Positions 1 through 51,639 of a stretch of DNA of 51,639 bases are shown here, one piece after another. The DNA lies in contig JACCWE010000066.1 in the NCBI GenBank assembly GCA_013697785.1, forward strand, positions 1 through 51,639, read 5' to 3'. This DNA is from Gemmatimonadaceae bacterium (GTDB lineage: Bacteria > Gemmatimonadota > Gemmatimonadetes > Gemmatimonadales > Gemmatimonadaceae). The first letter of the stretch is position 1; each line of letters opens with the position of its first letter. Under the pieces are notes generated by a model. That model saw nothing but the letters and a program-made list of their open reading frames with translations. It was not told the DNA's origin and did no database searches. Position numbers and translations under genes: made by a program.

Positions 1-1949
1 GGCGGCGGCGGTGGTGGTGCCGGCGGTGGCACGACCGGCGCCGAGGTCACCGTGATCGCTGCTCCATTGCTCTTGCCGTCTGCCGTCGCGCTCACGTTCG
101 AGCTCCCTGCCATGATTCCATTGACGAGGCCCGACGTCGTGACCGTCGCGACCGCGGTGGCGGAGCTGGCCCACGTGATTGGGCGTCCGGTCACCGTATT
201 TCCTGCGACGTCGGTGAGCGTGGCGCTGAGCTGAAGAGTCTTACCTTCCTGCACGGACCCCGTGGCCGGCGAGATGGCGACGCTGTTTACCGGTCCGACT
301 GCCACAGCGAAGAGCGACGTGCCCGACTTGCCGGCCGTCGATGCGGTGATCGTCGCATTTCCCGTCTTTGCCGCCGTCGCCAACCCGCTCGCGTCGACGC
401 TGACCACACTGCTGTTGGAGCTCGACCAGGCGATGGTCTGCCCGGTGATGATCGAGCCGCCCGCGTCAGTCACCGACGTAGTGAGCTGCTGCGTTGCGCC
501 TGCGACGAGACTGACGGATCCCGGCGACACCACGACGCTGCTGACCGCGCCCGCCGACACCGCGACCGACGCCGTGCCGCTCGTTCCACCCGCTGCTGCC
601 GTGACCGTGGAGCTTCCCGACCTGCGCGCCGTTACGACGCCACTCGAGGAGATCGTTGCGACGGTCGTGTTGGAGCTCGACCATGCGACCGCCTGGCCAG
701 AGAGCACATTGCCGCTCGCATCCTTGAGCGTCGCCGAGTACTGCTGCGTGCCGCCGACGGTGAGCGCGCTCGATGATGGGGAGACCGTGATGCTGTTCAC
801 CGCGCCCGCGGAGACCGCAGCCGTCGCGCTGCCTGACGCGCCCGCGACCGTCGCGGTGATCGTCGAGCTGCCCGGGCGACTGCCGCTGACGACGCCGCTC
901 GAGGAGACGGTGGCGACGCCGGTGTTGGAGCTGCTCCACGTTGCCGGCTGTGACGCGAGCGCGTTGCCCGCCGCATCGGAGAGCGAAACGCTGAGCTGCT
1001 GCGTGCCGCCGGCGACGAGACCAATCGAGCCGGGAGTCACGACGACCTTGTCCACTGCGCCCGCGGACACGCGAATCGACGCCGATGCCGTTTTCCCTTC
1101 CGCCGTCGCGAAGATCGACGCGGTGCCTGCCTTCGCGCCAACGACCACTCCCGCCGTGCTGACCGACGCGATGCTCGCGTCTGACGACGACCAGCCGACC
1201 GAGCGGCCGGTGAGCGCGTTGCCGCTCGCGTCGGCCGCACGGGCCGTGAGCTGCGTGCTGGTGCCGGACATCAGCGTCGACGTTCCCGGCGTGATCGAAA
1301 GGCTCGCGATCGGTGCCGTCGTGATGTCGACGACGGCCGTATCACCAACGCCGCTCGCCAGCGCGATGATGCGCGCCGAGCCGCTCGCCGCGCCGGTGAC
1401 GACGCCCGACGAGGAGACTGTGGCGAAGCGGCTGTCGGCGGAGCTCCAGACCACCGTGTGGCCGGGGAGCGCGCGTCCGGTGTGCGTCGCGACTGTGGCC
1501 GCGAGCTGCACGTGTCCGCCGATCGAGGCGTTCGCCGTTGCGGGCGAGACGACGACGCTGGCCGGCACACTGTCGGTGACCATCAGCGACCCCTGTCCAG
1601 CGACTCCGCCGCTCGTTGCGTACACAGTGGCAGAGCCCATCTTCCGGGCGCTCACCTGGCCGCCGGTAGAAACGGAGAGGATCGAGGTATCGGAGGATGA
1701 CCACGCGACGGTCGCCGAGGGGATGGCCTGGCCGGCGTCGTTCATCGGCGTGGCTGCGGCGGCGATGACGCGTCCGACCTCGAGGCTGGAAACCGGGAGG
1801 CGAACGGTGACGGTGATGACGCCTGAGGGCGTCGCCGGCGTGTTGCCTGAGCCGGGGTCCGTTGGGTTGCCGCGATCTACGCACGCGACAAGGGAGAAGA
1901 CGACCGCAGCAATGAGCACTGGACGACCGGAAAAGATTGGAGCACGCAT
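1..1949 (-). CDS. Big2 Ig-like repeat surface lipoprotein (3' end beyond window)
   Basis: I read this frame directly from the reverse strand; it is open from the ATG at 1949 to the window edge. The N-terminus is a lipoprotein signal: a charged start, a hydrophobic stretch and the lipobox LVAC at residues 21-24, so the product is probably membrane-anchored and surface-exposed. After a Pro/Thr/Gly linker come at least six tandem Ig-like domains of about 80-90 residues. Each carries the Big2 signature (VxVxP near its start, then VxWSSSD, IASVS and GxVxGxxAGxAxI). Near the edge the protein becomes a proline-rich linker, implying a further C-terminal domain. GGAGAG lies 5 bases before the ATG. A GEMM-I riboswitch precedes it, so expression probably follows c-di-GMP. 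The function is inferred to be adhesion or surface structure. Confidence 0.85.
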   Translation of the reverse strand, partial: MRAPIFSGRPVLIAAVVFSLVACVDRGNPTDPGSGNTPATPSGVITVTVRLPVSSLEVGRVIAAAATPMNDAGQAIPSATVAWSSSDTSILSVSTGGQVSARKMGSATVYATSGGVAGQGSLMVTDSVPASVVVSPATANASIGGHVQLAATVATHTGRALPGHTVVWSSADSRFATVSSSGVVTGAASGSARIIALASGVGDTAVVDITTAPIASLSITPGTSTLMSGTSTQLTARAADASGNALTGRSVGWSSSDASIASVSTAGVVVGAKAGTASIFATAEGKTASASIRVSAGAVDKVVVTPGSIGLVAGGTQQLSVSLSDAAGNALASQPATWSSSNTGVATVSSSGVVSGSRPGSSTITATVAGASGSATAAVSAGAVNSITVSPSSSALTVGGTQQYSATLKDASGNVLSGQAVAWSSSNTTVATISSSGVVTARRSGSSTVTAAAGGTSGTASVAVSAGAVSSVVVSPGSVSLVAGATQQLTTSVTDAGGSIITGQTIAWSSSNSSVVSVDASGLATAAKTGNATITASTAGKSGTSLFAVAVGPVNSVAISPATGSVQEGKTLQLSATLTDVAGNTVTGRPITWASSATAVATVTTSGLVNGIMAGSSNVSATADGKSNGAAITVTSAPVVPPPAPPPPP

Positions 1950-1969
1950 TGAGACTCTCCGTAGTGAGT

Positions 1970-2060
1970 CCGTTCGGCGGCCCGACTGGCATGGCGCACT
2001 GACTGCGCTGTAGCCTCGTAGCTTTGCGTCCCCGCCTTTCGACGGGTTTGCCGTTATCGC
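1970..2060 (-). promoter_or_regulatory. Cyclic-di-GMP class I (GEMM-I) riboswitch
   Basis: On the minus strand the sequence reads CGGCAAACC, then a six-pair hairpin (CCCGTC / GGCGGG) closed by a GAAA tetraloop, then GACGCAAAGCTAC, GAGGCTA, a second hairpin (GCGCA / TGCGC) and a closing GTCGGGCCGCC. Order, spacing, tetraloop and the invariant GGCAAACC and GACGCAAAGC blocks match the GEMM-I consensus. It ends about 20 bases before the start codon of the Big2 lipoprotein, so control could be translational or by attenuation; I cannot tell which, or whether it is an ON or OFF switch. The rest of the 1950-2341 intergenic region shows no confident promoter. Confidence 0.85.
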
Positions 2061-2341
2061 GGGCGAGAGGCCCTTGCGATCGATCTGGCACTAGCGTCGT
2101 TCATTGCTGACAGCGATCTGATGGTACTCAGCGCAATAGTGACGACACAGTAATTGGTCAGTCACCCATGGCGCCGGAGCGCCAAAGTATGACATACCGC
2201 ATACTGCGAAATCAGCCAAATCGCCTGAGGTTAGAGCCATCTTATTCCCGCAGTTAGGATGTCGCAAGAGCGCGATCAAACGAGCACAATCACCCTCTTT
2301 CGTACATTGCGAAGCGCGGTGGAGAGACCGACATTCCCGCG

Positions 2342-3892
2342 ATGATTGACTCGGGGTTCCCGCCGATACGACCCAGATTCGGATGGCCCGAGGCGCTCAT
2401 CCTCGCAGCCACGGCGTTCGAGCTCGCGGTCGCGCTGCTCGCGCATCACTTCCCCTACACGGATCCGACCAACCACCTCGCGCGCTACGACCTCATCGCG
2501 CGCATTTGGTTCGGCGATCCTGCGGGCTACGTGGTGATGCACTGGGTGCCGACCTCGTACATCGCGGGCGACATAATCGGCGCGCTCTCCGTGCACTTCC
2601 TCGGCGCCGTCGCCACGCTCAGGCTCATCAACTTCACCTCGCTCGTGCTCCTTCCGCTCGGCCTGTACTTCCTGCTGCTTAGTGCCGCGCCCGCGCAGCG
2701 CGGCTGGGCGCTCGTGGGCGTGCTCTTCGGCTTCTCGTCGCATCTGCTCTTCGGATACCTCAACTACGCACTCGGCGTCGGACTCGTCTTCTGCTGGCTC
2801 GCGCTCTGGTATCCGCGCCGAGCGAACGCCTCGTGGCTCGCGCGCATCGCACTGTCGCTCGGCGCCATAGCGCTGTTTCTGGTGCATCTCACGGCGCCGC
2901 TCCTCGTGCTCGTCGTGATCTTCACCGACTGGGGGCTCGCGGTAATCGGTGAGAACGAGCTGCTCCCGTCGAAGCAGTGGAAGATCTTCGACTCGCGACT
3001 GCCGACGATCCTGTGCGTGCTCGCTGCGGTCGCGATCGTGTGGGCCGGCGCGAGCTATTCGAGCTGGAACGACGTCGGACCCGAGGGCGAATACATCTTC
3101 CGCCCGCTCGGCAACAAGCTAATCGCGTTCACGTCGCCGTTCTATTCGGTGTCGATCGTGGCGGCGGCGGTGATCTCGCTCGGATGGCTCGCGTCGCTCG
3201 CGGCGATGGTCTACGCGCGCCGGGGCGCCTACAAGCTCGACTCGCTGAGCGCGAGCGCGGTCATCATGTTCGTGCTCTATCTCATTTTCCCGAAGTCGAT
3301 TCCGGGCGCGGGCGCGGTGGACATCCGCTGGCTGTGGGGCGGATATCTGCTGCTGTTCTGCGCGCGGCAGCGCGGGCCGGAGCGCGAGCCGAGGATGCTG
3401 CTGCTCGTGCCCTTCGCCGCGTGCGTGCTGCACACTTCCGTCATCGGTTATACGGCGCGGAAGATCGATCGCGATCTCGACCAGTATCAGGCCGCGCTCG
3501 CGCACGTGCCCGCGGGCACGAATCTCCTTCCGCTCGGTGATGGCGTGAAGATGTACGGGCGCGTGCAGGTGATGCGCCACTTCGTGCTCTGGCACGAGCT
3601 GGTGGGACACGGGCGCGCGCCGGGGTTGTTCAACTACAGGGATGCGAGCGAGCAGGACCCGCTCAACCATCATCTCGCGCACTTCATCGAGCCCGCACAT
3701 TTGTATCTCGCCGACTCCGAATGGGGAGAGCCCGACTTCATGCCCGCACTTCCGTGGACGCGCATCGATGACGAGTACGACTACATCCTGCAGACGGCGG
3801 GGGGGATGCGTGTGTCGTCGTACGTGAAGAAGCACGCGGATGAGATCTGGGCCGACGAGCCCTTCGTCCTCTACAAGGTTCGGAAGCCGTGA
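2342..3892 (+). CDS. Polytopic membrane protein, probable GT-C-type glycosyltransferase
   Basis: The 516-residue protein has about ten hydrophobic segments. Its first large loop, after the first membrane span, contains the acidic DPTNHLARYD segment near residues 40-50. Such a placement is typical of the metal/substrate-binding acidic residues of GT-C enzymes that use polyprenyl-phosphate sugars. The C-terminal 170 residues are largely soluble and presumably extracytoplasmic. GGAGAG precedes the ATG by about 14 bases. Its stop overlaps the next gene's GTG (GTGA), so it is translationally coupled to a WecB-type epimerase. I infer a role in glycan assembly; no specific acceptor or donor can be named. 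Confidence 0.7.
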   Translation: MIDSGFPPIRPRFGWPEALILAATAFELAVALLAHHFPYTDPTNHLARYDLIARIWFGDPAGYVVMHWVPTSYIAGDIIGALSVHFLGAVATLRLINFTSLVLLPLGLYFLLLSAAPAQRGWALVGVLFGFSSHLLFGYLNYALGVGLVFCWLALWYPRRANASWLARIALSLGAIALFLVHLTAPLLVLVVIFTDWGLAVIGENELLPSKQWKIFDSRLPTILCVLAAVAIVWAGASYSSWNDVGPEGEYIFRPLGNKLIAFTSPFYSVSIVAAAVISLGWLASLAAMVYARRGAYKLDSLSASAVIMFVLYLIFPKSIPGAGAVDIRWLWGGYLLLFCARQRGPEREPRMLLLVPFAACVLHTSVIGYTARKIDRDLDQYQAALAHVPAGTNLLPLGDGVKMYGRVQVMRHFVLWHELVGHGRAPGLFNYRDASEQDPLNHHLAHFIEPAHLYLADSEWGEPDFMPALPWTRIDDEYDYILQTAGGMRVSSYVKKHADEIWADEPFVLYKVRKP

Positions 3893-4968
3893 GCGGCGCG
3901 CCGCTCGCGATCTGTTACGGCACGCGGCCGCAGGTGATCAAGGCGTCGATGCTGATCGAGGCATGCGCGACGCGCTGGCCGGTGCTGACGGTCGACACGG
4001 GGCAGCATTACGACTATGCGCTGAACCAGCTGTTCTACGAGCAGCTCGGCGTACGAAAGCCCGATCATTTTCTCGAGGTGGGCTCGGCGGCGCACGCGGT
4101 GCAGACGGCGCACGTGCTGACACGCGCGGCGGAAGTGTTCGAGGGGGCGAAGCCGCGCGCGGTGGTGGTTATCGGCGACACCAACAGCACGCTCGGCTGC
4201 GCGCTCGCGGCGGTGCAGCTTCGTATCCCGATGGTGCACGTGGAGGCGGGGCTCAGATCGAACGACCGCGCGATGGCTGAGGAGATCAACCGTCGCGTAG
4301 TAGACTCGGTGGCGGATCTGTTGTGCGCGCCGAGCGCGGCCGCGAGCGCGCAGCTGGAGCTCGAGCATCAGTGGGGCGTGGTCGCGAACACGGGCGACAT
4401 CGCGCACGATGTGCTGCGGCGGAATCTCGCGAAGGCGATGGCGCCGGCGGATGTGGAGGGGTGGCCGCTGGCCAGGGGAGAGAAGTTCGCGATCGCGACG
4501 CTGCACAGGGCGGAGCTGACGGCGAGCGCGGAGTCGCTCACGGCGATGGTCGGTGCGCTGCGCGGGCTGCCGCTCCCGGTGGTGCTCCCGGCGCACCCGC
4601 GGGTGCGCGCCGCGCTGGCGAAGCTGGGGCTCGAGTCGGGCGGTATGCTGCACATCATGTCACCGCTCGGTTACTTCGAGATGATCGGAGCCATTCGCGA
4701 AGCGGCGATCGTGATCACGGACTCGGGCGGCGTGCAGCGCGAGGCGTACTGGCTGGGCACGAAGTGCGTGACGATCCGCACGGAGACCGAGTGGCACGAG
4801 ACGGTGGCCCTGGGCGCAAACACACTGGTGTCGCCGGAGCGGGCGGCGGTCGATCTGGGGCCGACGGTCGAGAAGCGCCTGGCGAGCGAAGGCAAGTGGG
4901 ACAACGGCGCATACGGCGCGGGCGATGCGGCGGTGAAGATCACGGACGCGATTGCGGCGATGGAGTGA
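3889..4968 (+). CDS. wecB: UDP-N-acetylglucosamine 2-epimerase (non-hydrolysing, WecB type)
   Basis: The 359-residue product matches the usual length of WecB. It would convert UDP-GlcNAc to UDP-ManNAc in the cytoplasm. Family motifs appear in order: GTRPQ near residue 12 (GTRPE in most members), TGQHYD near 37, GDTNST near 95, HVEAGLRS near 115, EEINRRVVDSVAD near 128, and DSGGVQREAYWLG near 280 with the following TEWHET. The GTG start overlaps the upstream stop as GTGA. The gene converges on the glycerophosphodiesterase with a 15-bp gap. A nucleotide-sugar dehydrogenase in the opposing operon could oxidise UDP-ManNAc to UDP-ManNAcA, so the two may act in one pathway (inference). Confidence 0.9.
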   Translation: MSGAPLAICYGTRPQVIKASMLIEACATRWPVLTVDTGQHYDYALNQLFYEQLGVRKPDHFLEVGSAAHAVQTAHVLTRAAEVFEGAKPRAVVVIGDTNSTLGCALAAVQLRIPMVHVEAGLRSNDRAMAEEINRRVVDSVADLLCAPSAAASAQLELEHQWGVVANTGDIAHDVLRRNLAKAMAPADVEGWPLARGEKFAIATLHRAELTASAESLTAMVGALRGLPLPVVLPAHPRVRAALAKLGLESGGMLHIMSPLGYFEMIGAIREAAIVITDSGGVQREAYWLGTKCVTIRTETEWHETVALGANTLVSPERAAVDLGPTVEKRLASEGKWDNGAYGAGDAAVKITDAIAAME

Positions 4969-4983
4969 AGAAGCGCGAATCCC

Positions 4984-5766
4984 TCAGCGCCCGCCGTTCG
5001 CGTATAGGCCCGCGAAGTCGCCGTCGGTGAGCACCACCGTCGCGCCATGCGCGCGTGCGTGCTCGATCTCTTCGCGCGTGTCGCACGTCCACGTGAAAAG
5101 CGAGAGGTGGCCGAAGAGGGACGTGAGGTGGTCCGTCAGCATCTCTTTTGGAATCGAGAGAGCGGGGAGGCCGAGGAGGCCGATGGCGGCGGCGATCTGC
5201 GCGTCGTGCAGCGGGCCCTTCCAGCCGTGGGGCGGGCGGTTGATCCAGTAGGCGGGGATCACACGCGGCGCGTGCCACCAGAGCAGGCGCAGAGGCACCG
5301 AGCTCACGGACTCGACGACGAATCTGTTGGCGAAGTGATGCTTCGCGATGAGCGAGTCGAGGTGCGCCGCGGCGGCAGCTGCGTTGCTCGCGTCGAGATT
5401 CTTGAAGTCGAGCCAGAGATACTGCGGCGGCTGTGGCAGCGAGTCGAGCAGCTGCGCGAGCGTGAGCGCGTTCGGGAGGATATCGCCTTCCTCCACCTCA
5501 TCGTGCGCGACGACGAGGCCGCGGTCGCTGAACCATTGCACGTCGATCTCGGCGCCGCAGAATCCCTTCGTCACCGCCGCAGTCACCGAGGCAACCGAGT
5601 TTTCCTGCGCGGTCGCATGGTATCCGCGATGCGCCCAGAGCGCCGGGTGCGCGCAGCCGGGGAGCGCGATCGCGCGCGGAGAGAGGATGTTGTAGAGCGA
5701 CAAGCTTCCTGCAATCACCACGAGCGCCGCCGCGAAGATGCTCGCGCGGCGTACGCGCGCGCTCAT
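4984..5766 (-). CDS. Glycerophosphodiester phosphodiesterase family protein
   Basis: A 260-residue protein with an N-terminal hydrophobic anchor or signal (residues 10-28), followed by a GDPD TIM-barrel. Catalytic signatures are visible: AHRGY near residue 45, ENSVAS near 52, the metal-binding GAEIDVQ near 69, VVAHDE near 82, and the C-terminal TWTCDTREE and VLTDGD blocks. The family hydrolyses glycerophosphodiesters to glycerol-3-phosphate and an alcohol. With its signal this copy probably works in the periplasm on lipid- or polymer-derived substrates. The ATG at 5766 overlaps the stop of the upstream YejM-like gene (ATGA), which places it last in the ten-gene operon. A longer open frame upstream is only read-through of the neighbour's antiparallel frame. 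Confidence 0.85.
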   Translation of the reverse strand: MSARVRRASIFAAALVVIAGSLSLYNILSPRAIALPGCAHPALWAHRGYHATAQENSVASVTAAVTKGFCGAEIDVQWFSDRGLVVAHDEVEEGDILPNALTLAQLLDSLPQPPQYLWLDFKNLDASNAAAAAAHLDSLIAKHHFANRFVVESVSSVPLRLLWWHAPRVIPAYWINRPPHGWKGPLHDAQIAAAIGLLGLPALSIPKEMLTDHLTSLFGHLSLFTWTCDTREEIEHARAHGATVVLTDGDFAGLYANGGR

Positions 5767-7745
5767 CGTGGAGCGATCTCGGTCGTCGCAGCGCGAACCG
5801 CGGCCAGGCGAACGGTTTGCGCCGCCGATCGCAGATGGAGCTGGAGCTGCGCCGCCTCCGCGAACGACGGCTGCCAGCGCGAGGGATCGGAGCTGTACGT
5901 CACGCTCTTGTCGGCTGTGTCGCGAAGCTGGATGATGTGCAGCGAGTCGCCGTCGCCTTCCGCGAGCACGGTCTTGTAGCCGCCCGCGATCGCCGCCCAG
6001 CGATTCGGCGGATTCGGGCGGTTCCCCATCGCGACGATCGCGGCGCCGACCTTCACCTCGTTCACGAGCGAGCGGCCGAACGGAGGCACCGGCTGCGGCC
6101 ATCCGAGCAGATCCATGAGCGTCGGCATCAGGTCGACGTGCGACGTCACGGCGTCGATGGAGCGCGGCGCCTGCCCCGGCACGTAGATGAGCGCGACAGT
6201 CTGGATCTGCGGATCGGACAGCGTGCTTGCATGGCCGAGGCGCGAGTGCTCGAAGAACTCTTCGCCGTGGTCGCCGGTGAGCACCAGAATCGTGTTGCCC
6301 ATGTCGACCGTCGATGTCAGCTCCTGCAGCCACGCGTCGAGCTCGAGGAGGCAGTTGCGATACCGATTGGTGATCGCCGGGGCCTCCTGGCGCATGCGCC
6401 ACGAGGCATAGCTGTAGCTGCTCGGCACCTCGGGCACGAAGCGCTCGTACTTGAGCGCGTGATCGTACGGGAAGTGCGTGCCGTTGTAGTGCATGTACAC
6501 GAGATGCGAGCCCGGCTCGCCGAGCTCGCGCTTGAGCACCGGTAGCGTTTTCCAGTCGTCGTCCGTTTCGAACGCCGGCTCGTTGAAGTTGCGAAGATAG
6601 ACACCGAGGTTCGCCCAGCTCGAGAGCTCCCAGCTGATGAGCCGCGTATGGTAGCCCTGCTGATTGAACTCGTCGATGTACGGCGAGCCGTGCTGCGGCG
6701 GCCGCTTGTCGAGCGGAAGCTGGCGGCGCCATGGAACGGTGACCGTCCCCTGATAGAAATCCGGAGGCGCGCCGAAGAGAACGCCGAGCACGCCGTACTC
6801 GGTGACATTGCCCGTAGAGTAGTGACTGTGCAGCGCCGTCGAGCGAGCGGAGAGCTGCATCCAGAAGGGCATCGTCGTCGAGTCGATGAGCCGCTCATTC
6901 AGCCCTTCGATGGTGACTATCACCACGTTGAAACGCTGATGATGCGACGAAGCCGCATCACGAAAGGCGGCCGTCTCCGGATGCGGACGCAACGCGTCCC
7001 GCGTCGCCTGCATGAACGCTTTGTTCGCCGCCTCGAGATCTGCGTCGTGCTCCGAGCCGTACGAGAAGAGGCGCGCGGAGTAGCGATCGGCGGCGTTGAG
7101 CCTGAGCGGATTCGCGTCGGCTACGGCCAGCCACTGATCGTTGCCGCGGCTGATCACGAAGCCGCCGACCATCAGGTCGATGAAGAAGAGCGCGGCGACG
7201 ACGGCGATGACGCGGCGGAACGGGATGTCGAAGATGTGTTGCGCGCTCTTCCACTTCGTGCCGAAGCGCGCGGCCACGAATACGCCGGTGAGCCCGATGA
7301 CGTGGAGCAGCATGCGACTGAGGAACCACGACTCGTCGGTGGAGCGGATGCCGTAGTGGAGCTTCCAGTCTTCACTGAGGAAGAGCCGCGCCTCGCGCCA
7401 CGTGGCGTGGTGCCCCGACATGCCATACCACGCATGATCGAGTTCGATCGCCGTGAGCATCAGGAACAGCAACACGACGGTAAGGCGCATCCCCCAGTTA
7501 CCTGGCATGCGGCACCCGAGCGCGTAGGCGATCAGGCACCAGAGCGCCACCGGAAGGCACGTCATGTACAGTAGATAGATCATCATGCCGAGCGACGGCT
7601 GCGGCCAGCCGTCTTCACCGACGCCGAAGAACAGCGGCGCGCGCACCCACCCGAAGATGAGGCACACCGACGCGTACACAGCAAAGACCGTGATGAACCA
7701 GCGCAGCCCCTTGCTGTGCGGATTCTCCTCCATGAACAGCTTCAT
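5763..7745 (-). CDS. YejM/LtaS-like sulfatase-superfamily inner-membrane protein
   Basis: The 660-residue protein has five N-terminal membrane helices (about residues 15-200, resembling the DUF3413 region) and a periplasmic sulfatase/alkaline-phosphatase-fold domain. The domain starts with VVIVTIEGLNE near residue 275. The segment STGNVTEYGVLGVLFG matches the corresponding YejM (PbgA/LapC) stretch, where a Thr occupies the sulfatase nucleophile position. LTGDHGEEFFEHS and GHAS carry the later metal-ligand motifs. YejM proteins control LPS synthesis or lipid traffic, while LtaS relatives transfer glycerophosphate. Coupling to a GDPD gene downstream (ATGA at 5763-5766) slightly favours a phospho-lipid or glycerophosphate link. 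Activity cannot be decided from sequence alone. Confidence 0.8.
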   Translation of the reverse strand: MKLFMEENPHSKGLRWFITVFAVYASVCLIFGWVRAPLFFGVGEDGWPQPSLGMMIYLLYMTCLPVALWCLIAYALGCRMPGNWGMRLTVVLLFLMLTAIELDHAWYGMSGHHATWREARLFLSEDWKLHYGIRSTDESWFLSRMLLHVIGLTGVFVAARFGTKWKSAQHIFDIPFRRVIAVVAALFFIDLMVGGFVISRGNDQWLAVADANPLRLNAADRYSARLFSYGSEHDADLEAANKAFMQATRDALRPHPETAAFRDAASSHHQRFNVVIVTIEGLNERLIDSTTMPFWMQLSARSTALHSHYSTGNVTEYGVLGVLFGAPPDFYQGTVTVPWRRQLPLDKRPPQHGSPYIDEFNQQGYHTRLISWELSSWANLGVYLRNFNEPAFETDDDWKTLPVLKRELGEPGSHLVYMHYNGTHFPYDHALKYERFVPEVPSSYSYASWRMRQEAPAITNRYRNCLLELDAWLQELTSTVDMGNTILVLTGDHGEEFFEHSRLGHASTLSDPQIQTVALIYVPGQAPRSIDAVTSHVDLMPTLMDLLGWPQPVPPFGRSLVNEVKVGAAIVAMGNRPNPPNRWAAIAGGYKTVLAEGDGDSLHIIQLRDTADKSVTYSSDPSRWQPSFAEAAQLQLHLRSAAQTVRLAAVRAATTEIAPR

Positions 7746-9499
7746 TGCGACCGCGGAAGCGGAGGATTCGCCAGCGGCCGTCCAGCCGGGCCCATCGCAT
7801 CAGAGCGATGGAAGAGACGCAGTCCGATCAGCTCGAAGATCAGCTCGATGTGTCCGGCCATCGTCTTCACGATCTTCATCTTCGAGCGTCCGAGGATGCG
7901 CACCTCGAGCGTCGTCGGAAACTCGATGATCCCCGAGCCGCCGAGATCGAGCCGGCCGAGCAGCTCGGCCACCCCTATGAATCCCGCGCGCGACAGCGGC
8001 ACATCCGCGACGACGCTCCGGCGGTACACGCGAAAGCATGCGGTGTACGTCGCGAGCTGATGACGGAGCACCATCCCGTACATCTTCGAGAGCGTGCGCG
8101 AGAGGAAGAGTCTCCACTCCGGGACGTTCAGAACCTTCCCGGACTTGTGATATGGCGAGGCGGTGACCATGTCGACGCCAGGCGCCAGCAGCGCGACCAT
8201 CGGCCCGAGCTCGTGCGGATCGTAGGTGCAGTCGCAATCCATTGAGCACACGACTTCCGTTTCCGACGCGCGGATGCCGGTCATGATCGTCGCTGCGACT
8301 CCGCGATTCACCTCGTGTCTGATCAGGGTGCAGTTCGGGCGGCCGCCGAAGATCTTCTGCAGCGATGCCCAGGTGCCGTCGCTGCTGCCATCATCGACGA
8401 ACACGAAGTGCACCACGTGCTCCTTCGAGAGCTCGGCCTCCACGCCGGCGAGCGTGTTCGAGAGATATGGGAGAATCAGCTCCTCGTTGAAGCACGGGAT
8501 CACGATGCTGATCGGCACGCGAGAGCTGTCGTCGCGCGCGATCTCGATCGGGAGCTGCCGCAGCGAGAGCTCGTGCGCGGTCGCCGCTGCGGCGGCCGCT
8601 GCCGCGAGCACTTCCTCGGACGCAGGACGGCTCTCAATGCCGAGACGGTCGCTGATGCTCGTGAAGCGATACTGCTCGAAGTAATAGCGGAGCATCGTCG
8701 CCATGCGATCGAGGTTCCGATACTGGCGCACCTTCGCGTAGAAAGGCGCGGCGTCGATCTTCGGCTGATCCGGATCGAGCTCCCAGACGTGGAAGTACAT
8801 CACGAACGGGGCTTCGTAGCTACGGTCCCACTGGCGAACTGCGCGCTGCACGAGCGAGAACGGGAGCTGGCGGAAGTAGTTCGCGCCGGCGATCGGAATG
8901 TCGTGGCCGAGGACTCGCGCGGTGGAGACGGGGACCTCGAGCATCGTGTGCTCGCCGTGGTGATGCTGGTGCACGAAGCGGCGCCACGGCTCGTGCACGT
9001 ACTGCCTGAAGAGAGGCCGGATGCTCGAGTCGAACTTGTACCCTTCTTCGGCCAGCACGTCGAGTGCCCAGAGATCCTCGGGGCGGAGCCAGCGCTGCGC
9101 TACGCGATAGCCGTCGATCTGGCGGCCGCTCGCGCGCTCGAGCGCCTCGCGCGCGCGCACGGTGTCGTCGCGAAATTCGTCGCGGCTGAACTCGCGGATG
9201 CTGCGATGGAAGTAGCCCTTGCTCGCGATGTCGTGGCCGCGCGCGACGACCTCGCGGATGAGCTCCGGAACCGCGTCGGCGACCCAGCCGAGCGCGAAGA
9301 ACGTCGCCTTGAGCTTGTACTCGTCGAGCAGGTCGAGCGTGGTCTCCGTGTTGCGCGCGAGCCTGCTCTCGAAGCGATGCCAGCGCGCGCGAGGAATCAG
9401 GCGATTGAAAGTCGCGCCCTGATAATAATCCTCGATGGCCACCGTCAGGATATGACGGTGGTCGTCGCCCCCACTCAGGGGAAGCGGAGATCCGCTCAT
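7742..9499 (-). CDS. Fusion of a polysaccharide-deacetylase-like domain (degenerate) and a GT2 glycosyltransferase
   Basis: A 585-residue fusion. Residues 15-300 resemble the polysaccharide deacetylases of exosortase/PEP-CTERM EPS loci (NodB fold plus DUF3473 tail: PFVMYFHVWELDPDQPK). The usual VDVEDYF motif reads VAIEDYY, the metal-binding ASHGYxH reads ASKGYFH, and FRAPSFS reads YRVAQRW. The base Asp, one metal His and the motif-3 Pro are therefore gone. Residues 340-560 are a GT-A family 2 domain: ISIVIPCFNEE, FVDDGSSDGTW, VNRGVAATIMTGIR, CSMDCDCTYDP (the DxD-like region). The ATG at 9499 overlaps the upstream stop (ATGA); upstream codons in frame belong to the neighbour's region. The GT2 half looks active; the deacetylase half may be a binding module. 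Confidence 0.82.
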   Translation of the reverse strand: MSGSPLPLSGGDDHRHILTVAIEDYYQGATFNRLIPRARWHRFESRLARNTETTLDLLDEYKLKATFFALGWVADAVPELIREVVARGHDIASKGYFHRSIREFSRDEFRDDTVRAREALERASGRQIDGYRVAQRWLRPEDLWALDVLAEEGYKFDSSIRPLFRQYVHEPWRRFVHQHHHGEHTMLEVPVSTARVLGHDIPIAGANYFRQLPFSLVQRAVRQWDRSYEAPFVMYFHVWELDPDQPKIDAAPFYAKVRQYRNLDRMATMLRYYFEQYRFTSISDRLGIESRPASEEVLAAAAAAAATAHELSLRQLPIEIARDDSSRVPISIVIPCFNEELILPYLSNTLAGVEAELSKEHVVHFVFVDDGSSDGTWASLQKIFGGRPNCTLIRHEVNRGVAATIMTGIRASETEVVCSMDCDCTYDPHELGPMVALLAPGVDMVTASPYHKSGKVLNVPEWRLFLSRTLSKMYGMVLRHQLATYTACFRVYRRSVVADVPLSRAGFIGVAELLGRLDLGGSGIIEFPTTLEVRILGRSKMKIVKTMAGHIELIFELIGLRLFHRSDAMGPAGRPLANPPLPRSQ

Positions 9500-10377
9500 G
9501 GCTGGCGAAGCAGGTACGCGCACAGAAGGCCCCACAGCACGACAGTTATGGCAAGCGGCCGATCGCTCCACAGCGCATCCGTAGGCGACTCGCCTCGTCC
9601 CTGACGATCGACGAGAAACCAGTAGCGAAAAATGCCAAACAGCACGAACGGGATCGTAAACGCGAGCACCGGCCGCGTCGTGACCACGAACATGCAGTAG
9701 AAGACCATGGCGCAGACCGACGCCATCAACGCGAAGCGGTCGAGCAGCGGCACGGTGTACTGGCCGAGGACCGCTCGCGCGCCGTCGCCCTGCACCTCGA
9801 GCTCATCGCGGCGCTTGATGGCCGCGAGGTAAAGCGCGATCGCGAGCGTGGTCACGAGCATCCAGGACGACAGTGGCACGTCGATCACGACCGCGCCCGC
9901 ATAGACGCGGAGCACGAAGCCCGCGGCGACGCAGAAGATGTCGATCACGGGCATGTGCTTGAGCCACGTGGAGTAGAGCACGTTCAAAACGATATAGACG
10001 ATCAGCACGGCCACGAGCGGAATGCTCACGAACGAGGCCGCGAGCAGCAGCGCCGATAGCACAATCAGGAGCGCACGCGCGGCGGCAACCGACACCGCGC
10101 CACTGGCGAGCGGGCGTGAAAACCGCTTCGTCGGATGGATGGCGTCCTGATGCCGGTCGGCGAGATCGTTCAGGATATAGACGATCGACGCCGCCACGCA
10201 GAACAGCAGCATGCCGAAAAGCGCGTACAGGCGCGCGTTCTGCTGCGTGAAGAGCCCCGAGAAGATCAGCGGCGCCAGAACGAAGAGATTCTTAATCCAG
10301 TGCTTGGGACGTAGCAGGGCCACCACGGCAAGCGAGCCGGTACGCGGCGCGGCGGCCGCCGAGAGCTCAGGGGGCAT
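9496..10377 (-). CDS. UbiA-family prenyltransferase, decaprenyl-phosphate phosphoribosyltransferase-like
   Basis: The 293-residue integral membrane protein has about nine hydrophobic helices. LLRPKHWIKN at residue 23 and NDLADRHQDAIHPTKR followed by RPLASG near residues 70-92 form the Asp-rich site typical of the DPPR-synthase branch of UbiA. These enzymes move phosphoribose from PRPP to decaprenyl phosphate, the first step to decaprenylphosphoryl-arabinose. A second Asp-rich loop, KRRDELEVQGDGAR, lies near 190. The start overlaps the upstream gene by 11 bp and the stop overlaps the next ATG. It could feed a pentose-containing glycan, or a neighbouring GT-C enzyme that uses a lipid-linked sugar. 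The exact substrate is inference. Confidence 0.8.
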   Translation of the reverse strand: MPPELSAAAAPRTGSLAVVALLRPKHWIKNLFVLAPLIFSGLFTQQNARLYALFGMLLFCVAASIVYILNDLADRHQDAIHPTKRFSRPLASGAVSVAAARALLIVLSALLLAASFVSIPLVAVLIVYIVLNVLYSTWLKHMPVIDIFCVAAGFVLRVYAGAVVIDVPLSSWMLVTTLAIALYLAAIKRRDELEVQGDGARAVLGQYTVPLLDRFALMASVCAMVFYCMFVVTTRPVLAFTIPFVLFGIFRYWFLVDRQGRGESPTDALWSDRPLAITVVLWGLLCAYLLRQP

Positions 10378-11941
10378 GGGTCACCTCGCCCGGAGCAACG
10401 GAGCGGTAGAGATAGCGCGGATAGCCGTGATCGAAGCGGCGCGGAAGCGCGGTGAGCGATGCGAAGCGCTCCCCGTAGTCCTCGACGAGCGTATAGCTGC
10501 TCGCGAGCTCGCTCACCGGTGGCGCGAGCGTGGTGAGCGGGTGGTTAGTGAGCACGTATGCCGTGATTGCGGGATGACGAACGGGGTCGAGCATGCGCCG
10601 CGAGAGCGTGCTGTCGGCGGCGGTGCGATGCGGGCCTCGCATCATGTCGTCGAGCGCCACCCAGTGCGCAGTCGGATAGAGCTGCGGACCATCGACGAGC
10701 TCGCCGATTCCCGGTGCGTACACCTTTCCATCCATCGCGCGGATGGTGGCCTGCAGATCCGCATACGCCGCGCGCGATGACGCCGGCAGCCAGAAGGCGC
10801 GCGGATCGTGCACGAGCGGTGCGAAGGCGACGAGCGTGAGCACGAGCGCGGGACGCACCCCGTGCCAGAGCGGCACCCGCGTAGCGATCCGCGCGAGCTC
10901 GATCGTCCCGCAGACGATCGTGAATGTCGCGAGCGGGATGAAGACGTTGTACGAAGAGCCGGGATCGAGCGATCCCATGAACGCGGTGAGCGCGGCCGCC
11001 GCGAGCTCGAGATCGAGCAGCCCGATCTCGCGCGCCTTCACCGCGCGCCACAGGCCGGCGAGCGCGACCACCGCGAGGGCGGGATAGAACTCGGCCACGT
11101 AGAGCACGACGCGCGGAATCGTGTGCGCCCCGAACTGCGACCAACCGCTCGGCACGTGCCACGTGAACAGGTGAAAGCCCGGCCCGAGGACGTGTCCCGG
11201 CGCCCATACATACAACACGGGGCCGAGCAGGATCGCCAGCAGCCAGTACGGGATCGCGCGGACGATTCCCTCGCGCCAGGCGAGATAGACGAGCGCAGCG
11301 CCGAGGAAGATCGCGCCGTGCTGCTTGAACCAGAAGCCGGCGACGAGCACGAGCACGCCCACGAAGCGTGTGCCGCGCGACTCCCGGCTCACGAGATACG
11401 TGCCCCAGAGTGCGCAGCAGATGAGCCACGCGTCGGAGTGCGCGGTGTCGAGGTACGCATCCATTGCGGCGTACGATGCGCAGAACAGTCCCGCGGCGAT
11501 CGCTCCCCACCAGGCACTTTGCGCGCGCTCGCGCACGATGACGAAGATCGCCGCGATGCTGCCGAGCATGCCGAGCACCGACACCATGCGGAGCACCGGC
11601 ATCGTGTCGCCGAAGATGCGGAGAAAGGGCGCGGCGAGAATGTAGAAGAGCGCGTTGTATGCGAGCGGAACGAAGCGCGGCGTCGGCAGCGGATAAATGC
11701 TCTCGCCGGCCGCCGCGCGGCGTGCGTGCTGCATGACGACCCCTTCCATCAGATCGAGATGGAAGGGGAAGGGTACGTGATTCACCAGCAGAGCAACCAG
11801 CTCGAGCGCGCACGCGGCCGCGACGACTCCGACGAGCGCCGGGAGCAGGCGCACCAGACGTGCCTGCTCCGCCGCGAGGGCGACGAGGAGGGCGATCGCG
11901 ATTGCGATCGCCGCGTGCTCCAGCGCTCCGATCGGGCTCAC
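10367..11941 (-). CDS. GT-C-like polytopic membrane glycosyltransferase
   Basis: The 524-residue protein has about ten membrane helices and a soluble C-terminal domain of some 130 residues. The first extracytoplasmic loop contains HLDLMEGVVMQHARR near residues 63-77, an acidic D-x-x-E signature at the place where GT-C enzymes bind metal and polyprenyl-phosphate sugar. TAHSDAW near residue 165 is a second polar membrane-edge motif. I chose the GTG at 11941 because it overlaps the upstream stop as GTGA, like its neighbours; a longer in-frame start at 12031 would overlap that gene by 94 bp. Lying beside a DPPR-synthase-like gene, it may transfer the lipid-linked pentose or another lipid-linked sugar (inference). 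Confidence 0.72.
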   Translation of the reverse strand: MSPIGALEHAAIAIAIALLVALAAEQARLVRLLPALVGVVAAACALELVALLVNHVPFPFHLDLMEGVVMQHARRAAAGESIYPLPTPRFVPLAYNALFYILAAPFLRIFGDTMPVLRMVSVLGMLGSIAAIFVIVRERAQSAWWGAIAAGLFCASYAAMDAYLDTAHSDAWLICCALWGTYLVSRESRGTRFVGVLVLVAGFWFKQHGAIFLGAALVYLAWREGIVRAIPYWLLAILLGPVLYVWAPGHVLGPGFHLFTWHVPSGWSQFGAHTIPRVVLYVAEFYPALAVVALAGLWRAVKAREIGLLDLELAAAALTAFMGSLDPGSSYNVFIPLATFTIVCGTIELARIATRVPLWHGVRPALVLTLVAFAPLVHDPRAFWLPASSRAAYADLQATIRAMDGKVYAPGIGELVDGPQLYPTAHWVALDDMMRGPHRTAADSTLSRRMLDPVRHPAITAYVLTNHPLTTLAPPVSELASSYTLVEDYGERFASLTALPRRFDHGYPRYLYRSVAPGEVTHAP

Positions 11942-14625
11942 GTGCAGTGCGCACCGAGCAGGCCGAGCGAGTCGAGCGAGTGCTCGATCGCCCCCGCGGC
12001 TCGCTTGTGTCCGGCCGGCGTCCAGTGCCATGAGGCGGCGAAGTACGACGGTTCGCCCGTGTTCGCGCGCAGGCTCGCGGTGAGATCAATGGTGCGGATG
12101 CCGAGCGAGTCGGCGATCTGCTGAAGCGAGCGATACGGGCGGCCGAGGTCGTAGGCTGCTGTGTCGCGGATATTCTCATCGCGCGGGAAGTGGGGAAGGC
12201 GCGACGGATCCGTTACAGCGACGGCGCCGGGAACGAAGGCGACGACGAGCTGCGCGCCGCTGCTGTCGGCCGCGCGCTTCATCCCTCCGAGCGCGCCGGC
12301 GACGAGGCGGCGCGTGCGCGCGTCGTAGAGCGGGTTGTCGCCGGTGCGATAGTAATCGAGCTGCGCGAGGTCGTAGCGCCACGCGGCCGGTTGGCCGGTG
12401 AGCGACTCCTTCGCCGCGCGCGCCATGCGTCCCATGCGCGTCTTGATCTGCGAGCGGTCGCGAAGGCGGCGCGAGCCGGTGCGATTGCCGAGGTCGAGGC
12501 CGATGCTGTGGCGAAATTCAGCGGGCGCGATGCTGATGTCGCTCCACTCGTTGATGTAGAACTGCTCGACGACCACATCGGGGCGTAAGCGTGGGGCGAG
12601 CTCGGCCAGCTGCGCGCGCTCTTCGTTCGGCCCATAGCCGGTCACGCCGCCGTCGATGACCTGTACGGGGCGGGGAGCCATGCACTTCGCGAGGCTTTCG
12701 CCGAGCACGGAGGGATATGAGCGTTCGTAGTCGACGCCCTCCGGCATCGTGAACGCATCGCCGGTGACGAAGACGCGAAAGGTGTTCGGCGTCGCGCGCG
12801 CGAGCGGGATCTCGGGGCTGGTGAGGCCGAGCGAGTTGGTCTTCACCGTATAGTCGTAGTCGTTGTAGCGGAGATGCGTGACGCGATTGGGGATGAGTGC
12901 GAAGGTGCGCGTCGAGTCGTTCTGCAGGGCGGGGAGCTCGCCCCACACCGCGGTCTCGAGCGGCGCGATCGTGCGGAGCGCGAGCTCGCCCACGATCGCC
13001 GAGATGCACACGAGCGCCGCCGCGGCGAGCATGCGGAGCGGGATCGCCCACTCTTCGGCCTGCATCATGAGCACGATCCCCGCGCCCACGGCGCCAAGCG
13101 CGAGCGCGAAGCCGCCCGATGTGCCCGGAGCCACGAAGAGCTCGAGCGCGCCGCCGATCAGCGCCGTGAGCGCGACGAAGCGCTCGCCGTCCTTCGTCTC
13201 GCCGCGAAGGCTGTGGTAGAGCAGCGCGAGAGAGAGAAGCGCGGCGGCCATCACCCACGCGCCCGCGCGCGCGATCGGCTCGGTCGTCTCGTGCATGCCG
13301 ATGACAGCGATCGCAAGCGCCGCGACCACCGCCGAGAGCACGAACGCGAGAGTGCGGCGCGTATCGAGCGATATGCTCGAGACGCGCCACTTCGCCGCGC
13401 GATTGGTTGCGTCCTCGATCTTCGCGGCCGCGGGCACCGAGAGCCCGACGGCGCCGAGTGCCGCGGCGAGATGGAGGCTGCGCGCCTGACCGAACCATGC
13501 GGCAGTCCACTGGAGCGGCGGCTGGTGGAGCAGGAAGACCGCGTACGACCGCCTCCCGAGCCACTGCGCCGAGGAAGCGAGATGCGGCTCGGGGCGAAGC
13601 AGGGCCTGCCACACTGCCCAGAAGATTCCCGTCATGCCGAGGGTGACGAGCAGATTCGAGACGAGCGCGCCGGGGAGGGTGAACGACGCCAGCAGCCCGA
13701 GCGCGTAGCAGGGCACGGCCATCGCGAAGATCGCGAATGTCGATGGCGCCGCGGGCGCTGCGGGCGCTGCGGGCGCCGAGGGTGCAGTGTGCGCATCCGC
13801 GCGCTCGCGCCGCGACACGATCATCTGCGCGAGCACCATCCCCACCGCGAACTCCGCGAGCCGCGACGCGAAGAAGAGCCCCGTGAGCCACGCGTAGCGT
13901 CCGCGCGGAAGCGCGAGCCCAACGCCGCGCGCGGCCATCGTCAGCACGATCGCCGCGAGGAGAAAGTTCGCTGGCCCGAGCTTGCGGAGCGCGCGGAAGA
14001 GATACGGATACACGACGTACAGCTGCAGAATCAGCCAGACGAACCACCACGACGGCGAGATGTGGAAGAACGTCCCCGGCAGCGCACGGATTCCGGTGAG
14101 ACTGAGCATCGTGCGGAGCCCGGCGAAGCTGTCGAGATTCCCGGGCACGAAGAGCGCGCCCGCGAGCACGACGAAGTGCATCGCGATGTAGAGCGGAAAG
14201 AGTCTCACCAGCCTGCGCCGGTAGAACGCGCGCGCGCTGAGCGTGTCGGCCGGATTCGCGAGCGCCGAGAGCGTGAGTCCGACGCCGCTCGCGAGAATGA
14301 AGACACCGGGCGCGGCATCGCCGAGCCAGCCGGCGGCGCGTACGCTGCGAAGAAAGAGCGTCGTGCCCGGCGGTACCATGGTATGAAGCCGCACCGCGAG
14401 CGACGGCCACGAGTTCTCGGGATTGGTGAACCACGGCCCGGGCCCGAACTCCTCGACGACATGATTGAGCAGAATCGCGAGCAGCGCCAGCGCCTTCACG
14501 GGATCGAGCCAATCGACTCGGAGCGCGGGCTCAGACGCCGGTGCGACTCCCGCGCTGCGGGGCGGATGCGCCGGGGGCGAGTGGGCAGCGCCGGTGCCGG
14601 CGAGTTCCCCCATGGCGCGGCTCAT
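11938..14625 (-). CDS. Acyltransferase-3 membrane domain fused to an SGNH-like domain lacking the catalytic Ser
   Basis: An 895-residue protein. Residues 35-400 form an acyltransferase-3/OpgC-like unit: RVDWLDPVKALALLAILLNH starts it, followed by about ten membrane helices. Four further helices (430-570) lead to a C-terminal SGNH-hydrolase-like domain (600-890). Such fusions (OatA type) carry acyl groups across the membrane and place them on sugars. Block I reads VTGDAFTMPEG where GDSFTFG is expected, so the nucleophile Ser is Ala. The terminal DxH block reads SWHWTPAGH, which keeps His but loses Asp. Block III keeps its Asn (YINEWSD). The soluble domain may therefore bind rather than catalyse. 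The start lies 6 bp after the upstream gene; a second ATG at 14613 is possible. Confidence 0.8.
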   Translation of the reverse strand: MSRAMGELAGTGAAHSPPAHPPRSAGVAPASEPALRVDWLDPVKALALLAILLNHVVEEFGPGPWFTNPENSWPSLAVRLHTMVPPGTTLFLRSVRAAGWLGDAAPGVFILASGVGLTLSALANPADTLSARAFYRRRLVRLFPLYIAMHFVVLAGALFVPGNLDSFAGLRTMLSLTGIRALPGTFFHISPSWWFVWLILQLYVVYPYLFRALRKLGPANFLLAAIVLTMAARGVGLALPRGRYAWLTGLFFASRLAEFAVGMVLAQMIVSRRERADAHTAPSAPAAPAAPAAPSTFAIFAMAVPCYALGLLASFTLPGALVSNLLVTLGMTGIFWAVWQALLRPEPHLASSAQWLGRRSYAVFLLHQPPLQWTAAWFGQARSLHLAAALGAVGLSVPAAAKIEDATNRAAKWRVSSISLDTRRTLAFVLSAVVAALAIAVIGMHETTEPIARAGAWVMAAALLSLALLYHSLRGETKDGERFVALTALIGGALELFVAPGTSGGFALALGAVGAGIVLMMQAEEWAIPLRMLAAAALVCISAIVGELALRTIAPLETAVWGELPALQNDSTRTFALIPNRVTHLRYNDYDYTVKTNSLGLTSPEIPLARATPNTFRVFVTGDAFTMPEGVDYERSYPSVLGESLAKCMAPRPVQVIDGGVTGYGPNEERAQLAELAPRLRPDVVVEQFYINEWSDISIAPAEFRHSIGLDLGNRTGSRRLRDRSQIKTRMGRMARAAKESLTGQPAAWRYDLAQLDYYRTGDNPLYDARTRRLVAGALGGMKRAADSSGAQLVVAFVPGAVAVTDPSRLPHFPRDENIRDTAAYDLGRPYRSLQQIADSLGIRTIDLTASLRANTGEPSYFAASWHWTPAGHKRAAGAIEHSLDSLGLLGAHCT

Positions 14626-14631
14626 CGCCCG

Positions 14632-16341
14632 TTACGCGCGCCCCGTAGCGGCAAGGCGCGAAACGAATCCATCGACCACCGGCAGCGCGGCCACGACACC
14701 CGGCTGCGCGATGTCGCAGCCGGTGGTGCACGTCGCGGCGAGGCGGCGCACCTCGTCGAGCGTGGCGCGATTGAAGTCGTCAGTCGCGTAGCGCTCGTTG
14801 AGATAGTCAATGAGCCACCGCAGCTCGTTCGCGACGCCCATCTCCACTGCGCGGAAGCCCTTCACCGCGACGTCGACGAGTGCGTCGGACGGAGCTTTGT
14901 GACCGCGGCCGATTCCCGTGTATCTATCGGCCATCGCGCCGAGGGTATGGGGGTCGAAGAGGTTGCAGGCGTCGACGATCCCCACCGCAGGTGCGCTCTC
15001 GATCTCCGCGCGATGCTGCTGATAGAAGCCGTGGGCGGTGCACAGGAATATCACGTCGGCGTTCTTCAGCGCTGCGGCGAGATCCGTCGTGAAGCGCGAC
15101 GTCATCTTCGTCTTCGCGAGATTCTGATCGCGCTCGTGCACGTACGGGTCGTGCAGAATCACCTCGGCGCCGTGATCCACGAGATCCTGCGCGAGCACGA
15201 GCGTCGGCGAGTTGCGCGTGTCCTCGGAATCAAAGCGGTAGGCGACACCGAGCAGCGTCACGCGCTTGCCGTCGAGCGAGCCGAAGCGGCGCTCGGCCAG
15301 CGCCAGCGTGGCGGCCGGCGACTCATCGTTGATGTGGCGTGACTCGAGGATGAGACTCTTCGAGATGTCCTGGCCGGCCTCTATCGCGCGCCACCAGAGG
15401 AGAATGCCATCCTTGGGCAGGCAGTGTCCGCCCACGCCGACGGTCGGCACGAGCAGCGCGCCGGACGGCACGGCGCGCGGATCCGCGCTCGCGTCGTCGC
15501 CGCGCGCGACCTTGACGTTCACCTTGTCGCGCAGCCCGAAAAAGTCGATGTCGTGCGCGTCGCAGTAGCGCGCGACCTCGGCCGCGTACGCGATGCGCAC
15601 ATCGCGATACGCGTTCTCGAGCGTCTTCACGATCTCGGCCGTGAGGCTGTTGGTGCGATAGACCACGCCGCCGGTGACGATGCGCGCGTAGATGCGCGCG
15701 ATCAGCTCCGGCGTGCCAGGATGGAGACCGCCCGCGAGCTTGTCGGCGCGCGCGACGCGCTCGACCAGGCGCCCAGGCATCACGCGATTGGGCGAGTTGC
15801 CGAGGAGAATGTCGCGGCCATCCTGGAGCCCGTACTTCTCGAAGAGCGGACGCACGACGGTGAGCATCGATGACGGCGCGAGCGTCGACTCGAAGACGAC
15901 GACGGGAACGTTGCCGGCGGGCTTCTTCTGCAGCGCCTTGGCGATGCCGTCGAGCGCCTCGAAGAGCGGACCGTACTCCGGAGCGAAGCCGTTCTTGTCC
16001 GTCTGCGTGCAGATGAGGATCATGTCCGCATCGGACAGATCATCGTAGCTGTACGAGGCGGAGAGGAGCCCCTCTTCGACGGACTCGGCAACGATCGTGT
16101 CGAGCGCGGGCTCGACGCCGCCGATCGGTGACTTGCCGGAGTTGATCGCATCGACCTTCCAGCCGGACGTGGCCGAGTTGCGCTGGACAACGAGCACCTT
16201 GGCCGGCTCGGTTCCGCCTTCGCGGATGCGCGCATGCGCGAGGAGCGCCGCCATCGGCATCCCCACGATTCCGGGGCCGACGACGGCGATCTTCTTCACG
16301 TTCCAGTCGGTGATCTCGTTGCCCTTCCACGTCAACGGCAT
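14632..16341 (-). CDS. Nucleotide-sugar dehydrogenase (UDP-ManNAc/UDP-Glc dehydrogenase family)
   Basis: A 569-residue protein of the UDP-glucose/GDP-mannose dehydrogenase family, which oxidises the sugar C6 alcohol to a uronate with two NAD+. The Rossmann motif VVGPGIVGMPMA is at residues 20-31. The oxyanion segment FESTLAPSS is near 148, NSPNRVMPGR near 185, and the catalytic Cys lies in VGVGGHCLPKD near 308. The C-terminal UDP-binding domain includes LLGVAYRFDSEDTRNSP. It is 100-150 residues longer than typical WecC, with a C-terminal tail of unknown role. AAGGAGA sits 10 bases before the ATG, one of the clearest ribosome sites in the operon. A WecB-type epimerase in the facing operon makes UDP-ManNAc the most likely substrate (inference). 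Confidence 0.85.
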   Translation of the reverse strand: MPLTWKGNEITDWNVKKIAVVGPGIVGMPMAALLAHARIREGGTEPAKVLVVQRNSATSGWKVDAINSGKSPIGGVEPALDTIVAESVEEGLLSASYSYDDLSDADMILICTQTDKNGFAPEYGPLFEALDGIAKALQKKPAGNVPVVVFESTLAPSSMLTVVRPLFEKYGLQDGRDILLGNSPNRVMPGRLVERVARADKLAGGLHPGTPELIARIYARIVTGGVVYRTNSLTAEIVKTLENAYRDVRIAYAAEVARYCDAHDIDFFGLRDKVNVKVARGDDASADPRAVPSGALLVPTVGVGGHCLPKDGILLWWRAIEAGQDISKSLILESRHINDESPAATLALAERRFGSLDGKRVTLLGVAYRFDSEDTRNSPTLVLAQDLVDHGAEVILHDPYVHERDQNLAKTKMTSRFTTDLAAALKNADVIFLCTAHGFYQQHRAEIESAPAVGIVDACNLFDPHTLGAMADRYTGIGRGHKAPSDALVDVAVKGFRAVEMGVANELRWLIDYLNERYATDDFNRATLDEVRRLAATCTTGCDIAQPGVVAALPVVDGFVSRLAATGRA

Positions 16342-16377
16342 GCTAGTCGTTCTCCTTCGAATTGGATAAGAAAGCGA

Positions 16378-18264
16378 TCAATTCTGGTCGACGAACTGAC
16401 GGAACCACATCTCGATGCTCAACGCGCCCCACACGCGGCGCCCGAACGCACCCTCGTTGGTGAGCAGCTTCTCGATCTCCTTCGTGTCGAAAATTCCCCG
16501 CTCCTTCGCGCGCGTCGACAGCAGCATGTCGGTCACCATGTCGGCCGTGCGTCCCTTCATCCACAGGTGCAGCGGCACCGGGAATCCCATCTTGTCCTTG
16601 CGATCGATGATCTGATCGGGGACCATGTCGCGCGCGGCGCGCTTGAGCAGATACTTCAGCTCGCCGCCCTTGAACTTCATTTTCGGCGGCATGCTCGTGA
16701 CGAGATCCACGAGGCGGCGATCGAGCAGCGGCACGCGCGACTCGAGGGAGCTCGCCATGCTCGCGCGATCCTCCACGTGCATCAGCGCGGGGAGCGAGGC
16801 GACCATGTCGAAGTGCGTCATCTTGTTGTAGTACGACAGCGTTTCCGAGTGGTTGAACACGGTCTGGAAGCGAGCGAAGGCGGAATCGCTCTCGTAGCCC
16901 GCGCGGAAATCGTCGGTGAAGAGACTGAGCGCGCCCGCGCTTCGATCGACGAGCTTGAAATAGCGGCGGTCCATCGGCTCGAAGAGCCCCGAGCGCCAGA
17001 ACTGCGTGAGCATCGGCTCGTACTGTCGCAGCACCGCGAGATTCGGGATGATCGACTTGAGCGAAACGATGTGCTCCTGTTCCTCGGTCGTCTCGAAGAT
17101 CGCGCCCTTGAGCGCCTGCTCGAGGTACGCGACGAGATAGCGCGTGTAGCCGCCGAAGATTTCGTCGCCGCCCTGGCCGCCGAGCACGACCTTCACGTGC
17201 TGCGATGCGCAGCGCGAGACCATGTATTGCGGGAAGAGGCCGGGGCCTGCCACCGGCTCATCCATGTGGTAGACGAGCTTCTGCAGCACGTCGGCGAAGT
17301 CGTTGGCGTTCGGGATGATCGTGAACATTTCCGCGTTCACCGATTCGGCCACCGCGCGCGCGTACGGACGCTCGTCGAACTGCGGGCCTTCGTCGAACGC
17401 ACCGGTGAAGGTCTTGAAGCGCCCACCTTCGTAGGCGCGCGCTGCGAAGCCCGTCACGATGCTCGAGTCGAGACCGCCGGAGAGATACGCGCCCACGGGA
17501 ACGTCGCTCCGCATCTGGATGCGGATCGAGTCCTCGATGAGGCGGCGCGTCTCGACGAGGAAGTACTCCTCGGTGTGGTACGGATCGATGTGGAATTTCG
17601 GCTCCCAGTAGCGCACGCGTCGCACGTCGCGCGACTTCAGGTCGATCACGTGATAGAAGCCGGGGAGCACCTTGCCGATGTTCTCGAAGAGCGTCTCCTC
17701 ACCGATCACGAACTGGAAGGTGAGGTAGTCGTTGAGCGACGTGCGATTCACGGCCGCGTGCACGCTGCCGTGCGCGAGGATCGCCTTGATCTCCGAGCCG
17801 AAGAGCATTTTCCGTTCATCGGTATAGAAGTACAGCGGCTTGATGCCGAAGTGATCGCGCGCCGCGAGGACTATGCCCTTCGAGCGATCGTGCAGCAGGA
17901 AGGCGAACATGCCGTTGAGCTGTGCGACGCATGCCTCGCCGTACTGGTGGTACATGCGCAGGATCACTTCCGTGTCCGACGTGGTGCGGAAGGTGTGGCC
18001 GAGCTTGATCAGCTGCTCGCGGAGCTCGACGTAGTTGTAGATCTCGCCATTGAAGACGAGCGTGACATCTTCGGCCGTCATCGGCTGGTCGCCGCTCTTG
18101 AGGTCGATGATCGACAGTCGCTTGTGGTAGAAGCCCACCTGACCGCAGATGTACGAGCCTTCGCCGTCGGGGCCGCGGTGCGCGATCGCGTGCGCCATCC
18201 GCGCCAGCACGGGCTGCTCGACCGCCGTGCCATCGAAATGCACGACACCAACTATTCCGCACAT
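16378..18264 (-). CDS. asnB: Glutamine-dependent asparagine synthase / amidotransferase (AsnB family)
   Basis: The 628-residue enzyme has the class II glutaminase start MCGIVG, with Cys2 as nucleophile after Met removal. AHRGPDGEG, KRLSIIDL and NGEIYNY follow in the glutaminase domain (1-210). The synthetase domain has the ATP-pyrophosphatase loop SGGLDSS near residue 260, GGQGGDEIFGGY near 365, and the C-terminal ESRVPLLDRRLVDL block. Free asparagine synthesis is possible. However, AsnB homologues in exopolysaccharide operons, including those linked to exosortase systems, often amidate sugar acids. Here it sits directly after the dehydrogenase that would make such an acid, so a uronamide product is plausible (inference). 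The gap to the upstream deacetylase gene is only 6 bp. Confidence 0.87.
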   Translation of the reverse strand: MCGIVGVVHFDGTAVEQPVLARMAHAIAHRGPDGEGSYICGQVGFYHKRLSIIDLKSGDQPMTAEDVTLVFNGEIYNYVELREQLIKLGHTFRTTSDTEVILRMYHQYGEACVAQLNGMFAFLLHDRSKGIVLAARDHFGIKPLYFYTDERKMLFGSEIKAILAHGSVHAAVNRTSLNDYLTFQFVIGEETLFENIGKVLPGFYHVIDLKSRDVRRVRYWEPKFHIDPYHTEEYFLVETRRLIEDSIRIQMRSDVPVGAYLSGGLDSSIVTGFAARAYEGGRFKTFTGAFDEGPQFDERPYARAVAESVNAEMFTIIPNANDFADVLQKLVYHMDEPVAGPGLFPQYMVSRCASQHVKVVLGGQGGDEIFGGYTRYLVAYLEQALKGAIFETTEEQEHIVSLKSIIPNLAVLRQYEPMLTQFWRSGLFEPMDRRYFKLVDRSAGALSLFTDDFRAGYESDSAFARFQTVFNHSETLSYYNKMTHFDMVASLPALMHVEDRASMASSLESRVPLLDRRLVDLVTSMPPKMKFKGGELKYLLKRAARDMVPDQIIDRKDKMGFPVPLHLWMKGRTADMVTDMLLSTRAKERGIFDTKEIEKLLTNEGAFGRRVWGALSIEMWFRQFVDQN

Positions 18265-18270
18265 TGTCCG

Positions 18271-19272
18271 CTACCTCGCTGCCGAAGGAGCGGCGGAGGC
18301 GGGCGCAGCGTCCGGAACACGGCGCGAGAGGCGCGCACGGGCGCGGATCGCGCTCGCGTGAGCGGACATCGTCACCGGCGTGTGATCTTCGGCGAGAATT
18401 TTGAGCGCCTTCTTGAACAGCTCACGCTTCTTCTTCGACGGCAGATCCATGCCGGGGAAGAACGCGAGCTCGTGCACCTCGTCGCCGCCCATGAGATCGA
18501 GCGGGTGCAGCAGGAAGCTCGGCTCGACGCCTGACATGCGGCACACCGCGAGCGCGCTGCGGAGGTAGCCGAAGGCGAGGGCCTCGGACTTGCGCGCGAG
18601 GAAGAGGAGGTAGCTGAAGTGGAACGGCGCCTTGATGCCGGGAATCGTCGTCACCGGAATCTCGAGAAGCGACTGCCCGTTGCGGAGCGCCCACTCGTAG
18701 GCGCCAGCGGGGCGAAGGCCATCGCGGAAGGTGCCGAACAGCGTTTTCCGCTCCGGCGTCTTCGACATTCCCTTTCCGGCCGTCGCGAAGTAGTACGCGC
18801 GCGCGAGCGGACCGAGATACGTCGGAAGCGTCGAGGCATCGTAGAGATAGTCGCGACCGGCGAGCACCTCGAGGAGTGTCTCGCTCCAGCTATAGCCAGG
18901 TCCGCGAAAGCCGCGCGGACGCTGGCCCGTGACGGCCGCGATCGCATTCTCCGCCTTGATGATCTCGCTGGTGAGCTGCCCGCGCGAATAGAGGTGCAGC
19001 CACGACTCGTGCTCGAACGAGTGGTTCCCCACCTCGTGCCCGCGCGTGATCAGCGACGCCATCGCATCCGCATTGCTCTCGACCGTCGCATCGAAGCCGA
19101 CGACGAAGAAGGTGATGCGCATCCCGACCTCATCGAGCGTGTCGAGCGCCATGGGGAGGAACGTCGGCAGATACGACGGACGCTCCACCCACTTCGCGTC
19201 GCCGCGGATCTTCATGTACGACCAGAGATCGTCGACATCGAGAGAGATGCTGCAGAGCGGACGCTCAGACAT
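18271..19272 (-). CDS. Polysaccharide deacetylase (NodB-fold), motifs intact
   Basis: A 333-residue NodB-homology protein without an evident signal peptide. Motif 1 is SLDVDDLW near residue 9, motif 2 is NHSFEHESW near 81 with both metal His residues, motif 3 is FRGPGYSWS near 121, and LLHPLDLMGG near 265 supplies the late His. It should remove N- or O-acetyl groups from a glycan or lipid-linked intermediate. The ATG at 19272 is preferred because the homologous part begins at once after it; it overlaps the upstream gene by 8 bp. The C-terminus is Ala/Arg-rich and looks disordered. It contrasts with the degenerate deacetylase domain later in the same operon. Confidence 0.85.
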   Translation of the reverse strand: MSERPLCSISLDVDDLWSYMKIRGDAKWVERPSYLPTFLPMALDTLDEVGMRITFFVVGFDATVESNADAMASLITRGHEVGNHSFEHESWLHLYSRGQLTSEIIKAENAIAAVTGQRPRGFRGPGYSWSETLLEVLAGRDYLYDASTLPTYLGPLARAYYFATAGKGMSKTPERKTLFGTFRDGLRPAGAYEWALRNGQSLLEIPVTTIPGIKAPFHFSYLLFLARKSEALAFGYLRSALAVCRMSGVEPSFLLHPLDLMGGDEVHELAFFPGMDLPSKKKRELFKKALKILAEDHTPVTMSAHASAIRARARLSRRVPDAAPASAAPSAAR

Positions 19273-20602
19273 GTGCGCCTGCCGGTTCGCGGCTTTCGAG
19301 AAGTGGCGCGAGCGCAGCAGCCTGGCGATTCGCAAGCCCGACCGTCTCGTTGAGATTGAGCGTGCCGCTCTCGATCTGCGCCGAGTTGACTATGAAGACG
19401 TTCTTGAGCGAAGTGCGCGCAGCAGGGAGCGTGGTCGCGCTGTAGTCGAGCGTCGAGATCGCGAGCACGTCGCGCGCGCGGGCGACACGGAACTCGATCA
19501 CATCGCTGCGCCTGAAGTCCGGGTACATGCGCTCGAGCGCGGCGAGAAAAGTCTCGCGCACCTCGTCGTCGGTGGCTTTCCAGAACGGATCGTCCTGCGC
19601 GAGGTAGCGCGGGAGATAGACGAGGCTGTTGCCGCCGAACTGCTTCTTGTCGACGAGCGTCGTCATCTCGATCACGCCGGTGAACGGCACCCAGCCATCG
19701 GTGATGTTCGTGACGTAGTACGAGGCGAGCGGCTTCTTCGTGAGCAGCGACGCGCAGAGCACGCCCTGGTACACGACGCGGCCGAGCTTCTCGTGCTCGG
19801 CGTGCGACAGCTGCGGCAGCATGCCGCCGATCCGGTTCGCGGGCACTGTGAGGATAACGCGGTCGAAGCGCGCCGTGCTGCCGTCGGCGAAAGTGACCTC
19901 TGCCTCGGCGCCCGAATCCCGGACGTTGGCGACGGGGGAGCCGGTGCGGAGCTCGATCCCCTTCTCATCGAGATACTTCTCGAAGCGCTTGAGCACCGTC
20001 GCGTAGCCGCCGTCGACGTAGCCGAACTGCTCGCGCTTGAGCCCCGAGCGGCGCGCGGCGTACATGCGCGCGATGATCGCCCAGATGAAGGCGGCACTGG
20101 CGATGCGGTAGTTCTCACCGAGCTTGCTCTTGAGGAGTGGGAGCCAGATGCGCTCGAAGGTGCGCTTGCCGCTGAGCTTCCGCAGCCAGTCGGCGACCGG
20201 AATTTTCTCGAGTGGGCGCCAGTCCTTCACGCGCGAGGCGTAGAGGATGGTGCCGGCGAGGCGCATCTTGTCGATGAGATTTAGCGGGGGGAACGCGAGG
20301 AACTCCAGGCTCGTCGACAGCGAATACAAAACGCCGTCGGTGTAGAATCCCGTGCGAGTCACTCCCCAGTGCGGCTCATCGATGCCGAGGTTCCGGAGCA
20401 ACGCGAGGAGATCACGGTCCGATTGCAGGATGACGTGATAGAAGCGATCCCACGTGTACCCGCCGATTTCCTGCGGCGCGGCGAGACCGCCGGCTGCGCG
20501 AGCGCCTTCGAGCACGACCACGTCGTGGCCCTGCTCGCGCATGCGCAAGGCGAGAGTCATCCCGAGCGCGCCTCCACCGACGATACCGATTCGGCTGGGC
20601 AT
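19265..20602 (-). CDS. FAD-dependent amine-oxidase/protoporphyrinogen-oxidase-like enzyme in a glycan operon
   Basis: The 445-residue protein begins with the dinucleotide-binding motif GIVGGGALGMTLALRM, followed by VLEGARAAGGLA, the FAD ribose region of the NAD(P)-binding-8/amino-oxidase superfamily. GGYATVLKRF near residue 205 and the C-terminal NLNETVGLANRQAA FAD block complete the fold. Homologues with this layout in EPS operons are annotated as UDP-galactopyranose-mutase-like or protoporphyrinogen-oxidase-like; the real substrate is not known. It is the first gene of the ten-gene minus-strand operon, and a 311-bp gap before it probably holds the promoter. No membrane segment is evident. 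Confidence 0.78.
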   Translation of the reverse strand: MPSRIGIVGGGALGMTLALRMREQGHDVVVLEGARAAGGLAAPQEIGGYTWDRFYHVILQSDRDLLALLRNLGIDEPHWGVTRTGFYTDGVLYSLSTSLEFLAFPPLNLIDKMRLAGTILYASRVKDWRPLEKIPVADWLRKLSGKRTFERIWLPLLKSKLGENYRIASAAFIWAIIARMYAARRSGLKREQFGYVDGGYATVLKRFEKYLDEKGIELRTGSPVANVRDSGAEAEVTFADGSTARFDRVILTVPANRIGGMLPQLSHAEHEKLGRVVYQGVLCASLLTKKPLASYYVTNITDGWVPFTGVIEMTTLVDKKQFGGNSLVYLPRYLAQDDPFWKATDDEVRETFLAALERMYPDFRRSDVIEFRVARARDVLAISTLDYSATTLPAARTSLKNVFIVNSAQIESGTLNLNETVGLANRQAAALAPLLESREPAGAHV

Positions 20603-20913
20603 TACGACGACATCTGTGCAACGGGAGCAAACATGCAGGCCCGTAATGAGTTGCGTAGTTCACGACGGCTCGTTGCCGGCGTGTCGAGTCAAGCTGAGTC
20701 GGTGCGCGAAAAGCTGCTGCACGCCGCGCCTCGCGCCGTTTCAGGCACGTGACAGGGATCACATGATTCAATCTACGCCAGCATGCCGCAACCCCCGGAA
20801 TGCTACTTTACGACTATGTGGCGTGAATGCACGGAATGTGGTCGTTCGCGGTGATGGAAGAGGCCCGCTACGTGATAGCAGCGTAAATTCCCACCAGCAT
20901 CGGACATCGATTT
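20603..20913. other. Intergenic region upstream of the polysaccharide operon
   Basis: The space between the kinase gene's stop and the first operon gene. It must carry the operon promoter on the minus strand, but I see no hexamer pair good enough to call, no riboswitch fold and no convincing terminator for the kinase gene. Confidence 0.4.
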
Positions 20914-22587
20914 TCAGGGGCAGTCAGGCGCCGATGTCCCGCCGTGGGCGAGGGCCAGATCGCGCTCCGCTTTACATGCGGCGCGATTCTGGGAGAGAGC
21001 TTCGCCGATCTCGCGCTTGAGCGAGCGAATCTGCGAGACGTCCGCGTATTTCTTCGCGAGCGGACCGATCTTGTCCTGCGCATTTCCGAAGCGGACTACC
21101 GCGCCGTCGTACTGTCCCTCGTTCATGCGCTGGCGTCCGACGTTCAGGTCTTCGCGAATCGGCGCGAGGAGATCGTCGAGCTGGTCGGACGAGATCGTGG
21201 GCTTCGAAGGTTCGATGATCGCGGGCTTCGCCGGTGTGCTGTCGACGGCGGGCGTCGCGACTGGCGTGGAGTCGTGTGCTGCCGCGGCGGCAACGCTGTC
21301 CTGCTTCGCGCTGTCGGATGACGGCACCACCGGCGGAGTGGACGTCGATGCGGGAGCGGTGGTCGACGCGACCGTTGCGGGATGCTGCTGCGAATTCCAG
21401 TAGTACCATCCGCCGCCGCCGACGACGAGTAGCGCGACGAGGATACCGAGGATCAGCCCGACCGGGCTGCCGGATCTCTCGATTTCGAGCTCGGGGAGCG
21501 GAAGCTCCTCGTTGCTGCGATCGCGACGGCCGGCGGCGCCGCCGCCCAGGGGACGCGCCTCGGTCTTGGCGGCGTAGTTGAAAGGCTGAAGCTCGACCGT
21601 ACCCGTGCTCGTGAGCGCGGAGTCGGGCATCGTCGCGACGGCCGTGACGAGCTCGCGCCCGAACTGGCTGACGTGTTGATAACGATCGGCCGGATGATTC
21701 GCGAGCGCCTTGTCCATCACCGTCTGCAGCTCGGCGGGCCACTGCACGTCGTTCCGGATCTCGGCCAGCGTGCGCGGCTTCTCGGTGAGGCGCATGATGA
21801 GCGCCTCGCGCGACACGACGGACGGGAAGGGGAGCTGGCCGGTGAGCATGTTGAAGGTCACGAGGCCGAGCGAATAGATGTCGGTGCGCGAGTCGAGCTG
21901 GTCGCCGCCCAGCTGCTCGGGGGACATGTACTCCGGGGTGCCGATCGCGAGCCCCGTCTTGGTGACTTTCTGATCGTCGGCCTCCATCGCCTTCGCGATG
22001 CCGAAGTCGACGACCTTCGCAACATCCTCACCGGCGCGGCCGCGCGCGATCATGATGTTGTCGGGCTTGAGATCCCGGTGGATGATCCCCATGTCATGCG
22101 CCGCCTCGAGGGCGGAGGCGACCTGCTGCCCGATATCGGCCGTGCGCGCGGCGGTGAGGGCGCCGTGGCGCTCGATGATCTTGGTGAGCGGCTCGCCGTC
22201 GACGAACTCCATCGCGAGATAGATCAGTCCTTCGGGAGTTTCTCCGAAGTCATAGATGGCGGCGACGTTCGGGTGCTGGATCTGGCTCGCGTTGGACGCT
22301 TCGCGATTGAAGCGCGAGATGGCGTCCGGGTCGTGCACCATCCCCTGATGCAGGACCTTCACGGCGCTCTTTCGCTTCATCTTCACGTGCTCGGCCAGAT
22401 ACACCTGACCCATCCCGCCTTCGCCGATGCGGCGAATGACGTGATAGCGATCGGCGAGGATGGAGCCGACGAGATCGCTCCCCGGTGGGGCACGAAGCGT
22501 GGAGCCATCGCGCGGACAGAAGCGCTGGTCCATGTCGTACGTGCTACCGCACTGCGGGCAAGTCTTCTGGGGAGCGGTGGTGGACAA
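20914..22587 (-). CDS. Transmembrane Ser/Thr protein kinase with N-terminal zinc ribbon
   Basis: The 557-residue protein opens with a ribbon (C10, C13, C24 and FCPRDG). A Hanks-type kinase domain at about residues 47-310 shows GEGGMG (P-loop), AVKVL with the catalytic Lys, HRDLKPDN (catalytic loop), DFGIAKA and GTPEYMSPEQ. A Pro/Ala-rich linker and one membrane helix (about 377-396) lead to a periplasmic part. That part has a Thr/Ser/Ala-rich stretch and a helical C-terminus with tetratricopeptide-like spacing. It would phosphorylate cytoplasmic proteins on Ser/Thr in response to an external or envelope signal. The start is TTG at 22587. Its proximity to the polysaccharide operon suggests, but does not show, a regulatory link. 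Confidence 0.9.
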   Translation of the reverse strand: MSTTAPQKTCPQCGSTYDMDQRFCPRDGSTLRAPPGSDLVGSILADRYHVIRRIGEGGMGQVYLAEHVKMKRKSAVKVLHQGMVHDPDAISRFNREASNASQIQHPNVAAIYDFGETPEGLIYLAMEFVDGEPLTKIIERHGALTAARTADIGQQVASALEAAHDMGIIHRDLKPDNIMIARGRAGEDVAKVVDFGIAKAMEADDQKVTKTGLAIGTPEYMSPEQLGGDQLDSRTDIYSLGLVTFNMLTGQLPFPSVVSREALIMRLTEKPRTLAEIRNDVQWPAELQTVMDKALANHPADRYQHVSQFGRELVTAVATMPDSALTSTGTVELQPFNYAAKTEARPLGGGAAGRRDRSNEELPLPELEIERSGSPVGLILGILVALLVVGGGGWYYWNSQQHPATVASTTAPASTSTPPVVPSSDSAKQDSVAAAAAHDSTPVATPAVDSTPAKPAIIEPSKPTISSDQLDDLLAPIREDLNVGRQRMNEGQYDGAVVRFGNAQDKIGPLAKKYADVSQIRSLKREIGEALSQNRAACKAERDLALAHGGTSAPDCP

Positions 22588-22649
22588 CTGGCGGTGTGGC
22601 TGGGGGACGGGTACCTGAACGGGGCGCCCGATTGGGTGCCCAGCACAAG

Positions 22650-22678
22650 ATAAGACGAAACGTGATAGTGGGGTGCAA
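22650..22678 (-). promoter_or_regulatory. Candidate sigma-70 promoter for the kinase gene
   Basis: On the minus strand TTGCAC, 17 bases, then TCTTAT, ending about 62 bases before the TTG start of the kinase gene. The -10 match is only partial. It is the best pair in the 22588-22917 gap, which otherwise shows nothing I recognise. Confidence 0.3.
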
Positions 22679-22917
22679 CAGAGCCCGGCGGTAGGAGGCC
22701 CGGGGCGTGACGGCGGGGAGGCGGAACCCGGGTCCGGGTGCTAATCTCTGGCGTGGCCGGGTACCTCTGCTCCGCCAACCGTTTCCCAAGGAAGGCTTGC
22801 GATGCCGGTTTTACAGCTGCGGCGGGGATTCCACCGGCCCTCGAGCGGCCCAAAATCCCACGCTCATCACGACGGTGACGCCCGGAAGCGGCGAGTGTCG
22901 AGCGAGCTACTGAGTCG

Positions 22918-23331
22918 ATGAAGTCGAACCGATCGATGCCGGCGAGCACCATCATTCCGGTGCTTCCATACGCGAACGTCGGCGAGGCAGTGCAGTGGCT
23001 GTGCGCCGCGTTCGGCTTCACGGTCCGCCTCCGCATCGGCGATCATCGCGCGCAGCTGAATGCCGAGGATGGCGCGATCGTGGTGACGAAGAGACAATCC
23101 GGCGACGACGTCGTCCATCCTGCGTGGGTGATGATGCGCGTGAGCGACGTTGATGCACACTACGCGCATGCCCGAGCACACGGGGCTGCGGTTAGTCAGC
23201 CGCCTGCGGATCACCACTACGGTGAGCGGCAGTACGTGGCCGAAGACATCGGCGGACACCAGTGGACGTTCACGCAATCGATTGCGGACGTCGCGCCCGA
23301 GGAGTGGGGAGGGGTGTCGGGAGAGCTTTGA
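22918..23331 (+). CDS. VOC (glyoxalase/bleomycin-resistance) superfamily protein
   Basis: The 137-residue single-domain protein has the paired beta-alpha-beta-beta-beta layout of the vicinal-oxygen-chelate fold. STIIPVLPYANVGEAVQWLC opens the first half and MMRVSDVDAHYAHARAHGA the second; GERQYVAEDIGGHQWTFTQ is the typical C-terminal signature. It lacks features that would say whether it is a dioxygenase, a glyoxalase or a resistance protein. The ATG at 22918 is the longest reasonable start; ATG 22936 is an alternative. It is the last chromosomal gene left of the mobile element, so the uninterrupted chromosome would read VOC gene, tRNA-Cys, VanX fusion. Confidence 0.8.
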   Translation: MKSNRSMPASTIIPVLPYANVGEAVQWLCAAFGFTVRLRIGDHRAQLNAEDGAIVVTKRQSGDDVVHPAWVMMRVSDVDAHYAHARAHGAAVSQPPADHHYGERQYVAEDIGGHQWTFTQSIADVAPEEWGGVSGEL

Positions 23332-23352
23332 GACAGGATGCGAGGCTCGCCA

Positions 23353-23372
23353 CGCTTGAGGAAGCTCAAGCG
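23353..23372 (+). terminator. Hairpin after the VOC gene (no T-tract)
   Basis: CGCTTGAG and CTCAAGCG form a perfect 8-bp stem with a GAAG loop, 21 bp after the VOC stop codon. No T-run follows, so it is at best a weak or Rho-assisted terminator. It overlaps the -35 hexamer of the candidate tRNA promoter. Confidence 0.35.
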
Positions 23373-23384
23373 GAGCCTTAGGTT
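23356..23384 (+). promoter_or_regulatory. Candidate original tRNA-Cys promoter, now stranded at the left junction
   Basis: TTGAGG, 17 bases, TAGGTT, ending 9 bases before the first base of the tRNA 5' half at 23394. This is where the native tRNA promoter should lie before integration. It now drives only a truncated 5' half tRNA. Confidence 0.4.
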
Positions 23385-23390
23385 ACGTGT

Positions 23391-23430
23391 TCTGGCGCGG
23401 TAGCCAAGTGGTAAGGCAGCGGTCTGCAAA
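23391..23430 (+). repeat. attL: 40-bp copy of the tRNA-Cys 5' half
   Basis: Identical to 43662-43701. It covers three bases upstream, the 5' acceptor strand, D arm and anticodon stem and loop through CTGCAAA. Base identity stops at 23431. The following 30 bases show only a T-loop-like TTCGATGCCGG, so no functional tRNA remains here. Confidence 0.92.
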
Positions 23431-23798
23431 TGCCCTTGACGAGTCCGCTTCGATGCCGGGGTGGGGGTTAAGTCGCTTGGAGCGGCAGCTAACAAGATGA
23501 TGCAAGCAAGCACACGCACCTACATGCAGCCAAAGTGTCATAGGAAACGTCATAGCGAGCTCTTGCACGGGATCCCAGGCGAAGGCCCCCGGCTAAGTAC
23601 CCCCCCCTTAACTGAGGAAGCCAGCCGGCTCTGTATTGGGAGACCCATCCGCGCGTGGCGGTCGACTCGAGCCCGCAGATTTTTTTTGCGTTCAGTTTTG
23701 GCCAAATACCTTCGACCCCACCCCCCTTCCCCCCGTCCAGCGAGTCGCCCCCGCTCAGATTTTTTCTGGAAACGGCGCTGGAAAAACCTTCTAAACCC
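23431..23798. other. Left-end non-coding DNA of the element
   Basis: No convincing gene. It holds the left pair of GTCATAG repeats and strongly C-rich pyrimidine tracts around 23600 and 23720-23755. The stretch just after attL contains TTCGATGCCGG, resembling a decayed T arm. Confidence 0.5.
23537..23556 (+). repeat. Left pair of putative integrase arm-type sites
   Basis: Two GTCATAG heptamers in direct orientation with a 12-bp period (23537 and 23549), 107 bp inside attL. The same pair, with the same spacing and orientation, occurs at 43567-43586 near attR. Tyrosine integrases of the lambda type bind such direct repeats with their N-terminal domain. Confidence 0.55.
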
Positions 23799-23832
23799 TT
23801 GACAAACAGAACCTTGACCACTATCTTGTCAA
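23799..23832 (+). promoter_or_regulatory. Strong sigma-70-type promoter with overlapping operator
   Basis: TTGACA at 23799-23804, 17 bases, TATCTT at 23822-23827. An inverted repeat TTGAC-N9-GTCAA (23814-23818 and 23828-23832) encloses the -10 box, so a repressor bound there would block transcription. It points into the small HTH gene and the virion-like genes behind it. Confidence 0.65.
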
Positions 23833-23886
23833 CTGTTGAGCTCGGCAATTAGCAGGCGGACAGAAGATGCGGGAAGGGGCGATGCG

Positions 23887-24078
23887 GTGGACATCAACGT
23901 CGACGGTTTTAGAACGGTAGGACAGCTCGCCAGAGATCTCGGCTTGAGCTACGACGGGAGCTTCTCGCGAGCTCGCCGCGGGCAGTACGGCCCCGCTGTA
24001 AAAATCGGGCACGTCGCGCTCTACAGAGTCGCGACCATCGGCAGCCAGCCACAGAACAAAAGGGCGCGCGCTCGTTAG
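23887..24078 (+). CDS. Small helix-turn-helix-like protein, first gene of the element's left operon
   Basis: A 63-residue protein if read from the GTG at 23887, which has GGAAGGGG about 7 bases upstream; an in-frame TTG at 23836 would overlap the promoter region. FRTVGQLARDLGLSYDGSF has the spacing of an excisionase- or MerR-type HTH, with a following basic stretch and VALYRVATI as a possible wing. It could be the repressor acting on the adjacent operator, or an excisionase. I cannot assign a family with confidence. It is followed after 2 bp by the next gene. Confidence 0.5.
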   Translation: MDINVDGFRTVGQLARDLGLSYDGSFSRARRGQYGPAVKIGHVALYRVATIGSQPQNKRARAR

Positions 24079-24080
24079 TC

Positions 24081-24545
24081 GTGGCCGCCCGTCCGAAACT
24101 TCGCGCGCTTAAGAGATTCTCCGCGGCATACGCGCTTGAGCAGGGCTTCCCTGACTTCCTTTCTCTCGCTGCCTCGCGCATCGGCGACGGCGCCACGGTC
24201 TCGGACGTTGCCCTCGAGCTCCGGCCATTGTTCGCGAATCGCGCGTGGGGTCCGTTTCCGTCGCGGCCGATGGTGGAGTCGCTTCTCAATCGCATGAAGG
24301 ACGATGCCGGGACTGACGCGCTCTCAATCGCGCGCCGCAACCGTCGTCTATCCCGCCGCGTCGCGCACCAGGACGCGCAACGCAACGCTCGCTTCAGCTT
24401 CAGCACGCCCACCGCCCCCACTCCGCCGCCACAAGTCACGATCAACGTTCGCACGTCCGGCGCATCTACCGGCCCGCTTCAACTCACAGCACGTCCCGTC
24501 GTCGCCGGTTTAGCGTCGAAGTCCTCCACCAATGCAACCGTTTAA
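24081..24545 (+). CDS. Hypothetical basic protein of the left operon
   Basis: A 154-residue protein with a GTG start, no membrane segment and no family I recognise. The N-terminal 80 residues are predicted mostly helical (LKRFSAAYALEQGFPDFLSL and VSDVALELRPLF). A basic segment, ARRNRRLSRRVAHQD, follows, then a Pro/Thr-rich tail, which suggests a nucleic-acid-binding protein with a flexible end. Its position just before virion-like genes would suit a small terminase subunit or a scaffold-type protein, but no motif proves it. It overlaps the next gene by 14 bp. Confidence 0.5.
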   Translation: MAARPKLRALKRFSAAYALEQGFPDFLSLAASRIGDGATVSDVALELRPLFANRAWGPFPSRPMVESLLNRMKDDAGTDALSIARRNRRLSRRVAHQDAQRNARFSFSTPTAPTPPPQVTINVRTSGASTGPLQLTARPVVAGLASKSSTNATV

Positions 24546-26124
24546 CCTCGCCGCGTACCTACAGCAGCTCGGCGCCCTCCCCTCCACTGACAATCCGGAC
24601 GACAGCAACGGAGGCGCCGCACCCGCAGCCGCCCCCGCTCCGCCGCCAGTAGCGCCAAGCGACAACGCCGTCTCGACGCCGCAGCCCGCGCTGGACCCGA
24701 ACACACTCCACGGCAGGGCGCTCGCGCAGCTCGCGCAGATGACGCCTTCCGTCGACTGCACACCGCTCGCACCACAGCCATCTATCGCGAGTCAGGCGCT
24801 CGGCAGCGTGGGCGTGATGTCGGCGCCCTCAATCGCGAGTCAGACGCTTGGCGACGGGAACCCGATGCCGAGCGACGCTACTGGTCTCGACCAGCAGAAC
24901 GTCGCCAATGCGGGCTACTCCAATGTTCCGCAGTTCGAGGCCGCGCCCGACCTCGTTGAGCATCATGGTTGGCTGCACAATGCGTTGCAGTCCATCGGCC
25001 ACGGCATCCAGAAGGGAGCCGAAGTGTACGGCGACCGCGTAGCCGGCATTGACCCGGAGCTCGCCAAGACGCTAACCCCGGCGCAGCTACAGTCCATTCG
25101 CTCAACGGCGATCTTCCAGGACGGCCTCGGCACGCTGGACCGCCAGCCAGATAGCCGCGGCTTTTTGCCATCAACGCTCGAGCAGCTCGCGAAAGGCCTC
25201 GGTGCCGGACGACAGGCAGGCCAGCAGGCGGCAAACAACAGCGTCAGCGTGAACAACTACCTGGCGCAAAAGACGGCCGCCGCGGCGCTCGATCAGAAGC
25301 GCGCTGCCTTGCAGGCGCAGTTCCAGATCAATCCATCCGACACGCCAGAGCAGGCGGACGCGAAGGCGCGCGAATTGGCACTCGGATACGCGCAAATCGG
25401 AGACACGCGGTCGCTAGCTGCACTCGGTCAGGCCTCATCGCTGTTCCGCCAGCCAAAGGTTGCGCCCGAGCCGAACCTTCAGCACGTCTCTGGCCTCATT
25501 GACCCGAAGACCGGCAAGCCAGCGGTTGGGTTGATGGATGCGCGCACGGGCGAAGTAAAGTCGTATCTCCCGGAGTTTCAGAAGCCCCCCGGCGAGGGAG
25601 ACAACAGTGACAAGCTCGATAAGACGATTTCTCGTGTCGTCGGCACGTTCGACCACGAGACGAAAGACTTCCGCGAAGCGCAGATCGGATTCCAGACGCT
25701 CGTAGGAGGAATGAGCGGCGGGCGATTGATGCAGGCGCAAGCACTGAACGAGGGACTGAATAAGCTGCTAAACCCTGGCAGTATTATTCGGAAATCGACT
25801 ATGGATCTGATGGAGCAGGCCGGCGGTGTTTCGGATCGTCTGCGCAAGTATGGTCAGCGGCTCGAGAACGGAATGATTCCGGCGGACCTCGCGAACGACA
25901 TCATCGCGACCGCAAAGGGCGTTATGTCTCAGCGCATCATGCCAGCTAAGGCCGCGCGGAAGCGCGCTGTTGATCGGCTGGTCCGCGTCGGGATGTCGCG
26001 CGAAGACGCCGAGGCGTCGGTAGATGATCTGGCTACGCCCGGCTTGGTTGAAGCAATCGCGCCAATGAACACCTCCACCTCCGGCTCCCGCCCACCGCTC
26101 TCGTCGTTCAGGGGGCAGCGATAA
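24532..26124 (+). CDS. Phage-like virion (internal/ejection-type) protein
   Basis: A 530-residue, Ala/Gln-rich, largely helical soluble protein. After a low-complexity Pro/Ala N-terminus it shows long helical segments around residues 200-300 (QKRAALQAQFQINPSDTPEQ, DAKARELALGYAQIGDTRS). Near residue 420 it has LNPGSIIRKSTMDLMEQ, close to the (D/N)PGSxVRExE-type stretch common in podovirus internal-virion and tail-associated proteins. The stop overlaps the next start (TAATG), so the two are coupled. I infer a protein packaged with, or ejected before, the DNA; no enzymatic motif is visible. The assignment rests on composition and one motif, so it is moderate. Confidence 0.6.
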   Translation: MQPFNLAAYLQQLGALPSTDNPDDSNGGAAPAAAPAPPPVAPSDNAVSTPQPALDPNTLHGRALAQLAQMTPSVDCTPLAPQPSIASQALGSVGVMSAPSIASQTLGDGNPMPSDATGLDQQNVANAGYSNVPQFEAAPDLVEHHGWLHNALQSIGHGIQKGAEVYGDRVAGIDPELAKTLTPAQLQSIRSTAIFQDGLGTLDRQPDSRGFLPSTLEQLAKGLGAGRQAGQQAANNSVSVNNYLAQKTAAAALDQKRAALQAQFQINPSDTPEQADAKARELALGYAQIGDTRSLAALGQASSLFRQPKVAPEPNLQHVSGLIDPKTGKPAVGLMDARTGEVKSYLPEFQKPPGEGDNSDKLDKTISRVVGTFDHETKDFREAQIGFQTLVGGMSGGRLMQAQALNEGLNKLLNPGSIIRKSTMDLMEQAGGVSDRLRKYGQRLENGMIPADLANDIIATAKGVMSQRIMPAKAARKRAVDRLVRVGMSREDAEASVDDLATPGLVEAIAPMNTSTSGSRPPLSSFRGQR

Positions 26125-28163
26125 TGCCAAACGGAACTGGATACGACGTGGCTGGCGCGCGCAAAGCCGGCTACTCTGACACGGAGATCGCGCAGGACGT
26201 CGCGCAGTCGCAGGGTTTCGATATTGCCGGCGCACGCAAGGCGGGCTACTCAGACAACGAAATCATTGATCACCTGTTGCCCGGCTCGGCCGCGTCTCGT
26301 GCGATGGCCGCGGGCACTCAGCCGAACACGGATGCGGCCCCAACTCCGGGCGCATCGGAGTCGTTCGGAGATCACGCGGTAAATGGCATGTCGCTGAATT
26401 GGCTGCCGAAGGTCGACGCAGCCGCGCACGTCATGACCGACCTAGCGACTAATGCCTATAAGAACGCTCCGGACGGTCAGAAGATCGCCGCGGCGCTCAA
26501 GGCGTTTGCCTATCAGCCCGCGGACGCCGACGCCGCACTTTATAACCAGCGTCTCGCTGCCAACAGCGCATATCTTCAGAACGAACACGACGTGCACCCC
26601 ATGGCCTCCAACATCGGGGAAGTCACGGGCGCCGTCATCAGCCCCATCAACAAGGTCGCTCCGGTCAGTCCCGTTCTTGGGGGCGCGACCATGGGCGCCA
26701 CGTCGGCACTCGGCCAGGATGACAGCGGCGACCTCGTACACAAGGCGCTGAGCGCGACGACAGGCGGCGTCGTAGGCGGCGCTGTTGGAGGTATCGCCGG
26801 CGCGGCACTTAACAGATTTGTTGGCGGCGGTTCGGATAAGGCGGCGGCTATTCTGGCCCCACACATCTCAGAAGTGGGGGATATGTCGCCTGCGCTCGTG
26901 CCTAGCGGCGTCTTGGCCGACGTTCTACCTCAACTCTCGCGGACTGTCAGAAGTGCGAGCCCGAACGCCGGCGCGCAGATTGACGCGGCGTTGCTTGCTC
27001 GACGCGCGACGCAGGCTCCGACGATTGGCGCGGCGCTGGAAGATGCACTTGGCGTCCCGCGCAACTCGGCATCGTCCGCAACGGCCGACATCATCGCGCA
27101 GCGTGCAGCCGCGGCGAAGCCATTGTACGAAGCCGCATACCAGGCAAAGGACATCTCGAGCCCGGCGGTTGCGGATGCGATCAAGTTGCCGCAGTTCCAG
27201 CGCGCCTACTCGGAAGCCCAAAAGCTCGCGCAGTTGGAGGGCAAGCCACTTGCCGACATCGGCGCGGACGGGACGATCAGCGTGCGCGGCTTGGACTATC
27301 TCAAGCGCGGACTAAATAATGTTATCGAAGTCAGTACGCGGGGTGCGACGATGGCCCGCAGCGAGGCGCGACTTCTGACGTCGAAGCTCAACGGGCTACT
27401 CGAAATTGCAGACAAGCAGGCACCGGAGTACGCTACCGCGCGTCAGTCCTTCGCGGGGCACTCCGCATTGGCCGATGCCGCGGAGGCGGGTGGGAATTTC
27501 ATGAAAGGCAGCGTAAGCGCAGAGGATGTCGCCGCCGATCTCAAATCGCTATCACCGTCCGAAGCCGCGACGTACAGACAGACGGCCGCGAACAGCATCC
27601 TAGCCAAGATCGAAGCGGCGCGGGGCAGTGCGACGGGCAAGACGGATTTGCTGGCAAAGGTATACGACTCTATCGGTGGTCGCGCCAAGCTCAATGCCCT
27701 ATTTCCCACGCCGGCGGCGGCTGCACGCTTCTCGAGCGAGATGGATAGACTGGCCGGACAGAACGCGACACAATCCATCGTCGCGGGGGGGAGCAATACG
27801 GTCGACAAGGCCTCGGCGCTCAAGCAGTTCGAGGAGTCGTCGTCGCCGCTCGGCGTGCTGGCAAAGATCGCCAAAACCATCGAGCACCCTCGTCAGGCGT
27901 TCGCGTCCGCAAGCGATGCGTGGGTCGCGGCCGGAGCCAAGGCAAAGGTGGGAGCTCGTGCGGATGCGGTAGCGCCGATGCTCGTCAACCCCGACGCGTC
28001 GGCAGTCCTTCAGCGAATTGCCACGGAAACGGCACGCCGGGCGAAGGTGAACCATCTGGCCGGACTCGCGTCGCGAAATCTTGGCGGGGCGGTTGTAGCC
28101 CCGCGGATGTCGTCGCTTGTCGACTCGCTTCTCTACGGCAACAGACCCGGCGACGTGAGGTAG
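26124..28163 (+). CDS. Large phage-like virion/DNA-transfer-type protein with N-terminal repeats
   Basis: A 679-residue protein starting with two near-identical 22-residue units, (Y/F)D-x-AGARKAGYSD-x-EI, at residues 8-22 and 32-46. Such units are common at the N-terminus of phage ejection or internal-core proteins. Residues 170-215 form a Gly/Ala-rich stretch (GGVVGGAVGGIAGAALN) that could enter membranes, and the rest is Ala-rich helical. There is no peptidoglycan-hydrolase motif that I can see. Translationally coupled to the preceding gene through TAATG, it ends the left operon ahead of a stem-loop terminator. A DNA-ejection or pore-forming role is inference. Confidence 0.6.
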   Translation: MPNGTGYDVAGARKAGYSDTEIAQDVAQSQGFDIAGARKAGYSDNEIIDHLLPGSAASRAMAAGTQPNTDAAPTPGASESFGDHAVNGMSLNWLPKVDAAAHVMTDLATNAYKNAPDGQKIAAALKAFAYQPADADAALYNQRLAANSAYLQNEHDVHPMASNIGEVTGAVISPINKVAPVSPVLGGATMGATSALGQDDSGDLVHKALSATTGGVVGGAVGGIAGAALNRFVGGGSDKAAAILAPHISEVGDMSPALVPSGVLADVLPQLSRTVRSASPNAGAQIDAALLARRATQAPTIGAALEDALGVPRNSASSATADIIAQRAAAAKPLYEAAYQAKDISSPAVADAIKLPQFQRAYSEAQKLAQLEGKPLADIGADGTISVRGLDYLKRGLNNVIEVSTRGATMARSEARLLTSKLNGLLEIADKQAPEYATARQSFAGHSALADAAEAGGNFMKGSVSAEDVAADLKSLSPSEAATYRQTAANSILAKIEAARGSATGKTDLLAKVYDSIGGRAKLNALFPTPAAAARFSSEMDRLAGQNATQSIVAGGSNTVDKASALKQFEESSSPLGVLAKIAKTIEHPRQAFASASDAWVAAGAKAKVGARADAVAPMLVNPDASAVLQRIATETARRAKVNHLAGLASRNLGGAVVAPRMSSLVDSLLYGNRPGDVR

Positions 28164-28281
28164 TTGGCGACGCCACGCACGCCGCCTCTGCAAGCGCCGC
28201 CGAGCTACGACAGGTCGAACGAGCAGCAGACTCGGGCTAACATCTCGCTCGCGTTTGAGCCGATCTGTTTGCGCCCTCTTG

Positions 28282-28319
28282 CGCCGGACCCTATCTCTCT
28301 TCGGTCCGGCGTCTGTTTG
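28282..28319 (+). terminator. Stem-loop terminator after the virion-like operon
   Basis: CGCCGGACC (28282-28290) pairs perfectly with GGTCCGGCG (28303-28311) around a 12-base loop, followed by TCTGTTTGG. The T-run is short. Confidence 0.6.
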
Positions 28320-28389
28320 GCATCGGAATCACATCCGAGGAGCCATCATGGCCGAGCATGAAGCGCCAGGGCAATAGCACGGTCGCGAC

Positions 28390-28848
28390 TTACGAGGGCG
28401 GAAGTCGGGACACCATCTCTTTTGCGCGCGCCACCATCCCTGTGATGTCGCGCATTGACAAGGCTATGTCATCCATTTGAGGTGTGAGAACCGCCTTCGG
28501 GTGCTGTATAAATTCTCGGAGAAGAGTGCTTGCTTCCTCATGCTCACCGAATTCTTCGAGGATCATTGCGAAGTCGTAGAGGTTGACCGAGAGCGGATAT
28601 AGCGCGCACGCTTTGGCTGCGGCTTCGCACGCTTTAGTCCGGTACTCAGGCTGCCCGTCCGCAAGAAAGGCGAATCGCTGCGCTCGACTCATCAGACACA
28701 AGGCAGCTTGACTGCGCATGAACGGCTCGATGTGCTCGGATCTCATTATGTGCACTTTGCCGTCCTCGGTTGGCGCAAACAGCGCCCGCCAATGCGTATC
28801 GCACTCTCGTGGCTCTTCTTCTGTAAGAACTACGTCAGGAGTTTTCAT
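28390..28848 (-). CDS. Hypothetical helical-repeat protein
   Basis: A 152-residue acidic, soluble protein of no recognised family. The middle (AAAKACALYPLSVNLYDFAM and LEEFGEHEEASTLLREFI) has the helix-turn-helix spacing of one or two tetratricopeptide repeats, which would suggest protein binding. It is encoded on its own, facing the virion-like operon with a terminator between them, and has no strong ribosome site. The reading frame is free of rare features and the protein has normal composition, so I think it is real. Confidence 0.5.
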   Translation of the reverse strand: MKTPDVVLTEEEPRECDTHWRALFAPTEDGKVHIMRSEHIEPFMRSQAALCLMSRAQRFAFLADGQPEYRTKACEAAAKACALYPLSVNLYDFAMILEEFGEHEEASTLLREFIQHPKAVLTPQMDDIALSMRDITGMVARAKEMVSRLPPS

Positions 28849-29031
28849 CGCGAAGCCGCGAAGGTTTCACGCGCATGAAGAAGAAGAAATGGCCAACTCA
28901 CATCTGCAGTATAGCGCGCGGGAAATTGTTGTCGAACTCACCTCTCAGACGCCCGGATTAATCGCTCGGGCGCGCAATGCAAGCATGCGTTGGGAAAGGG
29001 AGAACGGCAAGGCGCGTTGGCGTCGTAGTCA

Positions 29032-29316
29032 GTGGCCCGGTGTGCCGCCGCCACCCACGCCCGGCATCCGCGGTTGTGGCGCGTCCACGGCCCGTTCGGC
29101 CTCATTATCATGGCCGTGTTTCCGTCGAACGTGCAGGCGCTCGAGCGCGACGATCCCGCGTTGCGGAAGTGCCCCGATTGCGCGGAGATGCTCCGACCAG
29201 AGGCCCGAAAGCGCAAACACTGCGTGTTGGCGTTTCAGACGCGCCGGGCTGATGATGAGGCGGCGACCGGAGAGTTTGACAGGGCGGTCGCTGCGCGGCG
29301 GATGTTCAAGCCGTAG
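29032..29316 (+). CDS. Small protein with a hydrophobic segment and degenerate zinc ribbon
   Basis: Up to 94 residues from the GTG at 29032; an ATG at 29110 would give 68. HGPFGLIIMAVF could be a membrane-associated segment. KCPDCAEMLRPEA followed by RKRKHC matches the CPxCAExI-x-A-x-x-C-x-x-C ribbon found at the end of small membrane proteins, except that the third Cys is Arg. No ribosome site is clear for either start, so this may be a decaying gene. Confidence 0.35.
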   Translation: MARCAAATHARHPRLWRVHGPFGLIIMAVFPSNVQALERDDPALRKCPDCAEMLRPEARKRKHCVLAFQTRRADDEAATGEFDRAVAARRMFKP

Positions 29317-29345
29317 CTCTAGATTTCGAGTGCCTGATACAACAA

Positions 29346-29374
29346 GCCCGCACATCGAAAGATCATGTGCGGGC
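29346..29374. terminator. Bidirectional-type stem-loop between convergent genes
   Basis: GCCCGCACAT and ATGTGCGGGC form a perfect 10-bp stem with a 9-base loop. On the minus strand it is followed by TTGTTGTATC, so it most likely ends the leftward lipoprotein/membrane-protein transcript; it could also serve the plus strand. Confidence 0.6.
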
Positions 29375-29461
29375 ATGCTGTATGAGTGTGTCTCTCAAAC
29401 TCCGCGGAGTGCGAACACTCCATTTCTTCCGCAGTGCTAGAGCGAGGTGCGACCCACTGGG

Positions 29462-29719
29462 CTAACGGTTTGTCTGGTCGCGTGCGGTCTTTTGACGCAC
29501 CAAGAGCGTGAGAAAGCAGGCAAACACAAGCAGCGCGAATGCGGCTGACAACCAGCCGCGCGTGATCTGCTGCGCAATAACAAACAAGGCGGCTGCGCCG
29601 AATAGGAGCCACTGCACGCGGAGTGGCGGTGCGTCCGTCCACGCCTTTAGACCGCAGTAAATCGCGGCAGGGATCATCAGCAGTACGACGGCAAGCGAAA
29701 GACTCGGAATCATCGTCAT
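29462..29719 (-). CDS. Small integral membrane protein
   Basis: An 85-residue protein with three hydrophobic segments (about residues 5-22, 33-50 and 53-72) separated by short charged turns; no family recognised. The ATG at 29719 overlaps the stop of the upstream lipoprotein gene as ATGA, so the two are co-translated and may act together. A longer frame to 29770 would only run back into that gene. Confidence 0.6.
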   Translation of the reverse strand: MTMIPSLSLAVVLLMIPAAIYCGLKAWTDAPPLRVQWLLFGAAALFVIAQQITRGWLSAAFALLVFACFLTLLVRQKTARDQTNR

Positions 29720-30669
29720 TGTGTCCACAATGGTATACACGTAGGTGTAACTCCGCCAACGCCGTCGCAACCTGACATGCCCGGCGTCCCGACACCTCCA
29801 CCATCTCCGCCGCCACCGGACCCATTCTGCGCCCTATTCGCCGCGTTGATACACTTCATTAGGAAAACATAGGCTGACGCGGCTGCAGTCGTCGCAACAC
29901 CGAGGCCGATCAACGTCGCGCCGAGGGTTTCCGGCGCCAACCCGATCGCCGCTGCTACTGCGCCCGCCGCAGAGATATAAGCGAGCCACTCTGCCGCACA
30001 CGCGCCCCACTGATAATTGACCTGTGCAAGTGCATCGGCGGGGATGCAGCTGTAAGCCAGCGCGAGAGCGAATCCGCCGACCACGCGCCTTATTGGGCCG
30101 ATGTTCCGAACCATTGTTGCAGGAACACAGTTCGTGGTGATCTGCGCCGTGCAAGGTTTAGTGACCGCCGTGTACGTGCCGGTGACAGTGTAGGTGCTCG
30201 CGATTGCCTTGTCGAGCGCGTACGTGCTCTGCACGAGTTTTGAGTTGTACCAGCCGGTCGGAATCCGCGTCCAATAAAGTCGCGTGTAGTTCAGCAGTTT
30301 GCCGTCAAACCAGTGCTCACTCGCTCCGGGCGGACCACCTGTTGGCGGATAGAAGAAAATCACTCTGTTCGAGTGCCCCTTCGAGTCCACGTACGTCTTG
30401 CTCCACTGCCCGGCGCCGGGAAGCACATTTGGAGCATTCAAATCGACGAGGAGCGCAGGCTGCGAAACTCCGGCTACAATCGACGCCCGAGTCGTCGAGT
30501 TTGCTTCTTTCTCCACATAAGGCTCCAGTCTGTGAGTGACTGGGTTAAGCACCGCGACGCTCACGGTCGTCGCATAACTCGTTGGAGCGCTCGGTTCAGT
30601 GCCCATCGAGCACGCGCCGAAAACAATGCTTGCAGCAACAACGGTGAGCGTTCGGTATCGCGGTCTCAT
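29716..30669 (-). CDS. Element-encoded lipoprotein with hydrophobic C-terminal region
   Basis: A 317-residue protein from ATG 30669, which has GGAG 7 bases upstream; the longer frame to 30702 lacks a good site. The N-terminus is a lipoprotein signal with lipobox FGAC near residue 20. The middle (residues 40-170) is a soluble, Thr/Tyr-rich beta-type domain. Residues 195-270 carry two hydrophobic, Ala/Gly-rich helices, and a Gly-rich tail (GGGGDGGGVG) ends with a few Cys residues. No known family. It is preceded by a good promoter and followed by a coupled small membrane protein. A surface-modifying or phage-exclusion role is conceivable for element cargo but unproven. Confidence 0.6.
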   Translation of the reverse strand: MRPRYRTLTVVAASIVFGACSMGTEPSAPTSYATTVSVAVLNPVTHRLEPYVEKEANSTTRASIVAGVSQPALLVDLNAPNVLPGAGQWSKTYVDSKGHSNRVIFFYPPTGGPPGASEHWFDGKLLNYTRLYWTRIPTGWYNSKLVQSTYALDKAIASTYTVTGTYTAVTKPCTAQITTNCVPATMVRNIGPIRRVVGGFALALAYSCIPADALAQVNYQWGACAAEWLAYISAAGAVAAAIGLAPETLGATLIGLGVATTAAASAYVFLMKCINAANRAQNGSGGGGDGGGVGTPGMSGCDGVGGVTPTCIPLWTQ

Positions 30670-31431
30670 GGCTTGCTCCTTGGGCCACCTGGTGACGATC
30701 AACTGCTACGCGAATCGGCTTCCGCCGCTATTTAATCATCGATCGGCGGATTTGTCATCGCACGTTGTTATTTGTCGTCAGCGTATCGTCATTATGAGAC
30801 GTTTCTAATTATCGATCGGAGTGAAAGCTAGCGCCGCTTTGGACGCGACTTGTTCCGTGCCCAGCGTCAGACCTTCGTTGAAGACGGCAGCCGATGAAAC
30901 GCGGGTGGCCCCAGCTACGACCGCGGCCAAGAACAACAGTCCGCCAATACGTTACGCTGTCGAAAGAAACGCCGCTCGCTCGAGCTGACGTGCCATAGAC
31001 GCGGGACCGAGCGCGCGACCTTCGCCCTTTGTGAACGGGTAAGACCGGCGCCCGCCGCACGCCGACACGAATACCCGACTCGTCGCGCGCTTGTCGCCAA
31101 TCGGGAAACGGTGGTAGTGGTGTGGCTTGGCGTGCGGAGATCCGTACGAAACATCGTGGACTCTCATCGCACTCCAGCGCCGTCGGTATAGTAAACACGA
31201 TCGTCCGATTGTTCGATGTGCGACTCCGGCATGTTCTCAAGATATCGCTCGAGCTCATTCCGGACCCGCGCCAGTCCGCGGAAGAACTGAGGGTGTTGGT
31301 CCCACACGTGGATTGGATCACGCATCCGCGACGATATACGGCGCCGGAACCGCCACCAACATCGTTTCCACGCCGACGAATTTATCCCATCTCCGCTAAC
31401 TTGCGTTTACATCTCGTTCGGAGGCTGAGGC
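30670..31431. other. Non-coding stretch upstream of the lipoprotein gene
   Basis: Holds the lipoprotein promoter and a 14-base direct repeat, TAATYATCGATCGG, at 30733-30746 and 30806-30819 (13 of 14 identical); the first copy overlaps the promoter, so these may be operator sites. From 30830 to 31400 only implausible Arg/Ser-rich frames are open on both strands. I see no gene there. Confidence 0.5.
30730..30758 (-). promoter_or_regulatory. Sigma-70-type promoter of the lipoprotein gene
   Basis: On the minus strand ATGACA, 17 bases, TTAAAT, about 60 bases before the ATG at 30669. The direct repeat at 30733-30746 covers the -10 and spacer. Confidence 0.5.
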
Positions 31432-31659
31432 ATGCACCTCGAGAATTACACTCCGCGGAAAGTGACGTTAAGTTCGGGCGCCGCCAGGGAATTTCGGCTT
31501 GAGCGTGCCGACGAGCATTTTGCCGTCTGGACGTGGCTTGAAGGCAATCGCGCTTTGCCTATCGCGTTGCCGCAACGCTTTCGGCGGTGGAGTCCGGACG
31601 AATGGCAGGACGAACTGTCGTGCGAGCTAAGAAACGCAGCCGCCGTGGCGTCGCCTTGA
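31432..31659 (+). CDS. Hypothetical 75-residue protein
   Basis: A short soluble protein with GGAGG 9 bases before the ATG, one of the best ribosome sites in the element. WTWLEGNRALPIALPQRF and WSPDEWQDELS give it a Trp-rich, probably folded core. No family recognised. It ends just before the methyltransferase gene, so the two are probably co-transcribed and may belong to one modification or defence unit. Confidence 0.5.
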   Translation: MHLENYTPRKVTLSSGAAREFRLERADEHFAVWTWLEGNRALPIALPQRFRRWSPDEWQDELSCELRNAAAVASP

Positions 31660-31750
31660 GGGATTGCCGTACCGCTATGGGCTGCACGACCCTGTCTTGC
31701 GCCTCCGCCGGATGTCGGCGCAGATTCGCTCGCACTCTGCCCCGGCTGCG

Positions 31751-33457
31751 ATGACGAATCTGCTGTATTACGGCGACAACATCGATGTCCTCCGGCGTCA
31801 CGTGAAGGACGAATCCGTCGACCTCGTCTATCTTGACCCGCCCTTCAACTCCGCGCGCAGTTACAACGTTCTGTTCAAGGAACAAGACGGTGCTCGTGCG
31901 TCGGCCCAGATCAAGGCGTTCGAGGACACGTGGCGCTGGGACGCTTCCGCCTCCGTCTCATATCATGAGATCGTTGAGGCGGGCGGCCAAGTTTCCGAAG
32001 TCATGCAGGCGTTTCGCCGAATTGTTGGTGACAGCGACATGCTTGCCTATCTCGCCATGATGGCTCCGCGCCTGGTTGAACTCAGGCGCGCGCTAAAACA
32101 CTCTGGCTCTCTATATCTTCACTGTGACCCTACTGCGAGCCACTACCTCAAATTGTTGCTCGATGCAGTCTTCGGTCCCGAGCGGCTGCTTAATGAGATC
32201 ACGTGGAAGCGCTCTCACGCCCACAGCGATACCGCTCAAGGAATGAAGAGGTGCGGCAAGATTCGCGACATCCTTCTTCTGTACACCAAGTCTGAGCAAT
32301 ACACGTGGAATACCCTCTACACTCCGTACTCAGACTGGCACCTCGAATCGGAGTATCGACACACTGGCATCGACGGACGACGATTTAAGGAAACTGACCT
32401 GTCCGCGGCCAAGCCGGGCGGCGATGTGGAGTACGATTGGCGAGTGAAGCGCTGCAATGCCGACGGCGTGAGATGGGTGGCCGATCTGGACGAGGAATGG
32501 AGGAGTCCGCGGAAGGACTATCAGTATCTGGCCGTGCGTCCCTACGTCGGAAGATACTGGGCCTATTCCAAAGACAACCTCGTGCAGATGGCGAAGGATG
32601 GTCGGCTAATCCACCGCGAGACTGGAATGCCCCGACTTATGCAGTTCGCCGACGAAATGCCTGGGATTCCCCTACAAGATTTGTGGGACGACATCGACCC
32701 TATCAATGCAAAGGCGCGCGAGCGACTTGGCTATCCGACGCAGAAGCCAGAGGCTCTGCTGGATCGAATTATCATGACTAGCAGCAACGTCGGCGATCTG
32801 GTGCTCGACCCCTTTTGCGGTTGCGGAACAGCGATCGCATCGGCACAACGTCTCGAAAGAAACTGGGTCGGGATTGATGTAACTCACTTAGCAATCAACC
32901 TTATTAAGTCGCGATTGAAGGATGCGCATGGAGAGGCTGCGCAGTTCCGTGTTGTGGGCGAACCAACGACGCTCGCGGATGCCGAAGAACTTGCCCGAAC
33001 CGACCCGTATCAGTTCCAATGGTGGGCGCTTGGGCTCGTCGGCGCGCGGCCGGCGGAACAGAAAAAGGGCGCCGACAAGGGCATCGACGGCCGTCTCTAC
33101 TTCCACGACGGCACGGCCGCCGGCAAGACGAAGTCGCTGATTATCTCTGTGAAGGCAGGGCACGTGACGGTGTCGCAAGTGCGCGACCTCGTCGGCGTGC
33201 TGCAACGGGAGAAAGCGGAAATCGGCGTGCTCATTTCGTTCGAGGAGCCGACGAAGCCCATGCGAACCGAAGCGGCCAGCGCCGGGCTCTATGATTCGCC
33301 TTGGGGAAGGCATCCGCGAATGCAGCTGCTCACAGTCGGTGAACTGCTCGAGGGAAAGGGCATCGACTACCCTCGGACGGCCGGGACGAATCAGACGTTC
33401 AAGCAGGCGCCGAAGGCGCAGAGCCTTATTGAAGCACATCCGGAACTATTCGACTAG
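31751..33457 (+). CDS. Site-specific DNA methyltransferase (N6-adenine/N4-cytosine) with C-terminal nuclease-like domain
   Basis: A 568-residue protein from ATG 31751, where homologous sequences begin (MTNLLYYGDN); in-frame ATG 31712 and TTG 31664 are alternatives. Catalytic motif IV is DPPF at residues 29-32, and the AdoMet motif I DPFCGCGTA comes much later, near 353-361. This is the beta-class order seen in Mod-type N6-adenine enzymes. Residues 420-540 are a restriction-endonuclease-like region: WWALGLVGARPAEQKKGAD, GIDGRLYF, then IISVKAGHVTVSQVRDL, with Asp446 and Lys468 placed as in an Mrr-type PD-(D/E)xK core. No separate restriction subunit is nearby. It may protect the element, or be a self-contained modification/restriction protein. 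Confidence 0.85.
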   Translation: MTNLLYYGDNIDVLRRHVKDESVDLVYLDPPFNSARSYNVLFKEQDGARASAQIKAFEDTWRWDASASVSYHEIVEAGGQVSEVMQAFRRIVGDSDMLAYLAMMAPRLVELRRALKHSGSLYLHCDPTASHYLKLLLDAVFGPERLLNEITWKRSHAHSDTAQGMKRCGKIRDILLLYTKSEQYTWNTLYTPYSDWHLESEYRHTGIDGRRFKETDLSAAKPGGDVEYDWRVKRCNADGVRWVADLDEEWRSPRKDYQYLAVRPYVGRYWAYSKDNLVQMAKDGRLIHRETGMPRLMQFADEMPGIPLQDLWDDIDPINAKARERLGYPTQKPEALLDRIIMTSSNVGDLVLDPFCGCGTAIASAQRLERNWVGIDVTHLAINLIKSRLKDAHGEAAQFRVVGEPTTLADAEELARTDPYQFQWWALGLVGARPAEQKKGADKGIDGRLYFHDGTAAGKTKSLIISVKAGHVTVSQVRDLVGVLQREKAEIGVLISFEEPTKPMRTEAASAGLYDSPWGRHPRMQLLTVGELLEGKGIDYPRTAGTNQTFKQAPKAQSLIEAHPELFD

Positions 33458-33488
33458 CAGAGCGGGCTAGCGAAAGCGGAGTCGCCTC

Positions 33489-34343
33489 TCAGGGAGTTGG
33501 CGGAGGCCCGCACACCGTCATGAAACGCCGAAGCATTCCGTCCGTGCAGGCGATGACGGGACTCTCAATGCCCATTTGCGTCCCATCGGGCCTCATATGG
33601 AAGTATGTCACCTCTTCACTCGCCGGGAGGCCACCCGCCCGTAGATGCCAGCCGCCCTCGCTCAGCGTCCGTTCCGCACTCGCTTTCGGGATACAGACTC
33701 CACTTATCCCTGGGCCTACCGTGGGATTGATTGTCATTTGTCGCACGCACTCACCCATCGATTCAATTACACTCGCATGCGATTGTTTCGAATTGCGCAA
33801 AACCGATCGCACGAACTGTTCAAAGTCGCGCCTCGCAGCCTTGCCTAGCGCTTGGCCGTGATACGCGACGGAAAAGTCTCCGTAGACGGCATCCCAATGG
33901 TTCGCGCGCCCCTCAAACATTTCTAGCGGTTCGCGTTGCGGACTGCCGTGAGCGTCCACGGCATTCGAAATCGTGTAGAGCATCGGCACGAGGTGACCGG
34001 CGGCGCCTTCCCAGCCGATGGCGACGAATGTGTGAAATCGCTCGTTTAGGCCCAAGTGGCGGTACGCCCCGAACGCACGACTCGCCTCGCAGGTCAATAA
34101 CGGCAGGAAAAGTTCCAGATCATTGTTCGGAAGACGGGTTCCGACCGCCGCGATCCACGTATCGGTTGGCCTTCCACCGATGACCGATCGGCCGGTATAG
34201 GCCAAGGCGACGAGGCCGTGAACGATCGCAGCTTTGCTCTGATCGTCGTCCAACTTCACACTAGGATCGTCGAAATTAGTAATGCGGCGGTCGCTTATCT
34301 GGTAGATAGCGTCCAGTGTTGCAAGCGAGATGATAAACGTCAT
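33489..34343 (-). CDS. Proteasome-beta/HslV-like (Ntn-hydrolase) protein, putative
   Basis: A 284-residue soluble protein beginning MTFIISLATLD. If Met is removed, Thr becomes residue 1. SDRRIT then places Asp at 17 and Arg at 19, as in proteasome beta subunits (T1, D17, R19), with a Lys (SVKLDDD) at 29, near K33. VALAYTGRSV resembles the G-rich strand that follows in that fold. It is longer than HslV (about 175 residues) and has a C-terminal extension. Phage- and element-encoded Ntn-like proteins of this sort are poorly characterised. Self-processing or peptidase activity is inference from these residues only. It is encoded alone and converges on the methyltransferase gene. Confidence 0.5.
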   Translation of the reverse strand: MTFIISLATLDAIYQISDRRITNFDDPSVKLDDDQSKAAIVHGLVALAYTGRSVIGGRPTDTWIAAVGTRLPNNDLELFLPLLTCEASRAFGAYRHLGLNERFHTFVAIGWEGAAGHLVPMLYTISNAVDAHGSPQREPLEMFEGRANHWDAVYGDFSVAYHGQALGKAARRDFEQFVRSVLRNSKQSHASVIESMGECVRQMTINPTVGPGISGVCIPKASAERTLSEGGWHLRAGGLPASEEVTYFHMRPDGTQMGIESPVIACTDGMLRRFMTVCGPPPTP

Positions 34344-34512
34344 CGAAGTTCACGGCGGAGGGGGCGGCAGACGCGGAGCGCGCGGGTCAAAAGCTACCCG
34401 TCTTGGTTCGGCTTTCCAGGGTTTCCCGCCAAGCACGTCTCGCATTCCCTCTTACTGTCGAGTGGAGACTATCGGCACGCAAGCGCGATTTCAGACTAGC
34501 ACTCGGCGCCGA

Positions 34513-35001
34513 TCAGGGGCGACGTGCTCGAGCGGCTGAGTCGATGATCGCCGTGAGCACGCGGTCCTCTTGCAACCGTTGAGCAATCAGGTGCACTGCG
34601 TCCGGGTAAACGCTGCCAATCCCCGCTTTGATCTGAAGTGCGTTCAGCGTGTCGAGCATCGCGAGAAGTTGCACGTCCATTCGAACCCTATCGCGGACGA
34701 GGCGAATGGCCTCCGTGGTATCGCTTCGCGACGCAGCCTCCGCGATTAACGTGTCGCCATGCATGTCTTCGGCGGCGGCAACTTGCAAACGCGGAAGGTA
34801 GTCGCTGATCGCCTGCAGAGCCCTGGTTGATCGCATTGTTCGAATGGCATTCTGGAGCGCGAGCAGCCGAGCAATGGAGCAGGGCAGCGATTGTGCGAAG
34901 GTTGGCGAGCAGGATGGCGCGACGTCAGCCTGTGCTTTGGCCGCCGATGGAAACACGGCGATCGTGCCTAGGACGACCCAGAACGGGAGCAGCGACTTCA
35001 T
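34513..35001 (-). CDS. Secreted helical protein, third gene of an exported-protein cassette
   Basis: A 162-residue protein with a clear signal peptide: MKSLLPFWVVLGTIAVFPSA and a cleavage-like AKAQA. The mature part has two Cys in its first 20 residues, probably a disulfide, then amphipathic helices with many Thr/Ile/Leu (LLALQNAIRTMRSTRALQAI). No family recognised. CGATAATGA at the start is shared with the gene just upstream. Spacing of 5 bp to that gene indicates one transcript. Its helical C-terminal half shares the feel of the neighbour's C-terminal half (both carry GDT-A/E-AI phrases), so they may be distant duplicates. Confidence 0.6.
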   Translation of the reverse strand: MKSLLPFWVVLGTIAVFPSAAKAQADVAPSCSPTFAQSLPCSIARLLALQNAIRTMRSTRALQAISDYLPRLQVAAAEDMHGDTLIAEAASRSDTTEAIRLVRDRVRMDVQLLAMLDTLNALQIKAGIGSVYPDAVHLIAQRLQEDRVLTAIIDSAARARRP

Positions 35002-35006
35002 TATCG

Positions 35007-35612
35007 TCAGTGCGCGAGCTTCGTCGCGGTGTCGCTCATTGCCCGCAACTGCAGCATAAGCTCCGCCTGGTTCGAGCGAAGCGGCCCGATTGCCGCCGTG
35101 TCGCCGTGCGCGATCGCGAGCTGCAACAAGGAATCTCCGAAAAAATAGTTCTGCTGCGCGATAAGAAAGCGCGTGCGTAGGTCGGCGATCTTCTGCTGGC
35201 GCTGCTGGCGATGCCGCTCGTGTATGCGGTCGATTGCGCCGCGCATCGCTCGGCCCTCCGCATAGCCATTCGCAACTGACTGCAAGAACGTCGGCGTTGG
35301 TGGCATGGTGGTCGTGGTGCAATTGAGGTTGTTGGGGGAGTAGGACGAGCAGTGCGTCGTCGACGTGCCCGCGGTCGACGTCGCGGCAGTGCCCGTCGTC
35401 GTGCACGTGCTGCTGGTCCGCGAGTACGACGAACAATCCGTCGTCGACAAGCCGGCCGGACTAATGGTCGTGCAGGTCGCGTTGTTGGGAGAGTAGGACG
35501 AGCAATCTGTCGTCGTCGTCGTTTGTGCGCGCACTGGCACCGCGAATAGCATCGCGCCGGCGAGGAGTCCCACAAGGCGAAGCATACGGCCGTCCCGTTT
35601 GGAGTGCCTCAT
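35007..35612 (-). CDS. Secreted Cys/Ser/Thr-rich triple-repeat protein
   Basis: A 201-residue protein with a signal peptide ending at AVPVRAQ. The mature N-terminus holds three copies of a unit about 16-29 residues apart: T-T-x-C-S-S-Y-S-x-(N/T)-x-x-x-C-T-T, each with two Cys. The C-terminal half is a charged helix-rich domain (RHRQQRQQKIADLRTRFLIA, LLQLAIAHGDTAAIGPLRS). ATG 35585 is an alternative start; 35612 gives a better basic n-region. No family recognised. The repeats suggest a disulfide-stabilised extracellular stalk or binding region. It is the middle gene of a three-gene exported cassette. Confidence 0.6.
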   Translation of the reverse strand: MRHSKRDGRMLRLVGLLAGAMLFAVPVRAQTTTTTDCSSYSPNNATCTTISPAGLSTTDCSSYSRTSSTCTTTGTAATSTAGTSTTHCSSYSPNNLNCTTTTMPPTPTFLQSVANGYAEGRAMRGAIDRIHERHRQQRQQKIADLRTRFLIAQQNYFFGDSLLQLAIAHGDTAAIGPLRSNQAELMLQLRAMSDTATKLAH

Positions 35613-35759
35613 TATCGTGGCGGGGTGATTCAGAACGCAAGTCGCGCGCTGCGAAACGTCCATTGCTGGCGCCTCGCCTCGCTTTTCGCCGAGTCGGGAC
35701 TGGTCGAAAGCACGGGCAATTGGCAGGCTTGGCGCCGCAACGTGCAATCGCGAACGGAG

Positions 35760-36380
35760 TTACCGCGCGGCGGTTGCTATCGAAGGAGCGCACACCGCGG
35801 TGCGATATGCGGCGGCCGCAGCCTCCGTGAGATTCCCCTTGAGCTGCATGTCGTAGGTCACGCCCTTATCTACGAGTCGCATGCCACCGGCGTGTGCACG
35901 CGCGAGCTCGGCGAGCTGCTCGGGCGTGATGCCGATCCACATATCTTCCCACGAGGTAACGAGCGTCTTCGTTTTTGGCGCCGTGTGCGACGCGCCCCGA
36001 AGGACGAACTTCGCGCTATCCGCAAGCACGGTCACCGCGGCGGAGTCGGAAAAGATCGCGGGAATCTGCACCGGCACTCCGTGATCCCACCAATACGCGC
36101 CGATCAAATGCAACTGCGTAGTCATCGGAGCGGGAGCGGCGCCGACGTGCTTCACAACGAAGGATGCGCCGATCCACGCCTGGCTGTCTTTAATGTTGTA
36201 CGACTGCATCTTCGTTTCGAGAGTGGTCGTGTCGGCGAACTTGTCGTAGGTGGATTTGAGATCTCCCCTCGACTTGCTCGGGCCGAGAACAGCATCGGCG
36301 ACGGGGCATGACTGCGCAGTAGCAGGCGAGTGCACGGCGAGCAGCGCGACAAGCGCGAACAGGATTGGTGGGCGGGGCAT
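35760..36380 (-). CDS. Secreted hypothetical protein, first gene of the exported cassette
   Basis: A 206-residue protein with a strong ribosome site (GAGAGGA, 7 bases before ATG 36380) and a signal peptide ending near ATAQS. The mature domain is a mixed alpha/beta fold with a Trp-containing core (AYWWDHGVPVQIP, VTSWEDMWIGITPEQLAELA) and a Cys at each end of the protein (CPVAD and AVCAP) that could form a disulfide. No family recognised. It leads a group of three exported proteins; their shared direction and short gaps (147 and 5 bp) suggest a common extracellular or periplasmic role, perhaps altering the host envelope. Confidence 0.6.
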   Translation of the reverse strand: MPRPPILFALVALLAVHSPATAQSCPVADAVLGPSKSRGDLKSTYDKFADTTTLETKMQSYNIKDSQAWIGASFVVKHVGAAPAPMTTQLHLIGAYWWDHGVPVQIPAIFSDSAAVTVLADSAKFVLRGASHTAPKTKTLVTSWEDMWIGITPEQLAELARAHAGGMRLVDKGVTYDMQLKGNLTEAAAAAYRTAVCAPSIATAAR

Positions 36381-36505
36381 AAAGATCCTCTCAGTGGGGT
36401 CTACGGAGAGGATGGAGCGAAGGAGGCGGAGGCAACGGAAATACCTACCGGAATCGAAGGAAACAATCTCACTATCAACCTCATGCTGCTACAACTCGCA
36501 CACGT

Positions 36506-36829
36506 TCACTGGATTGCCCCCTTCGCGAGCGCCTTAAGGATCCGAGCCTTACTGTAGCGAAGGCTTCTCGTCCCGACGCGGACCGCGAACGCCGCCTTAT
36601 ACCGCCCTTTATAGAGCGTGTCCGGCCGCATCTTGAGCAACGCAGCCGCTTCGCGAGCGGTCAGCAAATCATCGTCCGCGTTCGCCTTCGCTTTCGTGCT
36701 ACTGCTTGGCGCCGGCGCAACCGAAGTCGTGAGCTCGGCGACGAGTTGCGCCATCGACTCCTTTGTAAACGTCGTGGACGACCCGATTGGTAGAGCTGCC
36801 TCGAGTGCGAGAAATTGAGCGACGGTCAT
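36506..36829 (-). CDS. AlpA/excisionase-type helix-turn-helix protein
   Basis: A 107-residue protein whose C-terminal half is a winged HTH of the AlpA/HTH_17 type: LLTAREAAALLKMRPDTLYK followed by the wing RVGTRSLRYSKARILKAL. AlpA proteins activate integrase or act as excisionases in P4-like islands. The N-terminal 50 residues are an extra segment with a Ser/Ala linker. It is the last gene of the leftward replication/recombination operon and overlaps the gene before it as ATGA. It is a good candidate for directing excision of this element. Confidence 0.75.
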   Translation of the reverse strand: MTVAQFLALEAALPIGSSTTFTKESMAQLVAELTTSVAPAPSSSTKAKANADDDLLTAREAAALLKMRPDTLYKGRYKAAFAVRVGTRSLRYSKARILKALAKGAIQ

Positions 36830-37155
36830 CGTGCATCCGGTCCTCCTTTTGGTTGTGCTGTGAAATGCGGCGGGCTGAGTTTCGCTTTCAGGTGGTTCGC
36901 GGCGTCTGCTATGACGTCGGGGTGCAAAAGGATCTCAGCGTAGGCCGCACCCGTAACGCCGCGACTAATCCACGCCTCGAGCAGCTCGCGGACAACGCTT
37001 TCTTGATCTTCAACACGCTGCCATTGCCACGTTTCCGAGTCGATGCGCTCAATCCACGAACGCGAGGTCAGATCGTGGCGCAGATACGGCAAGACGAGCC
37101 CGGCGATACAGAGGCAGTGACCGCGGACCTGGCGGTAGTGGCTTTTGGGAATCAT
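36826..37155 (-). CDS. Hypothetical protein of the replication operon
   Basis: A 109-residue protein with no recognised family. It has a Cys-containing N-terminus (HCLCIAGLVLP), a Trp-rich middle (SRSWIERIDSETWQWQRVED) and a helical C-terminal part. It overlaps the nuclease gene before it and the AlpA-like gene after it by 4 bp each, so it is firmly inside the operon. No catalytic residues stand out. Confidence 0.55.
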   Translation of the reverse strand: MIPKSHYRQVRGHCLCIAGLVLPYLRHDLTSRSWIERIDSETWQWQRVEDQESVVRELLEAWISRGVTGAAYAEILLHPDVIADAANHLKAKLSPPHFTAQPKGGPDAR

Positions 37156-37613
37156 GCCGCCACCCCGCGCGTCAGTTGCTCGAGCTTAGCAAGCGCGCGC
37201 GTAAGCTCCGCGAGGGTCTGTCGCGCTTCTACGTGTTCGCTGTCGCTCAGATACCGCGGGTGTGCCGCACTACTCGACTCGGCGTATCGGTTCAGCGACC
37301 GGACGAGATAGAGCGCCGCGCGGAGCAAATACAGCGGGCGATCCTTCAGCAACGAAATCGACACGTTAGCCGAGAAGGTGAGAAGCCCGCGAATATGCAC
37401 GGCCGTGCCGGGACAAAGATGGTCGTGGTCGACGTGGAGGAACCGTCGCGCCGGCGGGGCGCCAGAAATCGCGCACACACCGTCCTGACTCGCGGCCAGT
37501 TCAGCATACTCGTCAAGAGATAGCCCGTAAGTCCGCGCCAAATGGTCGGCGCGGGCCCGCCGCGAGTCTGACGTGGACCGTCGGCGCCGCGTGGCTCGGA
37601 TACGCGGGGTCAC
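37152..37613 (-). CDS. Endonuclease VII-like HNH nuclease lacking most zinc cysteines
   Basis: A 153-residue protein from GTG 37613 (GTGA overlap with the gene before). YGLSLDEYAELAASQDGVC, then HVDHDH at residues 60-65 and RGLLTFSAN near 76-83, follow the T4 endonuclease VII (recombination endonuclease) family pattern. In the family, CxxC pairs flank this core and hold zinc. Here the first pair is CAIS and the second is TFSA, so three of four Cys are gone while the catalytic His/Asp and the late Asn (N83) remain. The family resolves branched DNA. A helical C-terminal extension of about 60 residues is present. Either the fold is held together without zinc or the enzyme is inactive. Confidence 0.7.
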   Translation of the reverse strand: MTPRIRATRRRRSTSDSRRARADHLARTYGLSLDEYAELAASQDGVCAISGAPPARRFLHVDHDHLCPGTAVHIRGLLTFSANVSISLLKDRPLYLLRAALYLVRSLNRYAESSSAAHPRYLSDSEHVEARQTLAELTRALAKLEQLTRGVAA

Positions 37614-37924
37614 AATTCCACCTTCCGCCGCACATCCGTCGAAAGCGTAACCCTGAGCCCGGCGCAAACATGACCGACGAATTTCCACCGCACAGCGCCA
37701 TTTTTGCCCACGGTCACGATGCCGAGCGCGGAAAGCTCGAGCTCGACAAGCGTCTCCGGCTCGTACTCACGCTTCCAGCCGCCGACGAAAAGTGCCGCCC
37801 ACAGCTTGCTTGCCGGACAATACTCGAGGCGGCCGCGGAGGGATTTCGTCGCTTTTTCTACTGCTTCAGCGCGCTCCGCGTAGACCGCTTGTTTCTGCTC
37901 GGCGTTGAGTTTGGGGAAGGGCAC
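37610..37924 (-). CDS. Hypothetical protein of the replication operon
   Basis: A 104-residue protein with a GTG start directly after the upstream TGA. The N-terminus is a charged helix (AEQKQAVYAERAEAVEKATK); the rest is beta-rich (LELSALGIVTVGKNGAVRWK). No family recognised. Its stop overlaps the GTG of the EndoVII-like gene, so the two are translated together. Confidence 0.5.
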   Translation of the reverse strand: MPFPKLNAEQKQAVYAERAEAVEKATKSLRGRLEYCPASKLWAALFVGGWKREYEPETLVELELSALGIVTVGKNGAVRWKFVGHVCAGLRVTLSTDVRRKVEL

Positions 37925-38218
37925 TCAGCCCTCCCGATCAGCACCATCTGAAGAAGGAACGAATGCGCACAACGTTCGCAGCTTGGTTCGAGTCGGCGTG
38001 AACGCGCGCCAGGAGCACAGGTAGCGCGCTGCCGGCGTCGTCACGCCTACCTCATGCGCTAGTTCACGCATCAGCAGCAGGATGTCGTGGTCCGGGTACT
38101 CCAGCCGGCGCCACGGGCAGGTGGCATCGTAGCGCGCATCCCATTCGCGAGTTGCCGGGTCATACCGGAGGTTGCCTTTGGCCGCGATCCTTGTCGCGAT
38201 CTCGATGGGAGTAATCAT
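37925..38218 (-). CDS. Hypothetical protein of the replication operon
   Basis: A 97-residue soluble protein. YDPATREWDARYDATCPWRR and PDHDILLLMRELAHEVGV suggest a compact alpha/beta domain; the C-terminus is short and charged. No family recognised. Coupled by ATGA to the gene before it and immediately adjacent to the gene after it. Confidence 0.5.
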   Translation of the reverse strand: MITPIEIATRIAAKGNLRYDPATREWDARYDATCPWRRLEYPDHDILLLMRELAHEVGVTTPAARYLCSWRAFTPTRTKLRTLCAFVPSSDGADREG

Positions 38219-38496
38219 CGCGCAAACCCCGCATCGTGTGGCGCCATGTCGTACGCGACGAGCCGTCGGAGACGGGCGGAGACGCCGTTTGCGAGCGCGT
38301 ACGAGCGCAGCTCGGCCCGTTCTAAGTCGCTGCGTCCTGGTTCTACCGCCATCGCAAGCAGCAGCGTTTTAACCCACGCGTCGCCGGAGATTCGGACCCA
38401 CTTGCCCCCGGCGCGAGTGTACCAGTGGCGCGAGTAGCGGACGTATACAAGCGGCACGTTTGCTTCGATGTTCGCGGCGAGAAGGTCGGCGTTCAT
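38215..38496 (-). CDS. Hypothetical protein next to the prim-pol/helicase gene
   Basis: A 93-residue protein; VYVRYSRHWYTRAGGKWVRI is an aromatic/basic stretch that could contact nucleic acid, followed by an amphipathic helix. No family recognised. It overlaps the stop of the prim-pol/helicase gene by 4 bp, so it could be an accessory replication factor. Confidence 0.5.
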   Translation of the reverse strand: MNADLLAANIEANVPLVYVRYSRHWYTRAGGKWVRISGDAWVKTLLLAMAVEPGRSDLERAELRSYALANGVSARLRRLVAYDMAPHDAGFAR

Positions 38497-40529
38497 ACGA
38501 CCCCCACGCTGCCGAGCAACGAGCTGTCCGCAAGGATCTCCGCGATGACCGGGTCAAAGGCTTCTCCCGCCTCCGCATCCGCGTTAATCTCGAGCACGCG
38601 CGTCGAGCCTTTACTACCGCTCGTATCGCGAAGCACGCCAGATGCGAGCGCGGCGGCGATGATCTTGCCCGCGGCGGCCTTCTGGATGTTCGTGCCCTTT
38701 GCGACCGCGCTCACACTCGCGCCGGGATTGGCGCGGATGTATGAAATAACGCGATCCTCCGACCGAGGCGCCGCGGTGGAGAGCCCATACCGCCGAGCCG
38801 AGGGGTCGAAGCGCAACGTAAAGTTCGACGTCTGCCACCGGCCCACGGCGCTTACGGCGCGGAGCGGTGACTCTTGATCGTCCCCCGGCGCGTTGATAAT
38901 CAGAATCAGATCGACGAGCGCGCCGTATGCGATGCTGCCGTGGTATCCGCTGCCCGATTTCGTCGAATGGTGGCTGAGAAGCAACGCGCAGTTCAGTCGC
39001 GCGGCCAAGCCAGCCAGACGGCTAATGTGCGGAGTGATTTGGCTGTCCTTGCTCGAGTCCTGGACGATGCCTGCGGTGAGCGAGATAATCGTGTCGATAA
39101 CGACCCACGCGGGCCGGAGCTCCTCCATCGCTTTGCATACTTGGTTGATGCGGTCGGCGCCGTGTGCGCGGAGATCCAGAACCGACACGTTGTCGACGTC
39201 CGCTCCGAAGTCAGCGAAGCGGCGAACCAGATCGCCCATGCTCTCTTCAGCGCACCACAGCACCTTGCCCTTCTCGCACTGCTCGCCGAGAAACAGCCCT
39301 CCCGTCGAGACGGCGGTGACGGCGTCCGCGATGATCGTGCTCTTTCCAAATTTCTCCCGCATCGCCAGGAGCGTCGTACGGCCCGCGTAAGCAAGGCGAG
39401 GAGCCACGGCGACAGGGAGCTTTAGCAGATCCGGGTCATTCATGAGCTCGCGCAACGTCCGCACGACGGGCACCGGCTTCTTCGGCGCCGGCGTGGCATC
39501 GCTCGAGACGGTTACGAGTGGTTCCGTCGCGTCGCCGGCGAGGACGCGTAGCCACTGCACGCCGATAGAGAAGGGAGCCTTGATGCGCGCGTAGTCGCTT
39601 TCAACCTCGCCGTCACCGTGCACGCCGGACCACTTGTTCGCCCACTCGAGCGCGATGGCCTCTGCGTCGTTTGGAAAGTCGGCGCCTGCGGCCTTGATCG
39701 CCGTCATCCGCTTGATGTAGTAGTCTCTGTCCGTGCCGTCCTCATTCGGCACACGCGACACAAGGGACCGGAGCTCGTCGGGGCCACTCGCTTTCAGTGC
39801 GTCTTGGTCAACCGACGCGCGGTCCGACGCGGCGCCTTGGTTGGTGCGATCCACGCACACACCGCCGTTCGCCTCAAGCAACAGATCCACCGCGGAAAAG
39901 AACGCGGCCACGTCGGCGGCTTGGACGACCGTGAGCGCGCTACGGTCCAGCGTAGCAACAGACCACCTTGCGCGATTGCCCTTGTTGGTGCGGCCGATAG
40001 CGAATATCTGGCAGTTTTTGCCAAGCGCCTCCACGGCCGGTTTGTCGCAGGTTGGGTGGCTGTAGGCGTGGCGCGTCTTGTACTGCGGTTCGCCGTCCGC
40101 CTGGCGATAGAGCAGCATCGCCTTCGGCGCGTTTGCGACCCTTCGCGCGGTCGCGCCAAGCATCGTAACGGCGAGGGCTTCGACCTTTGCGCTTAGTGCG
40201 GCGTCTGTGATGTCGATGTCGAGCGCGAGCAGGTCATCCATGCGGAGGCAGAAGTTCCCGCCATCCCGGATGTTTTGCTCGATAACGGCTTCACTCGGAG
40301 CGTGGTGCTGCCACTTGATGCCACCCCACTCACCGGCGCCGTTCATGCGGCCGGGGATTTTTCCAGAGCTCTTTTCGGGGGTGATGCTCGACTTTTCCGC
40401 CATCGGCGCGCCGGGTGGAATCGCCGGCAAAACGCAAAGGCCCTCGTGGAACAATTGCATCGGGTCCAGCTCGTACGTGGTTACTAGCGGCGTGTACTCA
40501 GCCGCGGGGGTGTCGCGTTCCTTGTCCAT
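38493..40529 (-). CDS. Replication protein: prim-pol domain, PriCT-like region and RepA/RecA-like helicase
   Basis: A 678-residue protein from ATG 40529 (AAGGA 13 bases upstream; a TTG at 40550 is the alternative). Residues 30-200 are a bifunctional primase-polymerase domain with the metal-binding ALDIDITD (D104, D106) and QIFAIGRTNKGNRARW. Residues 250-330 resemble the PriCT region after such primases (LRSLVSRVPNEDGTDRDYYI). Residues 375-600 are a RecA/RepA-type ATPase with Walker A REKFGKST near 391-398, Walker B AWVVID near 474-479, and the SHHSTKSG polymerase-facing motif. A winged helix ends the protein. Such multidomain proteins start replication of P4-like satellites and small plasmids. 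The GGTTCC array about 1.3 kb upstream is a likely binding site. Confidence 0.85.
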   Translation of the reverse strand: MDKERDTPAAEYTPLVTTYELDPMQLFHEGLCVLPAIPPGAPMAEKSSITPEKSSGKIPGRMNGAGEWGGIKWQHHAPSEAVIEQNIRDGGNFCLRMDDLLALDIDITDAALSAKVEALAVTMLGATARRVANAPKAMLLYRQADGEPQYKTRHAYSHPTCDKPAVEALGKNCQIFAIGRTNKGNRARWSVATLDRSALTVVQAADVAAFFSAVDLLLEANGGVCVDRTNQGAASDRASVDQDALKASGPDELRSLVSRVPNEDGTDRDYYIKRMTAIKAAGADFPNDAEAIALEWANKWSGVHGDGEVESDYARIKAPFSIGVQWLRVLAGDATEPLVTVSSDATPAPKKPVPVVRTLRELMNDPDLLKLPVAVAPRLAYAGRTTLLAMREKFGKSTIIADAVTAVSTGGLFLGEQCEKGKVLWCAEESMGDLVRRFADFGADVDNVSVLDLRAHGADRINQVCKAMEELRPAWVVIDTIISLTAGIVQDSSKDSQITPHISRLAGLAARLNCALLLSHHSTKSGSGYHGSIAYGALVDLILIINAPGDDQESPLRAVSAVGRWQTSNFTLRFDPSARRYGLSTAAPRSEDRVISYIRANPGASVSAVAKGTNIQKAAAGKIIAAALASGVLRDTSGSKGSTRVLEINADAEAGEAFDPVIAEILADSSLLGSVGVV

Positions 40530-40647
40530 TTGGTTTATATCATCCTTCAAGCCTCCATCTGTTAGGTTTGTGCAGCGCCGGAGAACGCGCGAATGCGGCG
40601 TTTGGCCGGGGAAAGCGCGTGCGATTTCGGGGATTTGTTGTGTTTTC

Positions 40648-41211
40648 TTAGAAGCGGCGCATCGACGCGGCGCGAATCGCCTCGTCCGTCACCTCGTCAT
40701 CGCAGCCACACTCGGAGAGATCAGCCCCCGCGCCAGAACCCGAACAGGCGAAGAAACGCCCCTCGGTGACGTGGTAGTCGTGATAGTTGGACACGCAATA
40801 ATCCTCCTCAGTCAAGTCTGGCTCGCGGGAGCCGTACGTAATCGCCGCAGGAGGACCAACAAGGAGCAGCACGGCGCGATGCGATGCGGTTGCGAGGCGT
40901 TGCGCCTTCTCCATCTCGCGCTCGTTTAACGAAACCGGCTTGACCTCGGCCCACATTCCAACCTGCGGGAGCCAGAAGTCCGGCAGATACCAAACTCCGC
41001 CTAAGTCGTAGCCTTGCGGCTCGTAGTCCCACGCGATGCCGCAGTGGTCGAAGTACACGGCCCAGTGGGCCTCCAAACGCGAGCGGAAGCGCGTCTGGTG
41101 GTACTCGGTTTCGAGCGCCGTGAGGCCTTCGCTTGGCAGCGCGTACGGTGCCGGAGGGGCAAGGGTAGCCTCAAAGCGTTTGGCGGGCTCTACAGGCCAT
41201 GCGGAGGGCAT
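40648..41211 (-). CDS. PD-(D/E)XK nuclease of phage type
   Basis: A 187-residue protein from ATG 41211, which overlaps the stop of the gene before it (TAATG). FRSRLEAHWAVYF supplies the first Glu, YLPDFWLP the Asp and MWAEVKP the E-x-K, in the order and spacing of a small PD-(D/E)XK nuclease with the fold of phage endonuclease I-like and Vsr-like proteins. WDYEPQGYDLGG lies between. The C-terminal third is acidic and Cys-containing (CGCDDEV). It would nick or cleave DNA, perhaps for recombination or for damaging a helper or competitor genome (inference). A longer frame upstream of 41211 is antisense read-through. Confidence 0.72.
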   Translation of the reverse strand: MPSAWPVEPAKRFEATLAPPAPYALPSEGLTALETEYHQTRFRSRLEAHWAVYFDHCGIAWDYEPQGYDLGGVWYLPDFWLPQVGMWAEVKPVSLNEREMEKAQRLATASHRAVLLLVGPPAAITYGSREPDLTEEDYCVSNYHDYHVTEGRFFACSGSGAGADLSECGCDDEVTDEAIRAASMRRF

Positions 41212-41603
41212 TACGTCGACTCCGAAGGTGCCGCCTGAACCAGTCGTGCGGCGCGGTCGCGGAGTGCCTTGCTCCGGAGCGCCTGAAGATCGACACCGGC
41301 GCGGAGGGCATAGCCGTAGAAGCGGTGGCTGGCAATGCCAAGCAGAGCGTGTGCGCGGCGAGCTACGCCGTCGCAAGCGAGCATGGCGCGCGTAATCTCA
41401 ACGCGATCATACTCCATGGTGGCAACACGGGCCGCAGCCTTCCGGCCGACGATGTAGGCACCTTCCGCAGCGCGAGGCGCGCGGGGTACAGCGGTATCCA
41501 TCTTCTTAGCCAATGTGACGCGATTCGCGACGCGCGCCCCGTTCCCTTCCGACAAGTTGCGAGACCCAGAATGGTGCCCCCAACGCGAGAAGGATACAAC
41601 CAT
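41211..41603 (-). CDS. Fis/HTH_8-like DNA-binding protein, first gene of the leftward operon
   Basis: A 130-residue basic protein. EITRAMLACDGVARRAHALL followed by GIASHRFYGYAL has the spacing of a Fis-type (HTH_8) helix-turn-helix. ATG 41603 is taken as the start; ATG 41501 is possible and would leave a 96-residue protein. A perfect 14-bp palindrome lies 28 bp upstream, a plausible autoregulatory site. It may control the replication operon or bend DNA at the origin or attachment site. Confidence 0.55.
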   Translation of the reverse strand: MVVSFSRWGHHSGSRNLSEGNGARVANRVTLAKKMDTAVPRAPRAAEGAYIVGRKAAARVATMEYDRVEITRAMLACDGVARRAHALLGIASHRFYGYALRAGVDLQALRSKALRDRAARLVQAAPSEST

Positions 41604-41630
41604 GAACTCGCTAAGTCAATATGTCCGACG

Positions 41631-41644
41631 TTAAGATTTCTTAA
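41631..41644. promoter_or_regulatory. 14-bp palindrome upstream of the leftward operon
   Basis: TTAAGATTTCTTAA is an interrupted perfect palindrome (TTAAGA-TT-TCTTAA), 28 bp before the first gene of the leftward operon. It looks like an operator. Confidence 0.45.
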
Positions 41645-41787
41645 TGTTTATCTTGGTTGCCTTGTCCCTTTGGCGATTTAGCTAGGCGGGGTCGTTTGGC
41701 CTTGCGGAATTAGATAAGTAGGCGGCTGCAAAAAAGCTAATCGGTAGTCGAAAGAGCGGCGTGTGCATTTCATAGGATTACCCCAGC

Positions 41788-41985
41788 GGTTCCCCTCCCC
41801 ACTACGTGGGGGGGGGGGCGGGAACCACCTGGAGGGCGAGCGGTTCCGTCAGTGGTTCCGGGGTGGTTCCGCGATGGTTCCGGAGCGGTTCCCGATGTTT
41901 TTGCCGGAACCACTCCAACCGCGAGTGGTTCCCGAGGTGGTTCCGCTATGGTTCCGGAGGCCTTAACTTTTTAAGGTCGGGAACC
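41788..41985. repeat. GGTTCC iteron array, candidate replication origin
   Basis: GGTTCC occurs in direct orientation at 41788, 41842, 41854, 41865, 41876, 41887, 41927, 41939 and 41950. Inside the two clusters the period is 11-12 bp, one helical turn, usually as TGGTTCCG. Inverted copies (GGAACC) lie at 41821, 41906 and 41980. An AT-rich hairpin sits at the right end of the array. Regular same-face repeats beside AT-rich DNA, near a prim-pol/helicase gene, are what replication iterons look like. Confidence 0.65.
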
Positions 41986-42367
41986 GGGCCTATTGAGGGT
42001 TAACTGTTTTTGTCCCATTCCGCACACGTGGCCGGTTGACGAAAAAGGCTTGCGGAATAGGTCGAAAGTGAGCTCGATCTGGCCAATCCGCCCCCCCTCC
42101 GACCTAGGATTAGAACGAACCGCGCACGGCGGCAATGCGCGCCTGTGAGTCAAATTGACACACCTGTATGACTTTGTGGCAGGCAGCTTTTGCCCGGTTG
42201 CGCTTCGTCGCAACGCATTTGTGTCATATCGGCGCCATAGGTGCTTTATCTGTCACGCAGCCGAAGGCCGCGTAAGCACTTAGAACACGGCTAATCGGTC
42301 TAGAGTCGCCCTTGTCACGTTTTATGCATTCATGCGGGGCAACCTCAAACCCCCGGAAACAACACCG

Positions 42368-43573
42368 ATGCCTCGCGCCGTCAAGCTCGCTCGCGGACTA
42401 TTCAAAAATGGAAATCGCTACTGGCTGCGGGTCGCCGGCGCGAAGCGGTCCACGGGCACGGATCATCCAGACCTGGCCAACCGCGTGCTTGGTGCAATGC
42501 GTCAGCTCGAGAGGGAGCGGAAGCATCTCGACCTCCTGTACGCAGCTCGCGACGGCGCGCTCCCGGTGCTCACCCTGTACGAAGCCGCCGCCGCTGGCAA
42601 CCTAGCCGGCCTCCGGGCGGATCTCGCGCGGGCCGCAGTCGTTGACGTGGATCTTGAGCCGTTCGTCGCGCAGTGGGCTGAAAAGCATCTCGCCAGCCGC
42701 TCGCTCGCTGATCGCACCAAGGTGGATTACGTGCGGCTCGTTCGCGCACTGGTCCCGGCAGGCAAGCGGTTCCCGGCAAGCCAGTTGACGGAGGACAAGG
42801 TCCAGTCCACGCTACACGCACTCCCGGTCTCGGATGCTACAAGGCGGAGGCACGCGGCCGCCTGGCGCCTCTGGATACAGTTCGTGCGACGCCGAGTTCC
42901 GGAGGTGGGAGACGTGTTCGCGTTCGCGCGCCAGTGGATGCCCAAGAACGCGCCGAGTCGCACGCTGCACTGGACGCACGCGCAGACTATCGCAGTCCTT
43001 GACCGAATGAGCGGAGAGCCGCGGCGCGCGATGGCGCTTATCTTCGGCACGGGGATGGAGCTCGGCGCGCTGCAACGGCTCACATTCGCCGATCTCGGCA
43101 CCAACAAACGCACCGTGGTGGCAAGAGGGACGAAGAACGAGGCGCGCCGAGATCGAACGGTGCTGATCGACGCCTGGGCATCCAAAATATTCTACGACGG
43201 ACTGGCGCTTGGATTCCCGACGATGCGAGTATTCACCTTAACGGAAAGCGAGCTTCGCGTATCCTTCTACGAGGCTCAGGTATTAGCGGGAGTGGTCACA
43301 GCGCCAGAGCGGGGTAAGAACACAAACAAGATGGTCTGGGGCAAGGTGGCGGGTCTGCATCGCATCCACGACGCGCGCCACACATATGCTGTCGTCCGGC
43401 TGCTCGGATCAGATAATGAGAAGCCGCGCTTGATGCGGTTCATCGCGAGCCAGCTCGGCCACGTCGATGAAACGATGCTCATCAAAGTGTACCTGAAGGC
43501 AGGAGTAGAGCAGCGGCTCGAGCTCATGAAAGAGGAGCTCGCACCTGCCGAAGAAAAGTACCAAACGTCATAG
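42368..43573 (+). CDS. Tyrosine-recombinase integrase
   Basis: A 401-residue protein from ATG 42368 (GGAA upstream; ATG 42332 is the longer alternative). N-terminal residues 1-60 form a basic arm-binding-type region, 95-190 a core-binding helical domain, and 200-390 the catalytic domain. Catalytic residues visible are Lys256 (GTKNEARR), His334/Arg337 (HDARHT), His365 (QLGHVD) and Tyr375 (IKVYLKA). The first Arg, expected in G-(L/M)-R-x-(S/G)-E, is Glu231 (GTGMELGALQRL). The gene runs toward attR, and its stop codon lies inside the right arm-type repeat. It should integrate and excise the element at tRNA-Cys. Confidence 0.88.
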   Translation: MPRAVKLARGLFKNGNRYWLRVAGAKRSTGTDHPDLANRVLGAMRQLERERKHLDLLYAARDGALPVLTLYEAAAAGNLAGLRADLARAAVVDVDLEPFVAQWAEKHLASRSLADRTKVDYVRLVRALVPAGKRFPASQLTEDKVQSTLHALPVSDATRRRHAAAWRLWIQFVRRRVPEVGDVFAFARQWMPKNAPSRTLHWTHAQTIAVLDRMSGEPRRAMALIFGTGMELGALQRLTFADLGTNKRTVVARGTKNEARRDRTVLIDAWASKIFYDGLALGFPTMRVFTLTESELRVSFYEAQVLAGVVTAPERGKNTNKMVWGKVAGLHRIHDARHTYAVVRLLGSDNEKPRLMRFIASQLGHVDETMLIKVYLKAGVEQRLELMKEELAPAEEKYQTS

Positions 43574-43586
43574 AATCCGTCATAGC
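43567..43586 (+). repeat. Right pair of putative integrase arm-type sites
   Basis: Two GTCATAG heptamers, 12 bp apart (43567 and 43579), in the same orientation as the pair at the left end. The first includes the integrase stop codon. They lie 76 bp from attR. Confidence 0.55.
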
Positions 43587-43661
43587 ATCTAGAAGACATG
43601 GCAGACTCATCGGCAGGAAGGTGAAGTGTAAGGCGTTGTCGAATAAGAAGTAACGAATTTG

Positions 43662-43701
43662 TCTGGCGCGGTAGCCAAGTGGTAAGGCAGCGGTCTGCAA
43701 A
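43662..43701 (+). repeat. attR: 40-bp repeat forming the 5' half of the intact tRNA-Cys
   Basis: Identical to 23391-23430. To its right the chromosome supplies the 3' half of the tRNA. The crossover therefore lies within the 5' half or anticodon loop. Confidence 0.92.
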
Positions 43702-43736
43702 ACCGCTATTCGCCGGTTCGATTCCGGCTCGCGCCT
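43665..43736 (+). tRNA. tRNA-Cys (GCA)
   Basis: A full cloverleaf: acceptor GGCGCGG/TCGCGCC (one G-U), D stem GCC/GGC, anticodon stem GCGGT/ACCGC with loop CTGCAAA (anticodon GCA), and T stem GCCGG/CCGGC with loop TTCGATT. The discriminator base is U, as in cysteine tRNAs, and CCA is not encoded. Its 5' half now comes from the element, and the DNA upstream is element DNA, where only weak promoter-like hexamers (TAACGA about 8 bases before the tRNA) are seen. Confidence 0.95.
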
Positions 43737-43748
43737 CTGTTGTTCGTA

Positions 43749-46190
43749 CTATGGTGTCACCTGAACGCCCGAAGCCGATTCGGGCGTTTTTTTCGGGACG
43801 TCGGTGTACGGGATGTTCAGGATCGGATATTCCGACCATCCCTTGTAGTCGAAGTGCCACCACTCCGCGTGATACACCGTGAAGCCCTCGGCCTCCATCG
43901 CGCGGCGGAGCAGGGCGCGGTACCACCGCTGGAGCGCGGTGCCGCCCGGATAGTTCGCGAACGAGCGGTCCGACGTCTCGTCGTACGTGCCCGGCATGTC
44001 GACGGGCTTTCCCGTCGAGCGATCGTAGATCGTGATGTCCGCAGCCGCGCCGCGATTGTGACGCGAGCCGTCGGCCGGGTCGGCGACGAAGATCTTGTCG
44101 GCCTCTGGCACCGCGTCCCAGAACATCTTCGTCACGTACCACGGCCGATAGCTGTCGTGGACGAGAATGCCGTAGCCCTTCGTCTTCAGAAACCGATGCG
44201 CACGCACGAGCGCTTCGGCAGCCGGGCGCTGCAGAAATGCGCGCGCCTGCGGATAGAACTTGTTGCCGAGGAAGTTGTTCGTGGTGGCGTAGCGCACTTC
44301 GAGGTGGATCGTGCTGTCGAGCGTCGTGAGCTCGACGAGATCCGGTGTGCGCGGGCGATTGTGCTCGACTGGAGGCGACGCGGCGCGCGCCTCGCGCTCG
44401 AGATCCGCGAGCGGGCGTACCGGCGTGACGCGGAGCTGGTTCCCGGATGCGGGTCCGATCGCGCGCCGCGGAAACCACACCATGCCGACGTGAACGCCGG
44501 TGACCGCGCCCCTCTTGTCGCGAGAGAAGGACACCGGCTCCGCGTCGTAGAGCGAGGCGGCGGGGAAGCTGAACGTCGAATCCGTCTTCTGTGTGAGCGG
44601 CGACTCGAAGAACCACTCGATGAGTGCCTCGAGATGCCCGCGCTTCTCGAGGATGTAAAGGATGTCGTGGTCCCACCCGTACTCGCCGACGAGACGCGCG
44701 AGCGCCGGACGCAGCGGTGCAGGCTTCGGTTCGGCGACACGAACGAAGTGCTTTCCTCCCGTCTCGAGCGCACCGCCGCGCTCGACGAGTGAGGCTCCGT
44801 AGGCGATGCGGTCGTCCTCGACGAGCGTGTCCCCGCGAAGACGGAGCGAACCGCGAAAGCCTCTGCGGTCGGATTCGAAGACGAGCTGCGTCGCCGTCGA
44901 TGGCGAATCCGATGGCGCGGTGACGAAGGTGAGATCGAACGCCGAGCTGCCGGCCACCCAGCGGCCCGCGAGCTTCGCGGCATCCGCCGCGAGAATCGGA
45001 GTGGTCTCCGTCCACGGCGGAATCGGGCGGTGTTGCCGCGTCGCGAGCATCGCGCGGAGAGCAGCCTCCGCAACGCGCGACGTCACGATGTTCGCCACGT
45101 CGAGCGTCGTGACGACGGCGACGCCGAGGCTGTCGTCGGGAAGCATGCGTGCCTCGGTGGCGAAGCCGTAGATCGCGCCGCCGTGTCCTATCATTCGGCG
45201 TCCGTCGAGCGTGTCGAGTTGAAAGCCGATGCCGAAGCCCGTGCGATCGCCAGCGGCAGCGAACTTCGGCGTCCACATCTCGGCCAGCGATGCGGGTGAG
45301 AGCACCCGGCCGCGTGCGCCCTCCCCGCGCGCGAACATCGCACTCATGAAGCGGCAGAGATCGTTGACGGTTGTGTAGAGCGAGCCCGCGGGCGACTCGC
45401 CGAGCTGAAAGCCGGGCGCAGCGAAGCGGCGGCCGTCGTAGGTCCACATGTAGCCGACGGCGACGCGCGGTGCGAGCGCGGGAGTGAGCTCGAACGCGCT
45501 CTCATCCATGCCGAGCGGCGAGAGCACGTGCGTCGTCAGGTATTTCGCGAATGGCTCGCCCGATACCTGTTGCAGCACGTCGCCGACGACGGCGATGCCG
45601 GCGTTCGAGTACTTGATGTGCGTTCCCGGCTTGTAGATCAGAGTCGTCGAGTTGAGACTCGCGACGGTTGCCGAGATCGAGGGCGAGGTCGTGTCGAAGT
45701 AGTTGCCCACCGGCGGCTCGCGGACGAGACCGGCGCGATGCGAGGTGAGCTCGCGCAGCGTGATCGGTGTGCCGAAGGGATTGACGGGATGAAAGCCGGC
45801 GAGGTAGCGCGACACCGGCGCATCGAGTGTGATGCGCTTCTGCTCCACGAGCTGCATGAGCCCGACATCGGTGAAGAGCTTGGACACGGATCCCACGCGA
45901 TAGACCGTGGCCGCGGTCGCGGGCACGTGATGCACGGGGTCGGCCTCACCGAAGCCGTGCGACCAGACGATGCGCTTGCCGTCGACCAGTGCGATCGAGA
46001 GTGCGGGGAGCCTCTTGTCGCGCATCTCCGACGCAATGATGCGCTCGAGATACGCGGCGACTTCGGCGTGCGCAGAGTCAGGAGCGACGGAATCGGGCGA
46101 CGATGCGGTCTGCGCGCGCACGGCGGCGGACGCCGCGAGCAGCGCCGCGAGTGCCGGCGCTGCCCGGGCGAGGGCGTGCCGGGGGATCAA
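43749..46190 (-). CDS. Fusion of a serine beta-lactamase-fold hydrolase and a D-Ala-D-Ala dipeptidase (VanX/DdpX)
   Basis: An 813-residue exported protein from TTG 46190, which overlaps the upstream stop as TTGA; the signal peptide ends near AVRAQ. Residues 40-400 are a class C beta-lactamase/DD-peptidase domain with SVSK at 101-104, YSN near 205 and HGG near 335. A middle region of about 170 residues resembles the accessory domains of serine hydrolases. The last 200 residues are a VanX-type zinc dipeptidase with SRHNRGAAADI and AEWWH. The protein would act in the periplasm on D-amino-acid peptides from cell wall. The final codons run into the tRNA terminator, so the C-terminal tail may be a recent extension. 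Confidence 0.87.
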   Translation of the reverse strand: MIPRHALARAAPALAALLAASAAVRAQTASSPDSVAPDSAHAEVAAYLERIIASEMRDKRLPALSIALVDGKRIVWSHGFGEADPVHHVPATAATVYRVGSVSKLFTDVGLMQLVEQKRITLDAPVSRYLAGFHPVNPFGTPITLRELTSHRAGLVREPPVGNYFDTTSPSISATVASLNSTTLIYKPGTHIKYSNAGIAVVGDVLQQVSGEPFAKYLTTHVLSPLGMDESAFELTPALAPRVAVGYMWTYDGRRFAAPGFQLGESPAGSLYTTVNDLCRFMSAMFARGEGARGRVLSPASLAEMWTPKFAAAGDRTGFGIGFQLDTLDGRRMIGHGGAIYGFATEARMLPDDSLGVAVVTTLDVANIVTSRVAEAALRAMLATRQHRPIPPWTETTPILAADAAKLAGRWVAGSSAFDLTFVTAPSDSPSTATQLVFESDRRGFRGSLRLRGDTLVEDDRIAYGASLVERGGALETGGKHFVRVAEPKPAPLRPALARLVGEYGWDHDILYILEKRGHLEALIEWFFESPLTQKTDSTFSFPAASLYDAEPVSFSRDKRGAVTGVHVGMVWFPRRAIGPASGNQLRVTPVRPLADLEREARAASPPVEHNRPRTPDLVELTTLDSTIHLEVRYATTNNFLGNKFYPQARAFLQRPAAEALVRAHRFLKTKGYGILVHDSYRPWYVTKMFWDAVPEADKIFVADPADGSRHNRGAAADITIYDRSTGKPVDMPGTYDETSDRSFANYPGGTALQRWYRALLRRAMEAEGFTVYHAEWWHFDYKGWSEYPILNIPYTDVPKKTPESASGVQVTP
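43764..43793 (+). terminator. Rho-independent terminator of tRNA-Cys
   Basis: AACGCCCGAA and TTCGGGCGTT pair perfectly around a GCCGA loop and run into seven T. It lies inside the last codons of the convergent VanX-fusion gene, so the same DNA is both terminator and coding sequence. Confidence 0.88.
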
Positions 46191-48145
46191 CCGAAGCGCC
46201 AGCCGAGAAGATTCCAGCTGTTGAAGAACAGGCACACGGCCACCGCGGCGAGGACGAGGAAGGTGAATCGTACACGCCTGCCCATGCTCCAGTAACCAGC
46301 GCGCCACGCCTGAACGAGCGCGGCGATGAGCATCAGCGTGAGGACGACGAAGATCATCGGCAGGATGAGCGCGATCTTGAGCGACGTCGGGACGTGCGAG
46401 AAGAGCGAATCGAAGTTGACGACGAGCACGAGGATGAGCGCCACGAACGTGATGAAGTACCAGGCCGAGGTGAGAGTCGCGAGCTGCACGACGCGCTTCT
46501 CGTCGCGGGGCATCGCGCGCGTCTCGCTGCGGCGGTAGAACGCGGTGATGAGGGCAGAGAGGAAGATGAGCGTGGCGAGTGCGAGCAGCATGTAGTTCAG
46601 CTTCGGCGACTCGAACCAGGGCACCCGCTCGGTGCCCATGAACGGAAGATCACTGATCGACATGTGCACCGCGGGGCCGGCGGAGTCGCCGCTAAAGGCG
46701 ATGCGCCGGTGCCCGACGACCTCCTGAAAAACGCCGTTTCCGATCGGGAAGTATTGAGCGGGCTTCTCGCCGAGCCCGGTGAGGAGGAGGCGCTTCTCCT
46801 TGTCGAGGACGGAGACGTTCATCGAGGGCGAGGCAACGAGAAAGAGCTTCTCCAGCTTGCTCGAGCTGTGGCGGGCGAAGCGATAGGCGCCGGCGTAGTT
46901 CTTCGCTTTCGCACTGAAGTCCGCATCGGCTGCAGGTGGTGCGGCGGCCTTGGCGGGGAAGTAGCGATCGAAGAATCCGCGCACGAGTCCTTCTCGCGCG
47001 TGGCCGCCGCCGTCACCGACGTAAGACGCGAAGATGCCGACCTGCGCATCGGGAACGAGGTACATCTCGGTATGGAAGTGCTGCGTGTCGCCGCCGTGGC
47101 CGATCACGCGCACGTTGTTGAACTCCTGCTCGTAGAAGCCGAGCGCCATCGATGGGAGGCGCGGATCGTTGGAGAAGGCACGGCGGTGCATGAGCTCCGC
47201 CGTCTCGGGCTTGAGGATGCGCACGCCGTCGTACTCGCCGTTCTGCAGGTGCGCGATCATGAAGTGCGTCATCGAGAGGGCGGACATCGAGCCCGAGCCC
47301 GCGGGGCGGAAGCCGCCGACGAACTCGAAGGGCTTTGGAACGTAGATCCCGTTCTCATCCGCGTAGCCGATCGCGCTGTAGGGCTTGAGCGCGTTGGGGA
47401 CGGGCTCCTGAAACGTCGCATACTCCATCTTGAGCGGCGTGAGGATGTTGTCGCGGATGTAGTCGTTGAAGGGGACGCCGCTGACCTGCTCGACGATCAG
47501 CCCCGCGAGCGCGGCGCCGTAGTTGGAGTATGATGCGAGCTGGCCGGGCGCGCGCACGCGATTGGGCATGTGCTTCTGAAGCGTCGTGGAGATCGGCTCG
47601 ACGCCGGCGGAGTCTTCGATGATGAGATAGCCGAAGGCGCCATCCTCCCAGCCGGCGGAGTGCGTCATGAGATCACGGATGCGCACGGGCTTGCCGTAGG
47701 CATCGGGGATCTTGAAGGTCTTGAGGTAAGAGTTGACGTCGCCGTCGAGGCTCAGCTTCCCCTGCTCGACGAGCTGCATGACGGCGGTCCAGGTGAAGAG
47801 CTTGGAGGTCGAGCCGATGCGGAAGAGCGTGGTGGCGGGATCGACTGGCTTGCCGGCGGCGATGTCGGCGCTGCCGTAGCCCTTCGCGTAGAGGACCTTT
47901 CCGTTCTTGATGATGGCGACGACTGATGCGGGAATGCGCAGGTCTTCGACGTGCGCCTTCATGATGCCATCGATGAAGTCGCCGAGGGCGGCGGTGTCGT
48001 CGAGCGCCGGCGTGGCGGTGGTGGGGGCGGTGGTGGGGGCGGGCGCCTGCGCGAGCGCCGGCGCTGACGGCAGCGCGCAGGCTGCGACGGCGAGAGAGAG
48101 GTGCAGGGCGCGGGCGGTGGTGCGCATCATCGGTAGAACGGCCAT
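46187..48145 (-). CDS. Exported serine beta-lactamase-fold hydrolase with C-terminal membrane helices
   Basis: A 652-residue protein from ATG 48145, with GAGGAG 7 bases upstream. A signal peptide (residues 8-33, ending APALAQA) is followed by a beta-lactamase/DD-peptidase domain with STSK near residue 113, YSN near 205 and HGGD near 350. The middle is a beta-type accessory region. The last 130 residues hold three or four membrane helices. Family members hydrolyse peptides, esters or amides; which one cannot be told. It is co-transcribed with the VanX fusion (TTGA overlap), pointing to periplasmic peptide processing. Two GTATAC palindromes lie 25-45 bp before the start. Confidence 0.83.
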   Translation of the reverse strand: MAVLPMMRTTARALHLSLAVAACALPSAPALAQAPAPTTAPTTATPALDDTAALGDFIDGIMKAHVEDLRIPASVVAIIKNGKVLYAKGYGSADIAAGKPVDPATTLFRIGSTSKLFTWTAVMQLVEQGKLSLDGDVNSYLKTFKIPDAYGKPVRIRDLMTHSAGWEDGAFGYLIIEDSAGVEPISTTLQKHMPNRVRAPGQLASYSNYGAALAGLIVEQVSGVPFNDYIRDNILTPLKMEYATFQEPVPNALKPYSAIGYADENGIYVPKPFEFVGGFRPAGSGSMSALSMTHFMIAHLQNGEYDGVRILKPETAELMHRRAFSNDPRLPSMALGFYEQEFNNVRVIGHGGDTQHFHTEMYLVPDAQVGIFASYVGDGGGHAREGLVRGFFDRYFPAKAAAPPAADADFSAKAKNYAGAYRFARHSSSKLEKLFLVASPSMNVSVLDKEKRLLLTGLGEKPAQYFPIGNGVFQEVVGHRRIAFSGDSAGPAVHMSISDLPFMGTERVPWFESPKLNYMLLALATLIFLSALITAFYRRSETRAMPRDEKRVVQLATLTSAWYFITFVALILVLVVNFDSLFSHVPTSLKIALILPMIFVVLTLMLIAALVQAWRAGYWSMGRRVRFTFLVLAAVAVCLFFNSWNLLGWRFG

Positions 48146-48170
48146 CGCTCGCTCCTCAAAGGGTTCGGGC

Positions 48171-48191
48171 TGTATACAACATCGGTATACC
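48171..48191. promoter_or_regulatory. Twin GTATAC palindromes, likely GntR-family operators
   Basis: TGTATACA (48171-48178) and GGTATACC (48184-48191), both perfect 8-bp palindromes centred 13 bp apart in the promoter region of the hydrolase operon. FCD-type GntR regulators commonly bind TNGTATACNA-like sites, and one is encoded next door. Confidence 0.6.
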
Positions 48192-48265
48192 AGATCCCGC
48201 AAGAGGCGCCATCAGAGGCGGCGTGCGGCGTGGCTAGAAGCGCACCTTGCCGCGCCCGGACTTCG

Positions 48266-49051
48266 TCACGGTGCGAATCGCCCCTGGTCCCACGACGTCC
48301 AGCTGCCGCGCTCCCCGTGCTGGGCGATGATGCGCGCGAGGCGGAGCGCCGCGTTGTGCCAGTTTCGCTCGGCCGCCCGCTGCGCGGCGTCGGGGTCGCC
48401 CTTCGCAATCGCGGAGGCGATCATCTCGTGCTCTTTCACGGAGGCGGAGAGCTCGTCGAGCAGCACCGTGACGTAGAGGCGCGAGTAGCGCTCGCTCTGC
48501 GGCTTGATCGCGCGATGGAGCGTGAGCAGTCGCGGCCCGACTATCCCCTCGACGTAGCTCCGGTGAAACTCGAGATCGAGCTCGAAGACGCGCGCCGCGT
48601 CCTCGCGCTTCCTCGCCTCGAGCACGAGCTTGCGATTGAGCTCGCGGAGCCGCGCGACGATCGTCTTGCGTCGGGCGACCGGGAGTGATGCCGCCATGCG
48701 CGCGGCAAGTCCCTCGAGGTGCCCCACTATGTAGTAGACCTCCTGGCCATCATCGCGGGTGAGCGGAGCGACGATCAGCCTGCGCTCGCGCCCCTTGCCG
48801 GCCGAGGCGACGAATCCTTCCTGCTCGAGGCGGTGGAGGGCGCTGCGAACGGGAGTGCGGCTGAGGCCGAGCCGCTCGCCGATGACGCGCTCCGAGATTC
48901 GCGCGCCCGGGGGGAGCTGCCCCCAGACTATCACGCTGCGCAGATCGTGATACGCGCGCGAGACGTTGTCGAGTCGCTCGGCGCCGGCGGCTTTGGCGGC
49001 GCGCTTCGGAGCGGCGGTTTTCTTGGCCGGGCGGGATGGGGATGGGGGCAC
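48266..49051 (-). CDS. GntR-family transcriptional regulator, FCD subfamily
   Basis: A 261-residue protein from GTG 49051; no ATG lies between it and the conserved domain, and upstream codons are implausible. A basic Lys/Ala-rich N-terminus precedes the winged HTH (VIGERLGLSRTPVRSALHRL, residues 55-75). Residues 105-245 are a helical FCD ligand domain with the metal-type residues DLEFHRSYV and EHEMIASAI followed by AERNWHNAA. Such regulators usually sense a carboxylate or amino acid and release DNA on binding it. GTATAC sites before its own gene and before the hydrolase operon suggest autoregulation and control of the cluster. Confidence 0.87.
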   Translation of the reverse strand: MPPSPSRPAKKTAAPKRAAKAAGAERLDNVSRAYHDLRSVIVWGQLPPGARISERVIGERLGLSRTPVRSALHRLEQEGFVASAGKGRERRLIVAPLTRDDGQEVYYIVGHLEGLAARMAASLPVARRKTIVARLRELNRKLVLEARKREDAARVFELDLEFHRSYVEGIVGPRLLTLHRAIKPQSERYSRLYVTVLLDELSASVKEHEMIASAIAKGDPDAAQRAAERNWHNAALRLARIIAQHGERGSWTSWDQGRFAP

Positions 49052-49179
49052 GAACGCGGAGGATACGCGGGCGGCGGCGGACGCGCAAGCGCGGGGCGCG
49101 AGGCGGGACGAGCCTTCGCGACAAAGCGGCGCTGCGCTGCGCCCCGCCGTACGCCGACCTGCAGAGTGGTGGACCGTTG

Positions 49180-49189
49180 TGGTATACAG
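49180..49189. promoter_or_regulatory. GTATAC site between the GntR and GNAT genes
   Basis: TGGTATACAG, core palindrome GTATAC at 49182-49187, in the divergent gap between the regulator gene and the acetyltransferase/permease operon. It matches the twin sites at 48171-48191. Confidence 0.5.
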
Positions 49190-49249
49190 AATCACGGGAT
49201 ATGTTGGTCCCCCACGGCTCGTGACTCGATTCGCCTCCACCGGTAGCAC

Positions 49250-50128
49250 GTGCTCGACGACTCCCGCGCGCCCTCCGCTCCACCCGCCCGATCCGGCGCG
49301 CTCGCCTCCAGCGAGGCGGAGATCGTCGTGCGTCCCATCACCGCGCGACTCGAGTGCGAGGCGTGTGTCTCGCTGCAGCACGAGATCTGGGGACCGGGCC
49401 ACGGCGACGCCGTGCCATCATCGCTCCTCCAGGTCGTCCCCCGCGTCGGTGGCCTGGTCGCCGGCGCCTTCGCAGCCGATGGAGAGCTCGTCGGCTTCGT
49501 CTTCGGTCTTCCCGCGCTCGTCAACGGAACCTTCGCGCACTGGTCGCACATCCTCGGCGTTCGCGAAAGCGCTCGCAACGCGGGCGTCGGCCGAATGCTC
49601 AAGGAATTTCAGCGTGCCGAGCTCGCGAGGCGTGGAATCGGCTGCGTGTACTGGACGTACGACCCGCTCATCGCCAGGAGCGCTCATCTCAACCTGACTC
49701 TCCTCGGCGCGCGCGTCGTCGAGTACGTGCGTGACATGTACGGCACCACCACGAGCCCGCTCCACAACGGCCTCGCAACGGACCGCCTCGTCGTCGCTTG
49801 CGACACGACGCCCCCGCCCCACGTGCGCGCCGCCGCACGTGCGCAGAAATTCGCAAACTGTTCGATTCTGACGGCCGAGCCGCGCGCCGGTGATGTCCTG
49901 GCGGCTGAAGCAGATCACGCGAGGACGATACTGCTCGAGATCCCCGCCGACTTTCAGCTCCTGGCCGCCAGCGAGCCCGTGCGCGCCGCGATGTGGCACG
50001 CGGCCGCGCGCATGCACTTCGAGCGCGCGCTCTACGATGGCTACTCGGTGACGGGGTTGCACCGGGATCCGGTCGCCTCGCGCGCGTTCTACATAGTCGA
50101 GCTCGCCCCTCCGGAGGCAGCGACATGA
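49250..50128 (+). CDS. GNAT-superfamily acetyltransferase
   Basis: A 292-residue protein with a GTG start. VVRPITARLECEACVSLQHE opens a GNAT domain; LGVRESARNAGVGRMLKEFQ (near 103-122) contains the acetyl-CoA-binding R/Q-x-x-G-x-G/A loop as RNAGVG, and GCVYWTYDPLIARSAHLNL follows. It resembles the predicted GNAT family found beside amino-acid and peptide genes (COG3375-like). The C-terminal 100 residues are a second alpha/beta part of unknown role. It is coupled to the permease by ATGA, so the substrate is probably an amino acid or small peptide (inference). Confidence 0.8.
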   Translation: MLDDSRAPSAPPARSGALASSEAEIVVRPITARLECEACVSLQHEIWGPGHGDAVPSSLLQVVPRVGGLVAGAFAADGELVGFVFGLPALVNGTFAHWSHILGVRESARNAGVGRMLKEFQRAELARRGIGCVYWTYDPLIARSAHLNLTLLGARVVEYVRDMYGTTTSPLHNGLATDRLVVACDTTPPPHVRAAARAQKFANCSILTAEPRAGDVLAAEADHARTILLEIPADFQLLAASEPVRAAMWHAAARMHFERALYDGYSVTGLHRDPVASRAFYIVELAPPEAAT

Positions 50129-51531
50129 CAGCTCCCAGCGACATGCGCGAGACCGAAGCACAACCGGGGACGATTACGGAGCTTCGCCGCACACTCGGCC
50201 TTCTCGATCTCATCTTCATTGCGATCGGCACCGTGATCGGGTCGGGAATTTTCCTCGTTCCCGGCGTCGTGCTCCGCGAGACGGGAACGCAGACCGGCCC
50301 CGCGCTCCTCGTGTGGATCGCCGCAGGCATCCTCTCCTACCTCGGCGCGCTCACGTACGCCGAGATGGGCGCGATGAAGCCGGATGCGGGTGGGCTCTAC
50401 ACCTATATCCGCGACGCCTTCGGCGCGCTCCCCGCATTTCTCTACGGGTGGACGAGCTTCTTCGTGATAGCGAGCGGCTCGATCGCCACGCTCGCCGTCG
50501 CCTTCTCGGGATACTTCTCGGCCTTTCTTCCCGTGGGCGGAGTCGGCGCGCGCCTCATCTCGGTCGCCGTCATTATCATCATCGCCGCCATCAACGTTCG
50601 CGGCACGCGCAACAGCGCAACCATGCAGAACTGGACCACCGGCACCAAGGTCGCCGGGCTGCTCCTGCTCAGCGTATCGATGATCGCGCTCGGACCGACA
50701 TCGACGATCGGCTCCATCGTGAGCCGCGACGCCTGGCCCACCTCCATCACTCCGGCACTCCTGTCGGGGGTCGGTGTCGCCATGATCGGCGTGCTCTGGG
50801 CATACGAGGGGTGGCAGTACGTCACCTTCTCCGCCGGTGAGACGCGCGATCCGCAGCGCACCTTCCCGCGCGCGATCTCGATCGCGACCGCGGCGCTCGT
50901 CGCGCTCTATCTCCTGGCCAACCTCGGCTACATCGCCGCGCTCGGCCCACAGGCTGTCGCCGCGACTGATCACATCGCGGCTGACGCGGGAATTGCCGTG
51001 CTCGGCCCGGTCGCGGGGCGAATCGTCGGGCTTCTCATCCTCATCTCGATCTTCAGCGCGGCCAACGGGATCATGCTGACTGCGCCGCGCATGTACTTCG
51101 CGATGGCGCGCGACGGCGTGTTCTTCAAGCGCCTCGCGATCGTGCACCCGACGCTCGGTACCCCCGCCTTCGCGATCATCGCGATCGCGGTCTGGTCCGC
51201 GCTGCTTGCGTCGACCGGAACGTTCGAGCAGCTGCTCACCTACGTCGTCTTCACCGGCTGGATCTTCTACGGCCTCGGTGCGCTGAGCGTGTTCGTCTAC
51301 CGCCGCCGCGAGCCGAATGCGATCCGCCCCTTCCGGGTGCCCGGATATCCAGTGACGCCCGTGCTCTTCGTCGCCTCGGCGGCCGCCCTCGTGGTGAATA
51401 CGCTCGTCACGCAGCCCACGCGCGCGGCCGCTGGCGTCATCGCCGTGTTGCTCGGTACACCCGCTTTCTACGCATGGCGCGCGAGATCGCGGCGCGCCGC
51501 GCCGACTACTCCCATCGCTCCGGAGCTCTGA
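50125..51531 (+). CDS. Amino-acid permease of the APC superfamily
   Basis: A 468-residue protein with 12 hydrophobic helices. IAIGTVIGSGIFLVPG in helix 1 (residues 32-47) is the conserved unwound substrate site of APC transporters, and the cytoplasmic ETRDPQRTFPRAI loop (near 240) is the second family signature. The last loop, RREPNAIRPFRVPGYPVTP, is typical of the LAT/SteT branch. ATG 50125 overlaps the GNAT stop. It probably imports amino acids freed by the neighbouring periplasmic hydrolases. Confidence 0.9.
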   Translation: MTAPSDMRETEAQPGTITELRRTLGLLDLIFIAIGTVIGSGIFLVPGVVLRETGTQTGPALLVWIAAGILSYLGALTYAEMGAMKPDAGGLYTYIRDAFGALPAFLYGWTSFFVIASGSIATLAVAFSGYFSAFLPVGGVGARLISVAVIIIIAAINVRGTRNSATMQNWTTGTKVAGLLLLSVSMIALGPTSTIGSIVSRDAWPTSITPALLSGVGVAMIGVLWAYEGWQYVTFSAGETRDPQRTFPRAISIATAALVALYLLANLGYIAALGPQAVAATDHIAADAGIAVLGPVAGRIVGLLILISIFSAANGIMLTAPRMYFAMARDGVFFKRLAIVHPTLGTPAFAIIAIAVWSALLASTGTFEQLLTYVVFTGWIFYGLGALSVFVYRRREPNAIRPFRVPGYPVTPVLFVASAAALVVNTLVTQPTRAAAGVIAVLLGTPAFYAWRARSRRAAPTTPIAPEL

Positions 51532-51532
51532 C

Positions 51533-51639
51533 ATGCGCACGCGACTTCGCAGCTGGACGATCGCCGCTCTGGCGACAACACTCACGATCGCATGCGGCAC
51601 CGCGGCATCGAGCGTTGGGAACGGAGCGCCGAGTGCGGC
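51533..51639 (+). CDS. Start of an exported protein, probably a lipoprotein (partial)
   Basis: ATG one base after the permease stop, open to the window edge (35 residues). The N-terminus is basic (MRTRLRSW), followed by a hydrophobic Ala/Thr/Leu core and Cys in LTIACGT, a fair lipobox. The rest is outside the window. Its position makes it part of the GNAT/permease transcript. Confidence 0.7.
   Translation, partial: MRTRLRSWTIAALATTLTIACGTAASSVGNGAPSA

Follow-up and report, generated by a model that had tools for sequence, protein, structure and literature searches.

What does a dense array of one hexamer do in a 0.7-kb intergenic region that has an integrase gene (int) on one side and an operon ending in a primase-helicase gene (rep) on the other? 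This question is raised by a locus of a Gemmatimonadaceae bacterium, studied here in a window (the whole stretch of DNA analysed) of 51,639 nucleotides. The original prediction was that the GGTTCC copies of this array are the iterons of a replication origin. Judged from sequence and from analogy with known systems, the array is very probably the replication origin of an integrated element, and the element's own Rep protein would read it through a winged helix. This assessment follows from related elements and several unrelated phages, which carry like clusters at their initiator genes.

The integrated element and its genes

An exact 40-bp direct repeat occurs at 23391–23430 and 43662–43701, with a tRNA-Cys gene at the right copy. 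Since this repeat is found on both sides, the array is part of an integrated element (Table 1). The part of the tRNA-Cys gene that the element duplicates is the 5′ half, as far as the anticodon loop, and the intact gene remains on the int side; in tRNA-integrated elements, restoration of the 3′ half is the more usual pattern. A near-identical element was looked for and none was found.

Other genes of the element include an ORF (31664–33457, plus strand) that combines a DNA methyltransferase (N6_N4_Mtase) with an Mrr-type nuclease domain (Mrr_cat), possibly a restriction-modification or defence gene. At the left end (24532–28163, plus strand), two large proteins of 530 and 679 aa are encoded, the latter matching PHROG_5880 (unknown function). 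If these are what is left of a virion module, as is possible, the element would be a reduced prophage.

Table 1. Coordinates of the element, the array and neighbouring features in the window
Feature	Position	Strand	Remarks
Integrated phage-like element, ~20.3 kb	23391..43701	.	40-bp direct repeats of tRNA-Cys 5′ half at both ends
Rep, 685 aa	38493..40550	-	last gene of leftward operon
Small nuclease, Holliday-junction-resolvase/endonuclease-like	40648..41214	-	PHROG_9019, 29037
130-aa ORF, no family match	41211..41603	-	first gene of leftward rep operon
Lowest-G+C 60 bp of intergenic region, candidate unwinding element	41610..41669	.	38% G+C
GGTTCC iteron array, proposed origin	41788..41985	.	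9 direct + 3 inverted copies
GC-rich hairpin CCCCTCCCCAC-TAC-GTGGGG...	41788..41826	.	inverted iteron pair around it; from sequence
Iteron block A	41842..41892	+	5 direct copies at 12, 11, 11, 11 bp
Iteron block B	41927..41955	+	3 direct copies at 12, 11 bp
AT-rich hairpin CCTTAA-CTTT-TTAAGG (stem-loop 41961–41976)	41950..41985	.	inverted GGTTCC/GGAACC pair around it; from folding
Tyrosine integrase (PHROG_1), likely start 42368	42332..43573	+	adjoins right repeat
tRNA-Cys(gca), integration target	43665..43737	+	

The repeat array

Exact GGTTCC is found in direct orientation at 41788, 41842, 41854, 41865, 41876, 41887, 41927, 41939 and 41950, and inverted at 41821, 41906 and 41980. The nine direct and three inverted copies that had been predicted in about 200 bp are therefore all present and exact, within 198 bp. 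Both strands of the window together hold 30 copies, 12 of them packed into this interval. Successive direct copies are spaced by 54, 12, 11, 11, 11, 40, 12 and 11 bp; the one-turn spacing of 11–12 bp claimed for the array is thus kept inside two blocks (five and three copies) and is broken by the gaps of 54 and 40 bp. The array units share the extended consensus G-Y-GGTTCC-S-S.

Such regularity was said to exceed chance, and it does: in order-3 Markov simulations of the element (n=200), the densest hexamer of any sequence reaches at most 7 copies per 200 bp against the 12 observed, and with all hexamers and positions corrected for, the array has a Poisson score of about 10^-14.7. The 11-bp GGTTCC pair pattern has no second occurrence elsewhere in the 3.8-Mb host genome.

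Repeats of this kind might also arise as a non-functional tandem-repeat expansion (minisatellite) or belong to a coding sequence. GGTTCC minisatellites do occur in the class (e.g. exact 13-bp tandem units in G329 and G001), and two short ORFs overlap the array. In the array, however, the hexamer alone is kept (exact in 12/12 copies), the 5–6 bp spacers have diverged and both orientations are used, unlike the products of slippage. Spacer divergence, together with the recurrence at initiator genes described below, largely refutes both forms of this explanation and makes it scarcely credible.

Architecture of Rep

The predicted prim-pol/helicase gene is indeed nearby: the start of rep is 1.24 kb left of the array, with two small genes intervening. 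The domain order of Rep is an AEP prim-pol (residues ~40–235), a PriCT-2-like domain (261–338, a weak match), an AAA_25/RecA-type helicase (386–533) and a MarR-like winged helix (~594–655). The prim-pol region has no direct Pfam match; it was assigned through the alignment of residues 40–235 to a Sinorhizobium phage phiM5 protein (28% identity, E 1e-15), which itself matches PF09250 above the curated cut-off. A search of solved structures by sequence gave no match.

The AlphaFold model of the N-terminal half is unusable (pLDDT 39). That of the C-terminal half has a mean pLDDT of 55, rising to ~70–79 in the winged-helix segment, i.e. low to moderate confidence. In this model, the segment at ~594–655 would fold as helix-helix-helix-strand-strand, and Foldseek retrieves RecA/RAD51/KaiC and MarR proteins with it. 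A C-terminal DNA-binding domain after the helicase thus appears to be present, judged from MarR/HTH-like matches and the winged-helix model at 594–655.

Arrays at homologous helicase genes

Homologues of the helicase were collected in the phylum by BLAST and profile searches, those with a profile score >180 bits being counted as close, and every hexamer was scored for clustering around them with no reference to GGTTCC. In all ten close homologues with a sequenced 3′ flank (loci L089, L090, L091, L093–L098 and L138), an iteron array is the best cluster of the locus, and it lies inside, or at most ~0.4 kb past, the 3′ end of the aligned helicase region. At radA-like control helicase genes in the same family of genomes, an array is found in 0/9 (Fisher p 1e-5 vs 10/10). 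Half of the ten arrays use GGTTCC (L089, L090, L096, L098, L138), at helicases just 29–35% identical to that of the window. These arrays at homologous helicase 3′ ends support the origin reading.

The iteron word changes at the remaining close homologues: TGTCCC (L093, L094), GGTACT (L091), TGCGCC (L095) and GGGACG (L097). Read in a single direction, the words of the close family have the common pattern GG-N-A/G-C-N, and a spacing of 10–13 bp, or about double, recurs across the arrays despite the differing words. More distant homologues carry further words (GGAACG, TGGAGT, TGTACG, CTTGCT). In a sister helicase subfamily (L103:4060-4180 (rc), L106:6540-6620, L108, L145), the units are GGGAACG except at L106, where the GGGAAACG units are longer by one base and a helix residue is Thr instead of Asn. 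A plasmid-borne prophage of Azospirillum brasilense (L173:13658-13866) carries an 11-copy CCGGAACG array 3.4 kb from its own prim-pol/AAA gene.

Iterons occupy the final stretch of helicase coding sequence in L091, L093, L097, L098 and, for the most part, L089; those of L090 and L094 fall in the gap directly past the gene. Repeat arrays in the coding end of an initiator gene are typical of origins, and this placement therefore points to an origin-type layout and not to an operator of that gene. In the ten relatives the array is downstream of the gene; in the window it has been relocated across the operon and lies 1.24 kb upstream of rep.

A search for the GGTTCC triple pattern in the same genomes, made independently of the protein search, converges on the same genes. 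Two of its 26 non-window clusters (G344:C131 and G349:C259) fall within ~100 bp of a homologous helicase gene, with a chance expectation of ~1e-7, and this meeting of protein and DNA-pattern searches in two genomes lends further support to an origin. A narrower alignment-based search for related loci returned only two, both already known. Some matches were discarded: the GGTTCC match of G023 (L006) is an imperfect tandem repeat adjoining an unrelated gene, and G329 and G001 were rejected as homologous arrays for the minisatellite look of their exact tandem units.

A tyrosine integrase gene is close by in 5/5 array loci checked for one, which is counted in favour of the origin reading. In the window, int is the right-hand neighbour of the array. 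Many short direct repeats are found in attP regions and centromeres too, and the array could then consist of recombination accessory sites (integrase arm or excisionase sites) or form a partition centromere. Yet the attachment core at 43662–43701 is 1.7 kb off with the whole int gene between, the repeats do not flank this core, and in the relatives the repeats track the helicase gene and not int. None of the element proteins scanned was recognised as ParA/ParB-type. A role in recombination or partition is thus highly improbable.

Arrays in viral contigs

IMG/VR was scanned blind for GGTTCC triples with 5–6 bp gaps. Most of the matches listed have an in-frame spacing of 12 bp, which suggests coding repeats, and they were set aside as a class as likely Gly/Ser-type repeats. 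Among the matches listed, 11 viral loci have 11-bp-spaced GGTTCC, and 8/11 are linked to replication. That a blind scan lands in or near replication-initiator genes also favours an origin.

At five of the 11 loci, the array is inside an initiator gene: a replication-initiation/DnaD-like gene (L178), a replication-initiation gene adjoining a DnaB gene (L208), a lambda-O-like gene (L236), a DnaD-like loader gene (L245), and an O-like ORF assigned by similarity to L236 only (L210). Three more are near primase-type AAA genes: L183 (beside), L190 (0.3 kb) and L188 (1.5 kb). No replication-gene link was found at the 11-bp-spaced arrays of L192, L214 and L238, and the prim-pol query had no match in the viral contigs.

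In lambda-O-like and DnaD-like phage initiators, the origin lies inside the initiator gene. The GGTTCC arrays of L178, L208, L236 and L245 resemble the homologue loci in that the initiator gene contains the array or has it at its end; the initiators themselves are different proteins, with no fused helicase, unlike Rep.

Two further observations concern these contigs. In L210 (12100–12260), a second iteron-like set of CAGTACCG units adjoins the GGTTCC copies within the initiator-like ORF. The GGTTCC arrays of L183:8826-9074, L188:3140-3386 and L190:1631-1878, each of ~245 bp, are found next to primase-type genes (PHROG_35358/21086) and make up a second origin family, distinct from the first; the copy layout is similar in L188 and L190, and in L183 an AT-rich tract is flanked by two iteron sets.

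Intergenic surroundings

The AT-rich hairpin expected beside the array was recovered. Its DNA fold has an energy of -10.3 kcal/mol (z -2.65), and of the two hairpins bracketed by inverted iterons only this one beats shuffled sequence; the GC-rich hairpin (folding z -0.99) shows no excess over chance for its own composition. Hairpins bracketed by an inverted iteron pair also occur in L093, L094, L095, L172 and L104.

No strong AT-rich unwinding element adjoins the array, the surroundings offering just the 38% G+C stretch and the small AT hairpin. GC skew across the element gives no pointer to the array as origin. The sequence TTGCGGAAT is present around the array at 41702, 42017 and 42050 (two direct, one inverted; one mismatch); its enrichment was looked for in the whole window and is absent.

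The array lies 185 bp upstream of the first gene of the rep operon, which makes a regulatory role possible, and about 0.35 kb upstream of int. As an operator array, it would allow a winged-helix protein (Rep or a repressor of the element) to control the rep operon and/or int with no origin role, and a promoter-like site between array and operon (41619–41591, minus strand) is in keeping with this, at a weak score of about chance level. Promoters, however, explain neither the arrays at the 3′ end or coding end of the relatives' helicase genes nor those inside phage initiators, and operators do not usually have 11 or more sites. An array could moreover serve autoregulation and act as an origin at once. 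A purely regulatory array is therefore unlikely.

Recognition of the iterons

If the array is an origin, part of Rep should bind the iterons. The N-terminal modules of the homologues are swapped: prim-pol in the window, TOPRIM in L090, DnaB-N in L093/L094, NrS-1-type in L095 and none in L089/L091/L096/L097. Only AAA_25 and the C-terminal region are common to all ten. Because the N-terminal modules swap while the array carriers share this unit, the AAA_25 helicase with its C-terminal winged helix is the likely iteron reader. The binder would most probably be the winged-helix end joined to the helicase and not the prim-pol domain, since most relatives with an array lack a prim-pol module.

Position 15 of the recognition helix is Lys/Arg in 6/6 GGTTCC proteins vs 1/13 others (post-hoc Fisher p 3e-4). 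At L090 the iterons are GGTTCC and the helix is changed, yet the helicase there is 49–51% identical to TGTCCC types. A partial Mantel test of helix-to-motif covariation that controls for helicase relatedness is not significant (p = 0.09), and the link between recognition-helix residues and iteron sequence is for this reason kept as a lead, suggestive only.

Comparison with known systems

In SaPI Rep and SCC Cch2, a C-terminal domain binds iterons downstream of the protein's own gene (PMC7581432), and Gram-negative PICI origins have an AT-rich segment between two iteron sets (PMC6092414). The SaPI/PICI Rep-ori and SCC Cch2-ori systems share with the window an element-coded initiator helicase, a C-terminal dsDNA-binding domain (predicted here) and short iteron sets (PMC7581432, PMC6092414). 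PICI, like the window element, carry a tyrosine integrase. The differences are several: the SaPI/SCC helicases are AAA+, whereas that of Rep is RecA-type AAA_25 (its model resembles RecA/RAD51/KaiC); SaPI/SCC iterons are usually just downstream of the helicase gene, as in the ten close relatives, whereas those of the window are upstream of rep; the iteron sequences of SaPI/SCC and the window differ; and no PICI genes are shown in the element.

A primase, a helicase and a winged helix are found together in P4 alpha and in pRN1 Rep (PMC4234260). P4 alpha, with ori/crr, resembles Rep in that a single chain carries the primase, the helicase and a winged helix for iteron binding (binding is predicted for Rep), but its primase is of TOPRIM type, whereas Rep pairs an AEP prim-pol with a RecA-type helicase (PMC4234260). 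RSF1010 (IncQ) likewise has an AAA_25/RepA-type helicase, an AEP-class primase and origin iterons with hairpins (PMC4234260). Its RepC/RepA/RepB′ are three proteins acting with ssi hairpins, whereas the window has one chain, and its hairpins are candidate primase sites at most; none of the element proteins scanned was recognised as the product of a separate RepC-like gene.

PrimPol-PV1 proteins have the order prim-pol, PriCT, RepA helicase and winged helix, and the winged helix has been suggested for origin recognition (PMC5862659). The PrimPol-PV1 AEPs, PrimQH and All3500 families, found in integrated elements, share this order with Rep (PMC5862659); the likeness of Rep to PrimPol-PV1 is one of domain architecture. 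A term search within that paper finds no mention of iterons.

Proposed mechanism and implications

We infer that the element still replicates. After excision, Rep would bind the GGTTCC iterons through its winged helix, and copies one helical turn apart would align Rep subunits along one DNA face. Bound helicase rings may then load at an opened segment adjoining the iterons, for which the bracketed hairpins and the AT-richer stretch nearby are candidates. The prim-pol domain would make the first primers, and a host polymerase would extend them. Binding, loading and priming are modelled on the precedent of SaPI Rep, SCC Cch2, PICI origins, P4 alpha and pRN1 Rep.

Counted against the origin reading is the position of the array upstream of rep, unlike the 3′-end arrays of the relatives. 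The nearness of the array to the first gene of the rep operon, the lack of a strong unwinding element, the GC skew, the z of the GC-rich hairpin, the Mantel result, the low to moderate model confidence and the lack of a near-identical element are counted on the same side.

The array itself would add a further case to an established type of origin; less ordinary is one core with exchanged primase modules and iteron words. A wider view, put forward tentatively, is that these initiators are modular. The RecA-type helicase–winged helix core may stay constant while the primase module (AEP prim-pol, TOPRIM, DnaB-N or none) is freely exchanged. The iteron hexamer (GG-N-A/G-C-N) may shift with few recognition-helix residues, so that origin specificity switches readily between elements, and GGTTCC may also be a recurrent iteron word of unrelated phage initiators. 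If this is true, switching of origin specificity possibly creates incompatibility groups among elements.

A literature search on Gemmatimonadota prophage primases found no paper. The array set provides candidate origins for primase-helicase-winged-helix proteins, whose winged helix was earlier proposed as origin recogniser (PMC5862659). Homologues with swapped iterons offer a natural experiment on what determines the choice of origin sequence by a winged helix, and a replicating vector for bacteria still without genetic tools could be developed from the array.
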